Below, one piece after another: positions 1 through 64,000 of a stretch of DNA of 64,000 bases. The position numbers and the translations under genes were made by a program. The stretch spans positions 62,001 to 126,000 of the forward strand of contig DAICZS010000002.1 in NCBI GenBank assembly GCA_027311025.1, written 5' to 3'. Origin of the DNA: Ferrovaceae bacterium. Its GTDB lineage: Bacteria; Pseudomonadota; Gammaproteobacteria; Burkholderiales; Ferrovaceae. A model generated the notes under the pieces. It had not been told where the DNA came from. It searched no databases and saw only the letters and a program-made list of their open reading frames with translations. Position 1 is the first letter of the stretch, and each line of letters opens with the position of its first letter.

Positions 1-263
1 CTCAGGGTCGGGCTGGAACCAAACGTGATCAGGTTATTGCTGCAGTATGATAAAGCCACATTTTGAGCAGTCGTTGTGCCATCAGAGGCTCCGCCGCCCG
101 TCACAGCGACTACACCAGCCCGAGCACCTTCTCTTGCAGCATTTGTTATGATGGCTTGGTCGTACATCATGGTGCCGTACTCCACTGTCCCAAACAGAAC
201 AAGGAGTAGCAGAGGAAGAACCAGTGCTAACTCTACAGCGGCGGAGCCAGATTGGTTTTTCAT
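1..263 (-). CDS. TadE-like pseudopilin, 3' end cut by window edge
   Basis: Reading the minus strand from an ATG at 263-261 gives an open frame running off the left edge. The N terminus is M-K-N-Q-S-G then SAAVELALVLPLLLLVLFG, a TadE/TadF-type pseudopilin signature: a short basic leader, a Gly/Ser prepilin-peptidase site (G6/S7), Glu at mature position +5 (E11), and a hydrophobic helix, followed by ITNAAREGARAG. TadE proteins are processed by TadV and act in Flp pilus assembly. The gene is divergent from the tad operon and shares its 200-bp upstream region. The missing part and any tadF/tadG partner would lie left of the window. Family call is strong; the exact member is not certain. Confidence 0.8.
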   Translation of the reverse strand, partial: MKNQSGSAAVELALVLPLLLLVLFGTVEYGTMMYDQAIITNAAREGARAGVVAVTGGGASDGTTTAQNVALSYCSNNLITFGSSPTL

Positions 264-466
264 GTTACTTTAACCCTTGACACATTTATGGGAAATTGTA
301 GCATTAGTCGCAGCAGCTCTTAATAAAATTTTAATTTAGATGTTTTAAAAAAAGTGCGTTATTTCATGATTTATATGATATAAATAGCAACAGGGTACTC
401 TACTAGATCGTGTGTAAGGTTAAATCGTAGTAGGCTGTACTCAAATTTCTGACAAAGGAGACTTCA
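264..466. promoter_or_regulatory. Divergent promoter region between tadE-like gene and flp
   Basis: This AT-rich 203-bp gap separates the tadE-like gene (minus) from flp (plus). A -10-like TATGAT (374-379) overlapping TATAAA (379-384) is the best plus-strand candidate, but no good -35 precedes it. A TTGACA at 277-282 also exists without a convincing -10. An imperfect inverted repeat, CTACTA (400-405) with TAGTAG (428-433), lies in the probable flp leader and could form a hairpin or an operator. The flp Shine-Dalgarno AAAGGAG is at 454-460. Promoter assignment is inference from consensus only. Confidence 0.35.
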
Positions 467-637
467 ATGAATGCTGCACTTCAAAAAATTAAGCAATTCT
501 GTAAATCTGAAAAAGGCGTTACAGCAATTGAGTATGCTCTGATAGCAGCACTTATTGCTGTGGCGATTATTGCTGGCGTTAAGACTTTGGGTACTGGGAT
601 AAGCTCGGAGTTCACCAGCATTGGCACTGTAATTTAA
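467..637 (+). CDS. flp: Flp-type pilin
   Basis: This 56-residue prepilin is the major subunit of the Flp/Tad pilus. It starts at ATG 467, seven bases after a strong AAAGGAG. The leader ends at G17, followed by VTAIEYALIAALIAVAII, the Flp signature with Glu/Tyr at mature positions +5/+6. Cleavage by TadV would leave a 39-residue, mostly hydrophobic mature pilin. It heads the tad operon, as usual, with a prepilin peptidase gene next. The family is unmistakable. Only one flp copy is visible, where many tad loci have several. Confidence 0.93.
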   Translation: MNAALQKIKQFCKSEKGVTAIEYALIAALIAVAIIAGVKTLGTGISSEFTSIGTVI

Positions 638-693
638 GTCCAACACGGTCTTCGAAATCAGGGCTGGACTGCATCAATCACAACTATATTTCC

Positions 694-1134
694 TTGAGTC
701 TCTTGTTCGCGGTATTGCTCATCGCGGCATACACTGACTTAATGGAGCGTAGAATCCCAAACCAATTGCTGGTGGTTGGTTTGGGCCTTGCTGTTTTGAT
801 GTCTTTGTTGATGCGATCCATGCCCTTTTCAGATGTGTTGACGGGATGGCTGGTGGGGCTGCTGGTGTTTTTGCCTTTCTATGTCCTATCTGCAATGGGT
901 GCCGGGGATATAAAGCTGATGTCCGTTGTGGGAGCCTTTGTAGGCGTCAAAGGCGTTTTGTTATGCGCACTCTTCACCGCCTTGACAGGTGGAGTACTCG
1001 CCCTGATTTTTGCGTTGTCCCGGACGAGAAGCCAACTACCTTATGCACTAGCTATCCTAGCAGGAGTGGCTGTATTTATTTCTTGCAGCCTCTTCAATCC
1101 GGCATTTTTGAATCTTTCACTTCAGGGTCTCTAG
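694..1134 (+). CDS. tadV: Flp prepilin peptidase (TadV/CpaA, A24 family)
   Basis: This is an integral-membrane aspartic peptidase that cleaves the Flp leader and the TadE pseudopilin leader. With the TTG start at 694 it has 146 residues. The two catalytic aspartates are visible: D15 in AAYTDLMERRIPN and D72 in the MGAGDIKLM motif (GxGD). Several hydrophobic segments fit the minimal A24 fold without the methyltransferase domain of PilD. No ATG lies near the N terminus; TTG 694 gives the canonical start, and CTG 664 in frame is the only close alternative. It lies between flp and cpaB, the standard tad order. Confidence 0.88.
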   Translation: MSLLFAVLLIAAYTDLMERRIPNQLLVVGLGLAVLMSLLMRSMPFSDVLTGWLVGLLVFLPFYVLSAMGAGDIKLMSVVGAFVGVKGVLLCALFTALTGGVLALIFALSRTRSQLPYALAILAGVAVFISCSLFNPAFLNLSLQGL

Positions 1135-1138
1135 TGAA

Positions 1139-1924
1139 ATGGCTAAATACAGAGCTGTTATTTTATTGCTTCTGTCCCTGATTATCAGTGCCGTAGCAGT
1201 ATGGGCTGCCGTTCAATGGATGAACCGCCAAGTAGAAAACCGCACGGCTACAAAAACTATCAAACTTGTAGTTGCGTCCACAAATATTGCGCCTGGCTTA
1301 AGGTTAACTCCTGATCTTCTTAAAGCAGTAGATTGGCCCGCCCAAAGCCTGGTTGCAGGCAGCTTTTCTGAAGTTCAGCCATTACTCAACCGAATATCTA
1401 ATGTCAGCCTGTCTATGGGCGAACCGATCGTTGAGCAAAAATTAGCTCCTGTAGGAAGCAAAGCTGGTTTATCGGCACTAATTACTCCTGGGATGCGTGC
1501 GGTTTCAGTTCGGGTCAATGATGTCGCTGGCGTTTCTGGATTTGCGTTACCCGGCAACCATGTGGACGTCATGGTTAACTTGCAGGATGATCAAAATCGA
1601 CCTATTTCAAAAATCGTACTCCAGCAAATCATGGTCTTGGCTGTGGCTCAGGATGCTGCTGTAAAGGATGATGTCAAGGCGAAAGTGGTAAACACTGTCA
1701 CGCTTGAGGTCACGCCGCTACAGGCTGAAAAGCTGGATTTGGCGAGAAGCATAGGGAATTTGAGTCTGGTTCTGCTTAACCAAGTGGACAAAACCTCGGT
1801 ATCCACCCCCGGGGTTCATAAACTAGAACTGCTTGATCTTCCGAGATCAACACCCTATAAGTCTGCCGGGGGGGGCATAGAAATTATTCGTGGTACTGCT
1901 CATGCCACGGCTTCAGCTAATTGA
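1139..1924 (+). CDS. cpaB: Flp pilus assembly protein CpaB/RcpC
   Basis: A 261-residue protein with one N-terminal membrane anchor (about residues 6-27, [18 protein letters not shown]) and a periplasmic part. The region [24 protein letters not shown] is a typical SAF (antifreeze/flagellar FlgA-like) domain, followed by the RcpC domain with [28 protein letters not shown]. CpaB/RcpC associates with the secretin and is thought to gate or stabilise the outer-membrane channel. The stop overlaps the start region of the secretin gene, so the two are probably translationally coupled. Confidence 0.9.
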
Positions 1925-1932
1925 GCGCTATC

Positions 1933-3225
1933 ATGAAAAATCTATTCTCACTGCTATGCCTCTCATTTTTTCTGACAGGACCAGCGAGGTCTGCACAAAC
2001 GGAAAATGTACTTGGTTCACCTCGCTCGGACATAGTAAACGTCACCCAAGGTAAATCCGTACGCATTCCGACCGAATCTGATTTAGTACGAGTTTCGGTT
2101 GGTAATCCAGAGATTGCAGATGTGAGTCTCGTACGAAAAAGGGAAGTGTTCCTGCTCGGAAAAAAAATCGGCAGCACGAACATTTATCTGTGGACCCGAG
2201 ACAACCATATGATCATGATGGATGCTATTGTCTCCATTGATGTAGTCGGTTTACGTGAAAAACTGACAGAGTTAATGCCTGCCGAAAATGCAATTAAAGT
2301 GAGTGCAGCAGGTGAGTCCTACGTTTTAAGCGGACAAGTTGCCGATGCAGTGGCAGTGCGACAGGCCGTAGTGCTGGCGGAACAGTATGGTGGAAAGAAA
2401 GTAATCAACATGCTGGCGACTCAGGAAGTAGCCCAGGTGCTTCTTGAGGTCAAGGTTGCTGAAGTCAATAAAACCATAGATGATAAACTTGGGGCAAGTG
2501 GGTTATGGAGCGGAGATTCCGGTTCAAATCTTGGCCTAAACAGCGCATTTTCCTCGGGATCTGCTGGAAGTATCACGATGGGGAAATTAGCGAAACGTGG
2601 CTCAATGATTCTTGATGCAGAGATTAATGATGGCCGTGCCAAGATTTTGGCCGAGCCCAACATTGTAGCTATCAGTGGTCAAGAGGCATCGTTTCTGGCA
2701 GGTGGGAAAATCTATATTCCAATTCCACAGACCACAGGAATTGGACCACCAATGGTGACGCTCCAGGAAGAAGAATTTGGTATCGCACTGAAATTTCTAC
2801 CCACTGTTCTTAACGGTGGAAAAATTAACCTGCGCGTGAGCCCTGAAGTTTCTGAATTGTCTGCTACAGGAACGACTTTGGGTACAGGGGGTAGTCTCTC
2901 CGTGATTCCAACAATTACCACTCGCCGTGCCTCAACAACTGTAGAGCTTAATGATGGCCAGAGCCTTGCCATAGGTGGACTTATTAAAAATAATGTGTCT
3001 GAGGCTGCCAAGGCATTTCCTGGCTTAGGAGAAATCCCCATTCTGGGCGCACTATTTCGCAGCAGCGAGTTTCAGAGCGACCGTACAGAGCTTGTTTTTG
3101 TCATAACACCCCACATTATCAAGCCATCTGATAACAAATTGCCGCTACCGACGGACAATTTTACGACTCCATCAAGGTCTGAATTCCAGTTGGAAGGTAA
3201 AATGGAAGGAGAGAAACGGCAATGA
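1933..3225 (+). CDS. cpaC: Tad secretin (RcpA/CpaC)
   Basis: Outer-membrane secretin through which the Flp pilus emerges. I place the start at ATG 1933, because it gives a clean signal peptide ([21 protein letters not shown]); an in-frame TTG at 1921 overlaps the cpaB stop and would add four residues. The N-terminal part holds the pilus/BON-like domain ([21 protein letters not shown]). The C-terminal ~200 residues form the secretin beta domain, with [21 protein letters not shown] and the terminal [15 protein letters not shown] and PILGALFRS motifs. Length (430 residues) is normal for CpaC. Its stop overlaps the next start by 4 bp. Confidence 0.92.
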
Positions 3226-3542
3226 ACCCCCTGATAAAGCTGCTTGCGTCAGCCTCGTGCTTTTCGATTGTTTTGGGAGGTTGTACTGCACGCCAATATG
3301 ACATGGATTCGTCTATGGGTATTGCCGTCCACGAAAATCTCGCTGCACAAATCGCAAACCCGAATGGCACGCCCCCAACAGGTCCGCAAGGTCTTGCTGG
3401 CGGTCCTTCCAAGGCAGTCATGGATCGCTATGTCAACTCCTTCATGACGCCCCCACCGCCCGCAAATGCGTTTTCGATCGGTCTGGGATCGGGTGGGGGG
3501 CTTGCGACTTCCGCACCTGCATCTTCCGGAACTGCACCGTAG
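3222..3542 (+). CDS. Small lipoprotein of the tad operon (CpaD-like remnant or analogue)
   Basis: A 106-residue protein with a signal peptide ending in the lipobox LGGC (Cys21), hence a probable outer-membrane lipoprotein. After it comes [17 protein letters not shown], resembling the short conserved segment of CpaD/RcpB-type pilus lipoproteins (a G-x-AV-x-N-x-A-x-QI-x-NP pattern), then [11 protein letters not shown] and a Pro/Gly/Ser/Ala-rich tail. True CpaD is about twice this length, so this is a minimal version or an unrelated functional substitute. It starts inside the secretin stop (ATGA) and precedes tadZ, exactly where cpaD sits in many loci. Function is inferred from position and the motif. 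Confidence 0.72.
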
Positions 3543-3569
3543 GTGGTGTGTGTCGTGTAAAATTGCCTG

Positions 3570-4751
3570 ATGAAAATCACAGTACTTTCCGGTAATTCCT
3601 CCGCCCAGAACCTCAAAAGCATTCTGGATGAAAAGTGCCGCAGTGACCAGGTCGTCGTTCTTGAGCAGGCTGGCAACAAACTCAATATTGATGCCTACGA
3701 TGTGACACAGGCGGACCTTTTGATCCTGGACTGTCCTGATATCCAACAATTGGATTGGTCAGCAGTGGAAATGTTCAACCTCAGGCACCCGCAGTCCACT
3801 ACCGTCCTGATTTGCCGTGGAGACCTTGAACAAGTTCTGGTTCAGGCCATGCGCGTTGGGGTACGGGATATTCTCAGCGGCTCTGAGGTACAGGATCGTC
3901 TCCCGGAGGTCATTGAGCGAGCGAGAATACGTCTGGCAGCTTCTGCTGGGAATCGTTCGCTTGGAAAGATTCTAATTTTCATTCCCTGCAAGGGCGGTAG
4001 CGGCACATCCTTCATAGCCAGCAATCTGGCATATGTCTTGGGTGAAGTTCACCATAAACGAGTGCTTTTAGTCGATCTGGATCTACAGTTTGGCGATGCC
4101 TCATTTTACATCACTGATATCGATAACGGCCGTAGTCTTGGAGATGTAGTTCGGAAGACTGATCTCGATGGTCAAATGCTGGAATCCGCTTGTATACAGG
4201 TTGGAAAAAATACCTGGTTGTTACGTGCACCTCATAATCCAGAGCAGTCTGTGGGAATTACACCGGATCAGGTAGACAATATTCTGACAATTGCATCCCG
4301 ACACTTTGATTTCATTTGTGTTGATCTGGAACGAACATTAGACCCGCTTTCATTAAGGGCCATGGATCGTTCTGACCTTATTTTTCCGATCATGCAAACT
4401 GTGTTGCCATACGTACGCGGCGCACAGCGCCTTCAAAGAACCTTTCGGGCATTACACTATCCGGTGTCAAAAATTCGTCTGATTGCCAATCGTCAAGGTA
4501 AGTCAGATGACTTGGCACTTCCCAAGATTGAGGAAGCGCTGCAGACAAAATTTTATATGCAGTTGCCTAATGATTTCCCCAATGCAAGTGCTTCCATAAA
4601 TTCCGGTAAGCCGTTGTACGATATCTCCCCTGAAGGTCCATTGACCAATGCATTGATTCAGTGGGCGGATCAACTCCTAGGTGTTTCTAAGTCCAAACTT
4701 AATTCAACAACCAGCTCAGTTTGGCAGCGCATTTCGACTATATTTAAATAA
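3570..4751 (+). CDS. tadZ: Pilus localisation ATPase TadZ/CpaE
   Basis: A 393-residue ParA/MinD-superfamily protein that places the Tad machine in the cell. Residues 1 to about 125 form an atypical receiver-like domain (ILDCPDIQQLDW, TVLICRGDLEQVLVQAMRVGVRDILS). The ATPase domain follows, with a deviant Walker A PCKGGSGTSFIASNLA (about 140-155): the signature Lys is kept, but the usual second Lys of GKT/S is replaced by Thr, as is common in CpaE/TadZ. VLLVDLDLQFGDASFYI is the A' motif and FICVDLERTLDPLSLRAMD the Walker B region. It lies between the lipoprotein and tadA. Confidence 0.9.
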   Translation: MKITVLSGNSSAQNLKSILDEKCRSDQVVVLEQAGNKLNIDAYDVTQADLLILDCPDIQQLDWSAVEMFNLRHPQSTTVLICRGDLEQVLVQAMRVGVRDILSGSEVQDRLPEVIERARIRLAASAGNRSLGKILIFIPCKGGSGTSFIASNLAYVLGEVHHKRVLLVDLDLQFGDASFYITDIDNGRSLGDVVRKTDLDGQMLESACIQVGKNTWLLRAPHNPEQSVGITPDQVDNILTIASRHFDFICVDLERTLDPLSLRAMDRSDLIFPIMQTVLPYVRGAQRLQRTFRALHYPVSKIRLIANRQGKSDDLALPKIEEALQTKFYMQLPNDFPNASASINSGKPLYDISPEGPLTNALIQWADQLLGVSKSKLNSTTSSVWQRISTIFK

Positions 4752-4781
4752 CCGCTGCTCTTGGCAATCTGCGAGGGAACT

Positions 4782-6140
4782 ATGTCGTTGCGTGAGCTTT
4801 TAAACACATCAAATGTACAGTCGGCTGCAGAGCAGAGTGAATCGCTCGTTTCTGACGCAAATCGATTAGATGCTATTGCAATCCGCCTAAAATCTGAAAT
4901 TCATCTTGAGCTCCTCAAAAAATTTGACTTGTCTATTATGGACAAGATTTCAAGTGAGGAATTACGCCAGAGACTTGCGACGTTTGTCGATGAAGCCATC
5001 AAAGAAAAAAATCTTGGCTTGAACGAAAATCAGCGCAAATTATTAATAACTTCAATTCAAAATGAAGTCATGGGGCTTGGTCCTCTTGAGCCGCTTCTGG
5101 CTGATAACACGGTCTCCGATATTCTTGTCAACGGGCCTCACGTGGTTTATGTTGAACGGCGAGGGAAGCTGGAACTAACAAATATTCGTTTCACCGATGA
5201 TGAGCATCTTCTGAGAATAATTGAGAAAATTGTTTCTCGCATTGGAAGACGCGTTGATGAATCAAGTCCAATGGTAGATGCGCGTTTACCTGATGGTTCC
5301 CGAGTTAATGCCATTATCGCTCCACTGGCATTGGACGGACCATCTTTGTCGATTCGAAGGTTTTCTGCCGTCCCGCTGGGCGTAGACGAACTTGTGGAAT
5401 ACGGTTCCATGACTCGTGACATGGCAATGATGATAGCGGCCATGGTTAAATCCAAGACGAATCTGATTGTTTCCGGTGGGACAGGAAGTGGAAAAACAAC
5501 GATGCTCAATCTCATGTCCGGATTCATACCGGATGATGAGCGTATTGTCACAATTGAAGATGCTGCCGAGTTGCGTTTGCAGCAACCACACGTTGTTCGT
5601 CTTGAAACGCGGCCACCAAATATCGAAGGCGAAGGCGAAATAAATCAACGTGCACTAATCAAGAACAGCTTGCGCATGAGACCTGACCGAGTGATTGTTG
5701 GTGAAGTTCGAGGAGCTGAGGTGCTTGATATGCTTCAAGCTATGAACACTGGCCATGAAGGGTCCATGGCGACAATTCACGCAAATACAGCGAGAGATGC
5801 GTTGACGCGTCTTGAAAACATGGTTGGTATTTCTGGATTGAATCTACCGGTTCGCCCACTTCGGCAACAAATTGTTTCGGCGCTTACAGCCATCATTCAG
5901 GTATCTCGTTTGAGCGATGGAAAGCGCAAGGTAGTCAGCATTCTTGAAATAACGGGAATGGAGGGGGATATGATTTCTACCCAGGAAATATTCCAATTTC
6001 AGCAAACAGGTGTTGGTACTGATGGAACTGTACAGGGCCGTTTCAGGGCGACAGGAATACGTCCAAAATTTGCGGAGAAGCTTGCGGCACGCGGTACACC
6101 TTTGCCCGATTATCTGTTCGATCCAAGTCGTCACGCTTGA
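4782..6140 (+). CDS. tadA: Tad secretion ATPase TadA/CpaF
   Basis: Hexameric cytoplasmic ATPase that powers Flp pilus assembly (type II/IV secretion ATPase family). I choose ATG 4782 over an upstream in-frame TTG at 4761, because GAGGGA (4773-4778) lies just before it. Motifs: SDILVNGPHVVYVERRGKL in the N-terminal domain, Walker A SGGTGSGKTTMLN (near residue 230), the Asp box with IEDAAELRL, Walker B-type MRPDRVIVGEVRGAEVLDML (near 305) and the His box GHEGSMATIHANT. Length (452 residues) is typical. It is followed 9 bp later by tadB. Confidence 0.93.
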   Translation: MSLRELLNTSNVQSAAEQSESLVSDANRLDAIAIRLKSEIHLELLKKFDLSIMDKISSEELRQRLATFVDEAIKEKNLGLNENQRKLLITSIQNEVMGLGPLEPLLADNTVSDILVNGPHVVYVERRGKLELTNIRFTDDEHLLRIIEKIVSRIGRRVDESSPMVDARLPDGSRVNAIIAPLALDGPSLSIRRFSAVPLGVDELVEYGSMTRDMAMMIAAMVKSKTNLIVSGGTGSGKTTMLNLMSGFIPDDERIVTIEDAAELRLQQPHVVRLETRPPNIEGEGEINQRALIKNSLRMRPDRVIVGEVRGAEVLDMLQAMNTGHEGSMATIHANTARDALTRLENMVGISGLNLPVRPLRQQIVSALTAIIQVSRLSDGKRKVVSILEITGMEGDMISTQEIFQFQQTGVGTDGTVQGRFRATGIRPKFAEKLAARGTPLPDYLFDPSRHA

Positions 6141-6149
6141 AGAACTATC

Positions 6150-7121
6150 ATGGATAACTGGGCATATTCGATTCTCATTCTCGCATTTTTGGGATTGTTT
6201 GGCTTGATTGAATCTGTCATCATGCTTTGGAACGGTTGGAATAGGACCAACGTCAAAAAGCTTAAACAGCGTTTGCAAATTATTTCCGGGGAAATCCCTG
6301 AAATCAAGACCAGACGCCTTAAAAGAGGCGCTTTTAGCGAGAATGCCTCGCTTGACCGTTTCTTGAAAAAGTTTCAGAAACTGGACTCGCTTGATAGGTT
6401 ATTGCGCCAGGCAGATCAGCCCTATTCAGTTGCGCAAGTTTTATCAGCTTCAGCCGGCTTTTGTTTACTCGCCATGATTTTGACCTCTGCAGCGGACTCA
6501 AACCTCATAATGATAATTCTGGCCCCTGTTATTGCTGCGGTTTTACCGTTAATAATTTTACGGGTTCTCAGAAGTTCTAGAATGAAAAAGCTGGAAATTC
6601 AATTACCAGACGCACTTGACCTTTTAGGACAATCCATGAGGGCAGGGCATGCATTTTCCAGTGCGCTAAGAATGGTTGGTGTAGAGGGGCCTGAGCCCAT
6701 TGCCACAGAGTTTCGCATGACTTCAGATGAAATTAGTTTTGGTTCATCCATACGGGAGGGGATCGTAAATCTGGCTAATCGCGTGGATAGTATGGATATG
6801 CGCTACTTTGCTTTGGCAGTTCTAATACAAAGTGAAACTGGCGGCAATCTCAGCAATTTGATGCTCGATCTTTCAAAATTGATTCGTGAACGACTGAAAT
6901 TACGACGTGCTGTAAAGGTTATGGCGGCTGAAGGACGCTTGTCCGGGTGGATCCTTGGCCTACTGCCCTTCGGATTTGCAGGGATGATGGCAATTTTGAA
7001 TCCTGGGTATCTCAGTTTTTTCTGGATGGATCCTAGTGGTTGGCCTATCGTAAAGGTGATGGCGACGCTGCTGATTACGGGTGTTATCTGGATCAGAAAC
7101 ATTACAAATATTCGGGTATGA
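6150..7121 (+). CDS. tadB: Tad inner-membrane platform protein TadB
   Basis: A 323-residue GspF-family protein. It has an N-terminal membrane segment (YSILILAFLGLFGLIESVIML), a hydrophobic pair around residues 90-140, the cytoplasmic GspF helical domain (LPDALDLLGQSMRAGHAFSSALRMV and IQSETGGNLSNLMLDLSKLIRERLKLRR) and two C-terminal membrane helices. TadB pairs with TadC to form the inner-membrane base driven by TadA. The order tadA-tadB-tadC is invariant in tad loci. The gap to tadC is 14 bp. Confidence 0.92.
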   Translation: MDNWAYSILILAFLGLFGLIESVIMLWNGWNRTNVKKLKQRLQIISGEIPEIKTRRLKRGAFSENASLDRFLKKFQKLDSLDRLLRQADQPYSVAQVLSASAGFCLLAMILTSAADSNLIMIILAPVIAAVLPLIILRVLRSSRMKKLEIQLPDALDLLGQSMRAGHAFSSALRMVGVEGPEPIATEFRMTSDEISFGSSIREGIVNLANRVDSMDMRYFALAVLIQSETGGNLSNLMLDLSKLIRERLKLRRAVKVMAAEGRLSGWILGLLPFGFAGMMAILNPGYLSFFWMDPSGWPIVKVMATLLITGVIWIRNITNIRV

Positions 7122-7135
7122 GGAAGCATTAAGTC

Positions 7136-8107
7136 ATGCCATCAATTTCATTTTTGCTTTTTCTCGTGATTGGCTTACTCTTAGTCCTTGGTTTTACAGG
7201 CTTGATGCTATTCAAATTGTTTATTCCATCCGCAAATCGCAGATTGAAAAAAATGGTGGAGGAGGAGCGTCGTAATTATGGAGACGAGGGCTCATCTTTT
7301 GAACAGGCAGGTCAGTATATTACAGGGAAGTTAAAGCCACTTGCTCGCCTTTCTGCTCCTGAAGGACCTTGGGATGTTTCCCCGTTTCGCATGAAACTGA
7401 TGGCAGCCGGCTACCGCAGCCCATCTGCGGGTATGGCTTATCTAGGACTTAAAACTTTTTTAACTTTTATTTTTCCTATACTTTTTCTTATTCTGTCGGC
7501 GATTATTAAATTCTCTCTGGACTCGACAGAAATGGTGCTCTATATACTTGCATGTTCTGCATTTGGCTATCTCTTGCCAAATTTTGTTCTGTCAATTATG
7601 GTTTCGAAACGACGCCGTGAACTTTACGAGAATTTCCCTGATGCCTTGGATCTTATGCGAATTTGTATAGAAGCTGGGTTATCACTTGACGTGGCGATTT
7701 CCAGAGTAGGGGAGGAGATGCGCATTAGAAGCAAGGCTCTCTCCGATGAGTTCATGCTTGTTGTTCTTGAACAAAGAGCAGGCTCCGCTCGTAGTATGGC
7801 ACTAAATAACCTAGCAATGAGAGTTGGCATAAAGGATATCGACGCGCTCGTGTCAACATTGGTTCAAGCCGACAAATTTGGCACCAGCATTTTAGACTCC
7901 CTAAAAGTGCACTCAGAAAATTTCAGATTATCACGGCGACTCAGAGCTGAAGAGCAGGCTGCAAAAATTCCAACGAAAATCTTATTGCCATTAATTACTT
8001 GTATTTTCCCATTGTTGTTCATTTTGATTCTGGGGCCAGCCATAGGCAACATTCGACATGCAATGAATGGAGAGTCTCCCACTCCTGAGAGTGAACAAAT
8101 CCCCTGA
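7136..8107 (+). CDS. tadC: Tad inner-membrane platform protein TadC
   Basis: The second GspF-type platform protein, 323 residues. The conserved core FPDALDLMRICIEAGLSLDVAISRV and LVSTLVQADKFGTSILDSLKVHSENFRLSRRLRAEEQAAKIPTK (split here: VQADKFGTSILDSL, RLRAEEQAAKIPTKILLPL) matches TadC. Hydrophobic helices occur at the N terminus, near residues 100-150 and at the C terminus. It is the last recognisable tad gene on the plus strand; the next frame, a GT87 glycosyltransferase, starts 12 bp later, suggesting one transcript. Confidence 0.92.
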   Translation: MPSISFLLFLVIGLLLVLGFTGLMLFKLFIPSANRRLKKMVEEERRNYGDEGSSFEQAGQYITGKLKPLARLSAPEGPWDVSPFRMKLMAAGYRSPSAGMAYLGLKTFLTFIFPILFLILSAIIKFSLDSTEMVLYILACSAFGYLLPNFVLSIMVSKRRRELYENFPDALDLMRICIEAGLSLDVAISRVGEEMRIRSKALSDEFMLVVLEQRAGSARSMALNNLAMRVGIKDIDALVSTLVQADKFGTSILDSLKVHSENFRLSRRLRAEEQAAKIPTKILLPLITCIFPLLFILILGPAIGNIRHAMNGESPTPESEQIP

Positions 8108-8119
8108 GGGCGACTTCTT

Positions 8120-9316
8120 GTGTCAATAAAGCGGTATAGCCATTGGCTTAACCCTAGGCGTCTACGCCTCTACACGAGAACCATGGCTTTGGTTTTTACA
8201 ATCCTCTTATTTGGCCTGATATTTCATTCAAATGTAGTGAGCCCGGATGGTATTTCTCTAGGGTTTGATTTCAGCGTCTTTTGGAGCGCATCTCATCTGG
8301 CTTTACTTGGCCATCCTGAAGATGCGTATCAACTAGTAAAATTGCACAGCGTTATTCACACAATCAACCCATCGGTAAAAGAAGGTTCATATGGATGGTT
8401 TTACCCCCCGAATTACTTTCTAATCATCGCTCCTCTCGCTTACATTCCTTATCTTGTTTCTTACCTGTTGTTTATCAGCTTAACACTTTTTGCATACCTG
8501 TTTGTCGTTCACAGGATATATGCAAATCCCGAGGGCCTATGGTGTCTCGCTGGGTTTTCAGGCTTATGGGATAACCTAGTAACAGGTCAAAATGGTTTTT
8601 TGACTGCGGCTATTGCGGGTGGCTCGCTTCTTCTTATAGACAAACGCCCAGTAATAGCCGGCATGTTAATTGGAATTCTCTCCATAAAGCCTCAACTTAT
8701 CCTTCTTTTCCCAATCGCTTTGGTTGCTTCTAAAGCATGGAAAACACTTATCGTGGCCATCCTTACCAGTGCGCTATCATTAGCCGCCTCAACAATGCTA
8801 TTTGGCGTGGTAACTCTGGAGTCATGGGTGAGGAGCATTGATCTGGCAAGATCCCTTCTTGAATTTGGTGGAACGCATTTTTGGATGCGAGTGCCAACCG
8901 TTTTTTCATTTCTACATTTATTGGGTATACCGCTTCAGTGGGCTTATCTTGCGCACTTCTTTGTCGCTGCTATGGTAGCAACATCAATATGGATAACCTG
9001 GAAGAGCACTGTGGAACCTGAATTGCGAAATGCTGCACTCATAACAGGTTCATTGCTGATCAGTCCGTACATTCTGATCTACGATCTGACATGGCTTGCG
9101 CTTCCAATTGCCTGGATGTCAAAGATTGGAATAGAGCGGGGTTGGTTGCGCTGGGAGATTGAGACTCTAATCCTTGCCTGGCTGTTGCCCGCAATGATGC
9201 TGCTTATCGCGAAGTTTGCGCCATTCCAGGTTGCACCTTGGGTGTTACTGACATTGTTAATCCTGATCCTAAGGCGGACCAGCTCTTACAACAAGCAGAT
9301 GATTGCATATTCATGA
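8120..9316 (+). CDS. GT87-family (DUF2029) polytopic glycosyltransferase, paralogue 1
   Basis: A 398-residue multi-pass membrane protein with GTG start 8120 after a GAGGG (8106-8110). It belongs to the DUF2029/GT87 group of GT-C enzymes, which use polyprenyl-phosphate sugars on the periplasmic side. Conserved blocks shared by all four paralogues here: SHWLNPRRL, GFDFSVFWSASHLALLGH (D50 in the first periplasmic loop is the likely catalytic acid of the GT-C fold), GSYGWFYPPNYFLI, TGQNGFLTAAIAGG, IKPQLILLFPIALV and SPYILIYDLTWLALPIAWM. The acceptor is unknown. Its 12-bp distance from tadC suggests a link to the pilus. Confidence 0.8.
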   Translation: MSIKRYSHWLNPRRLRLYTRTMALVFTILLFGLIFHSNVVSPDGISLGFDFSVFWSASHLALLGHPEDAYQLVKLHSVIHTINPSVKEGSYGWFYPPNYFLIIAPLAYIPYLVSYLLFISLTLFAYLFVVHRIYANPEGLWCLAGFSGLWDNLVTGQNGFLTAAIAGGSLLLIDKRPVIAGMLIGILSIKPQLILLFPIALVASKAWKTLIVAILTSALSLAASTMLFGVVTLESWVRSIDLARSLLEFGGTHFWMRVPTVFSFLHLLGIPLQWAYLAHFFVAAMVATSIWITWKSTVEPELRNAALITGSLLISPYILIYDLTWLALPIAWMSKIGIERGWLRWEIETLILAWLLPAMMLLIAKFAPFQVAPWVLLTLLILILRRTSSYNKQMIAYS

Positions 9317-10497
9317 ATTCTGGCAATAGCCATTGGCTGAATTTTAAGCGCCTCAGCGTATATCCAATAATTTTTTTTTCTTTATACATAATCATCGGCG
9401 TGGGTGCGGTGTGTTATTGGTGGTCTCAAGGATCTCCGCACAACATGATCGTTTCAGACCAAACCGTATTCTGGACGGCAGCACAGATGGCCATATCGGG
9501 GCATGCTGCTGAAGCTTATATTCCAGATCAACTACATAAAGCGATGGCCCTGATTGCGCCTGACATAAAAGGTGCTTATGGCTGGTTTTATCCGCCTACG
9601 TTCTATCTCCTGATCCTGCCTTTGGGGCTGCTTCCTTATTGGGGTGCATATGGTTGTTTTATGATTGTTTCAGTGACGGCCTATGTTGCTGTATTTAGAA
9701 AAATCGCCATAGGAAAAACAGCGATGTGGTTGCTGGCAGCATTCCCTGGAATCTGGATTAATCTACTCACCGGACAGAATGGTTTACTTACAGCAGCACT
9801 AGCTGGTGCTGCCCTATTATCATTGGAAAGGAAAGGCATCCAGGCAGGAATATTGATCGGCCTGCTGGTGGTAAAGCCGCACTTGGCACTTTTTTTCCCA
9901 GTGGCATTGATAGCCCATAAAGCCTGGAGAATACTGATAATTTCTGTCTTGACTGCCTTGTTATACATGAGCATTAGTGTATTGTATCTGGGGCCTGATT
10001 CCCTCGATGCATGGCAACATAGCCTGGATATCGCACGTACCATTATGGAAAATGGCAAGACATCCCCAATGATGCCAACCATATTTTCATTTATGCGACT
10101 ACTAGGCGCAGCGCCATTGATCTCATATGCGGTACATGGGTTAGTGTCAATATGGGCGGCGACTATCGTTTGGATCGTCTGGCGTTCAGAAGTCACTTGC
10201 CCTTTGAAAGCAGCATCGCTGATGACAGCAACTATGCTAGCCAGCCCTTATTTATTTGAATACGATTTGGCATGGCTTGGGTTGCCTATTGCCTGGATCG
10301 CAAAAATTAGTATCGAATCGACATGGACGCCTGGAGATAGGGAAGCACTTCTGGCTGCCTGGATCCTTCCTTTGGTTGTGGTTGTGTTTGCATTGCTCAC
10401 AAAAATTCAGATTGGTCCTTTTGTCTCTGCGGCCTTACTGTGGACAATTACAAGACGTGTTCCAGGATTCAAATACTGGGAGTGGCGAAAAACATGA
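9313..10497 (+). CDS. GT87-family polytopic glycosyltransferase, paralogue 2
   Basis: A 394-residue paralogue of its upstream neighbour. ATG 9313 overlaps the preceding stop (ATGA) and aligns the conserved NSHWLNFKRL N terminus. A frame extension to TTG 9238 would duplicate upstream coding sequence and is rejected. Same blocks: VSDQTVFWTAAQMAISGH (D49), YGWFYPPTFYLLILPLGLLPY, NLLTGQNGLLTAALAG, KPHLALFFPVALIAHKAWR, SPYLFEYDLAWLGLPIAWI. About nine or more hydrophobic segments. Substrate cannot be read from the sequence. Translational coupling implies a fixed ratio to paralogues 1 and 3. Confidence 0.8.
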   Translation: MNSGNSHWLNFKRLSVYPIIFFSLYIIIGVGAVCYWWSQGSPHNMIVSDQTVFWTAAQMAISGHAAEAYIPDQLHKAMALIAPDIKGAYGWFYPPTFYLLILPLGLLPYWGAYGCFMIVSVTAYVAVFRKIAIGKTAMWLLAAFPGIWINLLTGQNGLLTAALAGAALLSLERKGIQAGILIGLLVVKPHLALFFPVALIAHKAWRILIISVLTALLYMSISVLYLGPDSLDAWQHSLDIARTIMENGKTSPMMPTIFSFMRLLGAAPLISYAVHGLVSIWAATIVWIVWRSEVTCPLKAASLMTATMLASPYLFEYDLAWLGLPIAWIAKISIESTWTPGDREALLAAWILPLVVVVFALLTKIQIGPFVSAALLWTITRRVPGFKYWEWRKT

Positions 10498-11687
10498 CGG
10501 TAGGAGATTATTGGTTAAATTCATCGCGCATCAAATTCTATAGTGGATTGACTCTGGTATTTTTCCTGACGTTTGCCTTTGGATTTATCTGGTTTTCAAA
10601 TTTTGTCAGCCCCAAAGGTTACGACATTGTTTCTGATCTTACCGTCTTCTGGTCAGCTTCTAACCTTGCATTGAATGGGCATGCCTCAGACGCTTACATC
10701 GTTTCAAAGTTACGCGAATTTGTACTGATGTTTTATCCGGATGTTAAGGAAACATTTGGATGGTTTTATCCACCTTCATTTTATTTGCTCATCCTGCCGT
10801 TAGGATTGCTTCCTTATGTCCCAGCGTATTTTGCGTTTATTTTACCTACTCTCGCATTTTATACATTGGTCGTTCTGCGCATCGTTAAAAATACTGAAGC
10901 CCGTTGGGTGCTGGCATCGTTTTCTGGATTATGGATTAATCTTCTTAGAGGGCAGAATGGTTTTCTGACAGCTGCCATAGGCGGATTGGCACTGCTTCGC
11001 TTGGAAAAGCATCCCCTATTTTCGGGTGTAGTGCTGGGATTACTATCAATCAAGCCTCACTTGGCGCTGATGTTTCCAGTTGCCCTGATTGCGATAGGCG
11101 CCTGGCGCACACTGATTACAGCATTTTTTTCTGCTCTTGCCATACTGATTGCTGGTATGGCGATACTGGGAGTTGACACATTCCCAGCATGGATTCATAG
11201 CCTCAATGTGGCTCGCCAATTCACGGAAAATAATGGTCCTTCATACTGGATCCATATGCCGACCATATTTGCATTTTGCCGTTTGTTTGGTGCCTCCATT
11301 GCTGTTTCATACACTGCTCATATCCTTGTAGCTGTTGGAGCAACATCTGCTGTGTGGTGGGTTTGGCATTATTGTCGTGAATATACCCTGCGCGCAGCAA
11401 CACTAACCACCTCAACACTCTTGGTCAGTCCTTATATCCTGGAATACGATTTGACGTGGCTTGCACTTTCAGTAGCATGGATGAGCTCATTTTCATTGCA
11501 ACACGGATGGAAAATGGGCGAACGTGAGGTCATGATTCTGGTCTGGGCACTCCCACTGCTATGTAGCGTTGTCGCAAAAGCGACCACCATACAGCTCGGA
11601 CCATTGGGGGTACTATTACTTGAGTGGGTTATCCTGAGACGGGTGTGGCTGTTACGAAATGATGAATCGTGTCAACGCTGTCGATAG
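10494..11687 (+). CDS. GT87-family polytopic glycosyltransferase, paralogue 3
   Basis: A 397-residue paralogue with ATG 10494 overlapping the previous stop (ATGA). An in-frame GTG at 10440 is rejected because the protein family begins at the WLNSSRIKFY block. Conserved blocks: VSDLTVFWSASNLALNGH (D48), TFGWFYPPSFYLLILPLGLLPY, NLLRGQNGFLTAAIGGLALL, SIKPHLALMFPVALIAIGAWRTL, SPYILEYDLTWLALSVAWM. It ends 15 bp from the end of the convergent fourth paralogue, with no obvious terminator between them. Confidence 0.8.
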   Translation: MTVGDYWLNSSRIKFYSGLTLVFFLTFAFGFIWFSNFVSPKGYDIVSDLTVFWSASNLALNGHASDAYIVSKLREFVLMFYPDVKETFGWFYPPSFYLLILPLGLLPYVPAYFAFILPTLAFYTLVVLRIVKNTEARWVLASFSGLWINLLRGQNGFLTAAIGGLALLRLEKHPLFSGVVLGLLSIKPHLALMFPVALIAIGAWRTLITAFFSALAILIAGMAILGVDTFPAWIHSLNVARQFTENNGPSYWIHMPTIFAFCRLFGASIAVSYTAHILVAVGATSAVWWVWHYCREYTLRAATLTTSTLLVSPYILEYDLTWLALSVAWMSSFSLQHGWKMGEREVMILVWALPLLCSVVAKATTIQLGPLGVLLLEWVILRRVWLLRNDESCQRCR

Positions 11688-11701
11688 ATGCTACGAATCT
11701 A

Positions 11702-12877
11702 TTAAGCCGGACGAGCAATGATCCATCCACGACGCATGATTGAGAGCAGCAGCAGTAGCAATACCATTGGACCAATCTGAATGTGGGTAAACCAGGCGAT
11801 TGTGAAAAGTGCAATGGGCAACAACCACGCTGCAATTAATACCTCACGGTCTCCTGGCATCCAGCCTGCTTCAATTCCTGATTTTGCAACCCATGCAATA
11901 GCCAAAGCAATCCATGTCAGGTCGTAGAAGTATAGATAGGGGCTGACCAAAAAGGTTGCCGTCATAAGCGCGGCATTTTGCATTGCCTGATTCCTGCTGT
12001 ATCGCCAGATACGCCATACCATTACTGCAACGATAGCGGCGATCGTGAAGTGCAGGACATAGGCCCAAGCTATAGGAAAACCAACCAACCGTAATGCGGA
12101 AAATACTGTAGGCATGACGATTGCGATTGTGTCAGATTCAAGACACATTGCCTTGGCTTGCCCTATGCTTTGCAACCAGGCCATGAAAGTTCCCGGTCCC
12201 AATACAGTGACACTCACTCCCATCAGAACGGCTGCTACCATGCCTGCGGTAAAGATTGTGCGCCACGCGCCAATAGCAGATAACGCAACAGGAAACAAAA
12301 TTGCAAGTTGCGGCTTTATCGAAAGCAAGCCAATAAATATTCCTGACAGGATGGGCCGCTCACGCAAAAAGAGTAGAGCAGCTCCTGCGATCGCAGCCGT
12401 TAGAAATGCATTTTGCCCATCCATTATATTGATCCAGACAGCGGAATATCCGGCTAGACCCCATAATGCCAACCGATCCTGAATAATTTGACGAAAAACA
12501 GCTACATATCCAGCGAATGTACATGTCATAAAGATGAAATAGGAAGTCAGATACGGAAGCGTAGCCAAAGGAAAAATGACCAAGTAAAAAGTGGGCGGAT
12601 AAAACCATCCGAAGCGACCCGCTACGACAGATTTGTCCAGTGCTGAAACTGCATTCCATAATTTCGTGGAATTGTAGGCGTCTATTGCGTGACCGGTAAT
12701 GGCAAGGTGTGATGCCGCCCAAAATATCCGAAAGTCGGATATGAGTGAGATTCCATTTGAAATAACAAAATCCGAGTGAAAGAAAAGAGTACCGAAATAT
12801 AGCAACAGCATTAACTGCGAAACGCATGAGTAGAGTATGAAGCGTTTCCGGTTCAGCCAATGTGTTGACTTAATCAT
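11702..12877 (-). CDS. GT87-family polytopic glycosyltransferase, paralogue 4 (inverted)
   Basis: A fourth GT87/DUF2029 protein, 391 residues, convergent with the other three. I place the start at ATG 12877 (MIKSTHWLNRKRFILY), which matches the other paralogues; a longer frame from TTG 12916 would read through the duplicated 38-bp leader. Blocks: SLISDFRIFWAASHLAITGH (D48), GRFGWFYPPTFYLVIFPLATLPY, DGQNAFLTAAIAGAALL, SIKPQLAILFPVALSAIGAWRT, SPYLYFYDLTWIALAIAWV. The reading frame is intact. An IS3 element lies 42 bp upstream of the start and separates the gene from its original upstream region. Confidence 0.8.
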   Translation of the reverse strand: MIKSTHWLNRKRFILYSCVSQLMLLLYFGTLFFHSDFVISNGISLISDFRIFWAASHLAITGHAIDAYNSTKLWNAVSALDKSVVAGRFGWFYPPTFYLVIFPLATLPYLTSYFIFMTCTFAGYVAVFRQIIQDRLALWGLAGYSAVWINIMDGQNAFLTAAIAGAALLFLRERPILSGIFIGLLSIKPQLAILFPVALSAIGAWRTIFTAGMVAAVLMGVSVTVLGPGTFMAWLQSIGQAKAMCLESDTIAIVMPTVFSALRLVGFPIAWAYVLHFTIAAIVAVMVWRIWRYSRNQAMQNAALMTATFLVSPYLYFYDLTWIALAIAWVAKSGIEAGWMPGDREVLIAAWLLPIALFTIAWFTHIQIGPMVLLLLLLSIMRRGWIIARPA

Positions 12878-12881
12878 GCTG

Positions 12882-12919
12882 TGCCCAATCAAATTCTGTG
12901 TGGCATTTGACTTCAACTT
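12882..12919 (+). repeat. 38-bp direct repeat, left copy flanking the IS element
   Basis: These 38 bases (starting TGCCCAATCAAATTC and ending TTGACTTCAACTT) are identical to 14109-14146 and abut the left IS terminus exactly. On the minus strand the repeat contains a TTGAAG and a TTTGAT 17 bp apart, a possible -35/-10 pair for GT87 paralogue 4 (start 12877). A target-site duplication of this length is not expected for IS3 elements (normally 3-5 bp). Confidence 0.9.
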
Positions 12920-12946
12920 TGACCTGAGTGGCTAATTTGTAGCCGT

Positions 12947-13777
12947 TCAGACTGCGAATCCAACACCGATTTTAGACATTTCCAGCCGTGCCTGGGCCGG
13001 CGCTTTATAACTCAAGGCACTGTGCGGTCGTTGATGGTTGTAAAACTGTCGCCAGTTTTCAATCAGCGTCCGCGCTTCCCGCAGATCCCTGAACCATTCC
13101 CGATTCAGGCATTCGTCCCTCAACTTTCCATTGAAGCTTTCGACGAACCCGTTATGCCACGGCTTGCCGGGCGGTATGAACGCCGGTCCCACATTCTGGT
13201 CGCGCAGCCATTTCATGACACGGCTCGCTGTAAATTCCGCACCCTGGTCAGAACGGATGTATTCCGGCTTTCCATAGAGCCTCATCAGCCTGGTCAGTGT
13301 CAGGATCACATCCTGTGAAGTCAGCGAAGTCGCTACTTCAATGGCCAGGCATTCCCTGGTATGTTCATCCAGAACGCACAGCATCCGGAACGTGCGTTTC
13401 CCGGCCAGTCGATCATGAACGAAGTCATAGCTCCAGACATGGTTCGGCTTCACCGCACCAAGCAACCGCATGTCGCTGCCACAGCGCCGTCGCCGGGGAC
13501 GCCGCCTCGGCAAGCTCAGCCCCATCAGCGACCACAGGCGCTTAACCCGATCTTCCCCTTCACCAACCCAGGCGGCACTGCGCCGGTACCCGAAGCGCGG
13601 AAACTGCTGGGCGGTTTCCATCAGCCTGGCCCCCAGTTCCTGGTCCTTCTTCGGCTGCCTCAGCTCATAGCCTTCCACCCGGCGACTAAACCCCAAGTAG
13701 CGGCAGGATGCCCTTTTGGATACGCCCCGACCGGTCAAACAGGCCATCGCCTCGCGCCGACCTGTCGGGGAACTCAT
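12947..13777 (-). CDS. IS3-family transposase OrfB (DDE catalytic subunit)
   Basis: The 276-residue catalytic part of the transposase. It shows an N-terminal HTH_21-like region ([26 protein letters not shown]) and the integrase core with the DDE triad: Asp in [18 protein letters not shown], Asp in [16 protein letters not shown], and Glu in [17 protein letters not shown]. The ending with [14 protein letters not shown] is typical of the family. The start codon overlaps the OrfA stop (ATGA), and a run of seven A at the junction suggests that the active OrfAB fusion is made by -1 ribosomal frameshifting. Confidence 0.92.
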
Positions 13778-14037
13778 TTTTTTCCGGCAAACTCCTTGAG
13801 CCCTTCGATCACCAACAGCTGCTCCGCAACCATGCGCTTGAGCTTGGTGTTCTCGGCTTCCAGATCCTTGAGCTTGCGGGCATCAGACACTTCCATGCTA
13901 CCGTATTTGCTTCTCCAGCGGAAGAAGGTCTGCTTGGTCACATTGTTCTTCCGGCAAACGTCATCAATCGTGACGCCTGGCTCTTCAGCCTCCCGCAAAA
14001 TGCGGATGACCTGTTCTTCCGAAAATCGCTTTTTCAT
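13774..14037 (-). CDS. IS3-family transposase OrfA (HTH DNA-binding subunit)
   Basis: An 87-residue protein. [17 protein letters not shown] and [19 protein letters not shown] form the HTH_Tnp_1 helix-turn-helix that binds the IS ends. The second half ([20 protein letters not shown]) is a leucine-zipper-like coiled coil used for multimerisation. It ends at GGA-AAA-AAA-TGA on the minus strand, a plausible slippery heptamer for the frameshift into OrfB. Confidence 0.92.
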
Positions 14038-14108
14038 CTGTAAACCCCCTGGTAAAAGTTACCATAGGATTCACAGCCTGGCTGGCTACACGTTTGCCAC
14101 TCAGGTCA

Positions 14109-14146
14109 TGCCCAATCAAATTCTGTGTGGCATTTGACTTCAACTT
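14109..14146 (+). repeat. 38-bp direct repeat, right copy flanking the IS element
   Basis: Perfect copy of 12882-12919, directly adjoining the right IS terminus. Sequence identity stops exactly at both ends (next base T at 12920 versus C at 14147; preceding base G at 12881 versus A at 14108), so the duplicated unit is delimited by the IS junctions. Confidence 0.9.
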
Positions 14147-14261
14147 CACCGGAGCAAATCAAACCTGTATTGCATGCTCATATTGCAGTTCAATCAGGGG
14201 TTCGCAGCTGCGAATGGTTGAATTGATTATGTTTCCCCATTGTATTTGGGCTTTTGATTCA

Positions 14262-14290
14262 TTGACCACTGAAACGCCACACTATACATT
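14262..14290 (+). promoter_or_regulatory. Candidate promoter for the HigA-like gene
   Basis: TTGACC at 14262-14267 is followed after 17 bp by TACATT (14285-14290); TATACA (14283-14288) at 15 bp is an alternative reading. It lies 48 bp before the ATG of the HigA-like gene. Consensus match only. The rest of 14147-14261 shows no gene I can support; in particular no HigB toxin frame is seen there. Confidence 0.35.
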
Positions 14291-14337
14291 TGGTCTCAAG
14301 AAATCAACACTTGAATAGGCAGTTGGAGGCATCGCAA

Positions 14338-14649
14338 ATGGTTAACAAGATCAGCCCAAAACATCCAGGGGAAATCCTTCGGGATCATGTATTGCCTGCA
14401 TTGGGGCTCACTGTTACACAAGCCGCATCCCAACTTGGCGTCACACGAGCAGCGCTGTCCAGAGTCTTGAATGGGCACGCGGCGATATCACCTGAAATGG
14501 CATTAAGGCTAGAACTTTGGTTGGAAAAAGTACGTGGTGTTCGAGCCGATTTGTGGGTTACGAAACAAGCCTCATATGATTTGTGGCAGGTGCGTAGGAA
14601 ATTTAAACCTAAGGTAAAAGCTGCAAATGCACTAAAGCTAGCTGCATGA
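14338..14649 (+). CDS. higA: HigA/VapI-type antitoxin, apparently without a toxin partner
   Basis: A 103-residue XRE-family DNA-binding protein. ATG 14338 is chosen because GGAGG (14325-14329) lies at proper distance; an in-frame upstream start would add 16 atypical residues. HPGEILRDHVLPALGLTVTQAA followed by LGVTRAALSRVLNGHAAISPEMALRLELW (helix-turn-helix about residues 23-60) is diagnostic of HigA. HigA normally neutralises a HigB RNase and represses its operon through the palindromic operator. No HigB frame is found immediately up- or downstream, so it is an orphan antitoxin or a regulator. It sits between the IS element and rpfF. Confidence 0.82.
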   Translation: MVNKISPKHPGEILRDHVLPALGLTVTQAASQLGVTRAALSRVLNGHAAISPEMALRLELWLEKVRGVRADLWVTKQASYDLWQVRRKFKPKVKAANALKLAA

Positions 14650-14726
14650 ATCCGTCAGGGTTTCGGAACTAAGAGGGTACCAGTATTTTCAACCAAATTG
14701 ATACATCTGAAGCAAGGAGAAGGAAA

Positions 14727-15620
14727 ATGGAACTGATTTCAGACACAAAAGCCTTGTTAGATACAAAGTACACGCAAATCGCGACTGAATTTAACGCTGA
14801 GCACGGAGTGCTTTGGACACAGCTTAAGCAGGATGAAGTTCCATGTGTCACACTCCAATTTCTCAAAGAATTACAGCATCACCATGACTCAATTGAGAAT
14901 TCTGGAGGACAGCTTTGGATTGATGGAGATATGCATGTCATCCGTTATTCCGTTTCATCATCTTTAACACCCGGCGTATTTAGTTTGGGTGGGCAACTCT
15001 CTTTGTTTGGTGAGTTGATCAGAACAAAAAATCGTGATGCTCTGATGCATTACGGTATCGAATGCATCAACATGTTGTTCCCGCGAATGAATCGTTTTTA
15101 TTTACCGCTTACGACTATAGCACTTGTGCAGGGAGACGCACTTGGAGGCGGGTTTGAAGGGATTCTAGTCAGTGACGTCATCATCGCTGAAAGGGGGAGT
15201 CAAATGGGCTTTCCTGAAATCTTGTTTAATCTATTTCCAGGCATGGGTGCTTATAATTTACTTGCTCGCAAAGTTGGTACAGCACTTGCTGAAAAAATGA
15301 TCCTTGGCGGCAGAATCTATTCGGCCGAAGAGTTGCACGAAATGGGAATCGTAGATGTACTGGCAGAATCTGGTGCAGGAATTCAAGCTGTTTATGATTT
15401 TGTGAAGAAGCAAGAACGGCGCGCAAACGGATTTAGGGCAATTCAACAGGTACGGCAACGTTACAATCCAGTAACCTACGAAGAGCTTATGGACGTCATC
15501 CGGATTTGGGTTGACGCCGCCCTTCGCCTGAATGAAAAGGATCTAAAGGTGATGGATCGGTTTGTCCGTTCTCAGGAAAGGGCGTATTTAACAAAACAAG
15601 AGGAATATCTCACTGCGTAG
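14727..15620 (+). CDS. rpfF: DSF synthase RpfF
   Basis: A 297-residue crotonase-superfamily enzyme that makes a cis-2-unsaturated fatty acid (diffusible signal factor) from acyl-ACP, combining thioesterase and dehydratase activity. The start has a good AAGGAG upstream (near 14713). The two catalytic glutamates of RpfF are present with the right spacing: E144 in GDALGGGFEGILVSD and E164 in MGFPEILFNLFPGMGAY. The overall pattern (GGQLWIDGDMHVIRYSV, LFGELIRTKNRDALMHYG) is RpfF-like rather than a generic enoyl-CoA hydratase. Its 3' end overlaps the convergent sensor kinase gene by 11 bp, as part of an rpfF/rpfGC locus. Confidence 0.9.
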   Translation: MELISDTKALLDTKYTQIATEFNAEHGVLWTQLKQDEVPCVTLQFLKELQHHHDSIENSGGQLWIDGDMHVIRYSVSSSLTPGVFSLGGQLSLFGELIRTKNRDALMHYGIECINMLFPRMNRFYLPLTTIALVQGDALGGGFEGILVSDVIIAERGSQMGFPEILFNLFPGMGAYNLLARKVGTALAEKMILGGRIYSAEELHEMGIVDVLAESGAGIQAVYDFVKKQERRANGFRAIQQVRQRYNPVTYEELMDVIRIWVDAALRLNEKDLKVMDRFVRSQERAYLTKQEEYLTA

Positions 15621-18153
15621 ATGATGGGACTAATGAAACTCTATCAGATTTACTGAGATAGGCAATCAGGGCTGCTTGAGTTGCTTTGAAACGCTGTTGG
15701 GCCAAGGCTACCAGAGGCTCGGCATGCTCTGATAGTTCATTCAAATCAAGCTGCATCAAATCTCGGCAAACTAGATGGAGAGATTCTGCGCCAATATTTC
15801 CCGCACTGCCTTCGATTGTATGTGCCAATTCCTTCATCGTCTGGTAGTCCTTTCTGGAAATTGCAAAATGCATGGCTTCAAGTAACTTTTCAGTTTCAGA
15901 AATAAAACCACGAATGACAATGGGCATAAAATCTTCCTGTCCCTCACCCAGTAATTCAAGATGACGCAGAGTCGATTCCTTCACCAAATTGACGGCTGTT
16001 GATGCGGGTTTGTCTTGCAACTGGTCTTTGAATTCTTCATTATTAGTGCTGGAATTTACCGCTGTGAGTCGACTTATTGCATCCAGTAATGTGACAGCAT
16101 CAACAGGTTTGCTCATGTAAGAATCTGCACCAGCTTCTTCACACTCGCTCATGGCTTCAGTGGTTGCATTTGCTGTAAGCACAATCACTGGAGTCGGAGG
16201 TTTTTGTCGTGACATTGCCCGGTGGATTTTGAGTACATCAAGCCCGCTCATCAGAGGCATATTCATATCAAGAATGATAAGCCCATAATTCTTGTTCTCG
16301 AGCTTATCTAGGGCCTCTTCGCCATTTTCTGCAAGATCAACCCGATGCCCACCGTATTCTAGAATCTTGGAGATGATTTTTCTACTGGTTCCATTATCTT
16401 CTGCCAGCAAAATTGAAATTCCTGTTTTTTCAAGAGCATTTCGTTGATAGTGCTCTCTGAATGAAATTACCCCTTGATGTGGCTGGGGGGTCATGATGCC
16501 GTGTAATGCATTGAAAAGCAGTGTTTTGTCCACTGGGACACGCAATAAGCAGGAGTACCCTGCTTCAAGTAGACTCTTTTCACCCATGTTTTGTAGATCA
16601 GATGCGACTAAAATCAGAGCGACGTCTCGAGAAGGAATAATGGTGTGCACACGATTAGCAAACTCGACAACGTCCATGCCAAGGTTTTGTGGGGTGCATA
16701 GAACAATAGTGTGCTTTTGCAACTCTGATGGAATTTTTTTAAGACGATCAAAAAAATTAGGTATTGAAATTTCGTGATGAAAATGCATTGCCCACCCATT
16801 CAAATACATTCCAAGCGAATCACGTTCATTGATTTTCATTCCCAATGTAATGACTCTGAGTTGTCCCAGACATCGAGGGGCCAAATTGACTTTTGTTGTA
16901 GTCTGCTTTTCGAAAGGTAGTTCAAACCAGAAGACGCTTCCGACACCCGGTTCACTTTGAAGCCCCATATCCCCACCCATGAGAATGGCTAATTGTCTGG
17001 AGATGGTGGTTCCAAGGCCGCTACCTCCATACTGGCGAGAAATATCTGCACTGGCTTGAGTAAAGCTTTCAAATATATCTTTCTGAGCATTTGCTGCAAT
17101 GCCAATACCAGTATCAATGACTTCGAATCTTATTCTTGTCGTTTCTTCGTTCTGATGAAGCGTGCTAACGCGTAGTTCTACACTTCCCCGATCCGTGAAC
17201 TTAATGGCGTTACCAACCAAGTTAATAATGATCTGTCGGAGGTGAAGAGTGTCCCCTTTGAGCAAAAAGCACGTGTCTGAGCTAAACCGGACTTCTAAGC
17301 GTAATCCTTGAAGCTTTGCCTGCGATTTGAACATCTCAAGCGTGCCTCGAACCAACTGATGCAAATCAAAATCGATAATTTCACTGACCAATTTTCCGCT
17401 TTCAATCTTTGAGAAATCAAGCACATTTTCTATGAGTTGTAACAGTGTTTGCGCTGAAATTTTTAATGTATTTACTAAATCAAACTGTTCACCGTTCAGT
17501 GGCGTTGTCGTCAATAAATCACTGGTTCCTATGACGCCATTTAATGGAGTACGCATTTCATGACTCATATGAGCAAGAAACCTGCTTTTGGCCATATTGG
17601 CTTCTCGAGCTAATTTGATTGCGTTATTGAGTTGCTTGAGGAGTTTCAACAGATATAGCGGAATTAAAGTTAGGGTGAGCATCAAACCGACTGCCAAAAA
17701 TGGTTGAGAATTCCAGAATGGATTAAGCGTTACAACCATGGCGAATCCAACCAAACTGAGCAGGTAGGAGACAATAAGCGAAGGTATTCCGTATCGAATG
17801 CCATTGCCCACAATGACCCACAGGTAAATACCAAACAGTAGAAACCCCATTTCTTGGAGATAAAGCAGTGCATAGGTGATGGCTCCGATATCTGCAATCA
17901 TCGAAACCCATTGTCGCTTTCTTGAACCTACCTGCTTGAAAAGCAGCAGAAAAAACAAACCGACTGAAATGATTAGATAAATTATTGAAAATACGTATAC
18001 ATTCGACGGGATGACATGCGTTTGGTTAAATAGATTTTCTATTGACATGTAAAGAAAAATCGCCAGAGAATAAACTACCCTGAGCGACACCTGCTCATAT
18101 TCACCTTCACGTCCTCTAACTTGCTTGATAAAAAAGTGAATCCTTTTTTTCAT
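15610..18153 (-). CDS. rpfC: RpfC-like hybrid sensor histidine kinase
   Basis: An 847-residue hybrid kinase predicted to sense DSF. The N-terminal ~170 residues form about five hydrophobic helices. HisKA has H198 in MAKSRFLAHMSHEMRTPLNG, the same position as in Xanthomonas RpfC. The HATPase has an N box (N315), DTGIGI (347-352) and GGSGLGTTISRQL (G2 box with the RpfC-type TT). Residues about 430-555 look like a degenerate receiver lacking an obvious phospho-Asp. A true receiver follows, with D629 in LIILDMNMP, and a C-terminal HPt domain with H778 in LAHTIEGSAGNIGA. It overlaps rpfG by 4 bp. It is about 120 residues longer than the classical 726-residue RpfC because of the extra pseudo-receiver. 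Confidence 0.88.
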   Translation of the reverse strand: MKKRIHFFIKQVRGREGEYEQVSLRVVYSLAIFLYMSIENLFNQTHVIPSNVYVFSIIYLIISVGLFFLLLFKQVGSRKRQWVSMIADIGAITYALLYLQEMGFLLFGIYLWVIVGNGIRYGIPSLIVSYLLSLVGFAMVVTLNPFWNSQPFLAVGLMLTLTLIPLYLLKLLKQLNNAIKLAREANMAKSRFLAHMSHEMRTPLNGVIGTSDLLTTTPLNGEQFDLVNTLKISAQTLLQLIENVLDFSKIESGKLVSEIIDFDLHQLVRGTLEMFKSQAKLQGLRLEVRFSSDTCFLLKGDTLHLRQIIINLVGNAIKFTDRGSVELRVSTLHQNEETTRIRFEVIDTGIGIAANAQKDIFESFTQASADISRQYGGSGLGTTISRQLAILMGGDMGLQSEPGVGSVFWFELPFEKQTTTKVNLAPRCLGQLRVITLGMKINERDSLGMYLNGWAMHFHHEISIPNFFDRLKKIPSELQKHTIVLCTPQNLGMDVVEFANRVHTIIPSRDVALILVASDLQNMGEKSLLEAGYSCLLRVPVDKTLLFNALHGIMTPQPHQGVISFREHYQRNALEKTGISILLAEDNGTSRKIISKILEYGGHRVDLAENGEEALDKLENKNYGLIILDMNMPLMSGLDVLKIHRAMSRQKPPTPVIVLTANATTEAMSECEEAGADSYMSKPVDAVTLLDAISRLTAVNSSTNNEEFKDQLQDKPASTAVNLVKESTLRHLELLGEGQEDFMPIVIRGFISETEKLLEAMHFAISRKDYQTMKELAHTIEGSAGNIGAESLHLVCRDLMQLDLNELSEHAEPLVALAQQRFKATQAALIAYLSKSDRVSLVPSSTQ

Positions 18154-19262
18154 TGAATCACCCGAATTAGTGGTGTCGTCAATGAGTCCCGAAGCTGTTC
18201 CTGAACCAGACTGATCTTACTGAACTGCGCGATAAACGCATCAACACAGGCCGGGTCAAAATGCTTGCTACGATTGGCCGACAGGTAAGCCAGAGCATCG
18301 TCATTGGACCATGCCTTTTTATAAGGCCTCACTGAAGTCAGGGCGTCAAAGACATCGGCCACCGCAACAATGCGAGCTTCAAGCGCAATGTCGTTGCCTT
18401 TCAGCCCTTGGGGATAGCCGCTCCCATCGTATTTTTCATGATGCCCCAATGCAATTTGAGCTCCCTGAATGAGAATGCTGGAAGGGCTTTCCTTGAGAAT
18501 CTTGTAACCGATCATCGGGTGGTTCTTCATCACCTCAAACTCATCTGAAGTCAGCCGCCCTGGTTTGAGCAGAATCTGATCCGGAATCCCGATTTTGCCG
18601 ATATCGTGCATGGGTGCGGCCATCTCGATGAGCTCACAACGCATTTGATTCAAGCCGATGCCCTCGGCAATAAGGCGCGAATAGCGCGCCATTCTGAGGA
18701 TGTGATTGCCCGTTTCAGCGTCGCGAAATTCACCTGCCTTGGCAAGACAATACAAGGTTTCCTGTTCGCGCTCACGAATCTGCTGGGTAGCCTTGTGCAC
18801 GGCATGTTCAAGATCCTGGGAGTGCGCCTGAAGATTTTTTTCATGCTGGCGCAAAACCAGAAGGTTGCGACAACGCACGCGGCACTCATAGGGATCGATG
18901 GGTTTGGTCATGAAGTCCGTAGCACCGGCATCCAGAGCCCCATAGCGAATACCCAGTTCATCATGCGATGTAATCACGATAATGGGCACGGTTTCCAGTG
19001 AGGGAATCTGGCGTATGGCCGTGATGACTTCCAGACCAGACATTTCCTTCATCCGATAATCCACCAGAATCAGGTCAGGCTGATTCCATTGCACCCACTC
19101 CAGCGATTGCAACGGCGAGGGGAAGGTGTGCGTGATGATGTCACTTTGGATGCTGCGAACGATTTTGTCGAGAATGACCCGACTGGTGAATTCGTCGTCA
19201 ATGATGGCGACCACCGGAGGAGCCTGGTGGGCGGCAGTAGGTACTGACTGCTGGAATGGCAT
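18150..19262 (-). CDS. rpfG: RpfG-like response regulator with HD-GYP phosphodiesterase
   Basis: A 370-residue two-domain output protein. The receiver has IDDE at 21-24 and phospho-acceptor D68 in DLILVDYRMKEMSG, with K120 in FMTKPID. The HD-GYP domain holds HD at 219-220 (APMHDIGKIGIPD) and HHEKYDGSGYP (274-284), the residues that bind metals and cyclic-di-GMP. In the known pathway RpfC phosphorylates RpfG, which then hydrolyses c-di-GMP. The gene is upstream of and coupled to rpfC, while the rpfH gene seen in some xanthomonads is absent. Confidence 0.9.
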   Translation of the reverse strand: MPFQQSVPTAAHQAPPVVAIIDDEFTSRVILDKIVRSIQSDIITHTFPSPLQSLEWVQWNQPDLILVDYRMKEMSGLEVITAIRQIPSLETVPIIVITSHDELGIRYGALDAGATDFMTKPIDPYECRVRCRNLLVLRQHEKNLQAHSQDLEHAVHKATQQIREREQETLYCLAKAGEFRDAETGNHILRMARYSRLIAEGIGLNQMRCELIEMAAPMHDIGKIGIPDQILLKPGRLTSDEFEVMKNHPMIGYKILKESPSSILIQGAQIALGHHEKYDGSGYPQGLKGNDIALEARIVAVADVFDALTSVRPYKKAWSNDDALAYLSANRSKHFDPACVDAFIAQFSKISLVQEQLRDSLTTPLIRVIQ

Positions 19263-19394
19263 GAGATTCCCCTCTCATTGACGCGAAATTGATGGGTTAA
19301 CGCGTACTTTATCCTTAAATCAGGCTGGCCACAATTCGGGCCTTTGTTCAGAATATTCAGAAAAATCCGGCTCCTTGGGAAAAGTGCGCGCGTA

Positions 19395-19432
19395 AGAAAA
19401 AAGGGTTAGCGACACCATGTTCGCTAACCCTT
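19395..19432 (-). terminator. Rho-independent terminator after tRNA-Asn
   Basis: A 12-bp perfect stem, 19401-19412 pairing with 19421-19432 (AAGGGTTAGCGA and its complement), has an 8-nt loop. Read on the minus strand it is followed by a run of T (complement of 19395-19402). It lies 6 bp beyond the 3' end of the tRNA gene. Confidence 0.85.
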
Positions 19433-19438
19433 CAAATT

Positions 19439-19514
19439 TGGCTCCTCGACCTGGGCTCGAACCAGGGACCTGCGGATTAACAGTCCGTCGCTCTACCGAC
19501 TGAGCTATCGAGGA
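19439..19514 (-). tRNA. tRNA-Asn (anticodon GTT)
   Basis: The 76-nt minus-strand gene has a 7-bp acceptor stem (TCCTCGA with TCGAGGA), discriminator G, encoded CCA (complement of 19439-19441), D arm AGCTCAGTCGGTAGAGC, anticodon loop CTGTTAA giving GTT for Asn, and T arm with GGTTCGAGCCC. Its 3' end faces the AT-rich left block, the orientation in which integrases commonly use tRNA genes as attachment sites. Confidence 0.96.
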
Positions 19515-19539
19515 ATCGGTAAACCGTAGATTTTAAATG

Positions 19540-19571
19540 CTTAAAGAAGGAGGGTCAAGAGCACCCCCTTC
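19540..19571 (-). terminator. Likely terminator of the aminotransferase gene
   Basis: The hairpin at 19546-19571 (GAAGG-A-GGGT paired with ACCCCCTTC, one bulged base, 7-8 nt loop) lies 7-32 bp after the stop of the minus-strand aminotransferase gene. It is followed on that strand by TTTAAGC, a weak T tract. Confidence 0.55.
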
Positions 19572-19577
19572 ATTATT

Positions 19578-20783
19578 TCAACTCAATACGCTTGCAATGG
19601 CCTCCACGACCGTGTCGATATTGCGGGTATTGAGCGCTGCAACGCAGATCCGCCCGGAATCCACCGCATAGACGGAAAATTCAGATTTGAGGCGTGCCAC
19701 CTGTGCCTGGCTCAAGCCCGAAAACGAAAACATGCCGTTTTGATGCGCCACAAAGCTGAAGTCCTTGGCGGGCAAACGGGTTTTGAGCTTGGCGACGAAA
19801 CTTTGGCGCATGGCCTTGATACGATCGCGCATGCCAGACAGTTCTTGTTCCCAAAGCGTTCTGAGTTCCGGCGTGCACAGCACGGTCGCCACAAGCTGGG
19901 CGCCGTGGGTAGGTGGGTTGGAATAGTTGGTACGAACCACACGCTTGATCTGGGAGAGTACGCGCTGTGCCTCCTCGCGACTGCTGGCTACCAGGTTGAA
20001 GGCGCCGATGCGCTCCCCGTACAGGGAAAACGATTTGGAAAACGAGTTGGAGACCAGCAGGGCGCGCCCGGTGGCCGCAAAACGACGAACTACCGCGCCA
20101 TCCTCGTCTATGGAACGTGAAAAACCCTGGTAAGCCAGGTCCAGAAATGGCACGAGCTGACGGCGGCCTACCACTTCAATGACCTGATCCCATTGGCTGT
20201 CGGTCAAATCAACCCCGCTGGGGTTATGACAGCAGGCATGCAGTACGATGACCGTGCCGGGCTTGGCGCTTTCCAGCGCGTTCAGCAAACCCGTAAAATT
20301 GACGCCATGTGTTGCTGCATCGTAGTAGGGGTAAGTTTTAACCACAAAGCCTGCAGATTCAAACAGCGCGCGGTGATTTTCCCAACTGGGGTCAGAAATC
20401 CAGACCTCGGCATCAGGGTTGAAACGCTTGAGGAAATCGGCGCCAATCTTGAGCCCGCCTGTGCCGCCCAGCGATTGCACGGTAATGGCCCTACCTTCTG
20501 TAACAGCCGGAGAATCAGCCCCAAATACCAGCGTCTGTACCTGTTTATCGTAACTGGCAAGGCCGTCAATGGGCAAATAGCTGCGTGGTGCAGCAGCAGC
20601 AGTCAGTTGGGCTTCAGCACGCTTGACACATTCCAGCAAGGGCACTTTGCCATTGTCGTCCGTGTAAACGCCAACCCCCAAATTCACTTTGGCAGGATTG
20701 GCATCCGCATTGTAAGCTTCTGTAATCCCCAGGATCGGGTCACGGGGGGCCATTTCAATGGAGCTGAACAAGGATCCGGTCAT
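19578..20783 (-). CDS. tyrB: Aromatic/aspartate aminotransferase (class I, PLP)
   Basis: A 401-residue class Ia aminotransferase that transfers amino groups between aromatic amino acids or aspartate and 2-oxo acids in the cytoplasm. The N terminus FSSIEMAPRDPILGITEAYNAD and VNLGVGVYTDDNGKVPLL are diagnostic of the AspC/TyrB subgroup. CCHNPSGVDLT is the substrate-binding motif, and the PLP lysine lies in LVSNSFSKSFSLYGERIGA. TyrB versus AspC specificity cannot be decided from sequence by eye; the proteobacterial context favours the aromatic-type name. It is divergent from uvrB over 59 bp. Confidence 0.88.
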   Translation of the reverse strand: MTGSLFSSIEMAPRDPILGITEAYNADANPAKVNLGVGVYTDDNGKVPLLECVKRAEAQLTAAAAPRSYLPIDGLASYDKQVQTLVFGADSPAVTEGRAITVQSLGGTGGLKIGADFLKRFNPDAEVWISDPSWENHRALFESAGFVVKTYPYYDAATHGVNFTGLLNALESAKPGTVIVLHACCHNPSGVDLTDSQWDQVIEVVGRRQLVPFLDLAYQGFSRSIDEDGAVVRRFAATGRALLVSNSFSKSFSLYGERIGAFNLVASSREEAQRVLSQIKRVVRTNYSNPPTHGAQLVATVLCTPELRTLWEQELSGMRDRIKAMRQSFVAKLKTRLPAKDFSFVAHQNGMFSFSGLSQAQVARLKSEFSVYAVDSGRICVAALNTRNIDTVVEAIASVLS

Positions 20784-20842
20784 GATGCACTCTGAATGTT
20801 AAAATCGTGGTCCAATAACTCTTCAAACGACCCATTCTAGCA

Positions 20843-22858
20843 GTGATCGTCACTTTCCCCAACAGCCCCTACCGTCTACACCAGCCCTTTGAGCCTGCCG
20901 GCGATCAGCCACAGGCTATCGCACAGTTGGTGGAAGGGCTGTCTGACGGGCTGCAGTTCCAGACCCTGTTGGGCGTTACGGGGTCGGGCAAGACTTTTAC
21001 CATGGCCAACGTCATTGCCCGACTGGGTCGGCCGGCCATTGTCATGGCGCCCAACAAGACACTGGCAGCTCAGTTGTATGCCGAATTACGGGAATTTCTA
21101 CCGGAAAATGCGGTGGAATATTTCGTGTCCTATTACGATTACTACCAACCCGAAGCCTACGTTCCCGCACGCGACCTGTACATCGAAAAAGACTCCAGCA
21201 TCAATGAACATATCGAGCAGATGCGCCTGTCAGCCACCAAATCATTGCTGGAGCGCCCTGATTGCGTCATTGTCGCCACGGTTTCTGCCATTTACGGTAT
21301 TGGTGAGCTTGCCGAATATCACAGCATGATCCTGCATTTGCGTGACCAGGAGAAAATGGACCAACGCGCCATCGTATCCCGGTTGACGGCCATGCAATAC
21401 ACCCGCAATGAAATGGAATTCAAGCGGGGTGTCTTTCGCGTTCGTGGCGACGTGATTGACATCTTTCCTGCAGAAAACAGCGAATCTGCCCTCCGGGTGA
21501 CGCTTTTTGACGATGAAGTGGAAAGCCTGATGCTGTTCGACCCGCTCACAGGCAAAACGCTGCAGCGTCTGGGCCGCTTTACCGTATTCCCCTCAAGCCA
21601 TTACGTTACGCCACGCGACACCGTGCTTCGGGCGATTGATTCCATCAAAATCGAGTTGCATGAACGCATTGAGTTTTTTGCCAGGGAGCACAAGCTGGTC
21701 GAGATGCAGCGTATCGAACAGCGAACGCGGTACGATCTTGAAATGCTCAATGAAATCGGATTTTGCAAGGGCATCGAAAACTATTCGCGTCATCTGTCCC
21801 GGCGTGCAGCGGGCGAGCCCCCACCCACCTTGATCGAGTATCTGCCAAAGAATGCCTTGATGTTCGTCGATGAATCCCATGTCACCATTCCTCAAGTGGG
21901 TGGCATGTACAAAGGCGACCGGGCGCGGAAGGAAAACCTCGTGAATTATGGCTTTCGCCTGCCTTCGGCATTGGACAACCGTCCGCTGCGGTTTGATGAG
22001 TTCGAGCATCTTATGCCTCAATGCATTTTCATTTCGGCCACACCTTCAACATACGAAGATAACCATGCCGGCCAGGTGGTAGAACAATTGGTCAGGCCCA
22101 CGGGCTTGGTCGACCCCGTCCTGGAGGTACGACCGGCGCGCTCCCAGGTGGATGACCTACTGTCTGAATGCACCCTCAGGGTTGCCGCAGGCGAGCGCGT
22201 CCTGGTCACCACGTTGACCAAGCGCATGGCAGAAGACCTGACGGAGTATCTCGATGAGCATGGCATCAAGGTTCGCTACCTTCATTCCGACATTGATACC
22301 GTAGAGCGTGTGGAGATCATTCGCGATCTGCGCATGGGGGTTTTCGATGTACTGGTGGGGATCAATCTGCTTCGGGAAGGTCTCGACATCCCCGAAGTTT
22401 CGCTGGTGGCCATTCTGGATGCTGACAAGGAAGGGTTTCTGCGTTCCGAAAGATCCCTCATCCAGACCATCGGCAGGGCTGCCCGCCATCTCAACGGTAA
22501 AGCCATTCTGTATGGCGACAAAGTCACGGACTCCATGCAGGCAGCCATGCGTGAGACCGAGCGCCGGCGGCGTTATCAGATGGATTACAACGAGACGCAC
22601 CACATCACACCACGTGGCGTCAGCAAGCGCATCAAGGACATCATTGAAGGCATTTATGATCCTGAATTCGCTTCTCAGGAACTGTCCAAAATATCGGCAG
22701 CAGAACACCTGGATGAATTATCTGAAAAACAGCTGACTGCCTTGCTCAAACGCCTGGAAAAGGAAATGCTGGAGGCTGCCAAAAACCTGGAGTTTGAACT
22801 TGCGGCAAATAAGCGGGATGAACTCAAACGCGTTCGGGATTTTCTGTTGCTGTCATGA
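20843..22858 (+). CDS. uvrB: Excinuclease ABC subunit B
   Basis: A 671-residue damage-verification helicase of nucleotide excision repair, with start GTG 20843. Motif I is [14 protein letters not shown], followed by the beta-hairpin region [16 protein letters not shown], the DEAD-like [18 protein letters not shown], helicase motifs [23 protein letters not shown] and [17 protein letters not shown], and the C-terminal UVR domain ending [15 protein letters not shown] that contacts UvrC. Length and all motifs are normal. An A-rich TTAAAAT at 20799-20805 may be its -10. No clear SOS box was recognised. Confidence 0.97.
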
Positions 22859-22880
22859 TGCTCACGCAAGGATGGTTTGG

Positions 22881-24914
22881 ATGAAAAGAATACTCTGGGG
22901 AGGAATCCTGATGCTGACGCTTGCAGGGTGTGCCGAATTGCCCGTGCAGCCCGCTCAATCCGGGGTGGATTCGCAGTGGATGGATGCCTCGGTACGACCA
23001 CAAGATGATTTGTACCGGCATGTCTCCGGAAAATGGCTGGAAACCGTGACGATTCCACCCGACCGCGCGCGATTCGGCGCTTTTGACCAATTGAGAGACC
23101 TGTCAGAAAGCCATCTACGTACCCTTATCGAGGGGCTCGTCGCCCAACCTGACGCTGAACCCGGGTCCGGGGCGTGGAAAATGGCCCGACTCTACCGCGA
23201 CTTCATGGACGAGCCCGCCCTTGAAGCAGCAGGCATGACGCCACTGGCAGCTGAACTGGCACGCGTTGACGACGTGAAGACCCACGACGACCTGGTGGCA
23301 CTAATGGCGCATCTCGCTGCTCAGGACGTGGGCGTGCCCATGGAACCTTCGGTGGCGCCCGATGCGCGTGAGACCACGCGTTATGCGGTGTATGTCAGTC
23401 AGGGTGGATTGGGGATGCCGGACCGCGAATACTACCTCAACACGTCCGACCAGCGACTCATCCAGGTCCGCGAAGCCTATCAGCGCTATCTTGAAACACT
23501 GTTTACTCTGGCGCATGAGCAGAACCCGCAGCGTTCAGCCCAACAAGCCCTTGCGCTGGAAACCTCGTTGGCGGAAGCACAGTGGACCAAAGTGGAGAAT
23601 CGAGACAGCATCAAGACCTACAACAAGATTGCGCTCTCCGATCTCGACATGCAAATTTCGTCAGATTGGGCCTGGACCGTATGGCAGAAAGCCATGGGCA
23701 TAGACGGACGCATCGAGGCCCTGATCCTACGCCAACCCAGTTATTTCAAGACACTCTCGGTGCTCAGCCGCAATGCGCCACTGGATCAATGGAAGTCCTA
23801 TTTGAAGGCGCGACTGCTCGATGCCTATTCGCCTTTTCTCAGCGCTGAATTTGTAAACGCCCAGTTCAAGTTTCATGGTGCCACGGTGCGAGGCATTCCT
23901 GAAAACCGTCCGCGCTGGAAGCGCGGGGTTGCCATAGTGGAGTCCAGCATGGGCGAGGCCTTGGGCCACTTATACGTGGATGCGTACTTCCCTGAATCGA
24001 GCAAGCAGCGTATGCAGACTTTGGTGCGTCACCTGCTGGAAGCTTATCGTCAGAGCATCGAAACATTGCCCTGGATGGGGCAGAGCACACGCGAAGAAGC
24101 CTTGCGCAAGCTCGCAGCGCTCAATACCAAGATTGGTTATCCTTCGCGCTGGCTTGATTACGGCACTCTGACCATCCTGCCGGGTGATTTATTGGGCAAT
24201 CTGAAACGCGCCAGGCTGTTTGAAACGCAACGCCAGATCAACAAGCTGGGGCAACCCATTGATCGCGAAGAATGGGGCATGACGCCGCAAACCGTCAATG
24301 CCTACTACAGCGCCAGAATGAATGAAATCGTCTTTCCTGCCGCAATCCTGCAACCGCCTTTCTTCAATCCGGAAGCAGACGATGCTGTGAATTATGGCGC
24401 AATTGGTGCGGTCATCGGTCATGAGATCAGCCATGCCTTCGATGATCAGGGCAGCCAATCAGACGGGCAGGGCAATTTGCGCAACTGGTGGACCGATGCA
24501 GACCGCCAGCAGTTTTCACAGCGTGCACAAGCCCTGGTGGAGCAGTACAACGCATACAGTCCACTACCAGGCTATTTCGTGAACGGATCATTGACCCTGG
24601 GGGAAAACATCGCTGATAACGCAGGCCTGGCCATAGCGTTCAAGGCTTATCACCTGGCCCTGGAAAACGAACCTGCACCCATCATTGACGGTTTGAGCGG
24701 AGATCAGCGATTTTATTGCGGATGGGTACAGGCATGGCGCAGCCGGGTCAGGGATGCCGAGACCGTTCGTTTGCTCAAGGTGGACCCTCATGCGCCAGCG
24801 GCCATTCGGGCTGATGGGGCCCTGGTCAACCAGCCCGGGTATCAGGCGGCTTTTGACACGCACCCGGGCGACCGATTATACCGGGCGGCCGAACAGCAAG
24901 TCATCATTTGGTAG
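22881..24914 (+). CDS. pepO: M13-family metalloendopeptidase lipoprotein (PepO/neprilysin-like)
   Basis: A 677-residue zinc peptidase. ATG 22881 is preferred (AAGGA at 22868-22872), giving a signal peptide with lipobox LAGC (MKRILWGGILMLTLAGC), so it is likely membrane-anchored and faces the periplasm or outside. The zinc site is VIGHEISHAFDDQGSQ, with the third ligand in ENIADNAGLAIAFKAYH. NAYYSARMNEIVFPAAILQPPFF and the C-terminal FYCGWVQAWRSRVRDAE are typical of M13. It starts 22 bp after uvrB and converges on the FAD oxidase gene with an 11-bp overlap. The natural substrate is unknown. Confidence 0.9.
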   Translation: MKRILWGGILMLTLAGCAELPVQPAQSGVDSQWMDASVRPQDDLYRHVSGKWLETVTIPPDRARFGAFDQLRDLSESHLRTLIEGLVAQPDAEPGSGAWKMARLYRDFMDEPALEAAGMTPLAAELARVDDVKTHDDLVALMAHLAAQDVGVPMEPSVAPDARETTRYAVYVSQGGLGMPDREYYLNTSDQRLIQVREAYQRYLETLFTLAHEQNPQRSAQQALALETSLAEAQWTKVENRDSIKTYNKIALSDLDMQISSDWAWTVWQKAMGIDGRIEALILRQPSYFKTLSVLSRNAPLDQWKSYLKARLLDAYSPFLSAEFVNAQFKFHGATVRGIPENRPRWKRGVAIVESSMGEALGHLYVDAYFPESSKQRMQTLVRHLLEAYRQSIETLPWMGQSTREEALRKLAALNTKIGYPSRWLDYGTLTILPGDLLGNLKRARLFETQRQINKLGQPIDREEWGMTPQTVNAYYSARMNEIVFPAAILQPPFFNPEADDAVNYGAIGAVIGHEISHAFDDQGSQSDGQGNLRNWWTDADRQQFSQRAQALVEQYNAYSPLPGYFVNGSLTLGENIADNAGLAIAFKAYHLALENEPAPIIDGLSGDQRFYCGWVQAWRSRVRDAETVRLLKVDPHAPAAIRADGALVNQPGYQAAFDTHPGDRLYRAAEQQVIIW

Positions 24915-26319
24915 TGCGAAAGATCTTGCCGGGATTCATCAATCCCAGGGGATCCAGCGTGTGCTTGATGCGTTTCATCAATTCGAGTTCAACGGGATTT
25001 TTGTAACGCACCAGTTCGTCCACCTTCAATTGGCCTATGCCATGTTCTGCGCTGATGCTGCCTCCCAGTCGATCCACCGTATCATGCACGATGCGGTTGA
25101 CGGCAAGGGTTTGCTCGATGAATGCTGCATTATCCAGAAGGTTGGGCTTGGACAGGTTGTAGTGCAGGTTTCCATCGCCTACATGACCAAAGCACAGCAG
25201 ACGGATTCCGGGATATTGTGCTTCCAGTCGTGCAGTAGCTTCTTCGATCAAATCCGGTATCCTGCTGACGGGGACACTGATGTCGTGCTTGATGCTGATG
25301 CCTTCCAGTTTTTGCGCTTCGGAAATCTGTTCGCGCAAGGCCCACAGCGTATCCGCTTGCGCCTCGCTTTGGGCCAATGCGGCATCAATGATCATGCCGG
25401 AACGCAAGGCTTCAGCCAGGCTGCTCTCAAGTACGCCATGCGGGTCTGACCCCGGGTCCGTATCATCCATTTCCACCAGGACATACCAGGGCGAGGGTTG
25501 GCTCAAGGGATCATGACTGCCCGGAATGTGGAGGAGCACCATCTGCAGGGCAGACCGCGAAACCAGCTCAAACCCCGTAACGCGGTCACCACTTCGGGTT
25601 TTCAGATAACCCAGCAGCGCCACGGCATCGCGCGGCGAATCGAGGGCCACCCAGGCGGTAGCACGCACGTGCGGCAAGGAAAACAGGCGCAGCACAGCGG
25701 CTGTGATGATGCCCAGGGTGCCTTCGGCACCGATGAACCATTGCTTGAGGTCATAACCGGTATTGTCCTTGCGCAACCCCCGCAACCCATTCCAAATCTG
25801 CCCATCGGGCAAGACCACTTCAAGACCCAGAACGAGGCTGCGCATGTTGCCGTAACGCAGCACTGCCGTGCCGCCGGCATTGGTGGAGATGATCCCGCCA
25901 ATCTCCGCACTGCCCTCTGAGGCAATGCTCAGTGGAAACAGATGACCGCCCTGACGGGCGACGTTTTGCACCGTAGCCAGAACCGTTCCTGCCTCGCAGG
26001 TCAGGGTGTCGTTATCCCAGTCGGTAGCCAGAATGCGATTCATGCGCGACAGGTTGAGAATGATTTCCCCGTGTCCCAGGCGAGGAATGGATGCGCCACA
26101 CTGGCTGGTGTTGCCACCTTGGGGCACGACTGCAATCCTGTGGTCGTGGCAGGCCCGAACCACAGCTGCCACTTCGGCTGTGCTGGCTGGTTTGACCACG
26201 ACGGCAGCATCGCCATGGTAGCGCCCGCGCCAATCCGTGTTATACGGAGCAAGGTCGCTGGGATCGGTAATCAGTCCGGCAGGCCCCACGATTTCTGCAA
26301 GGTCTTCAATGAAGGGCAT
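24904..26319 (-). CDS. FAD-linked 2-hydroxyacid oxidase (GlcD/D-2-hydroxyglutarate dehydrogenase-like)
   Basis: A 471-residue flavoprotein with a PCMH-type FAD domain (VVVKPASTAEVAAVVRAC, VVPQGGNTSQCG, GGIISTNAGGTAVLRYGNMRS, WFIGAEGTLGIITAAVLRL) and a C-terminal FAD-oxidase domain (CFGHVGDGNLHYNLS, SISAEHGIGQLK, DPLGLMNPGK). Such enzymes oxidise D-lactate, glycolate or D-2-hydroxyglutarate and feed electrons to quinone or ETF. The sequence style is nearest the D-2-hydroxyglutarate/D-lactate dehydrogenases, but substrate choice is not fixed by what I see. Its start overlaps the nudC stop by 14 bp; the role of this coupling is unclear. Confidence 0.85.
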   Translation of the reverse strand: MPFIEDLAEIVGPAGLITDPSDLAPYNTDWRGRYHGDAAVVVKPASTAEVAAVVRACHDHRIAVVPQGGNTSQCGASIPRLGHGEIILNLSRMNRILATDWDNDTLTCEAGTVLATVQNVARQGGHLFPLSIASEGSAEIGGIISTNAGGTAVLRYGNMRSLVLGLEVVLPDGQIWNGLRGLRKDNTGYDLKQWFIGAEGTLGIITAAVLRLFSLPHVRATAWVALDSPRDAVALLGYLKTRSGDRVTGFELVSRSALQMVLLHIPGSHDPLSQPSPWYVLVEMDDTDPGSDPHGVLESSLAEALRSGMIIDAALAQSEAQADTLWALREQISEAQKLEGISIKHDISVPVSRIPDLIEEATARLEAQYPGIRLLCFGHVGDGNLHYNLSKPNLLDNAAFIEQTLAVNRIVHDTVDRLGGSISAEHGIGQLKVDELVRYKNPVELELMKRIKHTLDPLGLMNPGKIFRTTK

Positions 26320-27142
26320 GATGACGGGATTTCATAAGTAAAAGGGTGGCTTCAATGAGTTGGCGGGCGATGCTGACGGGGTGGGGAAGCAAGGGTAGCG
26401 CCTCGCTTGAAAACCAGCGCGCGTCTTCGATTTCTCCGGGCTGGGGTGAGATCAATCCGGAGTGGTACTGGCAAGTGAAGGCAACCATCAAGGAGTGCGG
26501 AAAGGGCCAGGACTGGCTTTTAAAGTACTGAATATCCCTGACCTCCAGCCCCACCTCCTCGCGAATTTCTCGCATCAATGCCATCTCAAGGCTTTCACCC
26601 GGCTCACAATATCCGGCAATGGCACTATAGACGCCAGGCGCAAAATGAGGACTGCGTGCCAACAGCAACTCGTCTCCGCGCATGATGAGGCCCATGACTA
26701 CAGGCGCGATGCGCGGATAAACCACCAGCTGGCACGCGGGGCAGAAACGGGCGCGCTCATGTGTGCGCAACTCGGTAGGCGTACCGCAACGCCCGCAGTA
26801 TAAATGGGTGCGATCCCAGTCGATGATCTGCAACGCACGCCCTGCCAGCGCCAGAAGCACTTCGTCGGCGCGTCCGAACAACGAACGCAAACCTGAAAAT
26901 GTGTAACCAGCAGGTGGCAGCGCATGTGAGTCCACTTCAAGGCCGTGACAGATACTGCCTTTCAGTTGACCGATGACATGTCGACGCACAATGCCTGTAG
27001 CAAGCTGTGCCAGGACGGCATCGTCGGGCAGTTTGACAGGGCCTTCGGACTGGGTGACCAACAGCTGAGACCCCTGGAAAATAAACCAGAGCGGTTCGCC
27101 TGTGGACTGTTTGGGCACTTCCAGGAGCGGTTGGAAATCCAT
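26306..27142 (-). CDS. nudC: NADH pyrophosphatase / NAD-RNA decapping hydrolase NudC
   Basis: A 278-residue Nudix hydrolase that cleaves NAD(H) to NMN(H) and AMP and can remove NAD caps from RNA. Zinc-ribbon cysteines are C116, C119, C134 and C137. The Nudix box runs from GYCEPGESLEMALMREIREE(VG) at about 177-199, followed by the NudC-specific SQSWPFPHS (209-217). Its ATG overlaps the nadE stop by one base (TGATG), linking NAD synthesis and turnover in one operon. Confidence 0.94.
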   Translation of the reverse strand: MDFQPLLEVPKQSTGEPLWFIFQGSQLLVTQSEGPVKLPDDAVLAQLATGIVRRHVIGQLKGSICHGLEVDSHALPPAGYTFSGLRSLFGRADEVLLALAGRALQIIDWDRTHLYCGRCGTPTELRTHERARFCPACQLVVYPRIAPVVMGLIMRGDELLLARSPHFAPGVYSAIAGYCEPGESLEMALMREIREEVGLEVRDIQYFKSQSWPFPHSLMVAFTCQYHSGLISPQPGEIEDARWFSSEALPLLPHPVSIARQLIEATLLLMKSRHHALH

Positions 27143-29223
27143 CAGATGTTCTTTTTGCCGGGTTCCTGTTCAGGCACGGAGTCCAGCGCTTGCAACCATA
27201 CCGTTGCCACAGCATCACTGGGTGCGCGCCAGTCCCCGCGAGGCGACAATGAACCACCCGATCCTACCTTGGGCGCATTGGCAATGCAGGAACGCTTGAA
27301 CTGACTGTCCTGAAAAAAACGTTTTACAAATACCTGTAACCAGCGCCGAATGTCCGCAATTCCGTACTCAGCCCGCTTCTCTTCAGGAATGTGTGGCCAC
27401 TCGCCGCGCCTTTTGTCGCTCCAGGAGCACCACGCCATGAAAGCCACCCTGGCAGGGTCGAAGCCAAAACGAAGTATGTGGTACAGGTTGAAATCCTGGA
27501 GGGCATAGGGTCCTACAGTGTCTTCGGTTCGTTGAACGGCTTCGGGATGACTGGCAGGTATCAGCTCGGGAGAGATATCGCTAGCCAGCACCGTGCCCAG
27601 CACACCAGATACTTCGCGACCCATCTTGTCGCCATCCATGATCCAGCGTATGAGGTACTGGATCAGTGTTTTTGGCACGCTCGCATTGACATGATAGTGG
27701 GCCATGTGATCGCCCACGCCATAGGTGGACCACCCCAAAGCCAATTCGCTGAGATCGCTCGTGCCAACCACAAGGCCGGCATGCTGGTTGGCCAGACGGA
27801 ACAAATGACTGGTGCGCTCTCCAGCCTGAACGTTTTCGAATGTAATGTCGTACACCGGGTGCCCTTCATGGAACGGATGCCCGATATCCTTGAGCATTTG
27901 CAGGCAGCTGGGTCGTATGTCGATCTCGGCAGCGCTCACATCCAGTGACTGCATGAGTTGGCGCGCAATCCCCAGAGATTTACTGGACGTGCCAAACCCG
28001 GGCATGGTGTAGGCCAGCAGGTTTTTTCGGGGCAGTTTCAGGTTGTCCAGTACCGCAACGGCAACCAGCAATGCATGGGTTGAATCGAGGCCACCCGAGA
28101 TGCCGATAATCAGTTTTTTCAGGCCGGTGGAACGAAGCCGGGTTGTCAGGCCTTGCACCTGAATGTTGAAGACATCGCGGCAGCGCTCGTCTCTCAACAG
28201 TGGATCGTTGGGCACATAGGGGTAGCGCAGTGGCGGCACAAGTAACGGCAATTGAAGGCCCTGAGGGAGTGGCAGTTCGAATGGCAGGGTCACCATCGCC
28301 GCGACTGCAGTGTTGTGCCGTCTTATCGTTTCATTGAAGGTGTTCTGGCGCATGCGCTCCTGGTGCAGCCGTACCAGATCCACGTCTGCCAGAATGAGTT
28401 GGTCCCTGTCTTCAAAACGCACGCTTTCCGCCTTGATTTCGCCGTAGTCGGCAATCAGGCCATGGCCATCCCAGGCCAGGTCTGTCGAGGATTCACCTCG
28501 GCCCGACGCGCTGTAGAGATACGCTGCAAGGCAACGGGCCGACTGGTTGGACACCAGCTGGCGCCGGTAGGCCTCTTTGCCGATGGTGGCATTGGAAGCG
28601 GAAGGGTTGACGATGAGCGTGGCTCCTGCCAGGGCAGCCACACTGGAGGGCGGGATGGGTACCCAAAGATCTTCGCAAATTTCCGCAGCAATGGTGAGCA
28701 GGGGTTGATTGCTGGCCTGGAACAGCAGGCGCGTTCCGAATGGAATGTCTGCAAACCCTGGCAAATCCAGGGTTTCTGCCGCAATGCAGTCGCCTGAAAC
28801 AAAATGGCGGGCCTCGTAAAATTCCCGGTAGTTGGGCAGGTAGGTTTTGGGCACGATGCCCAAAATGCGGCCGCCGCAGATCAGCGCTGCGCAATTGAAC
28901 AACCGCCCCTGGTGCCGGATGGGAAGGCCCACCACTGCCGCAATGGGACATTTACCGCTTTCCTGAACAACCTGAGCCAGTGCCCGCAGGGCTGCATCCA
29001 GGAGGGCATCCTGGTGAAACAGGTCTTCGCAGGAGTAGGCCGTAAGGCCCAGTTCAGGAAAAACCACGAGACAGGCCTGTTGCTCTGCGGCCTGACCCAT
29101 GAGTGCTATCGTACGAGCCGCATTCCAGGCAGGATCGGCAACGCGAACTTCCGGGATGGCCACAGCGACTCGGATAAAACCATGGCTGTAGAGATTGAAA
29201 AAAGCTGGTTTGGATTGTTTCAT
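27142..29223 (-). CDS. nadE: Glutamine-dependent NAD+ synthetase
   Basis: A 693-residue two-domain enzyme that amidates nicotinate adenine dinucleotide with ammonia from glutamine, the last step of NAD synthesis. The N-terminal nitrilase-type amidase has the Glu-Lys-Cys triad in VVFPELGLTAYS, IVPKTYLPNYREFYEARHF and AAEICEDLWVP. The C-terminal synthetase has the PP-loop IIGISGGLDSTHALL and later GTSDLSELALGWSTYG. Length fits the large glutaminase-linked form. It begins 24 bp after the outer-membrane factor gene on the same strand, so it may be read through from the efflux operon. Confidence 0.95.
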   Translation of the reverse strand: MKQSKPAFFNLYSHGFIRVAVAIPEVRVADPAWNAARTIALMGQAAEQQACLVVFPELGLTAYSCEDLFHQDALLDAALRALAQVVQESGKCPIAAVVGLPIRHQGRLFNCAALICGGRILGIVPKTYLPNYREFYEARHFVSGDCIAAETLDLPGFADIPFGTRLLFQASNQPLLTIAAEICEDLWVPIPPSSVAALAGATLIVNPSASNATIGKEAYRRQLVSNQSARCLAAYLYSASGRGESSTDLAWDGHGLIADYGEIKAESVRFEDRDQLILADVDLVRLHQERMRQNTFNETIRRHNTAVAAMVTLPFELPLPQGLQLPLLVPPLRYPYVPNDPLLRDERCRDVFNIQVQGLTTRLRSTGLKKLIIGISGGLDSTHALLVAVAVLDNLKLPRKNLLAYTMPGFGTSSKSLGIARQLMQSLDVSAAEIDIRPSCLQMLKDIGHPFHEGHPVYDITFENVQAGERTSHLFRLANQHAGLVVGTSDLSELALGWSTYGVGDHMAHYHVNASVPKTLIQYLIRWIMDGDKMGREVSGVLGTVLASDISPELIPASHPEAVQRTEDTVGPYALQDFNLYHILRFGFDPARVAFMAWCSWSDKRRGEWPHIPEEKRAEYGIADIRRWLQVFVKRFFQDSQFKRSCIANAPKVGSGGSLSPRGDWRAPSDAVATVWLQALDSVPEQEPGKKNI

Positions 29224-29247
29224 GAGTCCATTATCCCGCTTTTATGC

Positions 29248-30666
29248 TCAATGTGCGTCATCCCACCCACCACCCAGGGCCACAATCAGTTGTACGCTCG
29301 CTGCATACTGGCGGCTGTGCAGGTTCAGCTCGGTCAGCTCACTGTTAAGTAGCGTGGTTTGCGCCGTAATGACGCTGAGATAATTCACAATACCTTCCCG
29401 ATACTGGCTTGCAGTCAGGGTCAGCGTGCTTTGAGCGGCGCGCACTGCTTCGTTCTGCACCTTGATTTCATGTGCAAGCACCGCCGCTGCCACCAGATTG
29501 TCTTCAACATTCTGGAAGGCCTCCAGCACCACTTCCCGGTAATTGGCCACAGATTGGTCGTATGCGGCTACGGCTTGATCTACTCCCGCCGAAAGCAGGC
29601 CGGCATTGAATATGGGCAGCAGAAACTGGGGACTTAAACTCCACATGGAATTGGGTTGGTTCACGAGATTATTGTACGCACTGTTTTGGAAACCCATGGT
29701 GCCGTTGATGCTCAGTGCCGGAAAAAACGCTGCCTTGGCCACGCCAATCTGCGCACTTGCTGCTGCTGCACTGCGCTCTGCTGACGCGACGTCAGGACGC
29801 CGCTCCAGCAACACTGAAGGAACGGTCAGGGGAATTTGGGGAATGTCTGCGCCCAGAGGAGATTCTGGAACATGGAATTCAGAAGCCGGGACACCCGTCA
29901 AAACGGCCATCGCATGTTCCAGCTGTGCCCGCTGTATGCCCACATCCAGTAATAGCGCTTCGGTACTACGTAATTGTCCTTCTGCTTGCAGTACATCCGT
30001 TTGCGCGGCCACGCCCTGTTCAAAACGGCTTCGGGTCAGATCAAGAAACTTCTGATAGGCATCGACAGTTTCAGCCAATAGCCTTTTTTGCGCATCATCT
30101 GCGCGCAACTGAAAATAGTCCACGGCAAGCTGGCTTTGCAGGGAGAGTCGTGAGGCAGCCAATTGGCCTGCACTGGCCTGCATGGAAGCTGTATTCGCCT
30201 CAATGGAGCGGCGTATTGAGCCCCATAAGTCAGGTTCCCAACTGGCTTGTGCGGCGAGCAGATAATTGTCGTAAATTCTCCCCTGGGCAAGGCCGATGGC
30301 GCCGGCAGAGGCGCGGTTGCGGGTCGTGCCAGCAACCGCATTGAGGGTGGGGAAGAGGCCCGCCTGGGCAATCTGAACCAGCGCCCGTGCCTGGCGCAAG
30401 GCCGCTTCCCGCTGCGCCAGAGTCTGGTTAGACTGGCTTACCCGCTGTTCGTAATCTGCAAGAACAGGGTCATTGAACATCTTCCACCAATCCGCAGGAA
30501 TCTCGGCATCGTGTGGTTCTGCCACCTTCCAGCCCGTTGGTACGTTGAACGATTGCGGCGTAGGCACCGCAGGACGCGTATAGTCCGGGCCAACGGCGCA
30601 GCCACCCGTCAGTGCCACAACGAGCATCACCACCATAACGCGGAAAATTTGATTAACGGGATTCAT
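29248..30666 (-). CDS. RND efflux outer-membrane factor lipoprotein (NodT/OprM family)
   Basis: A 472-residue TolC-like channel with signal peptide and lipobox (VVALTGGC, then [17 protein letters not shown], the hallmark N terminus of NodT/OprM proteins). Two OEP repeats contain long coiled-coil helices ([74 protein letters not shown]). It overlaps the upstream RND pump gene by 14 bp and completes the tripartite system encoded by the four preceding genes. Confidence 0.93.
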
Positions 30667-33600
30667 GGAAGGGCCGAAAGGACAGGGTGCGAAATCGTGA
30701 CAACATGGCAGTACGGAAGCGATCCATATAAATGTACACCACTGGCGTGGTGTACAGGGTCAGAATTTGGCTGACAGCAAGCCCCCCCACTATCGAAATA
30801 CCCAGTGGCCGACGCAATTCCGAACCGACACCCCAACCCACGGCCAGTGGCAATGCCCCCAGCATGGCGGCGAGTGTCGTCATCATGATCGGCCTGAATC
30901 TCAGCTTGCAAGCCTGAATGATGGCTTCCTCGGGTGGAATGCCATTCTGCCGTTCTGCCTGCAAGGCAAAATCGATCATCATGATGGCGTTTTTCTTGAC
31001 GATACCGATCAGCAAAATCACGCCAATCAATGCCATCAGGCTGAATTCTACACCGGTGGCCATCAATGCCAACAATGCACCTACGCCGGCAGAAGGCAAC
31101 GTCGACAAAATCGTGAGCGGATGTACCAGGCTTTCGTAGAGAATTCCCAGCACGATGTAGACCGCCAATAATGCTGCCATGATCAGCAGGGGTTGGCTTG
31201 ATAGGGATGAACGGAACACCTTGGCCGTACCCTGGAAGGCCCCATGGATTGACGCGGGAACGCCCAGTTTCAGAAATGCCCGGTCGATTGCCTGGGTGGC
31301 CTGGCCCAGCGAAACACCTTGAGGCAGGTTGAAGGTGATGGTGGTTGCAGGAAACTGTCCCTGATGATTGACCGACAAGGCCGCATTGCCAGAAGCAAAG
31401 TGCGCCACTGCCGAGAGCGGAACGATGGATCCATTCTTACCGGAGACATAGGTCTGCTCTAGCGTGGTTGGCGATTGCCAGAAGGCAGGTGCCGCTTCCA
31501 TCACCACACGATACTGGTTCAATGGGTTGTAAATGTTGGAGATGATGCGTTGCCCGTAAAGATCGTTCAGGGCAAGATCGATGGCGCTTGCAGAAATGCC
31601 GAGGCGCCCCGCCGTATCACGATCATAGGTGAGGTAAGTGTCAAGCCCCTTGTCCTGCTGATCCGTATTGACGTCTACCAGTTCCGGGAGCTTGGACAAA
31701 GTTGCCAGGATTTTTGGCGCCCATAAACGCAGCTGCTCCAGATCATTCCCTTGCAAGGTGTACTGATACTGGGCATTGCCGGCACGCCCGCCAAAGCGCA
31801 AATCCTGGACCACCTGAAAATACAGGTTTGCTCCGGAAACCTGGGAAAGCTTTTTGCGTAGTCGCGCAATAACAGCATCGGAAGACACTTTGCGCTCACC
31901 AGGAGGCTTTAAGGTCATGAACACAAGCGCCGTGTTGCGAGCCGAGCCACCCGTGAATCCAATCACGTTTTCGGCGTCGGGGTCGGTCTTGCACAGTGCG
32001 ATGAATTCAGCAAGCTTGCTGCGCATGGCCTGGAATGAAATGCTTTGGTCAGCCTGAATCTGACCAATCAGGCGACCGGTGTCCTGCTGAGGAAAGAAGC
32101 CTTTTGGCACGATGACGTACAGGTAAACATTGAGCCCAATGGTGGCGAACAGCATCAACAAAACCCACCGTTTGTGTGACACCGCCCAGAGCAGTGATCT
32201 TTCATAAAATAGATGCAGACGATCCAGATGATCGCGCACCCCATCCAACAAGGACTTCATCCAGCTCATTATCCGGTGCCGTTTCGGTGGGGCTGAGGAT
32301 TCGGTCTGAGTGACGCTTTTTTTGAGCAGGCGGGCGCACATCATGGGGGTGGTCGTCAGCGATATGAGCAATGAGACCATCACCGCCACAGACAGAACCA
32401 CGGCGAATTCCTGGAACATACGACCCACCAGTCCGCCCATCAGAAGCAGGGGTACGAAGACCGCAATCAGAGAAAGGCTGATGGATATCACGGTGAAGCT
32501 GACTTCTCTTGCCCCCCGCAGGGCTGCATCTAGTGGCGACAGGCCGGCCTCGATATGGCGTGAAATGTTTTCCAGCATCACGATGGCATCATCCACCACG
32601 AACCCGGTGGCCACGGTCAACGCCATCAGCGACAGGTTATCCAGGCTGTAGCCGAACAGGTACATCACCCCAAAAGTGCCAATCAATGATACCGGTACGG
32701 CCACGCTGGGAATTAATGCCGCATGGGCTTCACGCAAAAAGAGAAATACCACGAGGATGACCAGGGCAGTAGCGATGAGCAGCGTTCTCTCCACGTCATG
32801 CAGGGAAGCACGAATGGTGGGGGTGCGGTCCATCACAACGGAGAGGTCGATGGCGCTGGGGATTGAAGCACGCAAATGCGGCACCAGAGCGCGGATGCGG
32901 TCGACGGTTTCGATGATGTTTGCATTGGGCTGACGGTTTACGATCAGCAGGATGGCCCGCCGCCCATTGGCGATTCCCAGATTACGCAGATCCTGTACGG
33001 AATCCGTGATTTCGGCCACGTCTGTCAGACGAACCGGAGAACCATTGCGCCAGGCTATGATGAGCGGACGAAATTCGTTCGCTTTCATGGCCTGATCATT
33101 GTCCTCAATCTGCCAACGACGGGTATCGTCTTCAATGAAACCCTTGGGACGATTGGTATTGGTACTGGCAATGGCAATGCGGGTCTGTTCCAGCCCAACG
33201 CCATAGCGGTCAAGCGCCAACGGGCTCAATTCAACCCGGACTGCTGGCAAAGAGCTTCCCCCTACCGTAACCTGGCCTACGCCGTCCACCTGTGACAATC
33301 GTTGTGCCAGGATAGTGGAAGCTGCATCATAAATTTCCCCTGCACTCAGGGTAGGGGACGTGAGAGACATGATGAGAATCGGTGCGTCTGCCGGGTTGAC
33401 TTTGCGGTAGATCGGGTTGAGAGGCAAATTTGCAGGCAGCAACGCGCTGGCTGCATTGATGGCGGCCATCACATCCCGTGCGGCGCCGTTGATGTTGCGC
33501 TCGAGGTTGAAGACCAGGCTTAACACGGTCTGCCCGGTTGAACTGGTCGAAGTGATCTCTTCAACACCGGCGATGCGTCCCAAGGTCCGTTCCAGCGGAG

Positions 33601-33793
33601 TGGCTACTGTGGCTGCCATGGTTTCCGGGCTGGCCCCAGGAAGGCTGACCTGTACGCTTACAGCCGGAAAGTCAATCTGCGGTAGCGGTGCCACGGGAAG
33701 CAGCGTGAATGCCACCAGGCCCGACAGCGTTATTGCCGCAGTCAAAAGCGTGGTTGCGATGGGGCGGCGGATGAAAACCCCTGTGATGTTCAT
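30653..33793 (-). CDS. mdtC: RND multidrug efflux pump subunit, MdtC-like
   Basis: A 1046-residue inner-membrane proton/drug antiporter of the HAE1 group. The N terminus [20 protein letters not shown] is typical; the proton-relay aspartates in TM4 are in [21 protein letters not shown]. Tandem RND halves with long periplasmic loops follow, ending with [18 protein letters not shown] and the [20 protein letters not shown] region. MdtB and MdtC form a mixed trimer. The start overlaps the stop of the other pump gene by 4 bp. Substrates are not predictable here. Confidence 0.93.
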
Positions 33794-36700
33794 GTTGATT
33801 TGGCGCGATTGGCGAGACGATCCATGGCCAGATAAATGACCGGCGTGGTGAACAAGGTCAGTAGCTGGCTTGCAAGCAGGCCCCCCACCATGGTTACGCC
33901 CAGTGGCTGCCGCAATTCAGCACCAATACCACTACCGAGCATCAGGGGTAGGGCGGCGAAGAGCGCGGAAAGGGTGGTCATCAAAATTGGGCGAAAGCGC
34001 AAAAGACAAGCCTGCCTGATCGCCTCAAGTGCAGTTAACCCCTGGTTTCTCTGGGCGTCCAGTGCGAAATCGATCATCATGATCGCATTTTTCTTGACGA
34101 TGCCGATCAGCAAGATGATCCCGATGATGCCCAGAACTCCAAGATCATTACCGGTGAGAAAGAGCGCCAGCAGTGCACCCACCCCAGCTGAAGGCAGGGT
34201 GGAGAGAATCGTGATGGGGTGGATATAGCTTTCGTACAGTACGCCCAGCACGATATACATGGTGACCACCGCGGCCAAAACCAGTAACAACGTGGAAGAA
34301 AGGGATTTTTGGTAAGCCCGGGCTGCGCCCTGAAATCTGGTCTCGATACTGTCAGGCAAGTGAATATCCTGCTGCGCGGCGTTAATGGCATCCACAGCCT
34401 GGCCAAGCGACACGCCCCGGCTGAGATTGAAAGAAATGGTGGCAGAGGGAAACTGTCCCAGGTGATGAATGGCCAAAGGGCCCATGCGCTCGGATATATG
34501 CACCAGCTCGCTCAGTGGAACCTGCACATTCCAGCCACCGGCGGTAGTCACGGGGCCGGACGTGGTAGCAGCACCGGGCGAGTTGGTGGCATTGGGCACG
34601 ATAGCCGGTCCCAGTCCACCCACGCTCACGGAGCCCGGTAGTGCTCCCGTGACGTAAATGCTGTCGAGCTGCTTCGGATTCTTGCGAAACTCTGGCTGCA
34701 CTTCCAGAATCACGCGATATTGATTGGATTGCGTAAAAACGGTGGATACGATCCGCTGACCGAAGGCATCATAGAGCGCGTTGTCGATCGCAGCCACGGT
34801 AACCCCAAGACGGCCGGCAGTATTGCGATCAATGTCCAGATACACCCTGTTGCCGTCATTCAGGAGATCGCTCGCCACGTCCTTGAGTTGTGGCAGCGCC
34901 TGCAAACGGTTGACCAGTTTCGTCGTCCACTCCTGTATTTCCTCTGGCTTGGGCCCCTCGAGGGTCATCTGAAACTGGGTACGGCTCAAAGTGTCTTCAA
35001 TGGTGAGATCCTGAACAGGTTGCAGGTAAACATGGATGCCTTCCACCCTGGCGAGACTCTGACGCAAGCGCGCCATCACCGCAGTGATGTTGCCGTCTGG
35101 CCCGCGCGACTCCAGCGGCTTGAGGCTGATGAGAAGACGACCGCTGTTAATGGTCGTATTAATGCCGTCCACGCCAATGAAGGAAGAAAGACTTTCCACG
35201 GCCGGGTCATGCAACAGGGTTTCTGCAACGGCCTGTTGGCGCGTTGCCATGCCTTGAAAAGAGATTGACTGGGGCGCATCCGTAATGGCCTGGAGGATGC
35301 CGGTATCCTGTACCGGAAAAAATCCTTTCGGGATGTAGAGGTATAGCAGGGCCGTCAAGGCAAACGTGGCAACAGCCACCCAAAGGGTGCCCTTCTGGTG
35401 CTGCAATACCCAGTCCAGGGCCTTGCCATAGGCCGCGATGAGATGATCAAAAGCCGCCTTGGTGCGGGCACCGATGGCGGTGGTGGACTTTTGATCGAGA
35501 CCCTTGCCGAGGATGCGGGCACACATCATGGGTGTAAGGGTCAAGGACACCACGGCAGAAATCATGATGGCCACGGCCAGGGTGATGGCAAATTCGCGGA
35601 ACAGCCGGCCAATCACGTCGGACATGAACAAAAGTGGTATCAGAACCGCGATCAGCGAAATGGTCAGTGAAATGATGGTGAATCCAATCTGCCGCGCTCC
35701 TTTGAGGGCCGCCTGCATGGGTGACTCACCCTGTTCCAGGTATCGTGAGATGTTCTCGATCATCACGATGGCATCATCCACCACAAATCCGGTGGCAATG
35801 GTCAGGGCCATCAGCGTCAGGTTATTGATGCTGAAATTTTCGAGATACATGAATGCCAGCGTGCCCACCAGCGACAGCGGTACTGCCACGCTCGGTATGA
35901 TGGTTGCAGGCAAATTTCGCAGAAAAAGGAAAATGACCATCACCACCAGGGCGATGGCAAGCAGCATCTCAAACTGGATTTCGTGCACGGAAGCACGAAT
36001 GGTCGTGGTGCGATCCGTGAGTAACGACACTTCCACTGACTGCGGCAGGGATTGCTGCAGCTGCGGCAGCAGTGCCTTGACGCGATCCGATACCTCGATG
36101 ACGTTGGCGCCTGGTTGCCGCTGCACATTCACGATGATGGCAGGGGTGCGATCGTGCCAGGCGGCAAGATGCGTATCCTCAGCACCTTCCGTGACGGTGG
36201 CCACGTCACCCAGGCGCACGGGAGCGCCATTGAGGTAGGCAACGATGATCTGACGGTAATCCTCAGCCTGGCGTAGCTGATCGCTGGCGTCCACGACGGC
36301 AGATCGTTCGGGCCCGTCAAAACTGCCTTTGGGTAAATTGACATTATTGTTGACAATGGCAGTGCGTATGTCTTCAAAACCCAGCTGACGAATGGCGAGA
36401 GCGCCCGGGTCGAGTTGCACCCTCACAGCCGGACGCAGGCCACCGCCCATGCTGACCATGCCGACGCCTGGCAATTGTGAAATTTTTTGCACAAGCCGCG
36501 TATCAACCCAGTCCTGAAGGCGCGGCAGGGTCATGGCTGGGGAGGAAACTGCCAACGTCAGAATGGGGGCGTCAGCCGGGTTGACCTTGTTATACAAGGG
36601 CGGCATGGGCAGATCGGTAGGGAGAAAAGTGCCGGCAGCGTTGATGGCTTCCTGTACTTGCTGTTCGGCCACGTCAAGCGACATGCTCAGTGCAAACTGG

Positions 36701-36978
36701 AGTGTGATCACCGAGGCGCCGCCCGAACTGGTGGAGCTCATCTGGCTCAACCCCGGCATCTGACCAAACTGACGTTCCAGCGGTGCCGTGATGGCTGACG
36801 CAGTCACTTCTGGTCCGGCGCCCGGATAAAGCGTGGTTACCTCGATGGTGGGATAGTCCACCTCGGGCAAGGCAGAGAGCGGTAAAAATCGCCAGGAGAT
36901 AAATCCGGCAAGCAGCATTGCGACCATGATGAGCGAGGTCGCCACCGGTCGTTCAATGAAAATTTTTGAAATGTTCAA
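33790..36978 (-). CDS. mdtB: RND multidrug efflux pump subunit, MdtB-like
   Basis: A 1062-residue RND transporter homologous to its neighbour. [20 protein letters not shown] begins TM1; the TM4 relay aspartates are in [19 protein letters not shown]; the second half has [20 protein letters not shown]. One oddity is a Gly/Ala/Thr-rich insertion in a periplasmic loop ([20 protein letters not shown] and following), coded around 34530-34630, absent from the partner pump. It lies 8 bp downstream of the adaptor gene and overlaps the next pump gene (ATGA). Confidence 0.93.
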
Positions 36979-36986
36979 GGTGAAGC

Positions 36987-38159
36987 CTAGGGCTTGTCGT
37001 GATGGGATATTTCGACCGTGCTGCCTTCACGCAAATGGTCTATCCCGTCCGTCACCACTTCATCGCCACTTGCCAACCCTTGCAGGATTGAAACGCGTTC
37101 ACCATCGCCTGGCCCCACCTTGAGTTTTCGCACCGACACGACGTGTTGCGCATTGACCACGTAAGCATAAGGGCCTTCTGCCCCTTGCTGCACGCCAGCA
37201 ACGGGAATGACGAGGGCGCCTTTGATGGTGTCCACTTTGAGGCGGGCATTCACGAACTGATTGGGAAAGAGGCTGTAGTCCGCATTCTGGAATTGGGCTC
37301 GCAACTTGACCATGCCAGTTGTAACGTCCACTTCGTTATCCACGGTCAGGAGGTAACCTTCGGCAAGCCGGGTGCTGTTGGTTCGATCCCAGGCTTCAAC
37401 GCGCAACTTGCCCGGTTCTTTCATCCCTTTGAGGATGGCTGGCAAGGCATCTTGTGGCAAGGGGAAAATGACGGTGATGGGTGATAGTTGTGTCAGCGTC
37501 ACCATGCCATTGGAATCCGTGGCATGAATGATGTTGCCCGGATCCACCTGACGCAGGCCCAGACGGCCCGATACGGGGGCGGTGATCCGTGCATAGACGA
37601 GCTGCAGTTTGGCATTGTCCACCTGCGCCAGATCCGACTGGATGGAGGCTTCGTACTGGGCTACCAGAGCGGCCTGCGTGTCCAGTTGCTGCTGGGGTAC
37701 GGCACCGGTCGCAGCAAGCACCTTGTATCGTTTTAAATCGAGCTGGGCATTCTGCAGCAGGGCACGATCATGGGCGAGCAGGCCCTGGGCTTGCTCCAGC
37801 TGGACTTGAAAGGGTCGAGGGTCTATTTCTGCAAGCAACTCGCCTTCCTTGACGATCTGTCCCTCCTTGAAATTGACCCGCATCAGCTGCCCGTCAACCA
37901 TGGAACGCACCGTGACCGTATAGACGGGAGTGACCGTGCCGAGACCAGTCAGCCACACCGGGAAGTCAATCGTGGTGACCGGAGCGACGCTCACCGGCGC
38001 CAATGGCGCCCGGCGAGGCGCGCTGGCGCTCCCTCCGGTTGGCGAAAGGACATAAAATTTGAAGAGCAGTACAACGAGCAGCCCCACAACCAGCACCCCG
38101 ACCCAGAACCGGGGACGCTTATATTGAAAGAGTGGGCCCAAGGACAATTTCACAATCAC
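36987..38159 (-). CDS. mdtA: RND efflux periplasmic adaptor, MdtA-like
   Basis: A 390-residue membrane-fusion protein linking pump and outer-membrane channel. One N-terminal helix ([21 protein letters not shown]) is followed by lipoyl half-motifs ([26 protein letters not shown] and [21 protein letters not shown]; each broken by the hairpin), a coiled-coil hairpin ([19 protein letters not shown]) and a beta-barrel. Start: GTG 38159 overlaps the ABC ATPase stop, but GTG 38153 has the better spaced AGAGG and may be the true start. The stop lies 8 bp before the first pump gene. Confidence 0.92.
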
Positions 38160-38965
38160 CTCTCAACACGGAGAAAACGGAAATCGCTTGCCAGCGAAGG
38201 GGCTGGAACCTGAAAGGGCACCGGTCCATCCGGCTCGGCATGAATGAATTGATGCGCATAGGCATCATCAGAATCACTGAGTGTCGTGGGGTCGCCGTGG
38301 CTCACGACAACACCCTCTGAGAGTAAAAAGATTTCATCAACCACCTTCAGGGATTCACTGACGTCATAGGTAACGACGATGGATGTGATGCCAATGGCGT
38401 CATTTAGTTCACGAATCAGTTTGGCCACGGCATTGAGCGAAATGGGGTCAAGACCAGCAAAGGGTTCGTCGTAAATGGTGACGGTCGGATCCATGGCGAT
38501 GGCCCGCGCAAGGCAGACACGCCGGTTCATCCCCCCTGAAAGCTCGGCTGGAAACAGGTCGCGCGCACCGCGCAACCCCACGGCCTGGAGCTTCATGAGA
38601 ACAAGGTCCCGGACCAGTCTTTCTGGCAATCGCGTGTGCTCCCGGATGGGAAAGGCCACGTTGTCGAACACGGTCATGTCGCTAAAAAGTCCGCCCTGCT
38701 GGAACATCATGCCCATTTCACGGCGCATTTCGTACAGCTGGCGGTCATTCATCTCGTGCACCACCCGGCCCCTGAAGCGCACGGCGCCACGATCAGGGCG
38801 CAACTGCCCCCCCACGAGTTTCAGCAGTGTGGTTTTGCCGCAACCACTGGTTCCCAGGATGGCCGTAATCTTGCCTTCCGCGATGATCATGTTGATGCCC
38901 CGCAGCACCTCTCGCGAGCCATAACTGAAATGCAGGTCTTCAAGTTCAAGCAAGGGTGTGCTCAT
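38156..38965 (-). CDS. MlaF-like ABC transporter ATP-binding protein without its permease
   Basis: With ATG 38965 (MSTPLLELEDLHFSYG) this is a 269-residue ATPase of the MlaF/Ttg2A group; a longer in-frame extension to 39124 is not family-like. Walker A is GTSGCGKTT (38-46), Q loop MMFQQGGLFSDMTVFDNVAFP, signature AELSGGMNRRV, Walker B TIYDEPFAGLDP. At the H loop the usual His is Tyr (SIVVTYDVSES, Y200). MlaF normally works with MlaE, D, C and B in retrograde phospholipid transport, but none of these genes is here; instead the gene leads an RND efflux operon with a 4-bp overlap. It could energise an unlinked MlaE-type permease. Confidence 0.83.
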   Translation of the reverse strand: MSTPLLELEDLHFSYGSREVLRGINMIIAEGKITAILGTSGCGKTTLLKLVGGQLRPDRGAVRFRGRVVHEMNDRQLYEMRREMGMMFQQGGLFSDMTVFDNVAFPIREHTRLPERLVRDLVLMKLQAVGLRGARDLFPAELSGGMNRRVCLARAIAMDPTVTIYDEPFAGLDPISLNAVAKLIRELNDAIGITSIVVTYDVSESLKVVDEIFLLSEGVVVSHGDPTTLSDSDDAYAHQFIHAEPDGPVPFQVPAPSLASDFRFLRVER

Positions 38966-39153
38966 ACCATTCCCGGAGATTATAGTAGGGTAGCTCGCAA
39001 TCCTAGCGGGGGAGTCGCTCCAAGGCAAGGAAAACAGCCGATCGAGGCAAAAACATGGCAAAAAATCAGGGCCTTGGCATAAGGCCATTGAAGCCGTAGA
39101 ATCTTTAGCTTCGTCTGTACCCATAACTTTTTTGAATCAGATTCGGACACCAG

Positions 39154-42100
39154 ATGGTGATGAGCCCTGTAGCGAGAAGCCCCCTGGCCGAGGTGGAGCA
39201 AAACAAACCGGTGTTTGCGCCACACCTGCTGGAACTGTTGCAATTGGTGTCGCTGGCCTATGTCCCGATTACCAAGGGACAGCTGCTGCAATGCCTTGAA
39301 TCCGCGCAGTGCCGCGACGCGGAAGGACTGCCCTGGGTGCTGGCTTCGATCAACCCTGTGGTGGAATCCCTGGTTGCCGAAGGCGCCCTGGTGGCCCAAG
39401 GCCCCCGAATCACCTGTGAGCCCACGCTCGCCGAGCAACTGGCACGCCAGCTTGCACTCACAGCGCGCTGCACCACGATGGTCGAGGCCATCCGCACAGT
39501 CTTCAAGATCGCTGATTATCGTTATGGCTATTTCGTGCGCCAGTTTGGAGAGGGCGTGCGTGACTTGCGCCTTGCCCTGTATGCGGGACGGTTTGACGAT
39601 TTTACCCGGCTGGCGCAAACCATCCAAAGCTATTTTTCAGCTGAGTGGCGCAGCAAAAATCCCTATGTGGCCATTTTCGACAACCCTTTCCAGCCAGAGC
39701 AATTTGACAGTTTGCCACCAGAGATCAGCCTGCCCGTTGCCGCAACCCTGTTGATGGTCCGGCTCAACCGGATGGAATCCTGCTCCGGCCCCATGTCCTG
39801 GTTGCGGGACCGTGCCAAGACGGCCCGGGATGAGCAGAAGGGCTGGTTTGCCACAGTCTTGTGCGAACCCATGGTCATGCGGGGCCACATCGACGACGCC
39901 GTTCTGCTGTCGCGTGGCAAGAGTGGCAATGCCACAACCCCCATTGCCGGGCTTGCCTGCGTCCTGCGTGGTCAGATGGAAGAAGGCCTGAAAATCTTCG
40001 AGGCCATTCTCAAGGACGGCAAAAAGGTACAGGATTTGCGCAAGGCAGGCATGGCGGGCTTGAGCGGCGTGGCGTATGTCATCGCCCTGATTTCCACCGG
40101 CGATCCCAAACGCCTGGAAAAAGCTTCAAGCCATATTGCGGCGGTCATCAAGGGCGGCTCATCCATGCTCTCTGTGTTCGCCTGTCTGGGCCATGTTTCA
40201 CGCGCTACCCAGTCGGTGGATGTGTTGGCTTCAGAAGACCGTACTGAAACGTCTGACCGTGATCCCCTGGGCACCCTGTTTCGCGCTTTGGCCAGTTGGT
40301 GGGTGGATGGCGCTGGTGAGCGCATCGATCGGGACCGCTTGCGCGATCTTGCTGCCAAGGCCGAATCCCAGGGCTATCGATGGATTGCGGCAGAGGCGCT
40401 GGGACTGCTGGGGCGCATGGACAACCCCACCTCGGCAGAACGCGCCGAAAAACTTCATTACGAACTGGGCACGGTCACGCTGGCTGAAGCCATTCGACGG
40501 CAACCCTTGTGGGAGCGAGCCCTGGGTGCGCTGGACCGTCTGGGCAACGAATTTTCCAGCACCACACCACCGCCGCGAAACGTGCGCTTTGCATGGTACC
40601 TCACCCACATCCCCGAGACAGGGCAATGCCTGATCGAAGCACGCGAACAGCGCCGTACCCAAGGCAACGCCTGGGGACAGGGAAAGGCTGTCACCATCAA
40701 CCGCATGCTCACCGCCCAGCAGGATCTGGAGGGCCTGACGGAACAGGACCGTGCGGTGATCGCCATGCTACGCCACGCCGACATCGCCAAGAAGGGCAGC
40801 GAAAAGCGCATCGACAGCATGCCGGCACTGGCGCTGCTGATAGACCATCCCTTGCTGTTTTGGGCACAAAATCCGGATCAGCCGGTGCAGCTGGTGCGCG
40901 GCCAGCCTGAAATCGTGGTCCAGCGCGAACGCAACCAGTTGCGTCTTGCCATGACGCCCGTCCTGCCGGAAGAGTCGCGATATTTTCTGATGCGCGAAAC
41001 CCGCAACCGCTTGCGCATGATCGAAATGACGACGGATCAGGAACGCGCCCTGGGCGTCATCGGACGGGATGGGCTGGTGCTTCCAAAATCCGCAGAGGAA
41101 CGCCTGACCAAGTCCATTGAAGGCTTGAACCTGCGTTTTCGCGTCAGGTCGGACATCGGTGGCGGAAATACGGAAATCGTTCCGGCAGACCCCCAGATAT
41201 ATGCCTTGCTGTCCCCTTCGCCCACGGGATTGCAGGTGGAGCTCATGGTGTATCCCGAAGGGGATCGCGGTGAAGCGTACACGCCAGGAGCAGGCCAGGA
41301 ATGCGTAGGCTACGCGGCGCCCGACGAACCGGTACAGCGTGAATCGTTACGTCAATTGCGACAGGAACGGACAGCCGCAGACAGGATTTTTGAGATTTGC
41401 CGCCCCTGGATCAAGCCTTCCGAATACGACTATCACGGCCATAGCATCAACCCGGCCACCGCTTGTGAATTGCTGCTTGCCCTGCGAGAACTGGGCGATG
41501 ACGTGAAATTGCGCTGGCCCGAGGGCGAAACACTGAAGATTCGCGGGGAGGTGGATGCCAGCCAGCTGAGTTTGCAAGTTTCCTCACAAGGCGATTGGCT
41601 GGGGGTCTCGGGCAGCCTCACGGTGGACAGCAATACCGTGGTCGAACTCAAGGCGCTGCTGGAAGCAGCATCAACCCCAGGCACCCGGTTTGTGGCACTC
41701 AAGGACGGACAATACCTGGCCTTGAGCGAACAACTGCTCAAGCGCGTGCGCGAACTGGGCGGATTATCCGAGCAGCACGCCGATTTGCTGCGCATCCATG
41801 CACTGGCAGCATCGCAGTTGTCCAGCGTCGTGGACGAGGTTGCCGAGACTCACAGTGATCCGGGCTGGCGCGCCCTGCTGGAACGTCGCGAAGCCTTGTC
41901 CGTATGGCAGCCCGAATTGCCCGAGGGACTGAAGGCCGAGTTGCGGGATTACCAGAAAGTCGGGTTCGAGTGGCTGGCACGCCACGCGCATTCGGGCGCA
42001 GGCGCTTGTCTTGCTGACGACATGGGACTGGGGAAAACCCTGCAAACCCTGGCCTTGCTGTTGCATCGCGCCTCGCAGGGCCCGGCATTGGTGGTAGCCC

Positions 42101-43347
42101 CCACATCGGTTTGCGGCAACTGGGACAGCGAGGCCAAACGGTTTGCGCCCTCCCTCAAGATCCGCTGGCTGGGCAATGGCCCACGCGACCGGAATTTTGC
42201 GGATGCGGGTCCGGGCGAACTGATCATCATGAGCTATACCCTGTTCCAGCAGGAAACCGAAGCCCTGGCCACCAAGGAATGGGCCACGGTGGTGCTGGAC
42301 GAAGCCCAGGCCATCAAAAACTCTGGCACCAAACGCTCACAGGCGGCGATGAAGCTGAAATCCAGGTTTCGCCTCATCACCACCGGCACTCCCATCGAAA
42401 ATCACCTGGGGGAGTTGTGGAATCTATTCCGCTTCATCAATCCGGGACTGCTGGGTTCACTCGATTCGTTCACGGATCGCTTTGCCGTCCCCATCGAAAA
42501 GAACAACGATGCAGAAGCCCGCGAACGCCTGCGCCGCCTGATTCAACCCTTCGTGTTACGCCGCACGAAATCCCAGGTGCTCTCCGAACTGCCTCCCCGC
42601 ACTGAAGTGACCTTGACGCTGGACATGAGCCCGGATGAGAGGGCCATGTACGAAGCCGTTCGACAGCAAGCCCTGGAAAGCGTCACCGTGGAAGGCGAAG
42701 ACCAGCCCAACAGAATTCGTGTTTTGGCGGGCATCATGAAATTGCGCCGGGCCTGTTGCCACGGATCCCTGGTAATACCCGACCGGGAATGGGCCTCGGG
42801 CAAGGTGGCAGCCCTCATGGAAATCGTCGAGGAATTACGGGAGAGCGGCCACCGTGCTTTGATTTTCAGCCAGTTTGTGGATTATCTGGAAATCATCCGC
42901 GAAGCCGTGAGCGAACGCGGCGTGTCCTTCCATTACCTGGATGGCTCGACCCCTTCGATGGAACGCGTGCGACGCGTCAAGGCCTTTCAGGAGGGGGAGG
43001 GCGATCTGTTTTTGATCAGCCTCAAGGCTGGGGGAGTGGGACTCAATCTTACGGGTGCTGATTACGTCATCCACATGGACCCCTGGTGGAATCCGGCAGT
43101 GGAAGACCAGGCATCTGACCGCGCCCATCGCATTGGACAGACGCGTCCGGTGACTGTTTACCGGTTGATTTCGAGAGACACCATCGAAGAAAAGATCGTG
43201 GCGCTGCATGAACGCAAGCGCCACCTGGCGGACAGTTTGCTGGAAGGGGCAGGGGAGACCAGCGCCATCTCCACCGAGGAGCTGATTGGCCTGTTGCAGG
43301 AAGAATCCGGCCTCGCCAGCGCCGCCATCAAGCCCGCAACGCCTTGA
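39154..43347 (+). CDS. Large SNF2-family DNA-dependent ATPase/helicase
   Basis: A 1397-residue protein. The C-terminal ~480 residues are a complete SNF2 motor: LADDMGLGKTLQTLALLLH (near 953), VLDEAQAIKNSGTKRS (DEAQ box, near 1048), ITTGTPIENHLGELWNLF, FSQFVDYLEII, and motif V/VI SLKAGGVGLNLTGADYVIHM and SDRAHRIGQTRPVTVY (near 1321). The first ~900 residues have no motif I can name beyond generic helical repeat-like sequence and a possible SNF2-associated region. Such proteins translocate on dsDNA and remodel bound proteins; the role here is unknown. It stands alone, divergent from the efflux operon, and overlaps ettA by 20 bp at the 3' end. Confidence 0.88.
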   Translation: MVMSPVARSPLAEVEQNKPVFAPHLLELLQLVSLAYVPITKGQLLQCLESAQCRDAEGLPWVLASINPVVESLVAEGALVAQGPRITCEPTLAEQLARQLALTARCTTMVEAIRTVFKIADYRYGYFVRQFGEGVRDLRLALYAGRFDDFTRLAQTIQSYFSAEWRSKNPYVAIFDNPFQPEQFDSLPPEISLPVAATLLMVRLNRMESCSGPMSWLRDRAKTARDEQKGWFATVLCEPMVMRGHIDDAVLLSRGKSGNATTPIAGLACVLRGQMEEGLKIFEAILKDGKKVQDLRKAGMAGLSGVAYVIALISTGDPKRLEKASSHIAAVIKGGSSMLSVFACLGHVSRATQSVDVLASEDRTETSDRDPLGTLFRALASWWVDGAGERIDRDRLRDLAAKAESQGYRWIAAEALGLLGRMDNPTSAERAEKLHYELGTVTLAEAIRRQPLWERALGALDRLGNEFSSTTPPPRNVRFAWYLTHIPETGQCLIEAREQRRTQGNAWGQGKAVTINRMLTAQQDLEGLTEQDRAVIAMLRHADIAKKGSEKRIDSMPALALLIDHPLLFWAQNPDQPVQLVRGQPEIVVQRERNQLRLAMTPVLPEESRYFLMRETRNRLRMIEMTTDQERALGVIGRDGLVLPKSAEERLTKSIEGLNLRFRVRSDIGGGNTEIVPADPQIYALLSPSPTGLQVELMVYPEGDRGEAYTPGAGQECVGYAAPDEPVQRESLRQLRQERTAADRIFEICRPWIKPSEYDYHGHSINPATACELLLALRELGDDVKLRWPEGETLKIRGEVDASQLSLQVSSQGDWLGVSGSLTVDSNTVVELKALLEAASTPGTRFVALKDGQYLALSEQLLKRVRELGGLSEQHADLLRIHALAASQLSSVVDEVAETHSDPGWRALLERREALSVWQPELPEGLKAELRDYQKVGFEWLARHAHSGAGACLADDMGLGKTLQTLALLLHRASQGPALVVAPTSVCGNWDSEAKRFAPSLKIRWLGNGPRDRNFADAGPGELIIMSYTLFQQETEALATKEWATVVLDEAQAIKNSGTKRSQAAMKLKSRFRLITTGTPIENHLGELWNLFRFINPGLLGSLDSFTDRFAVPIEKNNDAEARERLRRLIQPFVLRRTKSQVLSELPPRTEVTLTLDMSPDERAMYEAVRQQALESVTVEGEDQPNRIRVLAGIMKLRRACCHGSLVIPDREWASGKVAALMEIVEELRESGHRALIFSQFVDYLEIIREAVSERGVSFHYLDGSTPSMERVRRVKAFQEGEGDLFLISLKAGGVGLNLTGADYVIHMDPWWNPAVEDQASDRAHRIGQTRPVTVYRLISRDTIEEKIVALHERKRHLADSLLEGAGETSAISTEELIGLLQEESGLASAAIKPATP

Positions 43348-44995
43348 ATCGAATGCGCTTGGGTCGAGCCCCTTCTTCACCCAGGCGTATCTTTTTGTAC
43401 GCCTCGTATTCCTGATAGTTTCCGGCAAAGAACACCACCTGGGATTCCCCCTCGAAGGCCATGATGTGGGTGGCGATTCGGTCCAGGAACCAGCGGTCGT
43501 GAGAAATCACCATCACGCAGCCTGCAAATTCCAGAAGGGCATCTTCCAGGGCACGCAGGGTTTCCACATCCAGGTCATTTGAAGGCTCATCCAGAAGCAG
43601 GACATTGCCGCCCTGGATCAGGGTTTTTGCAAGATGCAGGCGACCCCGCTCACCCCCTGAGAGGTTGCCGACAATCTTCTGCTGGTCTGCTCCCTTGAAA
43701 TTGAAGCGACCAATATATGCACGGGAAGGCGTCTCGAATTTACCTACGGTGAGGATGTCTGCACCGCCAGAAATTTCTTCCCACACGGTTTTCTTGTTGT
43801 CCAATGCATCGCGTGACTGGTCCACGAAGGACAACTTGACCGTAGAGCCTATCTTGACGACGCCAGAATCGGGCTTATCCTGGCCTGTGATCATGCGAAA
43901 GAGTGTGGATTTGCCTGCACCGTTGGGACCGATGATCCCCACGATGGCCCCGGGTGGAATCGAGAAGCTGGTGTGATCCAGCAGCAGCCTGTCGCCAAAA
44001 CCCTTGCTGACGTCATTGAATTCGATGACGGTGTCACCAAGGCGCTCTCCCACTGGAATGAAAATTTCCTGGGTTTCGTTGCGCTTCTGGTATTCCTGCG
44101 AGTTCAGTTCTTCAAAGCGCGCGAGACGGGATTTGGACTTGGCCTGGCGTCCCTTGGGGTTTTGCCGCACCCATTCAAGTTCTTTATGGATGGCCTTCTG
44201 TCGGGCAGACTCCTGCGACTCTTCCTGCTTGAGGCGGTCTTCCTTCTGCTCAAGCCAGGAGGTGTAGTTGCCCTTCCAGGGAATGCCATGTCCGCGATCG
44301 AGCTCAAGGATCCATTCGGCTGCATTATCGAGAAAATACCGATCGTGGGTGACGGCCACCACCGTGCCCGGAAAGCGCTGCAAAAACTGCTCGAGCCAGT
44401 CTACGCTTTCAGCATCAAGGTGATTGGTGGGTTCGTCCAGCAACAGCATGTCAGGCTTCGAGATCAACAGCCGACAAAGGGCTACCCGGCGCTTTTCGCC
44501 ACCGGACAACTGGCCAATTTTGGCGTCCCACGGTGGCAGCCGCAGTGCATCTGCGGCAACTTCCATCTGCAGCTCGGCGGTGTGGCCGTCCGAGGCGTTG
44601 ATAATGGCTTCCAGGCGGGCTTGTTCTGCGGCAAGGACGTCAAAATCCGCATCCGGTTCAGCATAGGCGGCATAAACTGCCTCCAGTGCCTTCTGGGCTG
44701 ACAGCACTTCACCCAGGCCCTGTTCCACTGCTTCGCGCACAGTGATCTCGGGGTCGATTCGCGGCTCCTGGGGCAAATAGCCAATATTGAGGTTGGGCAT
44801 GGGCGTGGCTTCGCCCTCGATTTCAGTGTCGATTCCCGCCATGATGCGAAGCAGGGTGGACTTGCCCGATCCGTTCAGACCCAAAACACCGATCTTGGCG
44901 CCGGGAAAGAAACTCAGAGAAATATCCTTGAGGATCTGGCGCTTCGGGGGGACAATCTTGCTGACCCTGTTCATGGTAAATACGTACTGTGCCAT
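43328..44995 (-). CDS. ettA: Energy-dependent translational throttle protein EttA (ABC-F)
   Basis: A 555-residue ABC-F protein with two ATPase cassettes and no membrane domain. It binds the ribosomal E site and couples translation to the ATP/ADP ratio. First cassette: GLNGSGKSTLLRIMAG and LSGGEKRRVALCRLL with LLLDEPTNHLDAESV. The P-site tRNA-interaction linker holds YTSWLEQKEDRLKQEE. Second cassette: GPNGAGKSTLFRMITGQ, LSGGERGRLHLA, LLLDEPSNDLDVETLRALE. The MAQYVFTMNRVSKIVPPKR N terminus and the length are EttA-specific. It is convergent with the helicase gene. Confidence 0.95.
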   Translation of the reverse strand: MAQYVFTMNRVSKIVPPKRQILKDISLSFFPGAKIGVLGLNGSGKSTLLRIMAGIDTEIEGEATPMPNLNIGYLPQEPRIDPEITVREAVEQGLGEVLSAQKALEAVYAAYAEPDADFDVLAAEQARLEAIINASDGHTAELQMEVAADALRLPPWDAKIGQLSGGEKRRVALCRLLISKPDMLLLDEPTNHLDAESVDWLEQFLQRFPGTVVAVTHDRYFLDNAAEWILELDRGHGIPWKGNYTSWLEQKEDRLKQEESQESARQKAIHKELEWVRQNPKGRQAKSKSRLARFEELNSQEYQKRNETQEIFIPVGERLGDTVIEFNDVSKGFGDRLLLDHTSFSIPPGAIVGIIGPNGAGKSTLFRMITGQDKPDSGVVKIGSTVKLSFVDQSRDALDNKKTVWEEISGGADILTVGKFETPSRAYIGRFNFKGADQQKIVGNLSGGERGRLHLAKTLIQGGNVLLLDEPSNDLDVETLRALEDALLEFAGCVMVISHDRWFLDRIATHIMAFEGESQVVFFAGNYQEYEAYKKIRLGEEGARPKRIRFKALRA

Positions 44996-45149
44996 CGTGC
45001 AACTTCCGTCAGTCTGAAAACAGCGAGGGTACCAGAGCCACCGAGTGGCAGTGCATGAATTTGCGCAACATCATCGTCCACGGGAACCTGCTTGAAGCGT
45101 TGCATTCAAATGCAGTGAATTCGGACCAGAGCACTGCCATACCGGGTGC

Positions 45150-45179
45150 CTGTCTCTTGAATCATTTTTTGATATAATA
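45150..45179 (+). promoter_or_regulatory. Promoter of the glycine-zipper lipoprotein gene
   Basis: A perfect TATAAT lies at 45174-45179, about 49 bp before the ATG. The -35 (CTGTCT at 45150-45155, 18-bp spacing) is weak. The remaining part of 44996-45149 shows no gene I can support. Confidence 0.5.
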
Positions 45180-45227
45180 ATTACTGCCTGATATACAAAG
45201 CGTTACAAAATTATCTTGGAGACTTAC

Positions 45228-45911
45228 ATGAGAACAAAATCCGCTGTCGTTTTGACCATGACTGCGCTTGCCCTGGCAGCGTTATCAGGTTGCACCACCC
45301 CCGGCATTGGGGGCTCGGACTATACCTACAGCCAGGTACGCGGTGAACAATCGGTGCGCCTGGGCGTGATTGAAAGCATTCGCAAAGTCCGGATCCAGTC
45401 CGGCGAACCAGGTGCGGTGGGCATGCTTGCAGGTGCCGTGGGCGGTGCTGCGCTGGGTCATACCATGGGGCAGGGTAACGGTAATGCAGCTTCTACGATT
45501 CTGGGAACGATTGCGGGTGCGGCAGCAGGGGATGCCTTGCAGAATACAGCCGATACGCAGGAGGGACTGGAAATCACGGTACGCCTGGATTCCGGGTACG
45601 TCATTGCTGTAACCCAGGGTGCTGATGAGGCCTTCCGTGTGGGAGACCGCGTACAGGTGCTGGGTGGTGGCGGTGCAACTCGTGTCACCCGTCTTGATCC
45701 CGCTTCTTCGCTGAACAATGCCCGTCCCATGGGGCCGCCTCCAGCGCCGTCAGGCAGCATGCCCCCACGTAACGCTCCGCCGCCTGCACCACCAGCCAAT
45801 AGTGCTCCTGGCGGCGGTAATGATCAGATCATGTACTTCTGTCCAGACAGCAACGCCTATTATCCCGCGGTGCCATCCTGCAAGTCGACCTGGATGAAGG
45901 TGCTCAAGTAA
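45228..45911 (+). CDS. Glycine-zipper outer-membrane lipoprotein (SlyB/Pcp-like)
   Basis: A 227-residue lipoprotein; ATG 45228 has TTGGAG 7-12 bp upstream. Signal peptide and lipobox LSGC (Cys22). Then VRLGVIESIRKVRIQ, a glycine-zipper hairpin (AVGMLAGAVGGAALGHTMG and ILGTIAGAAAGDALQ), and a beta domain (GLEITVRLDSGYVIAVTQG, FRVGDRVQVL), as in SlyB/Pcp17 proteins. The C-terminal extension is Pro/Gly-rich and ends in a conserved-looking FCPDSNAYYPAVPSCKSTW with two Cys, which is less usual. Probably an envelope-integrity protein. Own promoter and terminator indicate a single-gene unit. Confidence 0.85.
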   Translation: MRTKSAVVLTMTALALAALSGCTTPGIGGSDYTYSQVRGEQSVRLGVIESIRKVRIQSGEPGAVGMLAGAVGGAALGHTMGQGNGNAASTILGTIAGAAAGDALQNTADTQEGLEITVRLDSGYVIAVTQGADEAFRVGDRVQVLGGGGATRVTRLDPASSLNNARPMGPPPAPSGSMPPRNAPPPAPPANSAPGGGNDQIMYFCPDSNAYYPAVPSCKSTWMKVLK

Positions 45912-45944
45912 TACGGCCAGCAGGGGGTAGCCCCTGCGCTTCTG

Positions 45945-45972
45945 AAACCCCGCGCATCGGCGGGGTTTCCTT
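45945..45972 (+). terminator. Rho-independent terminator after the lipoprotein gene
   Basis: Stem AAACCCCGC (45945-45953) pairs with GCGGGGTTT (45960-45968) around a 6-nt loop; the T tract is short (TTTCCTT). It lies 34 bp after the stop codon. Confidence 0.75.
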
Positions 45973-46040
45973 CGCGCCCTTTACTTAACATAATATACAT
46001 TATACGCACTGGCGCAGACGGTCAACAGGGCAGCCAGGCA

Positions 46041-46069
46041 TCGCTGCACCCAACCGAACCTGATAAAAT
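46041..46069 (+). promoter_or_regulatory. Candidate promoter for rfbB-rfbA
   Basis: TCGCTG (46041-46046) and TAAAAT (46064-46069) are 17 bp apart, 43 bp before the rfbB ATG. An AT-rich stretch at 45986-46006 (TAACATAATATACATTATACG) between this and the preceding terminator could hold another promoter or an operator. Consensus match only. Confidence 0.35.
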
Positions 46070-46111
46070 GCACGACTTCCATCCTCCCCAGACAACTACA
46101 CCCAAAGCATT

Positions 46112-47182
46112 ATGATCATCGTCACTGGTGGCGCCGGATTCATTGGATCCAACTTCGTGCTTGACTGGCTGGCATCCTGCGATGAACCCGTGGTGACGCT
46201 GGACAAGCTGACCTATGCCGGCAATCCGGACAATCTTGCCAGCATCGAGCATGGCCGTTTGCATCACCTCGTCAAGGGCGACATCGGTGACCCGGGGCTT
46301 GTCAGAAGTCTGCTGCGTACCCATAAACCCCGAGCCATCATCAATTTTGCTGCAGAAAGCCATGTAGACCGTTCAATCCACGGCCCTGCGGATTTCATTG
46401 AAACCAATGTGGTCGGCACGTTCCGCCTGCTGGAAACGGTACGCGCTTACTGGAACGAACTCGATAGTGCCGCGCAATCCGCCTTTCGTTTCCTGCATGT
46501 GTCCACAGACGAGGTGTACGGGTCTCTTGGCGCCACCGATCCTGCCTTTTCAGAAACCACCCCGTATGCGCCCAACAGCCCCTATTCAGCATCGAAGGCT
46601 GCCTCGGATCATCTGGTGCGTGCCTGGCATCACACCTATGGACTGCCCGTACTCACCACCAATTGTTCCAACAACTACGGCCCCTACCAGTTTCCTGAAA
46701 AGCTGATACCGCTCATGATCCACAACGCCATGCATGGCAAGCCATTGCCCGTTTATGGTGATGGCAGGAACGTGCGCGACTGGCTGTACGTCACGGACCA
46801 TTGCAGCGCCATTCGACGCGTCCTCGAGGCAGGACGCCTGGGCGAAACCTACAACATTGGCGGCAACAGCGAGCGCACCAACCTGGAGGTGGTCCATGCC
46901 CTCTGCGCCACGCTCGGCCGCCTGCATCCCAACGCCATGCCAGGCGGTTATGAATCCCTGATCCAGTTCGTCAAGGATCGACCCGGGCATGACCGGCGCT
47001 ATGCCATCGACGCCCGCAAAATCCGCAGTGAACTGGGGTGGATGCCAGCTGAGACTTTTGAATCCGGGCTGGAAAAAACCGTTCAGTGGTACCTGCACCA
47101 TCCGGAATGGACCCAACGCATCACGAGCGGTGCCTATCGTGAGTGGATCGAAAAGAATTACGCGGAGCGGACATCTTCATGA
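46112..47182 (+). CDS. rfbB: dTDP-glucose 4,6-dehydratase
   Basis: A 356-residue SDR enzyme that converts dTDP-glucose to dTDP-4-keto-6-deoxyglucose, a precursor of rhamnose and other deoxysugars of O-antigen or exopolysaccharide. NAD-binding [29 protein letters not shown]; active-site [10 protein letters not shown] and [33 protein letters not shown] and [15 protein letters not shown]. Length is typical. Its stop overlaps the rfbA start (ATGA). Confidence 0.95.
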
Positions 47183-48057
47183 GAAAAGGCATCATTCTGG
47201 CCGGGGGCTCAGGCACCCGCCTCTATCCGGTTACCCAGGCGGTATCGAAACAGCTGCTACCGGTCTACGACAAACCCATGATCTATTACCCGCTCAGCAC
47301 CCTCATGCTGGCAGGAATCCGTGACATCCTTGTGATCTCGACGCCACAGGACACGCCCCGATTCCAGCAACTGCTGGGCGATGGCACGCAATGGGGCATT
47401 TCCATTCAATATGCGGTCCAGCCCAACCCCGAGGGGCTGGCCCAGGCCTTCATCATCGGCAAGGACTTCATTGGTCAGGACCCCAGCGCCCTGGTGCTGG
47501 GCGACAACATATTTTATGGGCACGACTTTTCGGGCATGCTGGACCGTGCCCAGCAACACACGGATGGCGCAACCATCTTTGCCTACGCCGTCACCGACCC
47601 GGAACGCTATGGTGTTGCAGAATTCGATGCCAGTGGCCGCGTCATCAGCCTGGAAGAAAAGCCCAAAAACCCGCGCTCACGGTATGCCGTCACGGGCCTC
47701 TATTTCTACGACAACCAGGTGTGTGAGCTGGCCCAAAACCTCAAGCCTTCCACGCGTGGTGAACTGGAAATCACCGACCTCAACAGGTGTTACCTGAACC
47801 AGCGCCAGCTGCACGTTGAGCTGATGGGGCGCGGCTTCGCCTGGCTGGACACCGGCACCCACGAATCCTTGCTGGAGGCCGCGCAGTACATTCAAACCGT
47901 GGAAAAAAGGCAGGGGCTCAAAATTGCCTGCCCCGAGGAAATTGCCTATCGAAAGGGCATGATTTCTGCCGCGGACGTGGAAGCCCTTGCAGCGCGCATG
48001 AAGAACAACGGTTATGGGCAGTATTTGTACCAGATTCTGAACGAACAGCTGTTTTAA
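47179..48057 (+). CDS. rfbA: Glucose-1-phosphate thymidylyltransferase
   Basis: A 292-residue nucleotidyltransferase making dTDP-glucose, the step before RfbB. ATG 47179 overlaps the rfbB stop, and the protein begins [19 protein letters not shown], the expected N terminus (an in-frame start at 47143 is inside rfbB and rejected). Other motifs: [64 protein letters not shown]. No rfbC or rfbD follows; the next gene is convergent 4 bp away. Confidence 0.95.
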
Positions 48058-48061
48058 GCCG

Positions 48062-48781
48062 TCAGGACCAGCGTATCGGCTCAACAACGCTGCCAAGGCA
48101 ATACCCCTGCCCTCGTATGGATTTGATCAGGCTTTCGCCAGGGTGAAACCTGCGCAATTTGCAGCGCAGTCCTGACACCATGACGTCCACCGAGCGATCC
48201 AGTGCACTCCATGCGCGGCCGCATACCAGGTTGGCGATGACGTCCCGACCAATGACCCGATTGCCACTTTCGGTCAGGCAAACCAGCAGGTCAAATTCAC
48301 GACTGGTCAGGAGGATGGGTTCACCCTCGCAGGTGCACAGGTTGCGGCGCTGTTTGTCCAGGATGAATCCGGAAAACCGCACCAGTCCCTCGTTACCCGA
48401 TGGGGCCCTGGCCTGCAATCGTTGCACCAGCCGTCGCGCCCTTACCACCAGTTCGCGCATGTCCGTGGGCTTGCCCAGGTAATCGTCTGCGCCCATCAGA
48501 ATGCCCAGAATCCGGTCCTGCGTGGTGGATTTTCCGCTGATGACCATGATGCCCATTTCAGGATGGGATTCCCGGGCGTAACGGACGAAATCTAGGCCGT
48601 TATCTTCGGGACCCAGCATTACGTCCACCAACGCCAGCTCAAATCGCGACTGGTGGATCAGGGCTTTGGCGTGGCTCACAGCCTTGCAGTGAATGATTTC
48701 AAATCCCTCGCGACTGAAAATATGCCGAAACAGGCGCGCCAGTTGCAGATCATCTTCCAGAATCAATACGGATGTAGTCAT
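48062..48781 (-). CDS. OmpR/PhoB-family response regulator, orphan
   Basis: A 239-residue two-domain regulator. Receiver: acidic LEDD (8-11), phospho-acceptor D53 in LALVDVMLG, and K104-type Lys in DDYLGKPTDMRELV. C-terminal winged helix: GEPILLTSREFDLLVCL, RVIGRDVIANLVCG, SVDVMVSGLRCKLR and IKSIRGQGYCL. No histidine kinase gene is adjacent, so partner and regulon are unknown. It is divergent from nadB across 202 bp. Confidence 0.88.
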   Translation of the reverse strand: MTTSVLILEDDLQLARLFRHIFSREGFEIIHCKAVSHAKALIHQSRFELALVDVMLGPEDNGLDFVRYARESHPEMGIMVISGKSTTQDRILGILMGADDYLGKPTDMRELVVRARRLVQRLQARAPSGNEGLVRFSGFILDKQRRNLCTCEGEPILLTSREFDLLVCLTESGNRVIGRDVIANLVCGRAWSALDRSVDVMVSGLRCKLRRFHPGESLIKSIRGQGYCLGSVVEPIRWS

Positions 48782-48914
48782 TTGTCCAGATCCGAATTAC
48801 GCTGATCAATGCATTACAAGTTCAATCAAGCCACTCGGCGCTGATATTAAAAGATACGAAAATGTTTTTGTTTATGTTTTTGTCAGGATTTGTGATGTGC
48901 CATTCATGACGGGC

Positions 48915-48943
48915 TTGTGACAAAACGCGCAGCGACGCATACT
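48915..48943 (+). promoter_or_regulatory. Candidate promoter of nadB
   Basis: TTGTGA (48915-48920) and CATACT (48938-48943) have a 17-bp spacer and lie about 40 bp before the proposed CTG start of nadB. Each box matches 4 of 6 consensus bases. The rest of 48782-48914 is AT-rich (a TTTTTGTTTATGTTTTTGTC stretch near 48860) and would hold the regulator's own promoter on the other strand. Confidence 0.35.
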
Positions 48944-48983
48944 TGCGGCTGATGATGATCCAACCCCTTTCTGGAGCTGTTTT

Positions 48984-50564
48984 CTGAAAACTTTCGACGC
49001 CATCGTGATCGGTAGCGGACTGGCCGGCGCCACGGCGGCGTTGCGCCTTGCCGGGCATTGCAAGGTGGCAGTGCTCACCAAGCGCACGCTGGAAGATGGC
49101 GCCAGCGGTTGGGCGCAGGGAGGCATTGCCGCGGTGATCGGAACGGGCGACAGTTTTGACTCCCACATTGAAGACACGCTCAATGCCGGTGCCGGCCTGT
49201 GTGATCCGGCTGCCACGCGCTTTATCGTAGAACACGCCCCGGCAGCCATTGAATGGCTGAGCGAGCAGGGAGTACCCTTCACCCACGAGGAAGGACACCT
49301 GCACCTGACCCGTGAGGGTGGCCACACCCACCGGCGCATCGTGCACGCTGCCGATGCCACGGGGGCCGCAGTCCAGAATCAGCTCTACCCCAAAATGAAG
49401 GCGCACCCGAACATCACCCTGTTCGATCATTACATGCTGGTGGACCTCATTACTACGGGCAAGCTGAAGCAGATTGGCAGGCGCTGCCTGGGGCTTTATG
49501 CACTCAACGAACTGACCGGTGAAGTGGAGACCTTCTCGGCAGGGCATATCCTGCTGGCCACCGGCGGGGCAGGCAAGGTTTATCTCTATACCACCAACCC
49601 GGACACCGCCACGGGTGATGGCATTGCCGCCGCCTGGCGGGCTGGTTGCCGGGTGGGCAACATGGAATTCATCCAGTTTCACCCCACCTGCCTGTACCAC
49701 CCCCACGCCAAGTCGTTTCTCATTTCCGAAGCGGTTCGTGGCGAAGGTGGCATCCTGTGCCTACCCGACGGCACGCGTTTCATGCCAGACCACGACCCAC
49801 GCGCCGAACTTGCCCCGCGGGACATCGTGGCGCGCGCCATCGACTTTGAAATGAAGCGGCATGGCATCGATTGCGTCTATCTCGACATCACCCAAAAAGG
49901 CGAGGCGTTCATTCGCGAGCATTTCCCAACCATTTACCAACGCTGCATGGACTTGGGCATCGACATGGCGCGCGAGCCCATACCGGTGGTGCCCGCCGCC
50001 CATTACACCTGCGGCGGCGTGGTGACGGACCTTGCAGGACGAACCGATCTGGACTGCCTGTATGCCATCGGAGAGACGGCCTACACCGGCTTGCACGGCG
50101 CCAACCGGCTGGCCAGCAACTCCCTGCTGGAATGTGTGGTCATGGCGACGGCAGCAAGCCAGGACGTCCTGAAGCACCCCTCCTTTCCTGCCTCGCAATT
50201 GCCTGCATGGGACAGCAGCCAGGTGACGGATGCCGATGAGGAAGTCGTGATTTCCCATAACTGGGATGAGTTGCGGCGCTTCATGTGGGACTATGTCGGC
50301 ATCGTACGCACCGACAAGCGTCTCGAACGCGCAGCCCACCGCTTGAAATTGTTGTCCGAAGAAATCCGTGAGTTTTACGCCAACTTCCACGTCAGCCGCG
50401 ATCTGCTGGAGCTGCGCAATCTCGTCATGGTGTCAGACCTGATCGTTCGCTCTGCCCAATCACGCCACGAAAGCCGCGGCCTGCACTTCAGCCGCGATTA
50501 TCCCTTCACCCTGGACAAGGCACAGCCCACCTTCTGCCCGGGCATGCCCAACGCAGAACCCTGA
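48984..50564 (+). CDS. nadB: L-aspartate oxidase, probable CTG start
   Basis: FAD enzyme that oxidises L-aspartate to iminoaspartate, the first step of de novo NAD synthesis. The family N terminus ([24 protein letters not shown]-binding strand and GxGxxG) is complete only if translation starts at CTG 48984, which has GGAG (48973-48976) 7 bp upstream. The next start codon, GTG 49005, would remove the first beta strand. No in-frame ATG, GTG or TTG lies close upstream. Other motifs: [76 protein letters not shown]. 527 codons in total. Confidence 0.92.
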
Positions 50565-50663
50565 TCTTCTGATTGCCTGCGTAGCCCCATGCAGGGCAGC
50601 ATGATTTGTTACGCTTTCCCGAAAGCAACGACATTCCGTTGGGGTATAGTCCGCTTTATTGCC

Positions 50664-53126
50664 ATGACGACTTCAGAACCTTTCCAGGCGCCCCCAGCGG
50701 CCACCTCGGCAACAACCAGGCTGGCCGAGCTGCAATCCCGCGCCGATGTTGGGCTGTCGCACAAAGAGGCCGCATTGCGGCTGCAACGCGATGGCCCCAA
50801 CGAAATTCCGGAAAAAAAACGGCATCCCCTGCAGCAGTTTGCCAAAAAATTCTGGAACCTCTCCGCATGGATGATCGAGCTCATCGCCATCCTCTCCTTC
50901 GTGATTCACAAAAGCCTCGACATGTGGATAGCCCTGGTATTGCTGGTGGTCAATGCGATACTGGGGTTTGCCCAGGAACAGCGCGCCAACGCCGCTGTCG
51001 CGGCCCTACGAAGCCAGCTGCAGGTGATGACCCGGGTGCTGCGCGAAGGTTCATGGCAAACCCTTTCGGCGCAACAGCTGGTGAAGGGCGATGTGGTCCG
51101 GATCCGGGCCGGGGATTTCGTGCCTGCCGACCTGCAGATCATCGAGGGGGTTTTGCAGGTGGATCAGTCCGCCTTGACCGGCGAATCCCATGAGGTGGAA
51201 CAGCGGGCGGACGGCGATCTCTACTCCGGATCCGTCGTGCGCCTGGGTGAGGCCACGGGCGTGGTCATTGCCACGGGAACGGCCACCTGGTTTGGACGCA
51301 CCACGCAGCTTGTGGAAACGGCCCACCCGAAATTGCACGTGGAAAAGGTCATTGCCCGGGTGGTGCGCTGGCTTGTGATCCTGGTCAGCCTGCTGGTAGG
51401 GCTGACGCTCCTTGCCGCATTTTTCGAGGGAATGCCCCTGCTGCGGGTCTTGCCGGTTGCCTTGGCCATTCTGATGAACGCCGTGCCCGTGGCTCTGCCG
51501 GTCATGTTTACCGTCAGCATGGCCCTGGGCTCTCTGGATTTGACGCGTCAGGGCGTATTGATCACGCAGCTCAGTGCCGTGGAAGATGCTGCCACCATGG
51601 ATGTCCTCTGTGCCGATAAAACAGGCACCCTGACCTGCAACCGACTCACCGTGGCACAAGTGTTGCCGCAGCCCGGAATCTCCGAAACGACGCTATTGCA
51701 GGCCAGTCGCTGGGCCTCGAACGAGGCCAATAACGACCCCATCGACCTGGCGATCCTGCAAGCCGCCAAAGCGCGTGCCCTGCCCTCCCCGCCGTTTCGC
51801 ATACTGTCCTTTTCGCCATTCTCGGCAGCAACGCGCCGCACTGAGGCCGTCATTGAAGTGGATGGCCAGCAACTGCGCTGCATCAAGGGGGCACTGCGCA
51901 CGGTGGGTGCAGCTGCAGGGCTGGATGAACCCGCCCTTGCGGCACTGGAGTTGCAGGCAGACCAGGAAGCCGCGCAAGGCCGGCGTGCCCTGGCGGTGGC
52001 CTGTGCCACGAATGGTGCGGCCCTCAAGCTGCTGGGCCTGATAACGCTGTACGATCCCCCACGCCCCGATTCGCGCCAGCTCATCGCGCAACTGCGCGAA
52101 ATGGGTATCCGCGTCAAAATGCTCACTGGCGACGCCCTGCCCGTCGCCAGCGAAGTGGCGCGCCAGCTGGGTCTTGCACAGATCCTGCGTGCGCCGGAAT
52201 TGCGCGCGTTGCAAAGCCGTGCAGCTGCACAGGCCACCGCCCTGACCGAATCGGTCGATGGTTTTGCCGAGGTGTTTCCCGAAGACAAGTTTCTGGTGGT
52301 CAAAAACCTGCAAAATGCCGGACATATCGTGGGCATGACGGGGGATGGCGTCAACGACGCACCGGCACTGCGCCAGTCCGAGGTCGGGATCGCCGTGAGT
52401 GGTGCCACGGACGTGGCCAAGGGGTCGGCCAGTGCGGTGCTGACCACCGAGGGGCTGTCCAACATCATCGCGCTCGTCAAAACCGGTCGTGCCATCTACC
52501 AGCGGGTGCTGACCTGGATTCTGTACAAGGTGGCCCAAACCCTGCTCAAGGCTGGTTTTGTGGTGGTGTCTTTCCTGGTACTTGGCAAATTTGCCATTTC
52601 ATTGCTGGGCATCGTCCTGCTGGTGTTCATGAACGATTTCATGATGATCTCCCTTGCCACCGATCATGTGCGGCCATCACCCATGCCCGAAACCTGGAAT
52701 ATCGGCCCACAAATCAAGGTGGCCGCCGTTCTGGGCCTGCTGATGCTGGCCGAGGGACTGGGATTGCTCGGCTACGGCTGGATTCATTTTGGCCTGGAGG
52801 GCGCGCGCGGCCCCTTGTTGACCTACGGATTTGAAATTCTGGGGGCATTTGCGCTCTTTTCGGTATTTTCCTTGAGAGAGCGCACCGCCTTCTGGCATTC
52901 ACGGCCCAGCGGTGTGCTGTTTGTGGCGGTGCTCTTCGATGCCCTGCTTGCTGCCGGCATCGGACTGACGGGCCTGGCCGAGATGGAGGCCTTGCCTGCC
53001 GGTGACATTGCCTTCATTTTTGTCATGACGGGCCTGCTGGCCCTCGGGCCCAATGACTGGGTCAAGACGCGCCTGATGGCAAGGGCGTTGTCTTCAGGCC
53101 GCGCCAATCCCGGGCACAATTCCTGA
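50664..53126 (+). CDS. Plasma-membrane proton-translocating P-type ATPase (type IIIA)
   Basis: An 820-residue P3A ATPase like fungal/plant PMA and archaeal H+-pumps. I place the start at ATG 50664, shortly after a -10-like TATAGT (50645-50650); an upstream in-frame start at 50589 is possible. Order: cation-ATPase N domain ([20 protein letters not shown]), TM1-2, actuator with LTGES (about 171-175), TM4 [18 protein letters not shown], phosphorylation site CADKTGTLT (D318), hinge [21 protein letters not shown], then C-terminal TMs. It lacks CPx metal motifs. Likely exports protons for pH homeostasis. It lies between nadB and nadA but is not clearly in their operon; its 3' end overlaps nadA by 33 bp convergently. 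Confidence 0.87.
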
Positions 53127-54185
53127 CGCCCCTGCGCGTGAAGCCGTGAAATCCAGCATGCGCTGGATGGGAATGCGTGCCTTCGCGGCCAGTTCAGGTG
53201 AAACCTCGATGCACTGATGGCCGCGCTGCAAGACCTCCAGCAGGTTTTCAAGGCCGTTCATGGCCATCCAGGGACAATGGGCACAACTGCGACAGGTGGC
53301 GCTTGAGCCTGCAGTGGGCGCTTCCAGGAAAGTCTTTCCCGGATTCTGCTGGCGCAGCTTGTGCATCATGCCATTGTCCGTGGCCACGATAAACGAGGGT
53401 GCAGCCAGCGTGCTGGCCGCTTTCAGAATGGCCGAGGTGGACCCGACCACATCGGCCAATGCCACCACCGCAGCGGGCGATTCAGGGTGAACCAGCACTT
53501 TGGCCTCGGGATGCTGGCGCATGAGGTCCTGCAGTTCGCTGGTCTTGAACTCGTCATGGACCACACAGGAGCCTCGCCATAGCAGCATGTCAGCCCCGGT
53601 TTGGGACTGCACATATTCACCCAGATGCTTGTCAGGAGCCCAGAGAATCTTTTTTCCCTGGCCATGCAGATGACGGACGATATCCACGGCGCAGCTTGAA
53701 GTGACCACCCAATCTGCGCGGGCCTTCACCGCGGCGCTCGTATTGGCATAGACCACGACCGTTCGGTCGGGATGCTGGTCGCAAAAAGCTGTGAATGCAT
53801 CGACTGGGCAGCCCAGATCGAGCGAACATTCTGCCTCGAGGGTGGGCATCAACACGGTTTTGTCGTTGGAGAGAATTTTGGCGGTTTCGCCCATGAAGCG
53901 CACCCCGGCCACCACCAGCGTGCTGGCCGCATGGTTTTTTCCAAAGCGGGCCATTTCCAGCGAATCGGCAACCAGTCCGCCCGTGGCTTCGGCAAGGTCC
54001 TGTAAATCCGGGTGCACATAGTAGTGGGACACCAGGACGGCGTTTTTAAGCAGGAGCTGGTCACGAACCTGTTTCAGCAGTTCCTGGCGGCGCGCTGCGC
54101 CAGGTTCTTCTGGCACATTGGCCCAGACATGACGGGTATCGCACGTGGCCGGACGCTCATACTCAACATCAATAATCTTATTCAT
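53094..54185 (-). CDS. nadA: Quinolinate synthase
   Basis: A 363-residue 4Fe-4S enzyme that condenses iminoaspartate with dihydroxyacetone phosphate. The three cluster cysteines have E. coli-like spacing: C120 ([10 protein letters not shown]), C207 ([11 protein letters not shown]) and C304 ([10 protein letters not shown]). Other signatures are [59 protein letters not shown] and [14 protein letters not shown]. It is the second gene of a nadC-nadA operon (8-bp overlap with nadC). Confidence 0.96.
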
Positions 54186-55035
54186 CTAATTGAAATCTCA
54201 TAGAAAAATCTACCGCTTTAATGTCCTTTGTCAACCCCCCAACGGAGATGCGGTCCACCCCGGTGAGGGCGATGCCGCGCACTGACTCCAACGTGACACC
54301 TCCTGAGACTTCCAGGATGGCCCGATTCCTGGTCAGTTGCACCGCTTGATGTTGCTGGGCCAGGGTCATGTTGTCCAGCAGGATCATCGGCGCCCCCGCT
54401 TCAAGGGCCTCTTCAAGCTGTGCCAGGGTCTCCACCTCCACCTCGACGAAGACGTCAGGAGGCGCTGCCGCAAGGGCCTGTCTTATTGCGGCAGTAAGAC
54501 TGCCTGCTGCCGCAAGATGGTTTTCCTTGATCAGGATGCCGTCATACAGGCCCAGGCGGTGATTGGTTCCACCACCGATACGCACGGCGTATTTTTCGGC
54601 AAGGCGCAATCCAGGCAGCGTCTTTCGGGTATCCACGATCCGCGCCCGGCAACCCGCTATGGCTTCGACAAAGCGATGGGTTTGGGTGGCTACGGCCGAG
54701 AGGGTCTGCAGAAAATTCAGCGCAGTACGCTCTCCCGTCAACAGCGCTCGTGCAGGGCCTCGCAGGGTTGCCACCAGGCTGTCGGGCGCCGCCATCGCGC
54801 CTTCATCCACATGCCACACGATCTCGACCGACGCAGCGAGCTGTGCAAAAACGGTTTCAACCCAGGGTTGCCCACACAAAACGGCTGCTTCGCGCACCCG
54901 GATGGTGGCACTGGCCCACCGTCCTTCGGCAATCAGTGCGGCTGTCCGGTCCCCGCTGCCCACATCCTCGGCCAGGGCGAGGGCCACCTGCTCGCCAATA
55001 CCCGATGGAAGTGGTGAATGATTGTGCAAAATCAT
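54178..55035 (-). CDS. nadC: Nicotinate-nucleotide pyrophosphorylase (carboxylating)
   Basis: A 285-residue quinolinate phosphoribosyltransferase giving nicotinate mononucleotide and CO2. Motifs: [75 protein letters not shown], and [14 protein letters not shown]. Start ATG 55035 has AAAAGG upstream on the minus strand. Its 3' end overlaps nadA, so nadC precedes nadA here while nadB is upstream on the other strand. Confidence 0.96.
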
Positions 55036-55182
55036 ATAAACCTTTTCTTATTGAAGCAGTCCAAAATCCTGATAATATTGCGTTCTGCTGCAATGCAATA
55101 ATGGTGGCGCGGACCGGCGCATTTGCGTAAACTGCCTCACCTTGCAACAGAACTGTGATGAACTTACCTGGATAAAGGGCCC
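55036..55182. promoter_or_regulatory. Divergent nadC/panD promoter region
   Basis: A 147-bp gap. On the minus strand a TATTAT lies about 40 bp before the nadC ATG, with TTGCAT 15 bp further upstream as a poor -35. AT-rich TAATAAT-like sequences read on the plus strand could serve panD. No operator or riboswitch is recognised. Confidence 0.3.
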
Positions 55183-55563
55183 ATGCAACGGACAATGCTT
55201 AAAGCCAAACTTCATCGTGTCACCGTTACTCAGTCTGAATTGGGTTACGAAGGTTCCTGTGCCATCGACGAAGACTTGCTGGATGCTGCCGACATTCGCG
55301 AATATCAGCAAATAGACATTTACAACGTCAACAATGGCGACCGTTTTACCACCTATGCCATCCGCGGCCAGCGCGGCTCCGGCATGATTTCTGTCAACGG
55401 AGCGGCCGCACGCAAGGCGCAAGTGGGTGACATCCTGATCATCGCCACCTACGCCGCCTACACCGAAGCCGAGCTCGAAACGTTTGAACCCCGGCTGGTA
55501 TACGTGGATGCCAACAACCGCATCAAACGGCAAGGGTTCAAGATTCCGCTGCAATCCGTCTGA
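55183..55563 (+). CDS. panD: Aspartate 1-decarboxylase precursor
   Basis: A 126-residue pyruvoyl enzyme making beta-alanine for pantothenate and CoA. The self-cleavage site G24-S25 is in [19 protein letters not shown]25 becomes the pyruvoyl group. Other conserved parts are [47 protein letters not shown] and the C-terminal [12 protein letters not shown]. It is divergent from nadC; both pathways use aspartate. Its 3' end is 6 bp from convergent etfA. Confidence 0.97.
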
Positions 55564-55569
55564 AGCGCC

Positions 55570-56502
55570 TTACAATGCCGACGTCAACGCCGGCACCACC
55601 TGATTGAGATCTCCCACCAGGCCGTAATCTGCAACTGCAAAAATCGGGGCGTCAGGATCCTTGTTGATGGCCACGATGACCCGGGATGCCTTCATCCCGG
55701 CCAGATGCTGAATGGCCCCCGAAATACCCACGGCAATGTAGAGGTCGGGAGCCACGATCTTCCCCGTCTGCCCCACCTGATAATCGTTGGGCACATAACC
55801 CGAATCCACGGCGGCCCGTGAAGCGCCCAGCGCCGCATTCAGTTTGTCCGCCAGGGGTTCCAGCAACGCGCTGAAACGCTCGGCACTGCCCAGGCCACGC
55901 CCTCCAGAAACCACAACCCGCGCCGACTCCAGTTCGGGACGGGAGGAATCATTCAATGCAAGGTGGATGCGCCGGGACAGCCCGGTGTCGGGCGCGGCAT
56001 CCACTTTTTCCAGGCGTGCCGAACCGCCCGTTTCCGCCACGGCTTCAAAAGCCGTAGCGCGCACGGTGATGACCTTGATGGCATCTTCAGAATGCACGGT
56101 GGCCCAAACGCTGCCGGCATAAATGGGGCGGGTGAATGTGTCTGGTGCGTCCACACGAACGATGTCAGAGACCTGCGCCACATCCAGCAAGGCGGCAACG
56201 CGCGGCATCCAGTTCTTGCCAGAGGCGCTTGCTGCAGCAAGCAGGTGCGTGTAATTGCGCGCAAGGCTGAGCACCAGGTCTGCCATGCATTCAGCACCTG
56301 CGCTGTCCAGGACATCGCTTTCAGCCAGCAGCACGCACCCGACGCCCGACAGGGCACGTGCCGATTCGGCAACGGCTGCGCAATGTTGTCCTGCCACCAG
56401 CAGGTGGATCTCTCCCCCGATGGCCTGGGCTGCGGCCAGGACATGGCGCGTGGCAGCCTTGAGATGCTGGTTGTCGTGTTCAGCAACGACGAGAATGGTC
56501 AT
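55570..56502 (-). CDS. etfA: Electron transfer flavoprotein alpha subunit
   Basis: A 310-residue FAD-carrying subunit of ETF, which takes electrons from acyl-CoA dehydrogenases and passes them to ETF-ubiquinone oxidoreductase. The C-terminal FAD domain has RVVVSGGRGLGSAERF, GSGYVPNDYQVGQTGKIV (with preceding AAVDSG), PDLYIAVGISGAIQHLAGM and INKDPDAPIFAVADYGLVGD. It follows etfB by 10 bp and is the last gene of the operon. Confidence 0.95.
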   Translation of the reverse strand: MTILVVAEHDNQHLKAATRHVLAAAQAIGGEIHLLVAGQHCAAVAESARALSGVGCVLLAESDVLDSAGAECMADLVLSLARNYTHLLAAASASGKNWMPRVAALLDVAQVSDIVRVDAPDTFTRPIYAGSVWATVHSEDAIKVITVRATAFEAVAETGGSARLEKVDAAPDTGLSRRIHLALNDSSRPELESARVVVSGGRGLGSAERFSALLEPLADKLNAALGASRAAVDSGYVPNDYQVGQTGKIVAPDLYIAVGISGAIQHLAGMKASRVIVAINKDPDAPIFAVADYGLVGDLNQVVPALTSAL

Positions 56503-56512
56503 GGGTTATTCC

Positions 56513-57262
56513 TCAAATGACTTTGGCTTCGTTTTTCAGTTTGTCCAACAGCTCTGCCACATCGTTGACCTTGATGCCACCCTGTCGTGCAGGGGGTTCG
56601 GCCACCTTGAGCAGCGTGAGACGCGAGGTGACATCCACACCCAAGTCAGCCGGCGTCAGGGTTTCGAGGGGCTTCTTCTTGGCTTTCATGATGTTGGGCA
56701 GCGTGGCATAACGCGGCTCATTCAGGCGCAAGTCGGTGGTGATGACTGCCGGCAGTGTGATGGACAGCGTCTCAAGGCCCCCATCAATTTCACGCGTGAC
56801 GCTGGCTCGGTCCGATCCCAGTTCAATCCGTGACGCAAAGGTGGCCTGGGCCCATCCCAGCAAGGCAGCCAGCATCTGTCCGGTCTGGTTGGCATCATCA
56901 TCAATGGCCTGTTTGCCGCAGATCACCAGTCCGGGTTGTTCACGCAGCACCAGCACCTTCAATAACTTGGCCACAGCCAGCGGCTGCAGGGCTTCATCGG
57001 TTTCCACCAGGATGGCGCGATCCGCCCCCAGGGCGAGCGCCGTTCGCAGGGTTTCCTGGCAGGCCTGGGTGCCGCAGGAAATGGCGATGATCTCACTGGC
57101 CTGCCCGGCCTCCTTGAAGCGAATGGCCGCTTCCATGGCGATTTCATCGAAGGGGTTCATGGACATCTTGAGGCCTGACAGCTCCACCCCAGAACCATCA
57201 GCCTTGGGACGCGCCTTGATGTTGTAGTCCAGCACACGCTTGACGGGAACCAATACTTTCAT
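56513..57262 (-). CDS. etfB: Electron transfer flavoprotein beta subunit
   Basis: A 249-residue ETF subunit that binds AMP. Signatures: [78 protein letters not shown] and [21 protein letters not shown]. It lies 50 bp after the thiolase gene in the same direction and is almost contiguous with etfA. Confidence 0.95.
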
Positions 57263-57312
57263 GAATCAGACTTCCTCATAATTTAGGGAAAACCTCAACG
57301 GGTAACCGTGCA

Positions 57313-58500
57313 TCATACCCGTTCGAAAAGCGCGGCAGCACCCTGCCCCATGCCCACGCACAGCGTCACCATCCCATAACGACCGCCGGTACGCTGTAAT
57401 CCATGGATCAGGGTGGCCGCCCGAATGGCGCCACTTGCACCCAGCGGATGACCCAAGGCGATGGCGCCGCCGACGGGGTTGAGCCGCTCAGGATCAAAGC
57501 CGAGCGTTTTCTGCACAGCAAGCACCTGGGCTGCGAAGGCTTCATTCAGCTCAATCCAGTCCAGTTGCTGTTGCGTCAGTCCCGCGCGCTTGAGCAAGGC
57601 CGGTACGGCCTCTACCGGACCAATGCCCATGATGGCAGGCGGCACGCCCTTGACTGCAAAACCCACCACACGGGCCAGGGGTTTCAGGGAAAACCGCTGG
57701 ACGGCAGATTCACTGGCCAGGATGTGGCAGGCGGCACCGTCCGACATCTGGCTGCTGTTGCCTGCCGTTACAGAGCCGTTGGCCTGAAACGCGGGCTTGA
57801 GACGCGCCAGGGCCTCCAGCGTCGTATCTGCACGAGGCCCCTCATCCTGGCCCACCACCAGCGACTGAACGGAGACCTCACCCGTATCATCGATGGGCTG
57901 CCGTCGTGTCACTGTCACTGGCGTAATCTCGGCACTGAATGCGCCGGCCTGCTGGGCGGCAAGAGCCCGCTGGTGCGATTGCAATGCAAGGGCATCCTGG
58001 TCCTGTCGCGAGACGTTCCACCGGTGCGCCACATTTTCCGCGGTAATCCCCATGCCGTAGGCCATCCCCAGATTTTCCGCGGTCTGAAACACGGCGGGAT
58101 TCACGGAAGGGTGATAGCCGCCCATGGGAATGCGGCTCATGGATTCAACGCCACCAGCCAGCATGACATCGGCTTCGCCCACCCTGATTCGGTCAGCAGC
58201 AATCTGGAGTGCTGAAAGGCCTGAGGCGCAGAAACGATTGACCGTCATGCCACCGGCGGCCACAGGCACGCCAGCCAAAAGCGCTGCACTGCGGGCAATG
58301 TTGAGGCCCTGTTCCCCCTCTGGCATGGCACAACCCATGATGACGTCTTCAATGGCCTCGGGATCAAGGCCTGGGGCCTGCTTCAGCGCGCCCCGAATCG
58401 CTGCGATCAGCAGGTCATCGGCGCGCACGTTTCGAAACACGCCACGCCCGGCACGACCCACGGGGGTTCGCGTGGCTGCAACGATGTAGACGCTGTTCAT
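57313..58500 (-). CDS. fadA: Acetyl-CoA acyltransferase (thiolase, FadA-type)
   Basis: A 395-residue thiolase cleaving 3-ketoacyl-CoA with CoA. The catalytic residues are present: C91 in NRFCASGLSALQIAADRI, His in GGAIALGHPLGASGAIR, and the second Cys in TLCVGMGQGAALF-type C terminus (VTLCVGMGQGAAALFERV). The GWDRRMPGQVES-type trifunctional motif is not seen. It lies 12 bp after the bifunctional fadN-like gene and is probably its partner in beta-oxidation. Confidence 0.92.
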   Translation of the reverse strand: MNSVYIVAATRTPVGRAGRGVFRNVRADDLLIAAIRGALKQAPGLDPEAIEDVIMGCAMPEGEQGLNIARSAALLAGVPVAAGGMTVNRFCASGLSALQIAADRIRVGEADVMLAGGVESMSRIPMGGYHPSVNPAVFQTAENLGMAYGMGITAENVAHRWNVSRQDQDALALQSHQRALAAQQAGAFSAEITPVTVTRRQPIDDTGEVSVQSLVVGQDEGPRADTTLEALARLKPAFQANGSVTAGNSSQMSDGAACHILASESAVQRFSLKPLARVVGFAVKGVPPAIMGIGPVEAVPALLKRAGLTQQQLDWIELNEAFAAQVLAVQKTLGFDPERLNPVGGAIALGHPLGASGAIRAATLIHGLQRTGGRYGMVTLCVGMGQGAAALFERV

Positions 58501-58512
58501 GTGGCCTCCTGA

Positions 58513-60897
58513 TCAGTTGCGAAACGGTTTGCCCGTATCCAGCAAGGTCTGGATGCGTTCTCGGGATTTGGCGTGGGTCATGAGCTGACAGAAATGCCTG
58601 CGCTCCAGGGCCAGTATGGCGCGCTCGCCCAGCATCGTGCCGCCGTCCACATCGCCACCACAGAGCACATCGGCGATGGCCGTGCCGATGACCACATCGT
58701 GGTCGGTCAACTGCCCCGCCGCATTGTAGTTGACCAGCAAATTCATCAGGATGGCCTTGCCGTCCCGCCCGGCAACCGGAAAGGGTCGCTCGAGCGGCGG
58801 GCTGTACCCGGCATCGGCGAGCGCCCGCACCTCGGATAGCGCAATGAACAGCAGTTCGTCCTGGTGTGGCACGATCACATCACCATCCAGCAGAAGCCCC
58901 GACTGGCGCGCCTCCAGGGCGCTGGCGCTGACGTCGGCGCGCATGACCCGGGCAAAGGCATCCTTGAGGTGGCTGATGGCATCAAAAGGTGTTCCTGCCA
59001 GCAAGGCGCGCTCGCCGGCGCGTCGCGCCAGCGTGGTTAATCCTCCTGCCCCGGGCAACAAACCCACGTTTACTTCCACCAGCCCCACATTGGTTTCAAA
59101 ATGGACGACGCGTCGGTCGCAGTGCAGGAATGCTTCGCACCCACCGCCCAGGGCGTAACCCTTGACGGCGGCAACGGTTGGAATTTGGGAAAACCGAAGC
59201 TGGCGCATCACGTCCTGGAACATTTTCTGTTCAGCACCGAATCCATTCAGGCCGGCCCGCGCGTAGATGGTGAGAAAACCGTTGAGATCCCCGCCGGCCG
59301 AAAATGGTTCGCCCGGCCCCCAGATCACGAGACCGCGAAAACCGGATTCTGCTCGGGTTACGGCCTCACCCAATCCCCGCAAGGCGCCCGTGTTGAAGGT
59401 GCGCATCTTGGTCTTGATGGTGGCGATCAAAAACTCGCCTTCAAGTGTCCAGGCGCGCACGAAATCATCTTCAAAAACGGTCGTTCCCGCCGTGCCCGGG
59501 TTCTGCCCCGGCCCTGAAACCACCGTCTCAGGAAACAGCTGGCGTCGGTAAACCGGCAGCGTGCTGGGCGGCAAATAGGCTTGTGTCGCAGCACTCCAGG
59601 ATCCTGCAGCCGTGTGCACGCCCGTACGGCCATCCGTCACCCAGGCTGGCAAAGGTTCGCTGGACAAGGCGTGGCCCGCAGCAATGTCGTCAGCAATCCA
59701 TTGCGCCACGGTCTGCCACCCTGCTCGCTGCCAGATTTCAAACGGGCCTTCCTGCCAGCCAAAACCCCAACGCAAGGCAAAATCGACATCGCGCGCCGAA
59801 TGCGCAATATGGGCTAGATGGACCGCGCAGTAATGGAAGGTATCGCGATACAGTGCCCACAGGAACTGGGCCTCGGGGTGAGCCGAAGCCCGCAGCGCCG
59901 CCAACCGTTGCGCAGGAGGCAGCTTCAGGAGGGCGGCAACTTCAGGGGCCGCCTTGCCACCGCCAGCCACATAGTCAAAGGTGGCGGGGTCCAGGCGCAG
60001 GATGTCGCGCCCCACCTTCTTGTAGAAACCGGCACCGGATTTGGCACCCAGCGAACCTGCCTCGATCAGGCGCGACACCACCGGGGGCGTGGCATAGGCC
60101 GCGTGAAAGGAATCATTGGGCAACTGCTCCTGGAGCGTGCGGACCACGTGCAACAAGGTGTCCAGACCAACCACGTCCGCCGTACGATACGTGGCTGAAC
60201 TGGCGCGTCCCAGTTTCCTGCCGGTGAGGTCATCCACGACATCGCAGGTCAGACCAAATTTTTCAGCTTCAATGAGGGTAAACAGCATGCCGGCCACGCC
60301 GACCCGGTTGGCGACGAAGTTGGGCGTATCAAGAGCCCTCACCACGCGTTTGCCCAGACGGGTGGTCACGAAAGTTTCAAGGTCATCGAGGATGAAGCCT
60401 GCCGTGGCTGCCGTGGGGATCAATTCCACAAGGCTCATGTAACGCGGCGGGTTGAAGAAATGAATGCCACAGAAACGCGGGCGCAATGCCTCGGGCAACT
60501 CCTGCGACAGGGCCGTGATGGACAGCCCGGAGGTATTGGATGCAAGAATCGTCCTTGACCCCACATGCGGCGCAATTCGGTGATACAGCCCGCTTTTCCA
60601 GTCCATGCGCTCGCCAATGGCTTCAATGATGAGTTCGCATTCCTGCAACAGTGGCAGATGCTGATCGTAATTGGCGGGCTGGATCAGGGCAGCGTCGGCC
60701 GCAAGGCCTAGTGGCGCCGGTCGAAGCTTCTTGAGGCGCTCAATGGCCCTGGTGGCGATGGCGTTCTTGTCACCATCGGCAGCGGCCAGGTCAAACAGCA
60801 CCACGGGAACGCGCAAATTGATCAGATGGGCGGCAATCTGCGCGCCCATCACCCCGGCTCCCAGCACGGCGACCTTTCGTACGATGAATCGACTCAC
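58513..60897 (-). CDS. fadN: 3-hydroxyacyl-CoA dehydrogenase/enoyl-CoA hydratase, FadN-type domain order
   Basis: A 794-residue bifunctional beta-oxidation enzyme. The dehydrogenase comes first: VAVLGAGVMGAQIAAHLIN (NAD fold), NTSGLSITALSQELP, GIHFFNPPRYMSLVELIP and RVVRALDTPNFVANRVG, with a second HAD C domain. The hydratase is C-terminal (about 500-700): LVIWGPGEPFSAGGDLNGF, AVKGYALGGGCEAFLHCD and EVNVGLLPGAGGLTTLARR. This order is the reverse of E. coli FadB and matches Bacillus FadN-type proteins. It starts the fadN-fadA-etfB-etfA cluster; no acyl-CoA dehydrogenase or acyl-CoA ligase gene is in the window. Confidence 0.92.
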   Translation of the reverse strand: MSRFIVRKVAVLGAGVMGAQIAAHLINLRVPVVLFDLAAADGDKNAIATRAIERLKKLRPAPLGLAADAALIQPANYDQHLPLLQECELIIEAIGERMDWKSGLYHRIAPHVGSRTILASNTSGLSITALSQELPEALRPRFCGIHFFNPPRYMSLVELIPTAATAGFILDDLETFVTTRLGKRVVRALDTPNFVANRVGVAGMLFTLIEAEKFGLTCDVVDDLTGRKLGRASSATYRTADVVGLDTLLHVVRTLQEQLPNDSFHAAYATPPVVSRLIEAGSLGAKSGAGFYKKVGRDILRLDPATFDYVAGGGKAAPEVAALLKLPPAQRLAALRASAHPEAQFLWALYRDTFHYCAVHLAHIAHSARDVDFALRWGFGWQEGPFEIWQRAGWQTVAQWIADDIAAGHALSSEPLPAWVTDGRTGVHTAAGSWSAATQAYLPPSTLPVYRRQLFPETVVSGPGQNPGTAGTTVFEDDFVRAWTLEGEFLIATIKTKMRTFNTGALRGLGEAVTRAESGFRGLVIWGPGEPFSAGGDLNGFLTIYARAGLNGFGAEQKMFQDVMRQLRFSQIPTVAAVKGYALGGGCEAFLHCDRRVVHFETNVGLVEVNVGLLPGAGGLTTLARRAGERALLAGTPFDAISHLKDAFARVMRADVSASALEARQSGLLLDGDVIVPHQDELLFIALSEVRALADAGYSPPLERPFPVAGRDGKAILMNLLVNYNAAGQLTDHDVVIGTAIADVLCGGDVDGGTMLGERAILALERRHFCQLMTHAKSRERIQTLLDTGKPFRN

Positions 60898-60924
60898 GCT
60901 CTTGGCTCCCTGTGGATTGTTGAA

Positions 60925-61995
60925 TCAAATGGCTGCAGCAATTGCCTTTCCAACCTCAGTCGTGCTGGCAGTACCTCCAAGGTCTGGCGTCCTGGGTCCT
61001 TGTACCAGCACTTCCTCGATGGCTTTGACGATGACGTCATGAGCTGCCCGATAGCCAGGACCTTCGCCCAGAAAATCCATCATCAGGGCACCTGACCAGA
61101 TCATGGCGATGGGATTGGCAATGTTGCGTCCATAAATATCGGGTGCAGAACCATGAACGGGCTCGAACAATGAGGGAAACAGCCGTTCAGGGTTGAGACT
61201 GGCTGATGGCGCAAGGCCGATGGTGCCGGTACAGGCAGGTCCGAGGTCCGACAGGATGTCGCCAAACAGGTTGGAAGCGACCACAACGTCAAAGCGCTCG
61301 GGACTGAGGACAAAGCGCGCCGTCAGGATGTCGATGTGGTATTTGTCCCAGTGGACGGTGGGGTAATCTCCAGCCACGGCCTCTACCCGTTCGTCCCAGT
61401 AGGGCATGCTGATGGAAATGCCGTTGGATTTGGTGGCCGAGGTGAGATGCCGACGCGGACGTTTTTGCGCCAGCTCAAAAGCGTATCGCAAGATGCGGTC
61501 CACGCCCTTGCGCGAGAACACCGACTCCTGCACCACGACTTCACGCTCGGTGCCGGCAAACATCCTGCCGCCAATGGAGGAATATTCACCTTCGGTATTT
61601 TCGCGTACCACCAGAAAATCGATGTCTCCGGGTTTCTTTCCCGCCAGGGGCGATGGAACGCCAGGCATCAGTCGCACCGGACGCAGGTTGACGTACTGGT
61701 CAAACTCGCGCCGGAACTTGATCAGGGAGCCCCAGAGGGACACATGGTCGGGTACCACCTCGGGCCAGCCAACCGCACCGAAATAGATGGCATCAAATCC
61801 CTTGAGTTGTTCAAACCAGTCGGCTGGCATCATTTCGCCATGACGCTGCCACCAGGAAGCGCTGGCCCATTCCAGCCAGGTCCATTCCAGAGCGATGCCC
61901 ATCTTGCGGGCCGCGGCTTCCACGACCCGAACCCCCTCGGGCATGACTTCCATGCCGATGCCATCCCCCGGGATGACTGCAATCCGATGTGCCAT
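60925..61995 (-). CDS. Tartrate/D-malate dehydrogenase-like beta-decarboxylating dehydrogenase
   Basis: A 356-residue member of the isopropylmalate/isocitrate dehydrogenase superfamily. ATG 61995 (MAHRIAVIPGDGIG) has AAAGGAATTG directly upstream and is preferred over a start at 62019. Signatures: FDAIYFGAVGWPEVVPDHVSL, DQYVNLRPVRLMPGVPSPL, VVRENTEGEYSSIGGRMF, SATKSNGISISMPYWDERV and NLFGDILSDLGPACTGTIG. The WxS/LWGSLIKFRREFDQY region resembles TtuC/DmlA (tartrate or D-malate oxidation) rather than LeuB. It lies 27 bp upstream of fadN on the same strand, but a metabolic link is not obvious. Confidence 0.85.
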   Translation of the reverse strand: MAHRIAVIPGDGIGMEVMPEGVRVVEAAARKMGIALEWTWLEWASASWWQRHGEMMPADWFEQLKGFDAIYFGAVGWPEVVPDHVSLWGSLIKFRREFDQYVNLRPVRLMPGVPSPLAGKKPGDIDFLVVRENTEGEYSSIGGRMFAGTEREVVVQESVFSRKGVDRILRYAFELAQKRPRRHLTSATKSNGISISMPYWDERVEAVAGDYPTVHWDKYHIDILTARFVLSPERFDVVVASNLFGDILSDLGPACTGTIGLAPSASLNPERLFPSLFEPVHGSAPDIYGRNIANPIAMIWSGALMMDFLGEGPGYRAAHDVIVKAIEEVLVQGPRTPDLGGTASTTEVGKAIAAAI

Positions 61996-62088
61996 CAATT
62001 CCTTTTGGGTGCCAGACACCCGAAGCCGATCAACGAGACGGCAATTTTACCGCATTGCCGCGCCACTGAGCAGGAGTAGAATGTCGGG

Positions 62089-63864
62089 ATGCGTTTGGTA
62101 CTCGATTTTGCCGATCACCCGGGACATGTCATCAGAAGGGTGTTTACTCAACCCAGTGTGGTCCTGAAAGCCTATCACCCGGATGAAGTGAGGCCATTGC
62201 TGGACCGGATTGAAGCGGCCACCCGCAATGGGGCTTATGCGGCCGGATACATGAGTTATGAATGCGCCCCGGCATTTGAACCCAGCGCCCGTGTTCATGC
62301 CTCCATGGGCCAGCCCATCGCGCAATTTGGCGTGTTCGACGCCCCGCAATCCATGCTGCACCCCGCCCCCTCGACCGAACCGCCGTCCTGCTCACCCTGG
62401 ACACTGGACGTTTCTCCCGAGGAGTACGCCCGCAACATTCACCTGATTCACGAAGCCATCGAGCGGGGCGACACCTATCAGATCAATTACACGCTGCGGG
62501 CCGTATCACGGCTGACAGGATCAAGCAGCGCCTATTACGAGCGGTTACGTCATGCGCAACGCGCAGACTACTGCGCCTGGCTGGACTGCGGCGATTTTCA
62601 GATTCTCTCCATTTCTCCCGAACTGTTTTTCGCCAGGACCGGCAACGTCGTCACCACCCGTCCCATGAAAGGGACGGTACGCCGGGGCTTTCAACCCGAG
62701 GAAGACGCTGCCCTGGAACGCTGGCTTTCCGAATCGCGCAAAAACCGGGCAGAAAACCTCATGATCGTGGATCTGTTGCGCAATGACCTCTCACGCGTCG
62801 CCCGTTCCGGAACGGTCCAGGTCCCTGCCCTGTTTACCATTGAACGCTACCCCACCGTACTGCAGATGACCTCCACGGTGAAAGCCACCTTGCGCGATGA
62901 GATCACGTTGTCCGACCTCTTTGCTTCCCTGTTTCCCTGTGGCTCCATCACGGGTGCGCCCAAGCTTAAATCCATGGAACTGATCCACCAGCTGGAGACC
63001 AGCCCTCGCGGTCCTTACTGCGGCGCGATTGGCTGGATCAAACCCGGTGGTGACGCCCAGTTCAATGTAGCGATTCGCACCCTCACCCTCGATACGGACA
63101 GCGGGGCCATGGTATGTGGCCTGGGCGGTGGCATCACCTGGGATTCTCGCAGTGATGAGGAGTATGCCGAAGTGGTCACCAAGTCAAAATTCCTGGAATT
63201 CGAGCCCGGGGATTACGAATTGCTTGAAACCCTGCTGCTGCGGGATGGTCAGTTCTGGCTGGAAGAAGAGCATCTGGCTCGCCTTGCCCGCTCCGCTGCT
63301 GCCCTGGGGTTTGCGCAACCCGCGCCGGTGTTGCGCCCAACCCTGGCGCGCTATGCCCAACAGTACCCCTGCGGGGATTATCGCGTCCGTCTGTGCTATG
63401 GCCGTGGGGGTACGGTACATCTGGAGGGCTTTCCCATCACGCCCAATCCGGCGCTAACGGTGTCCGTCACCCTGGCGCGCACGCCCGTCTCTTCCCTCAA
63501 CCCGCTGCTGCAGCATAAGACCACGCAGCGCGACCTCTATGAACACCATGTGCAGGCTGCCCTGCCGGGTCATTATGATGTGCTCTTGTGGAACGAACGC
63601 GGTGAAGTCACTGAATTTACGCGCGGCAACCTGGTATTGGAGCAAAATGAAGCTTTCTACACACCGCCCCAGGCATGCGGTCTGCTCCCTGGGGCCTATC
63701 GCCAAAGACTGCTCGATGAAGGCCAGCTCGTGGAGCGGGTCATCACCCTGGCGGACCTGGCCACGGCCGAAGCACTGTGGTTCGTGAATAGCGTGCGTGG
63801 TTGGGTTGCGGTACAGTTACCCCCCGGCGCCATAGAGCAAGCCATTCTGGATTTTCAATCATGA
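62089..63864 (+). CDS. pabB: Fused aminodeoxychorismate synthase component I and lyase (PabB-PabC)
   Basis: A 591-residue fusion making p-aminobenzoate for folate. PabB part (about 1-370): GAYAAGYMSYECAPAFEP, ERGDTYQINYTLRA, TRPMKGTVRRGFQPEEDA, ENLMIVDLLRNDLSRVA, FPCGSITGAPKLKSMELI and YCGAIGWIKPGGDAQFNVAI. PabC part (about 385-591, class IV PLP fold): LLLRDGQFWLEEEHLARLAR, the probable PLP lysine in LNPLLQHKTTQRDLYEHH, and WNERGEVTEFTRGNLV. The fusion is known in several proteobacteria. No pabA is next to it. Its stop overlaps an ATG of the following frame. Confidence 0.93.
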   Translation: MRLVLDFADHPGHVIRRVFTQPSVVLKAYHPDEVRPLLDRIEAATRNGAYAAGYMSYECAPAFEPSARVHASMGQPIAQFGVFDAPQSMLHPAPSTEPPSCSPWTLDVSPEEYARNIHLIHEAIERGDTYQINYTLRAVSRLTGSSSAYYERLRHAQRADYCAWLDCGDFQILSISPELFFARTGNVVTTRPMKGTVRRGFQPEEDAALERWLSESRKNRAENLMIVDLLRNDLSRVARSGTVQVPALFTIERYPTVLQMTSTVKATLRDEITLSDLFASLFPCGSITGAPKLKSMELIHQLETSPRGPYCGAIGWIKPGGDAQFNVAIRTLTLDTDSGAMVCGLGGGITWDSRSDEEYAEVVTKSKFLEFEPGDYELLETLLLRDGQFWLEEEHLARLARSAAALGFAQPAPVLRPTLARYAQQYPCGDYRVRLCYGRGGTVHLEGFPITPNPALTVSVTLARTPVSSLNPLLQHKTTQRDLYEHHVQAALPGHYDVLLWNERGEVTEFTRGNLVLEQNEAFYTPPQACGLLPGAYRQRLLDEGQLVERVITLADLATAEALWFVNSVRGWVAVQLPPGAIEQAILDFQS

Positions 63865-63872
63865 GGTATGAC

Positions 63873-64000
63873 ATGCGTTGGATGCAGGGTTTCCTGATCA
63901 CGGTAGCGTTATTGGCGATGAGTCCACTTCAGGCCGAGGACGTGGTGCGCCTGGGCAATCTCAAGCTCGCACATTTTGGCGCAGTGGGCTACATCAAGGA
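63873..64000 (+). CDS. Start of a periplasmic substrate-binding protein, cut by window edge
   Basis: An open frame running off the right edge. ATG 63873 has TGAGGT upstream; an in-frame ATG 63861 overlaps the pabB-pabC stop. The 43 visible residues form a signal peptide (MQGFLITVALLAMSPLQAED) and a mature start VVRLGNLKLAHFGAVGYIK, similar to NMT1/ThiY-like or sulfonate/nitrate ABC binding proteins. Too short for a firm assignment. Confidence 0.5.
   Translation, partial: MRWMQGFLITVALLAMSPLQAEDVVRLGNLKLAHFGAVGYIK

Follow-up and report, generated by a model that had tools for sequence, protein, structure and literature searches.

The locus described here raises the question of why four glycosyltransferase genes of the GT87 family directly adjoin a Tad (type IVc) pilus operon, and whether their products act on the pilus. 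It lies in the window, the whole stretch of 64,000 nucleotides that was analysed, which is part of a Ferrovaceae genome (2.23 Mb, 127 contigs) carrying no GT87 genes besides these four.

The Tad operon and its GT87 genes

The Tad locus encodes the pilin Flp, a prepilin peptidase, CpaB, a secretin, TadZ, TadA, TadB, TadC and TadE/TadG. The gene order 5' of the GT87 genes, all on the forward strand, is flp (467-637), encoding a 56 aa class III prepilin (EKG/VTAIEY) recognised from its sequence and the Flp profile family; tadV/cpaA for the prepilin peptidase (694-1134; PF01478, E-value 2.3e-19); cpaB/rcpC (1139-1924), with homologues in the corresponding position of Ferrovaceae Tad loci; the rcpA/cpaC secretin gene (1936-3225); a gene for a CpaD-like small lipoprotein (3222-3542), assigned on a weak PF09476 match and its conserved position; tadZ/cpaE (3570-4751); the ATPase gene tadA/cpaF (4785-6140, start approximate); tadB (6150-7121; PF00482, E-value 3.1e-14); and tadC (7136-8107; PF00482, E-value 5.3e-15). 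The secretin, tadZ and tadA genes were identified by comparison with other Tad loci. Divergent from flp are tadE, whose 5' part lies in the window (1-263, reverse strand) and which continues upstream, and, beyond it and outside the window, tadG (PF07811, E-value 7.8e-19, and PF13400, E-value 5.5e-14, respectively, in locus L005). The TadG protein of this genome displays, as judged by eye, many G/N/S/T repeats.

Four full-length GT87 (PF09594) genes, each encoding a GT-C glycosyltransferase, are found at positions 8120 to 12877: GT1 (8120-9316, forward strand, GTG start, 398 aa; E-value 7.4e-34), GT2 (9313-10497, forward strand, 394 aa; E-value 1.1e-37), GT3 (10494-11687, forward strand, 397 aa; E-value 2.7e-36) and GT4 (11702-12877, reverse strand, 391 aa; E-value 1e-35). 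Their scores of 118 to 130 bits, against a curated cut-off of 25, place all four in the family, and GT2, GT3 and GT4 share 41 to 46% identity with GT1. The GT1 start is located 12 bp after the tadC stop, and both the GT1/GT2 and the GT2/GT3 joints are ATGA overlaps of 4 bases; GT4 is convergent to GT3, 14 bp from its stop codon, and is therefore transcribed separately. Coordinates and PF09594 matches thus agree with the preliminary description of three tandem, ATGA-coupled genes after tadC and a convergent fourth. Its list of sequence blocks common to all four proteins holds in part: the conserved Asp (D50) is invariant, whereas HWLN is present in three of the four (GT3 has YWLN) and the GQNGF/A block varies, reading GQNGF, GQNGL, GQNGF and GQNAF from GT1 to GT4.

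Fold and active site of the GT87 proteins

An alignment of 47 GT87 homologues revealed as invariant D50, Y95-P96, G156-Q157, K190-P191 and G229. The AlphaFold2 model of GT1 (mean pLDDT 95, pTM 0.93) matched only PimE, the mycobacterial GT87 mannosyltransferase, among PDB structures at an E-value of at most 0.001, with TM scores of 0.62 to 0.68, followed at weaker E-values and plausible probabilities by ALG6, ALG3 and PIG-U. ALG6 and ALG3 are GT-C enzymes that use lipid-linked sugars, and PIG-U is related to them. The 47-row GT87 profile also found PimE (E-value 1.6e-4), aligning Y95, Q157 and K190 with Y92, Q163 and K195 of PimE, and D50 would correspond to PimE D58 from its position in the family. 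Mutation of Y92, Q163, K195, D58, Y62 or W319 abolishes PimE activity (PMC12041525). W319 and H322 of PimE are not conserved in the family of GT1 to GT4; at the site of PimE H321-H322 a Y-D pair is present, which is usual in GT87. When the four proteins were searched singly against PDB sequences, a weak likeness to the mitochondrial pyruvate carrier was returned, which is implausible and was discarded.

Judged from the GT1 model and the alignments, the proteins combine a GT-C fold with a putative catalytic Asp, located in the first loop on the periplasmic side, and with Lys, Gln and Tyr residues at the predicted phosphate site. The invariant residues, the PimE-like model and the profile alignment, together with what is known of the family, make it probable that GT1 to GT4 are active enzymes which face the periplasm and transfer sugars from polyprenyl phosphate. 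The mechanism proposed for them in the preliminary description is strongly supported by this predicted PimE-like fold, by its residues and by the GtrB/GtrA donor pair described below.

Linkage of GT87 genes to Tad loci

Our Ferrovaceae sample of 32 genomes contained 18 tadC genes of the Tad type found in the window (type 1), 17 of them with downstream sequence. GT87 genes adjoin tadC in all 17 informative loci, in one case cut by the contig end; in loci with both ends readable, the GT87 start is offset from the tadC stop by -29 to +28 bp. At the second Tad type of the family, GT87 genes were found at 0 of 13 loci, including L136 in the window's own genome (Fisher 8e-9 for 17/17 versus 0/13, uncorrected for relatedness).

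In a sample of Burkholderiales outside the Ferrovaceae, four GT87 places were within 15 kb of Tad genes versus 0.08 expected. Co-occurrence of GT87 and Tad in the same genome was not clearly above the base rate in Burkholderiales outside the Ferrovaceae taken together (5/16 versus about a quarter), and the signal is one of physical linkage rather than of genome co-occurrence. Among 249 Burkholderiaceae genomes, for which GT87 counts come from the best ~150 matches and hence are lower bounds, at least 94 of the 119 GT87 genes listed for genomes that also carry tadC are no more than 25 kb away from it, against an expectation of 0.9, and 59 of 69 genomes have a linked GT87 among the matches listed; relatedness inflates this count, yet several genera and two arrangements are involved, GT87 being located either at 2.8 kb from tadC or next to flp, which puts it 12 to 17 kb from tadC. 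Ralstonia and Cupriavidus show the same pairing. Tad, GT87 and gtrB genes occur together in 12 of the 16 Burkholderiaceae loci read, and most of these 12 share a stereotyped order, in which flp genes and one or two GT87 genes point away from each other and gtrB is adjacent. For about half of the Tad loci of this class in Burkholderiaceae, the matches listed include no GT87 within 25 kb, so a Tad pilus does not require one. Linkage in the Chlorobi rests on two loci, L009 and L012, with seven and five GT87 genes near flp. In the GT87 tree most Tad-linked members form one well-supported clade, with a few elsewhere, and alphaproteobacterial members, examined in a search across the phylum, are mostly unlinked to Tad; the link is therefore a feature of particular clades rather than of the entire GT87 family. 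The linkage seen in genome G615 (approximately 5.6 kb apart) could be due to chance.

The GT87-Tad pairing is conserved by descent and recurrent in other lineages, and it is strongly supported that the adjacency to tadC is not due to chance but is tied to the Tad system. The preliminary description had advised a search for GT87 genes near tadC in other genomes and considered that a lack of recurrent linkage would argue for chance; with linkage in Ferrovaceae, Burkholderiaceae, other Burkholderiales and two Chlorobi loci, this objection fails decisively and the functional tie that it proposed is upheld.

Such a tie might also exist if the GT87 proteins built or decorated a glycan or glycolipid of the cell surface acting together with the pilus (e.g. 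a pilus-bound polysaccharide), with no Tad protein being modified. The closest solved relative, PimE, modifies a glycolipid (PMC12041525), an acyltransferase is located near GT87 in Ralstonia, and downstream of the GT87 pair in a Ferrovum-like genus (g2) are genes for a flavoprotein with very remote similarity to UDP-galactopyranose mutase and for a 625 aa membrane protein. We consider this reading rather unlikely: the loci read contained no recurrent gene recognisable as a polysaccharide polymerase or exporter, the GT87 genes of Ferrovaceae accompany type 1 Tad loci and none of the second type, and the nearest conserved genes to GT87 across phyla are flp or tadC.

Order and meaning of the four paralogues

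Across the Ferrovaceae genera tested, the GT87 genes in first position, of the GT1 type, group in one clade (99), and those in second or last position, of the GT3 type, in another (99). Genomes with only two GT87 genes have the GT1 and GT3 types, which in this tree are ancient core paralogues whose order was kept through the Ferrovaceae. The accessory paralogue GT2 belongs to a third group (98) with genes of G021, G016 and G011 and is common to one other genus; the extra paralogue GT4 is unplaced, standing alone in the tree. This pattern agrees with a core of two steps to which others were added.

With GT87 copy numbers ranging from two to seven between genomes, the four genes might be thought redundant, recent tandem duplicates hitch-hiking in the tad operon with no role in it. 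We regard this as very improbable, and rejected it on the GT87 tree: GT1, GT2 and GT3 belong to separate, genus-crossing clades with conserved order, their catalytic residues are invariant, and Tad linkage is found in several GT87 branches and arrangements. The age and conserved order of GT1 and GT3 make successive sugar transfers likelier than redundancy. Of the two meanings that the preliminary description gave to the number of genes, successive sugar additions are thus supported by the conserved, ordered and ancient paralogue groups, whereas nothing was found in favour of subunits of one complex.

Sugar donor genes

A candidate polyprenyl-phosphate sugar synthase of the GtrB type is encoded at C127:54407-55351 by a gene 57% identical to the GT87-coupled gtrB of Ralstonia, where this GtrB-like gene of glycosyltransferase family 2 directly follows the GT87 gene. 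Its divergent neighbour is the single PF04138 match of the genome, a GtrA-type flippase, and the divergent pair is present in 11 of 11 relatives checked. The gtrA/gtrB pair is on contig C127 and the GT87 genes are on C50, so the three parts do not form one operon; judged from sequence, the pair would complete a synthase-flippase-transferase pathway with GT87. With genomes having truncated loci left out, 15 of 16 GT87-bearing Ferrovaceae carry GtrB, versus 4 of 12 that lack GT87 (Fisher 0.001, uncorrected for relatedness), and its presence with gtrA in these four points to another use for the pair somewhere.

At the Tad/GT87 site of Cupriavidus, homologues of DprE1, DprE2 and the (decaprenyl-phosphate) phosphoribosyltransferase are also encoded. 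These three proteins constitute a route to polyprenyl-phospho-arabinose. A search of the window's genome, run without a positive-control genome, returned no match to DprE1 and hence no sign of the decaprenyl-phosphoryl-arabinose pathway of TfpW type, so the sugar there is probably another than arabinose.

A possible pathway for Tad pilus glycosylation

In our preferred reading, to which we give a probability of about 0.6, the GT87 set is an accessory periplasmic module that glycosylates the Tad pilus from polyprenyl-phosphate sugars. Cytoplasmic GtrB would charge undecaprenyl phosphate with one sugar, and GtrA would flip the charged lipid. In the GT87 active site, on the periplasmic side, D50 would act as the base, and K190, Q157 and Y95 would lie by the lipid phosphate. 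A Tad component still residing in the inner membrane and not yet assembled would then receive sugars from the GT87 enzymes one at a time, GT1 and GT3 performing the two conserved steps and GT2 and GT4 adding lineage-specific sugars. The acceptor would most likely be the Flp pilin, on Ser/Thr near its C terminus, or else the pseudopilins TadE/TadG. We infer the use of the donor, the order of action, the acceptor (with Flp favoured) and the sugar. The modification may serve to alter the pilus surface for adhesion and biofilm formation in acid, or to mask it from pilus-binding phages, as for TfpW/TfpO of Pseudomonas aeruginosa. Several points speak against this reading: the action of PimE on a glycolipid, the presence of gtrA/gtrB in GT87-free Ferrovaceae, the replacement of PimE W319 and H322, the location of GT4 on the other strand, the Burkholderiaceae Tad loci with no GT87 within 25 kb among the matches listed, and the lack of a glycosite signature in Flp, described below.

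Within this glycosylation reading, and overlapping with it in confidence, the acceptor could be a Tad component besides the major pilin (TadE, TadG, RcpA or the lipoprotein), so that the pilus tip or the secretin would be modified. The repeats seen by eye in TadG would suit such an acceptor, and the occurrence of GT87 genes at two sites, the flp end and the tadC end, does not single out Flp; in the Burkholderiaceae and Chlorobi, however, GT87 genes stand beside flp and not beside tadE/tadG, and we judge this sub-case unlikely. A comparison of Flp sequences from linked and unlinked loci yielded no glycosite motif diagnostic of GT87-linked Flp.

Glycosylation of the Tad pilus by the GT87 set would have a parallel in the Flp1 fimbrillin of Aggregatibacter actinomycetemcomitans, a Tad pilin which was reported to be glycosylated (Inoue 2000, as cited in PMC6182317). 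The GT87 proteins are good candidates for enzymes that glycosylate the Tad pilus, paired with it in dozens of sampled relatives and often with genes for lipid-linked sugars. We know of no enzyme for Flp glycosylation, including in A. actinomycetemcomitans, and in the open-access literature that we searched no published account of the GT87-Tad pairing was found. Having a conserved set of candidate enzymes and a donor pathway, physically tied to Tad loci of Ferrovaceae, Burkholderiaceae and some Chlorobi, opens Tad pilus glycosylation to testing, points to a probable function of the large GT87 family beyond the glycolipids of actinobacteria, and may account for the varying adhesion, biofilm formation and phage sensitivity of Tad-bearing bacteria. 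As a tentative extension, to which we give somewhat less than even odds, GT87 and GtrB/GtrA may form a widespread and so far unrecognised branch of Tad-pilus glycosylation in Burkholderiales and Chlorobi, in which up to seven ordered GT-C enzymes would build a lineage-specific oligosaccharide directly on Flp, one sugar after another, from varied donors (among them polyprenyl-phospho-arabinose in Cupriavidus), and would diversify to provide a surface code of the pilus.

Comparison with known systems

PimE resembles the GT87 proteins of the window in family, fold, predicted catalytic Asp and the equivalents of Y92, Q163 and K195; it differs in acting on phosphatidylinositol mannosides, in its low identity (16%), in W319 and H322, which are replaced here, and in having no linkage to a pilus. 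TfpW of P. aeruginosa is likewise a GT-C enzyme encoded by a pilin accessory gene and glycosylates a type IV pilin (PMC11841053), but this is a type IVa and not a Tad pilus, and its donor is D-Araf, whereas DprE1 was not found in the window's genome; the genes at the Tad/GT87 site of Cupriavidus, DprE1 and DprE2 homologues among them, belong to the kind of D-arabinose donor route that TfpW uses. All three parts of the scheme comprising a GtrB/CsbB-type synthase, a GtrA-type flippase and a GT-C transferase (PMC5836110) are present in the window's genome, and in the Burkholderiaceae GT87 adjoins gtrB as in such systems; unlike them, gtrA/gtrB are here unlinked to GT87 and there are several GT87 enzymes per system. 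The targets of those systems are O-antigen or teichoic acid, whereas the target here is tied to the pilus. The enzymes are ordinary members of GT87, and what is new is the module tied to the Tad system, as a variation on known glycosylation systems.

Base composition and gene content around the Tad-GT87 block

The region composed of the Tad pilus operon, the GT87 glycosyltransferase genes and the adjoining Rpf-like genes (window 1-19262) has a G+C content of 46%, versus 58% in the remaining window (19300-64000) and 57% at the equivalent locus of a congener (L137). The fall in G+C starts approximately 10 kb upstream of the window, as seen on locus record L005, and the block was possibly acquired laterally. 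Directly behind GT4, the convergent GT87 copy, lies an IS3-like transposase with an integrase core domain (13777-12947, minus strand), followed by a HigA-family antitoxin (14290-14649, plus strand).

Adjoining the Tad and GT87 genes is a putative Rpf/DSF-like quorum-sensing set (14727-19262), comprised of an RpfF-like crotonase (14727-15620, plus strand), a hybrid histidine kinase that also bears receiver and Hpt domains (18153-15610, minus strand) and an HD-GYP response regulator (19262-18150, minus strand). Synteny places the RpfF-like gene close to GT87 in a further six Ferrovaceae genomes, and its score does not reach the curated RpfF cut-off. On L005 (6424-11281), upstream of tadG and as judged from sequence, a putative secreted protein resembling filamentous haemagglutinin, with GLUG-type repeats, is adjoined by a predicted two-partner-secretion-like transporter.

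Comparison with other Tad loci

The window's genome possesses a second, complete-looking Tad locus (L136, G000:C72:66000-85900; G+C content 61%, tadC identity 38%), which is without GT87 and served as internal control. In the Ferrovum-like genus g2 (L066:5286-8659; L067, L131, L064 and L021), a GT87 pair is found alongside a PRK07208-type flavoprotein and a membrane protein of approximately 625 aa belonging to no known family. A Chlorobiales contig (L009:3000-11982) carries tadB, tadC and flp, and then seven GT87 genes in tandem. In Cupriavidus (L015:9226-14221), Tad genes and two GT87 genes are adjoined by homologues of DprE1, DprE2 and decaprenyl-phosphate phosphoribosyltransferase, as well as by a 503-aa membrane protein without Pfam match, making this locus a candidate for an arabinose-modified Tad pilus.
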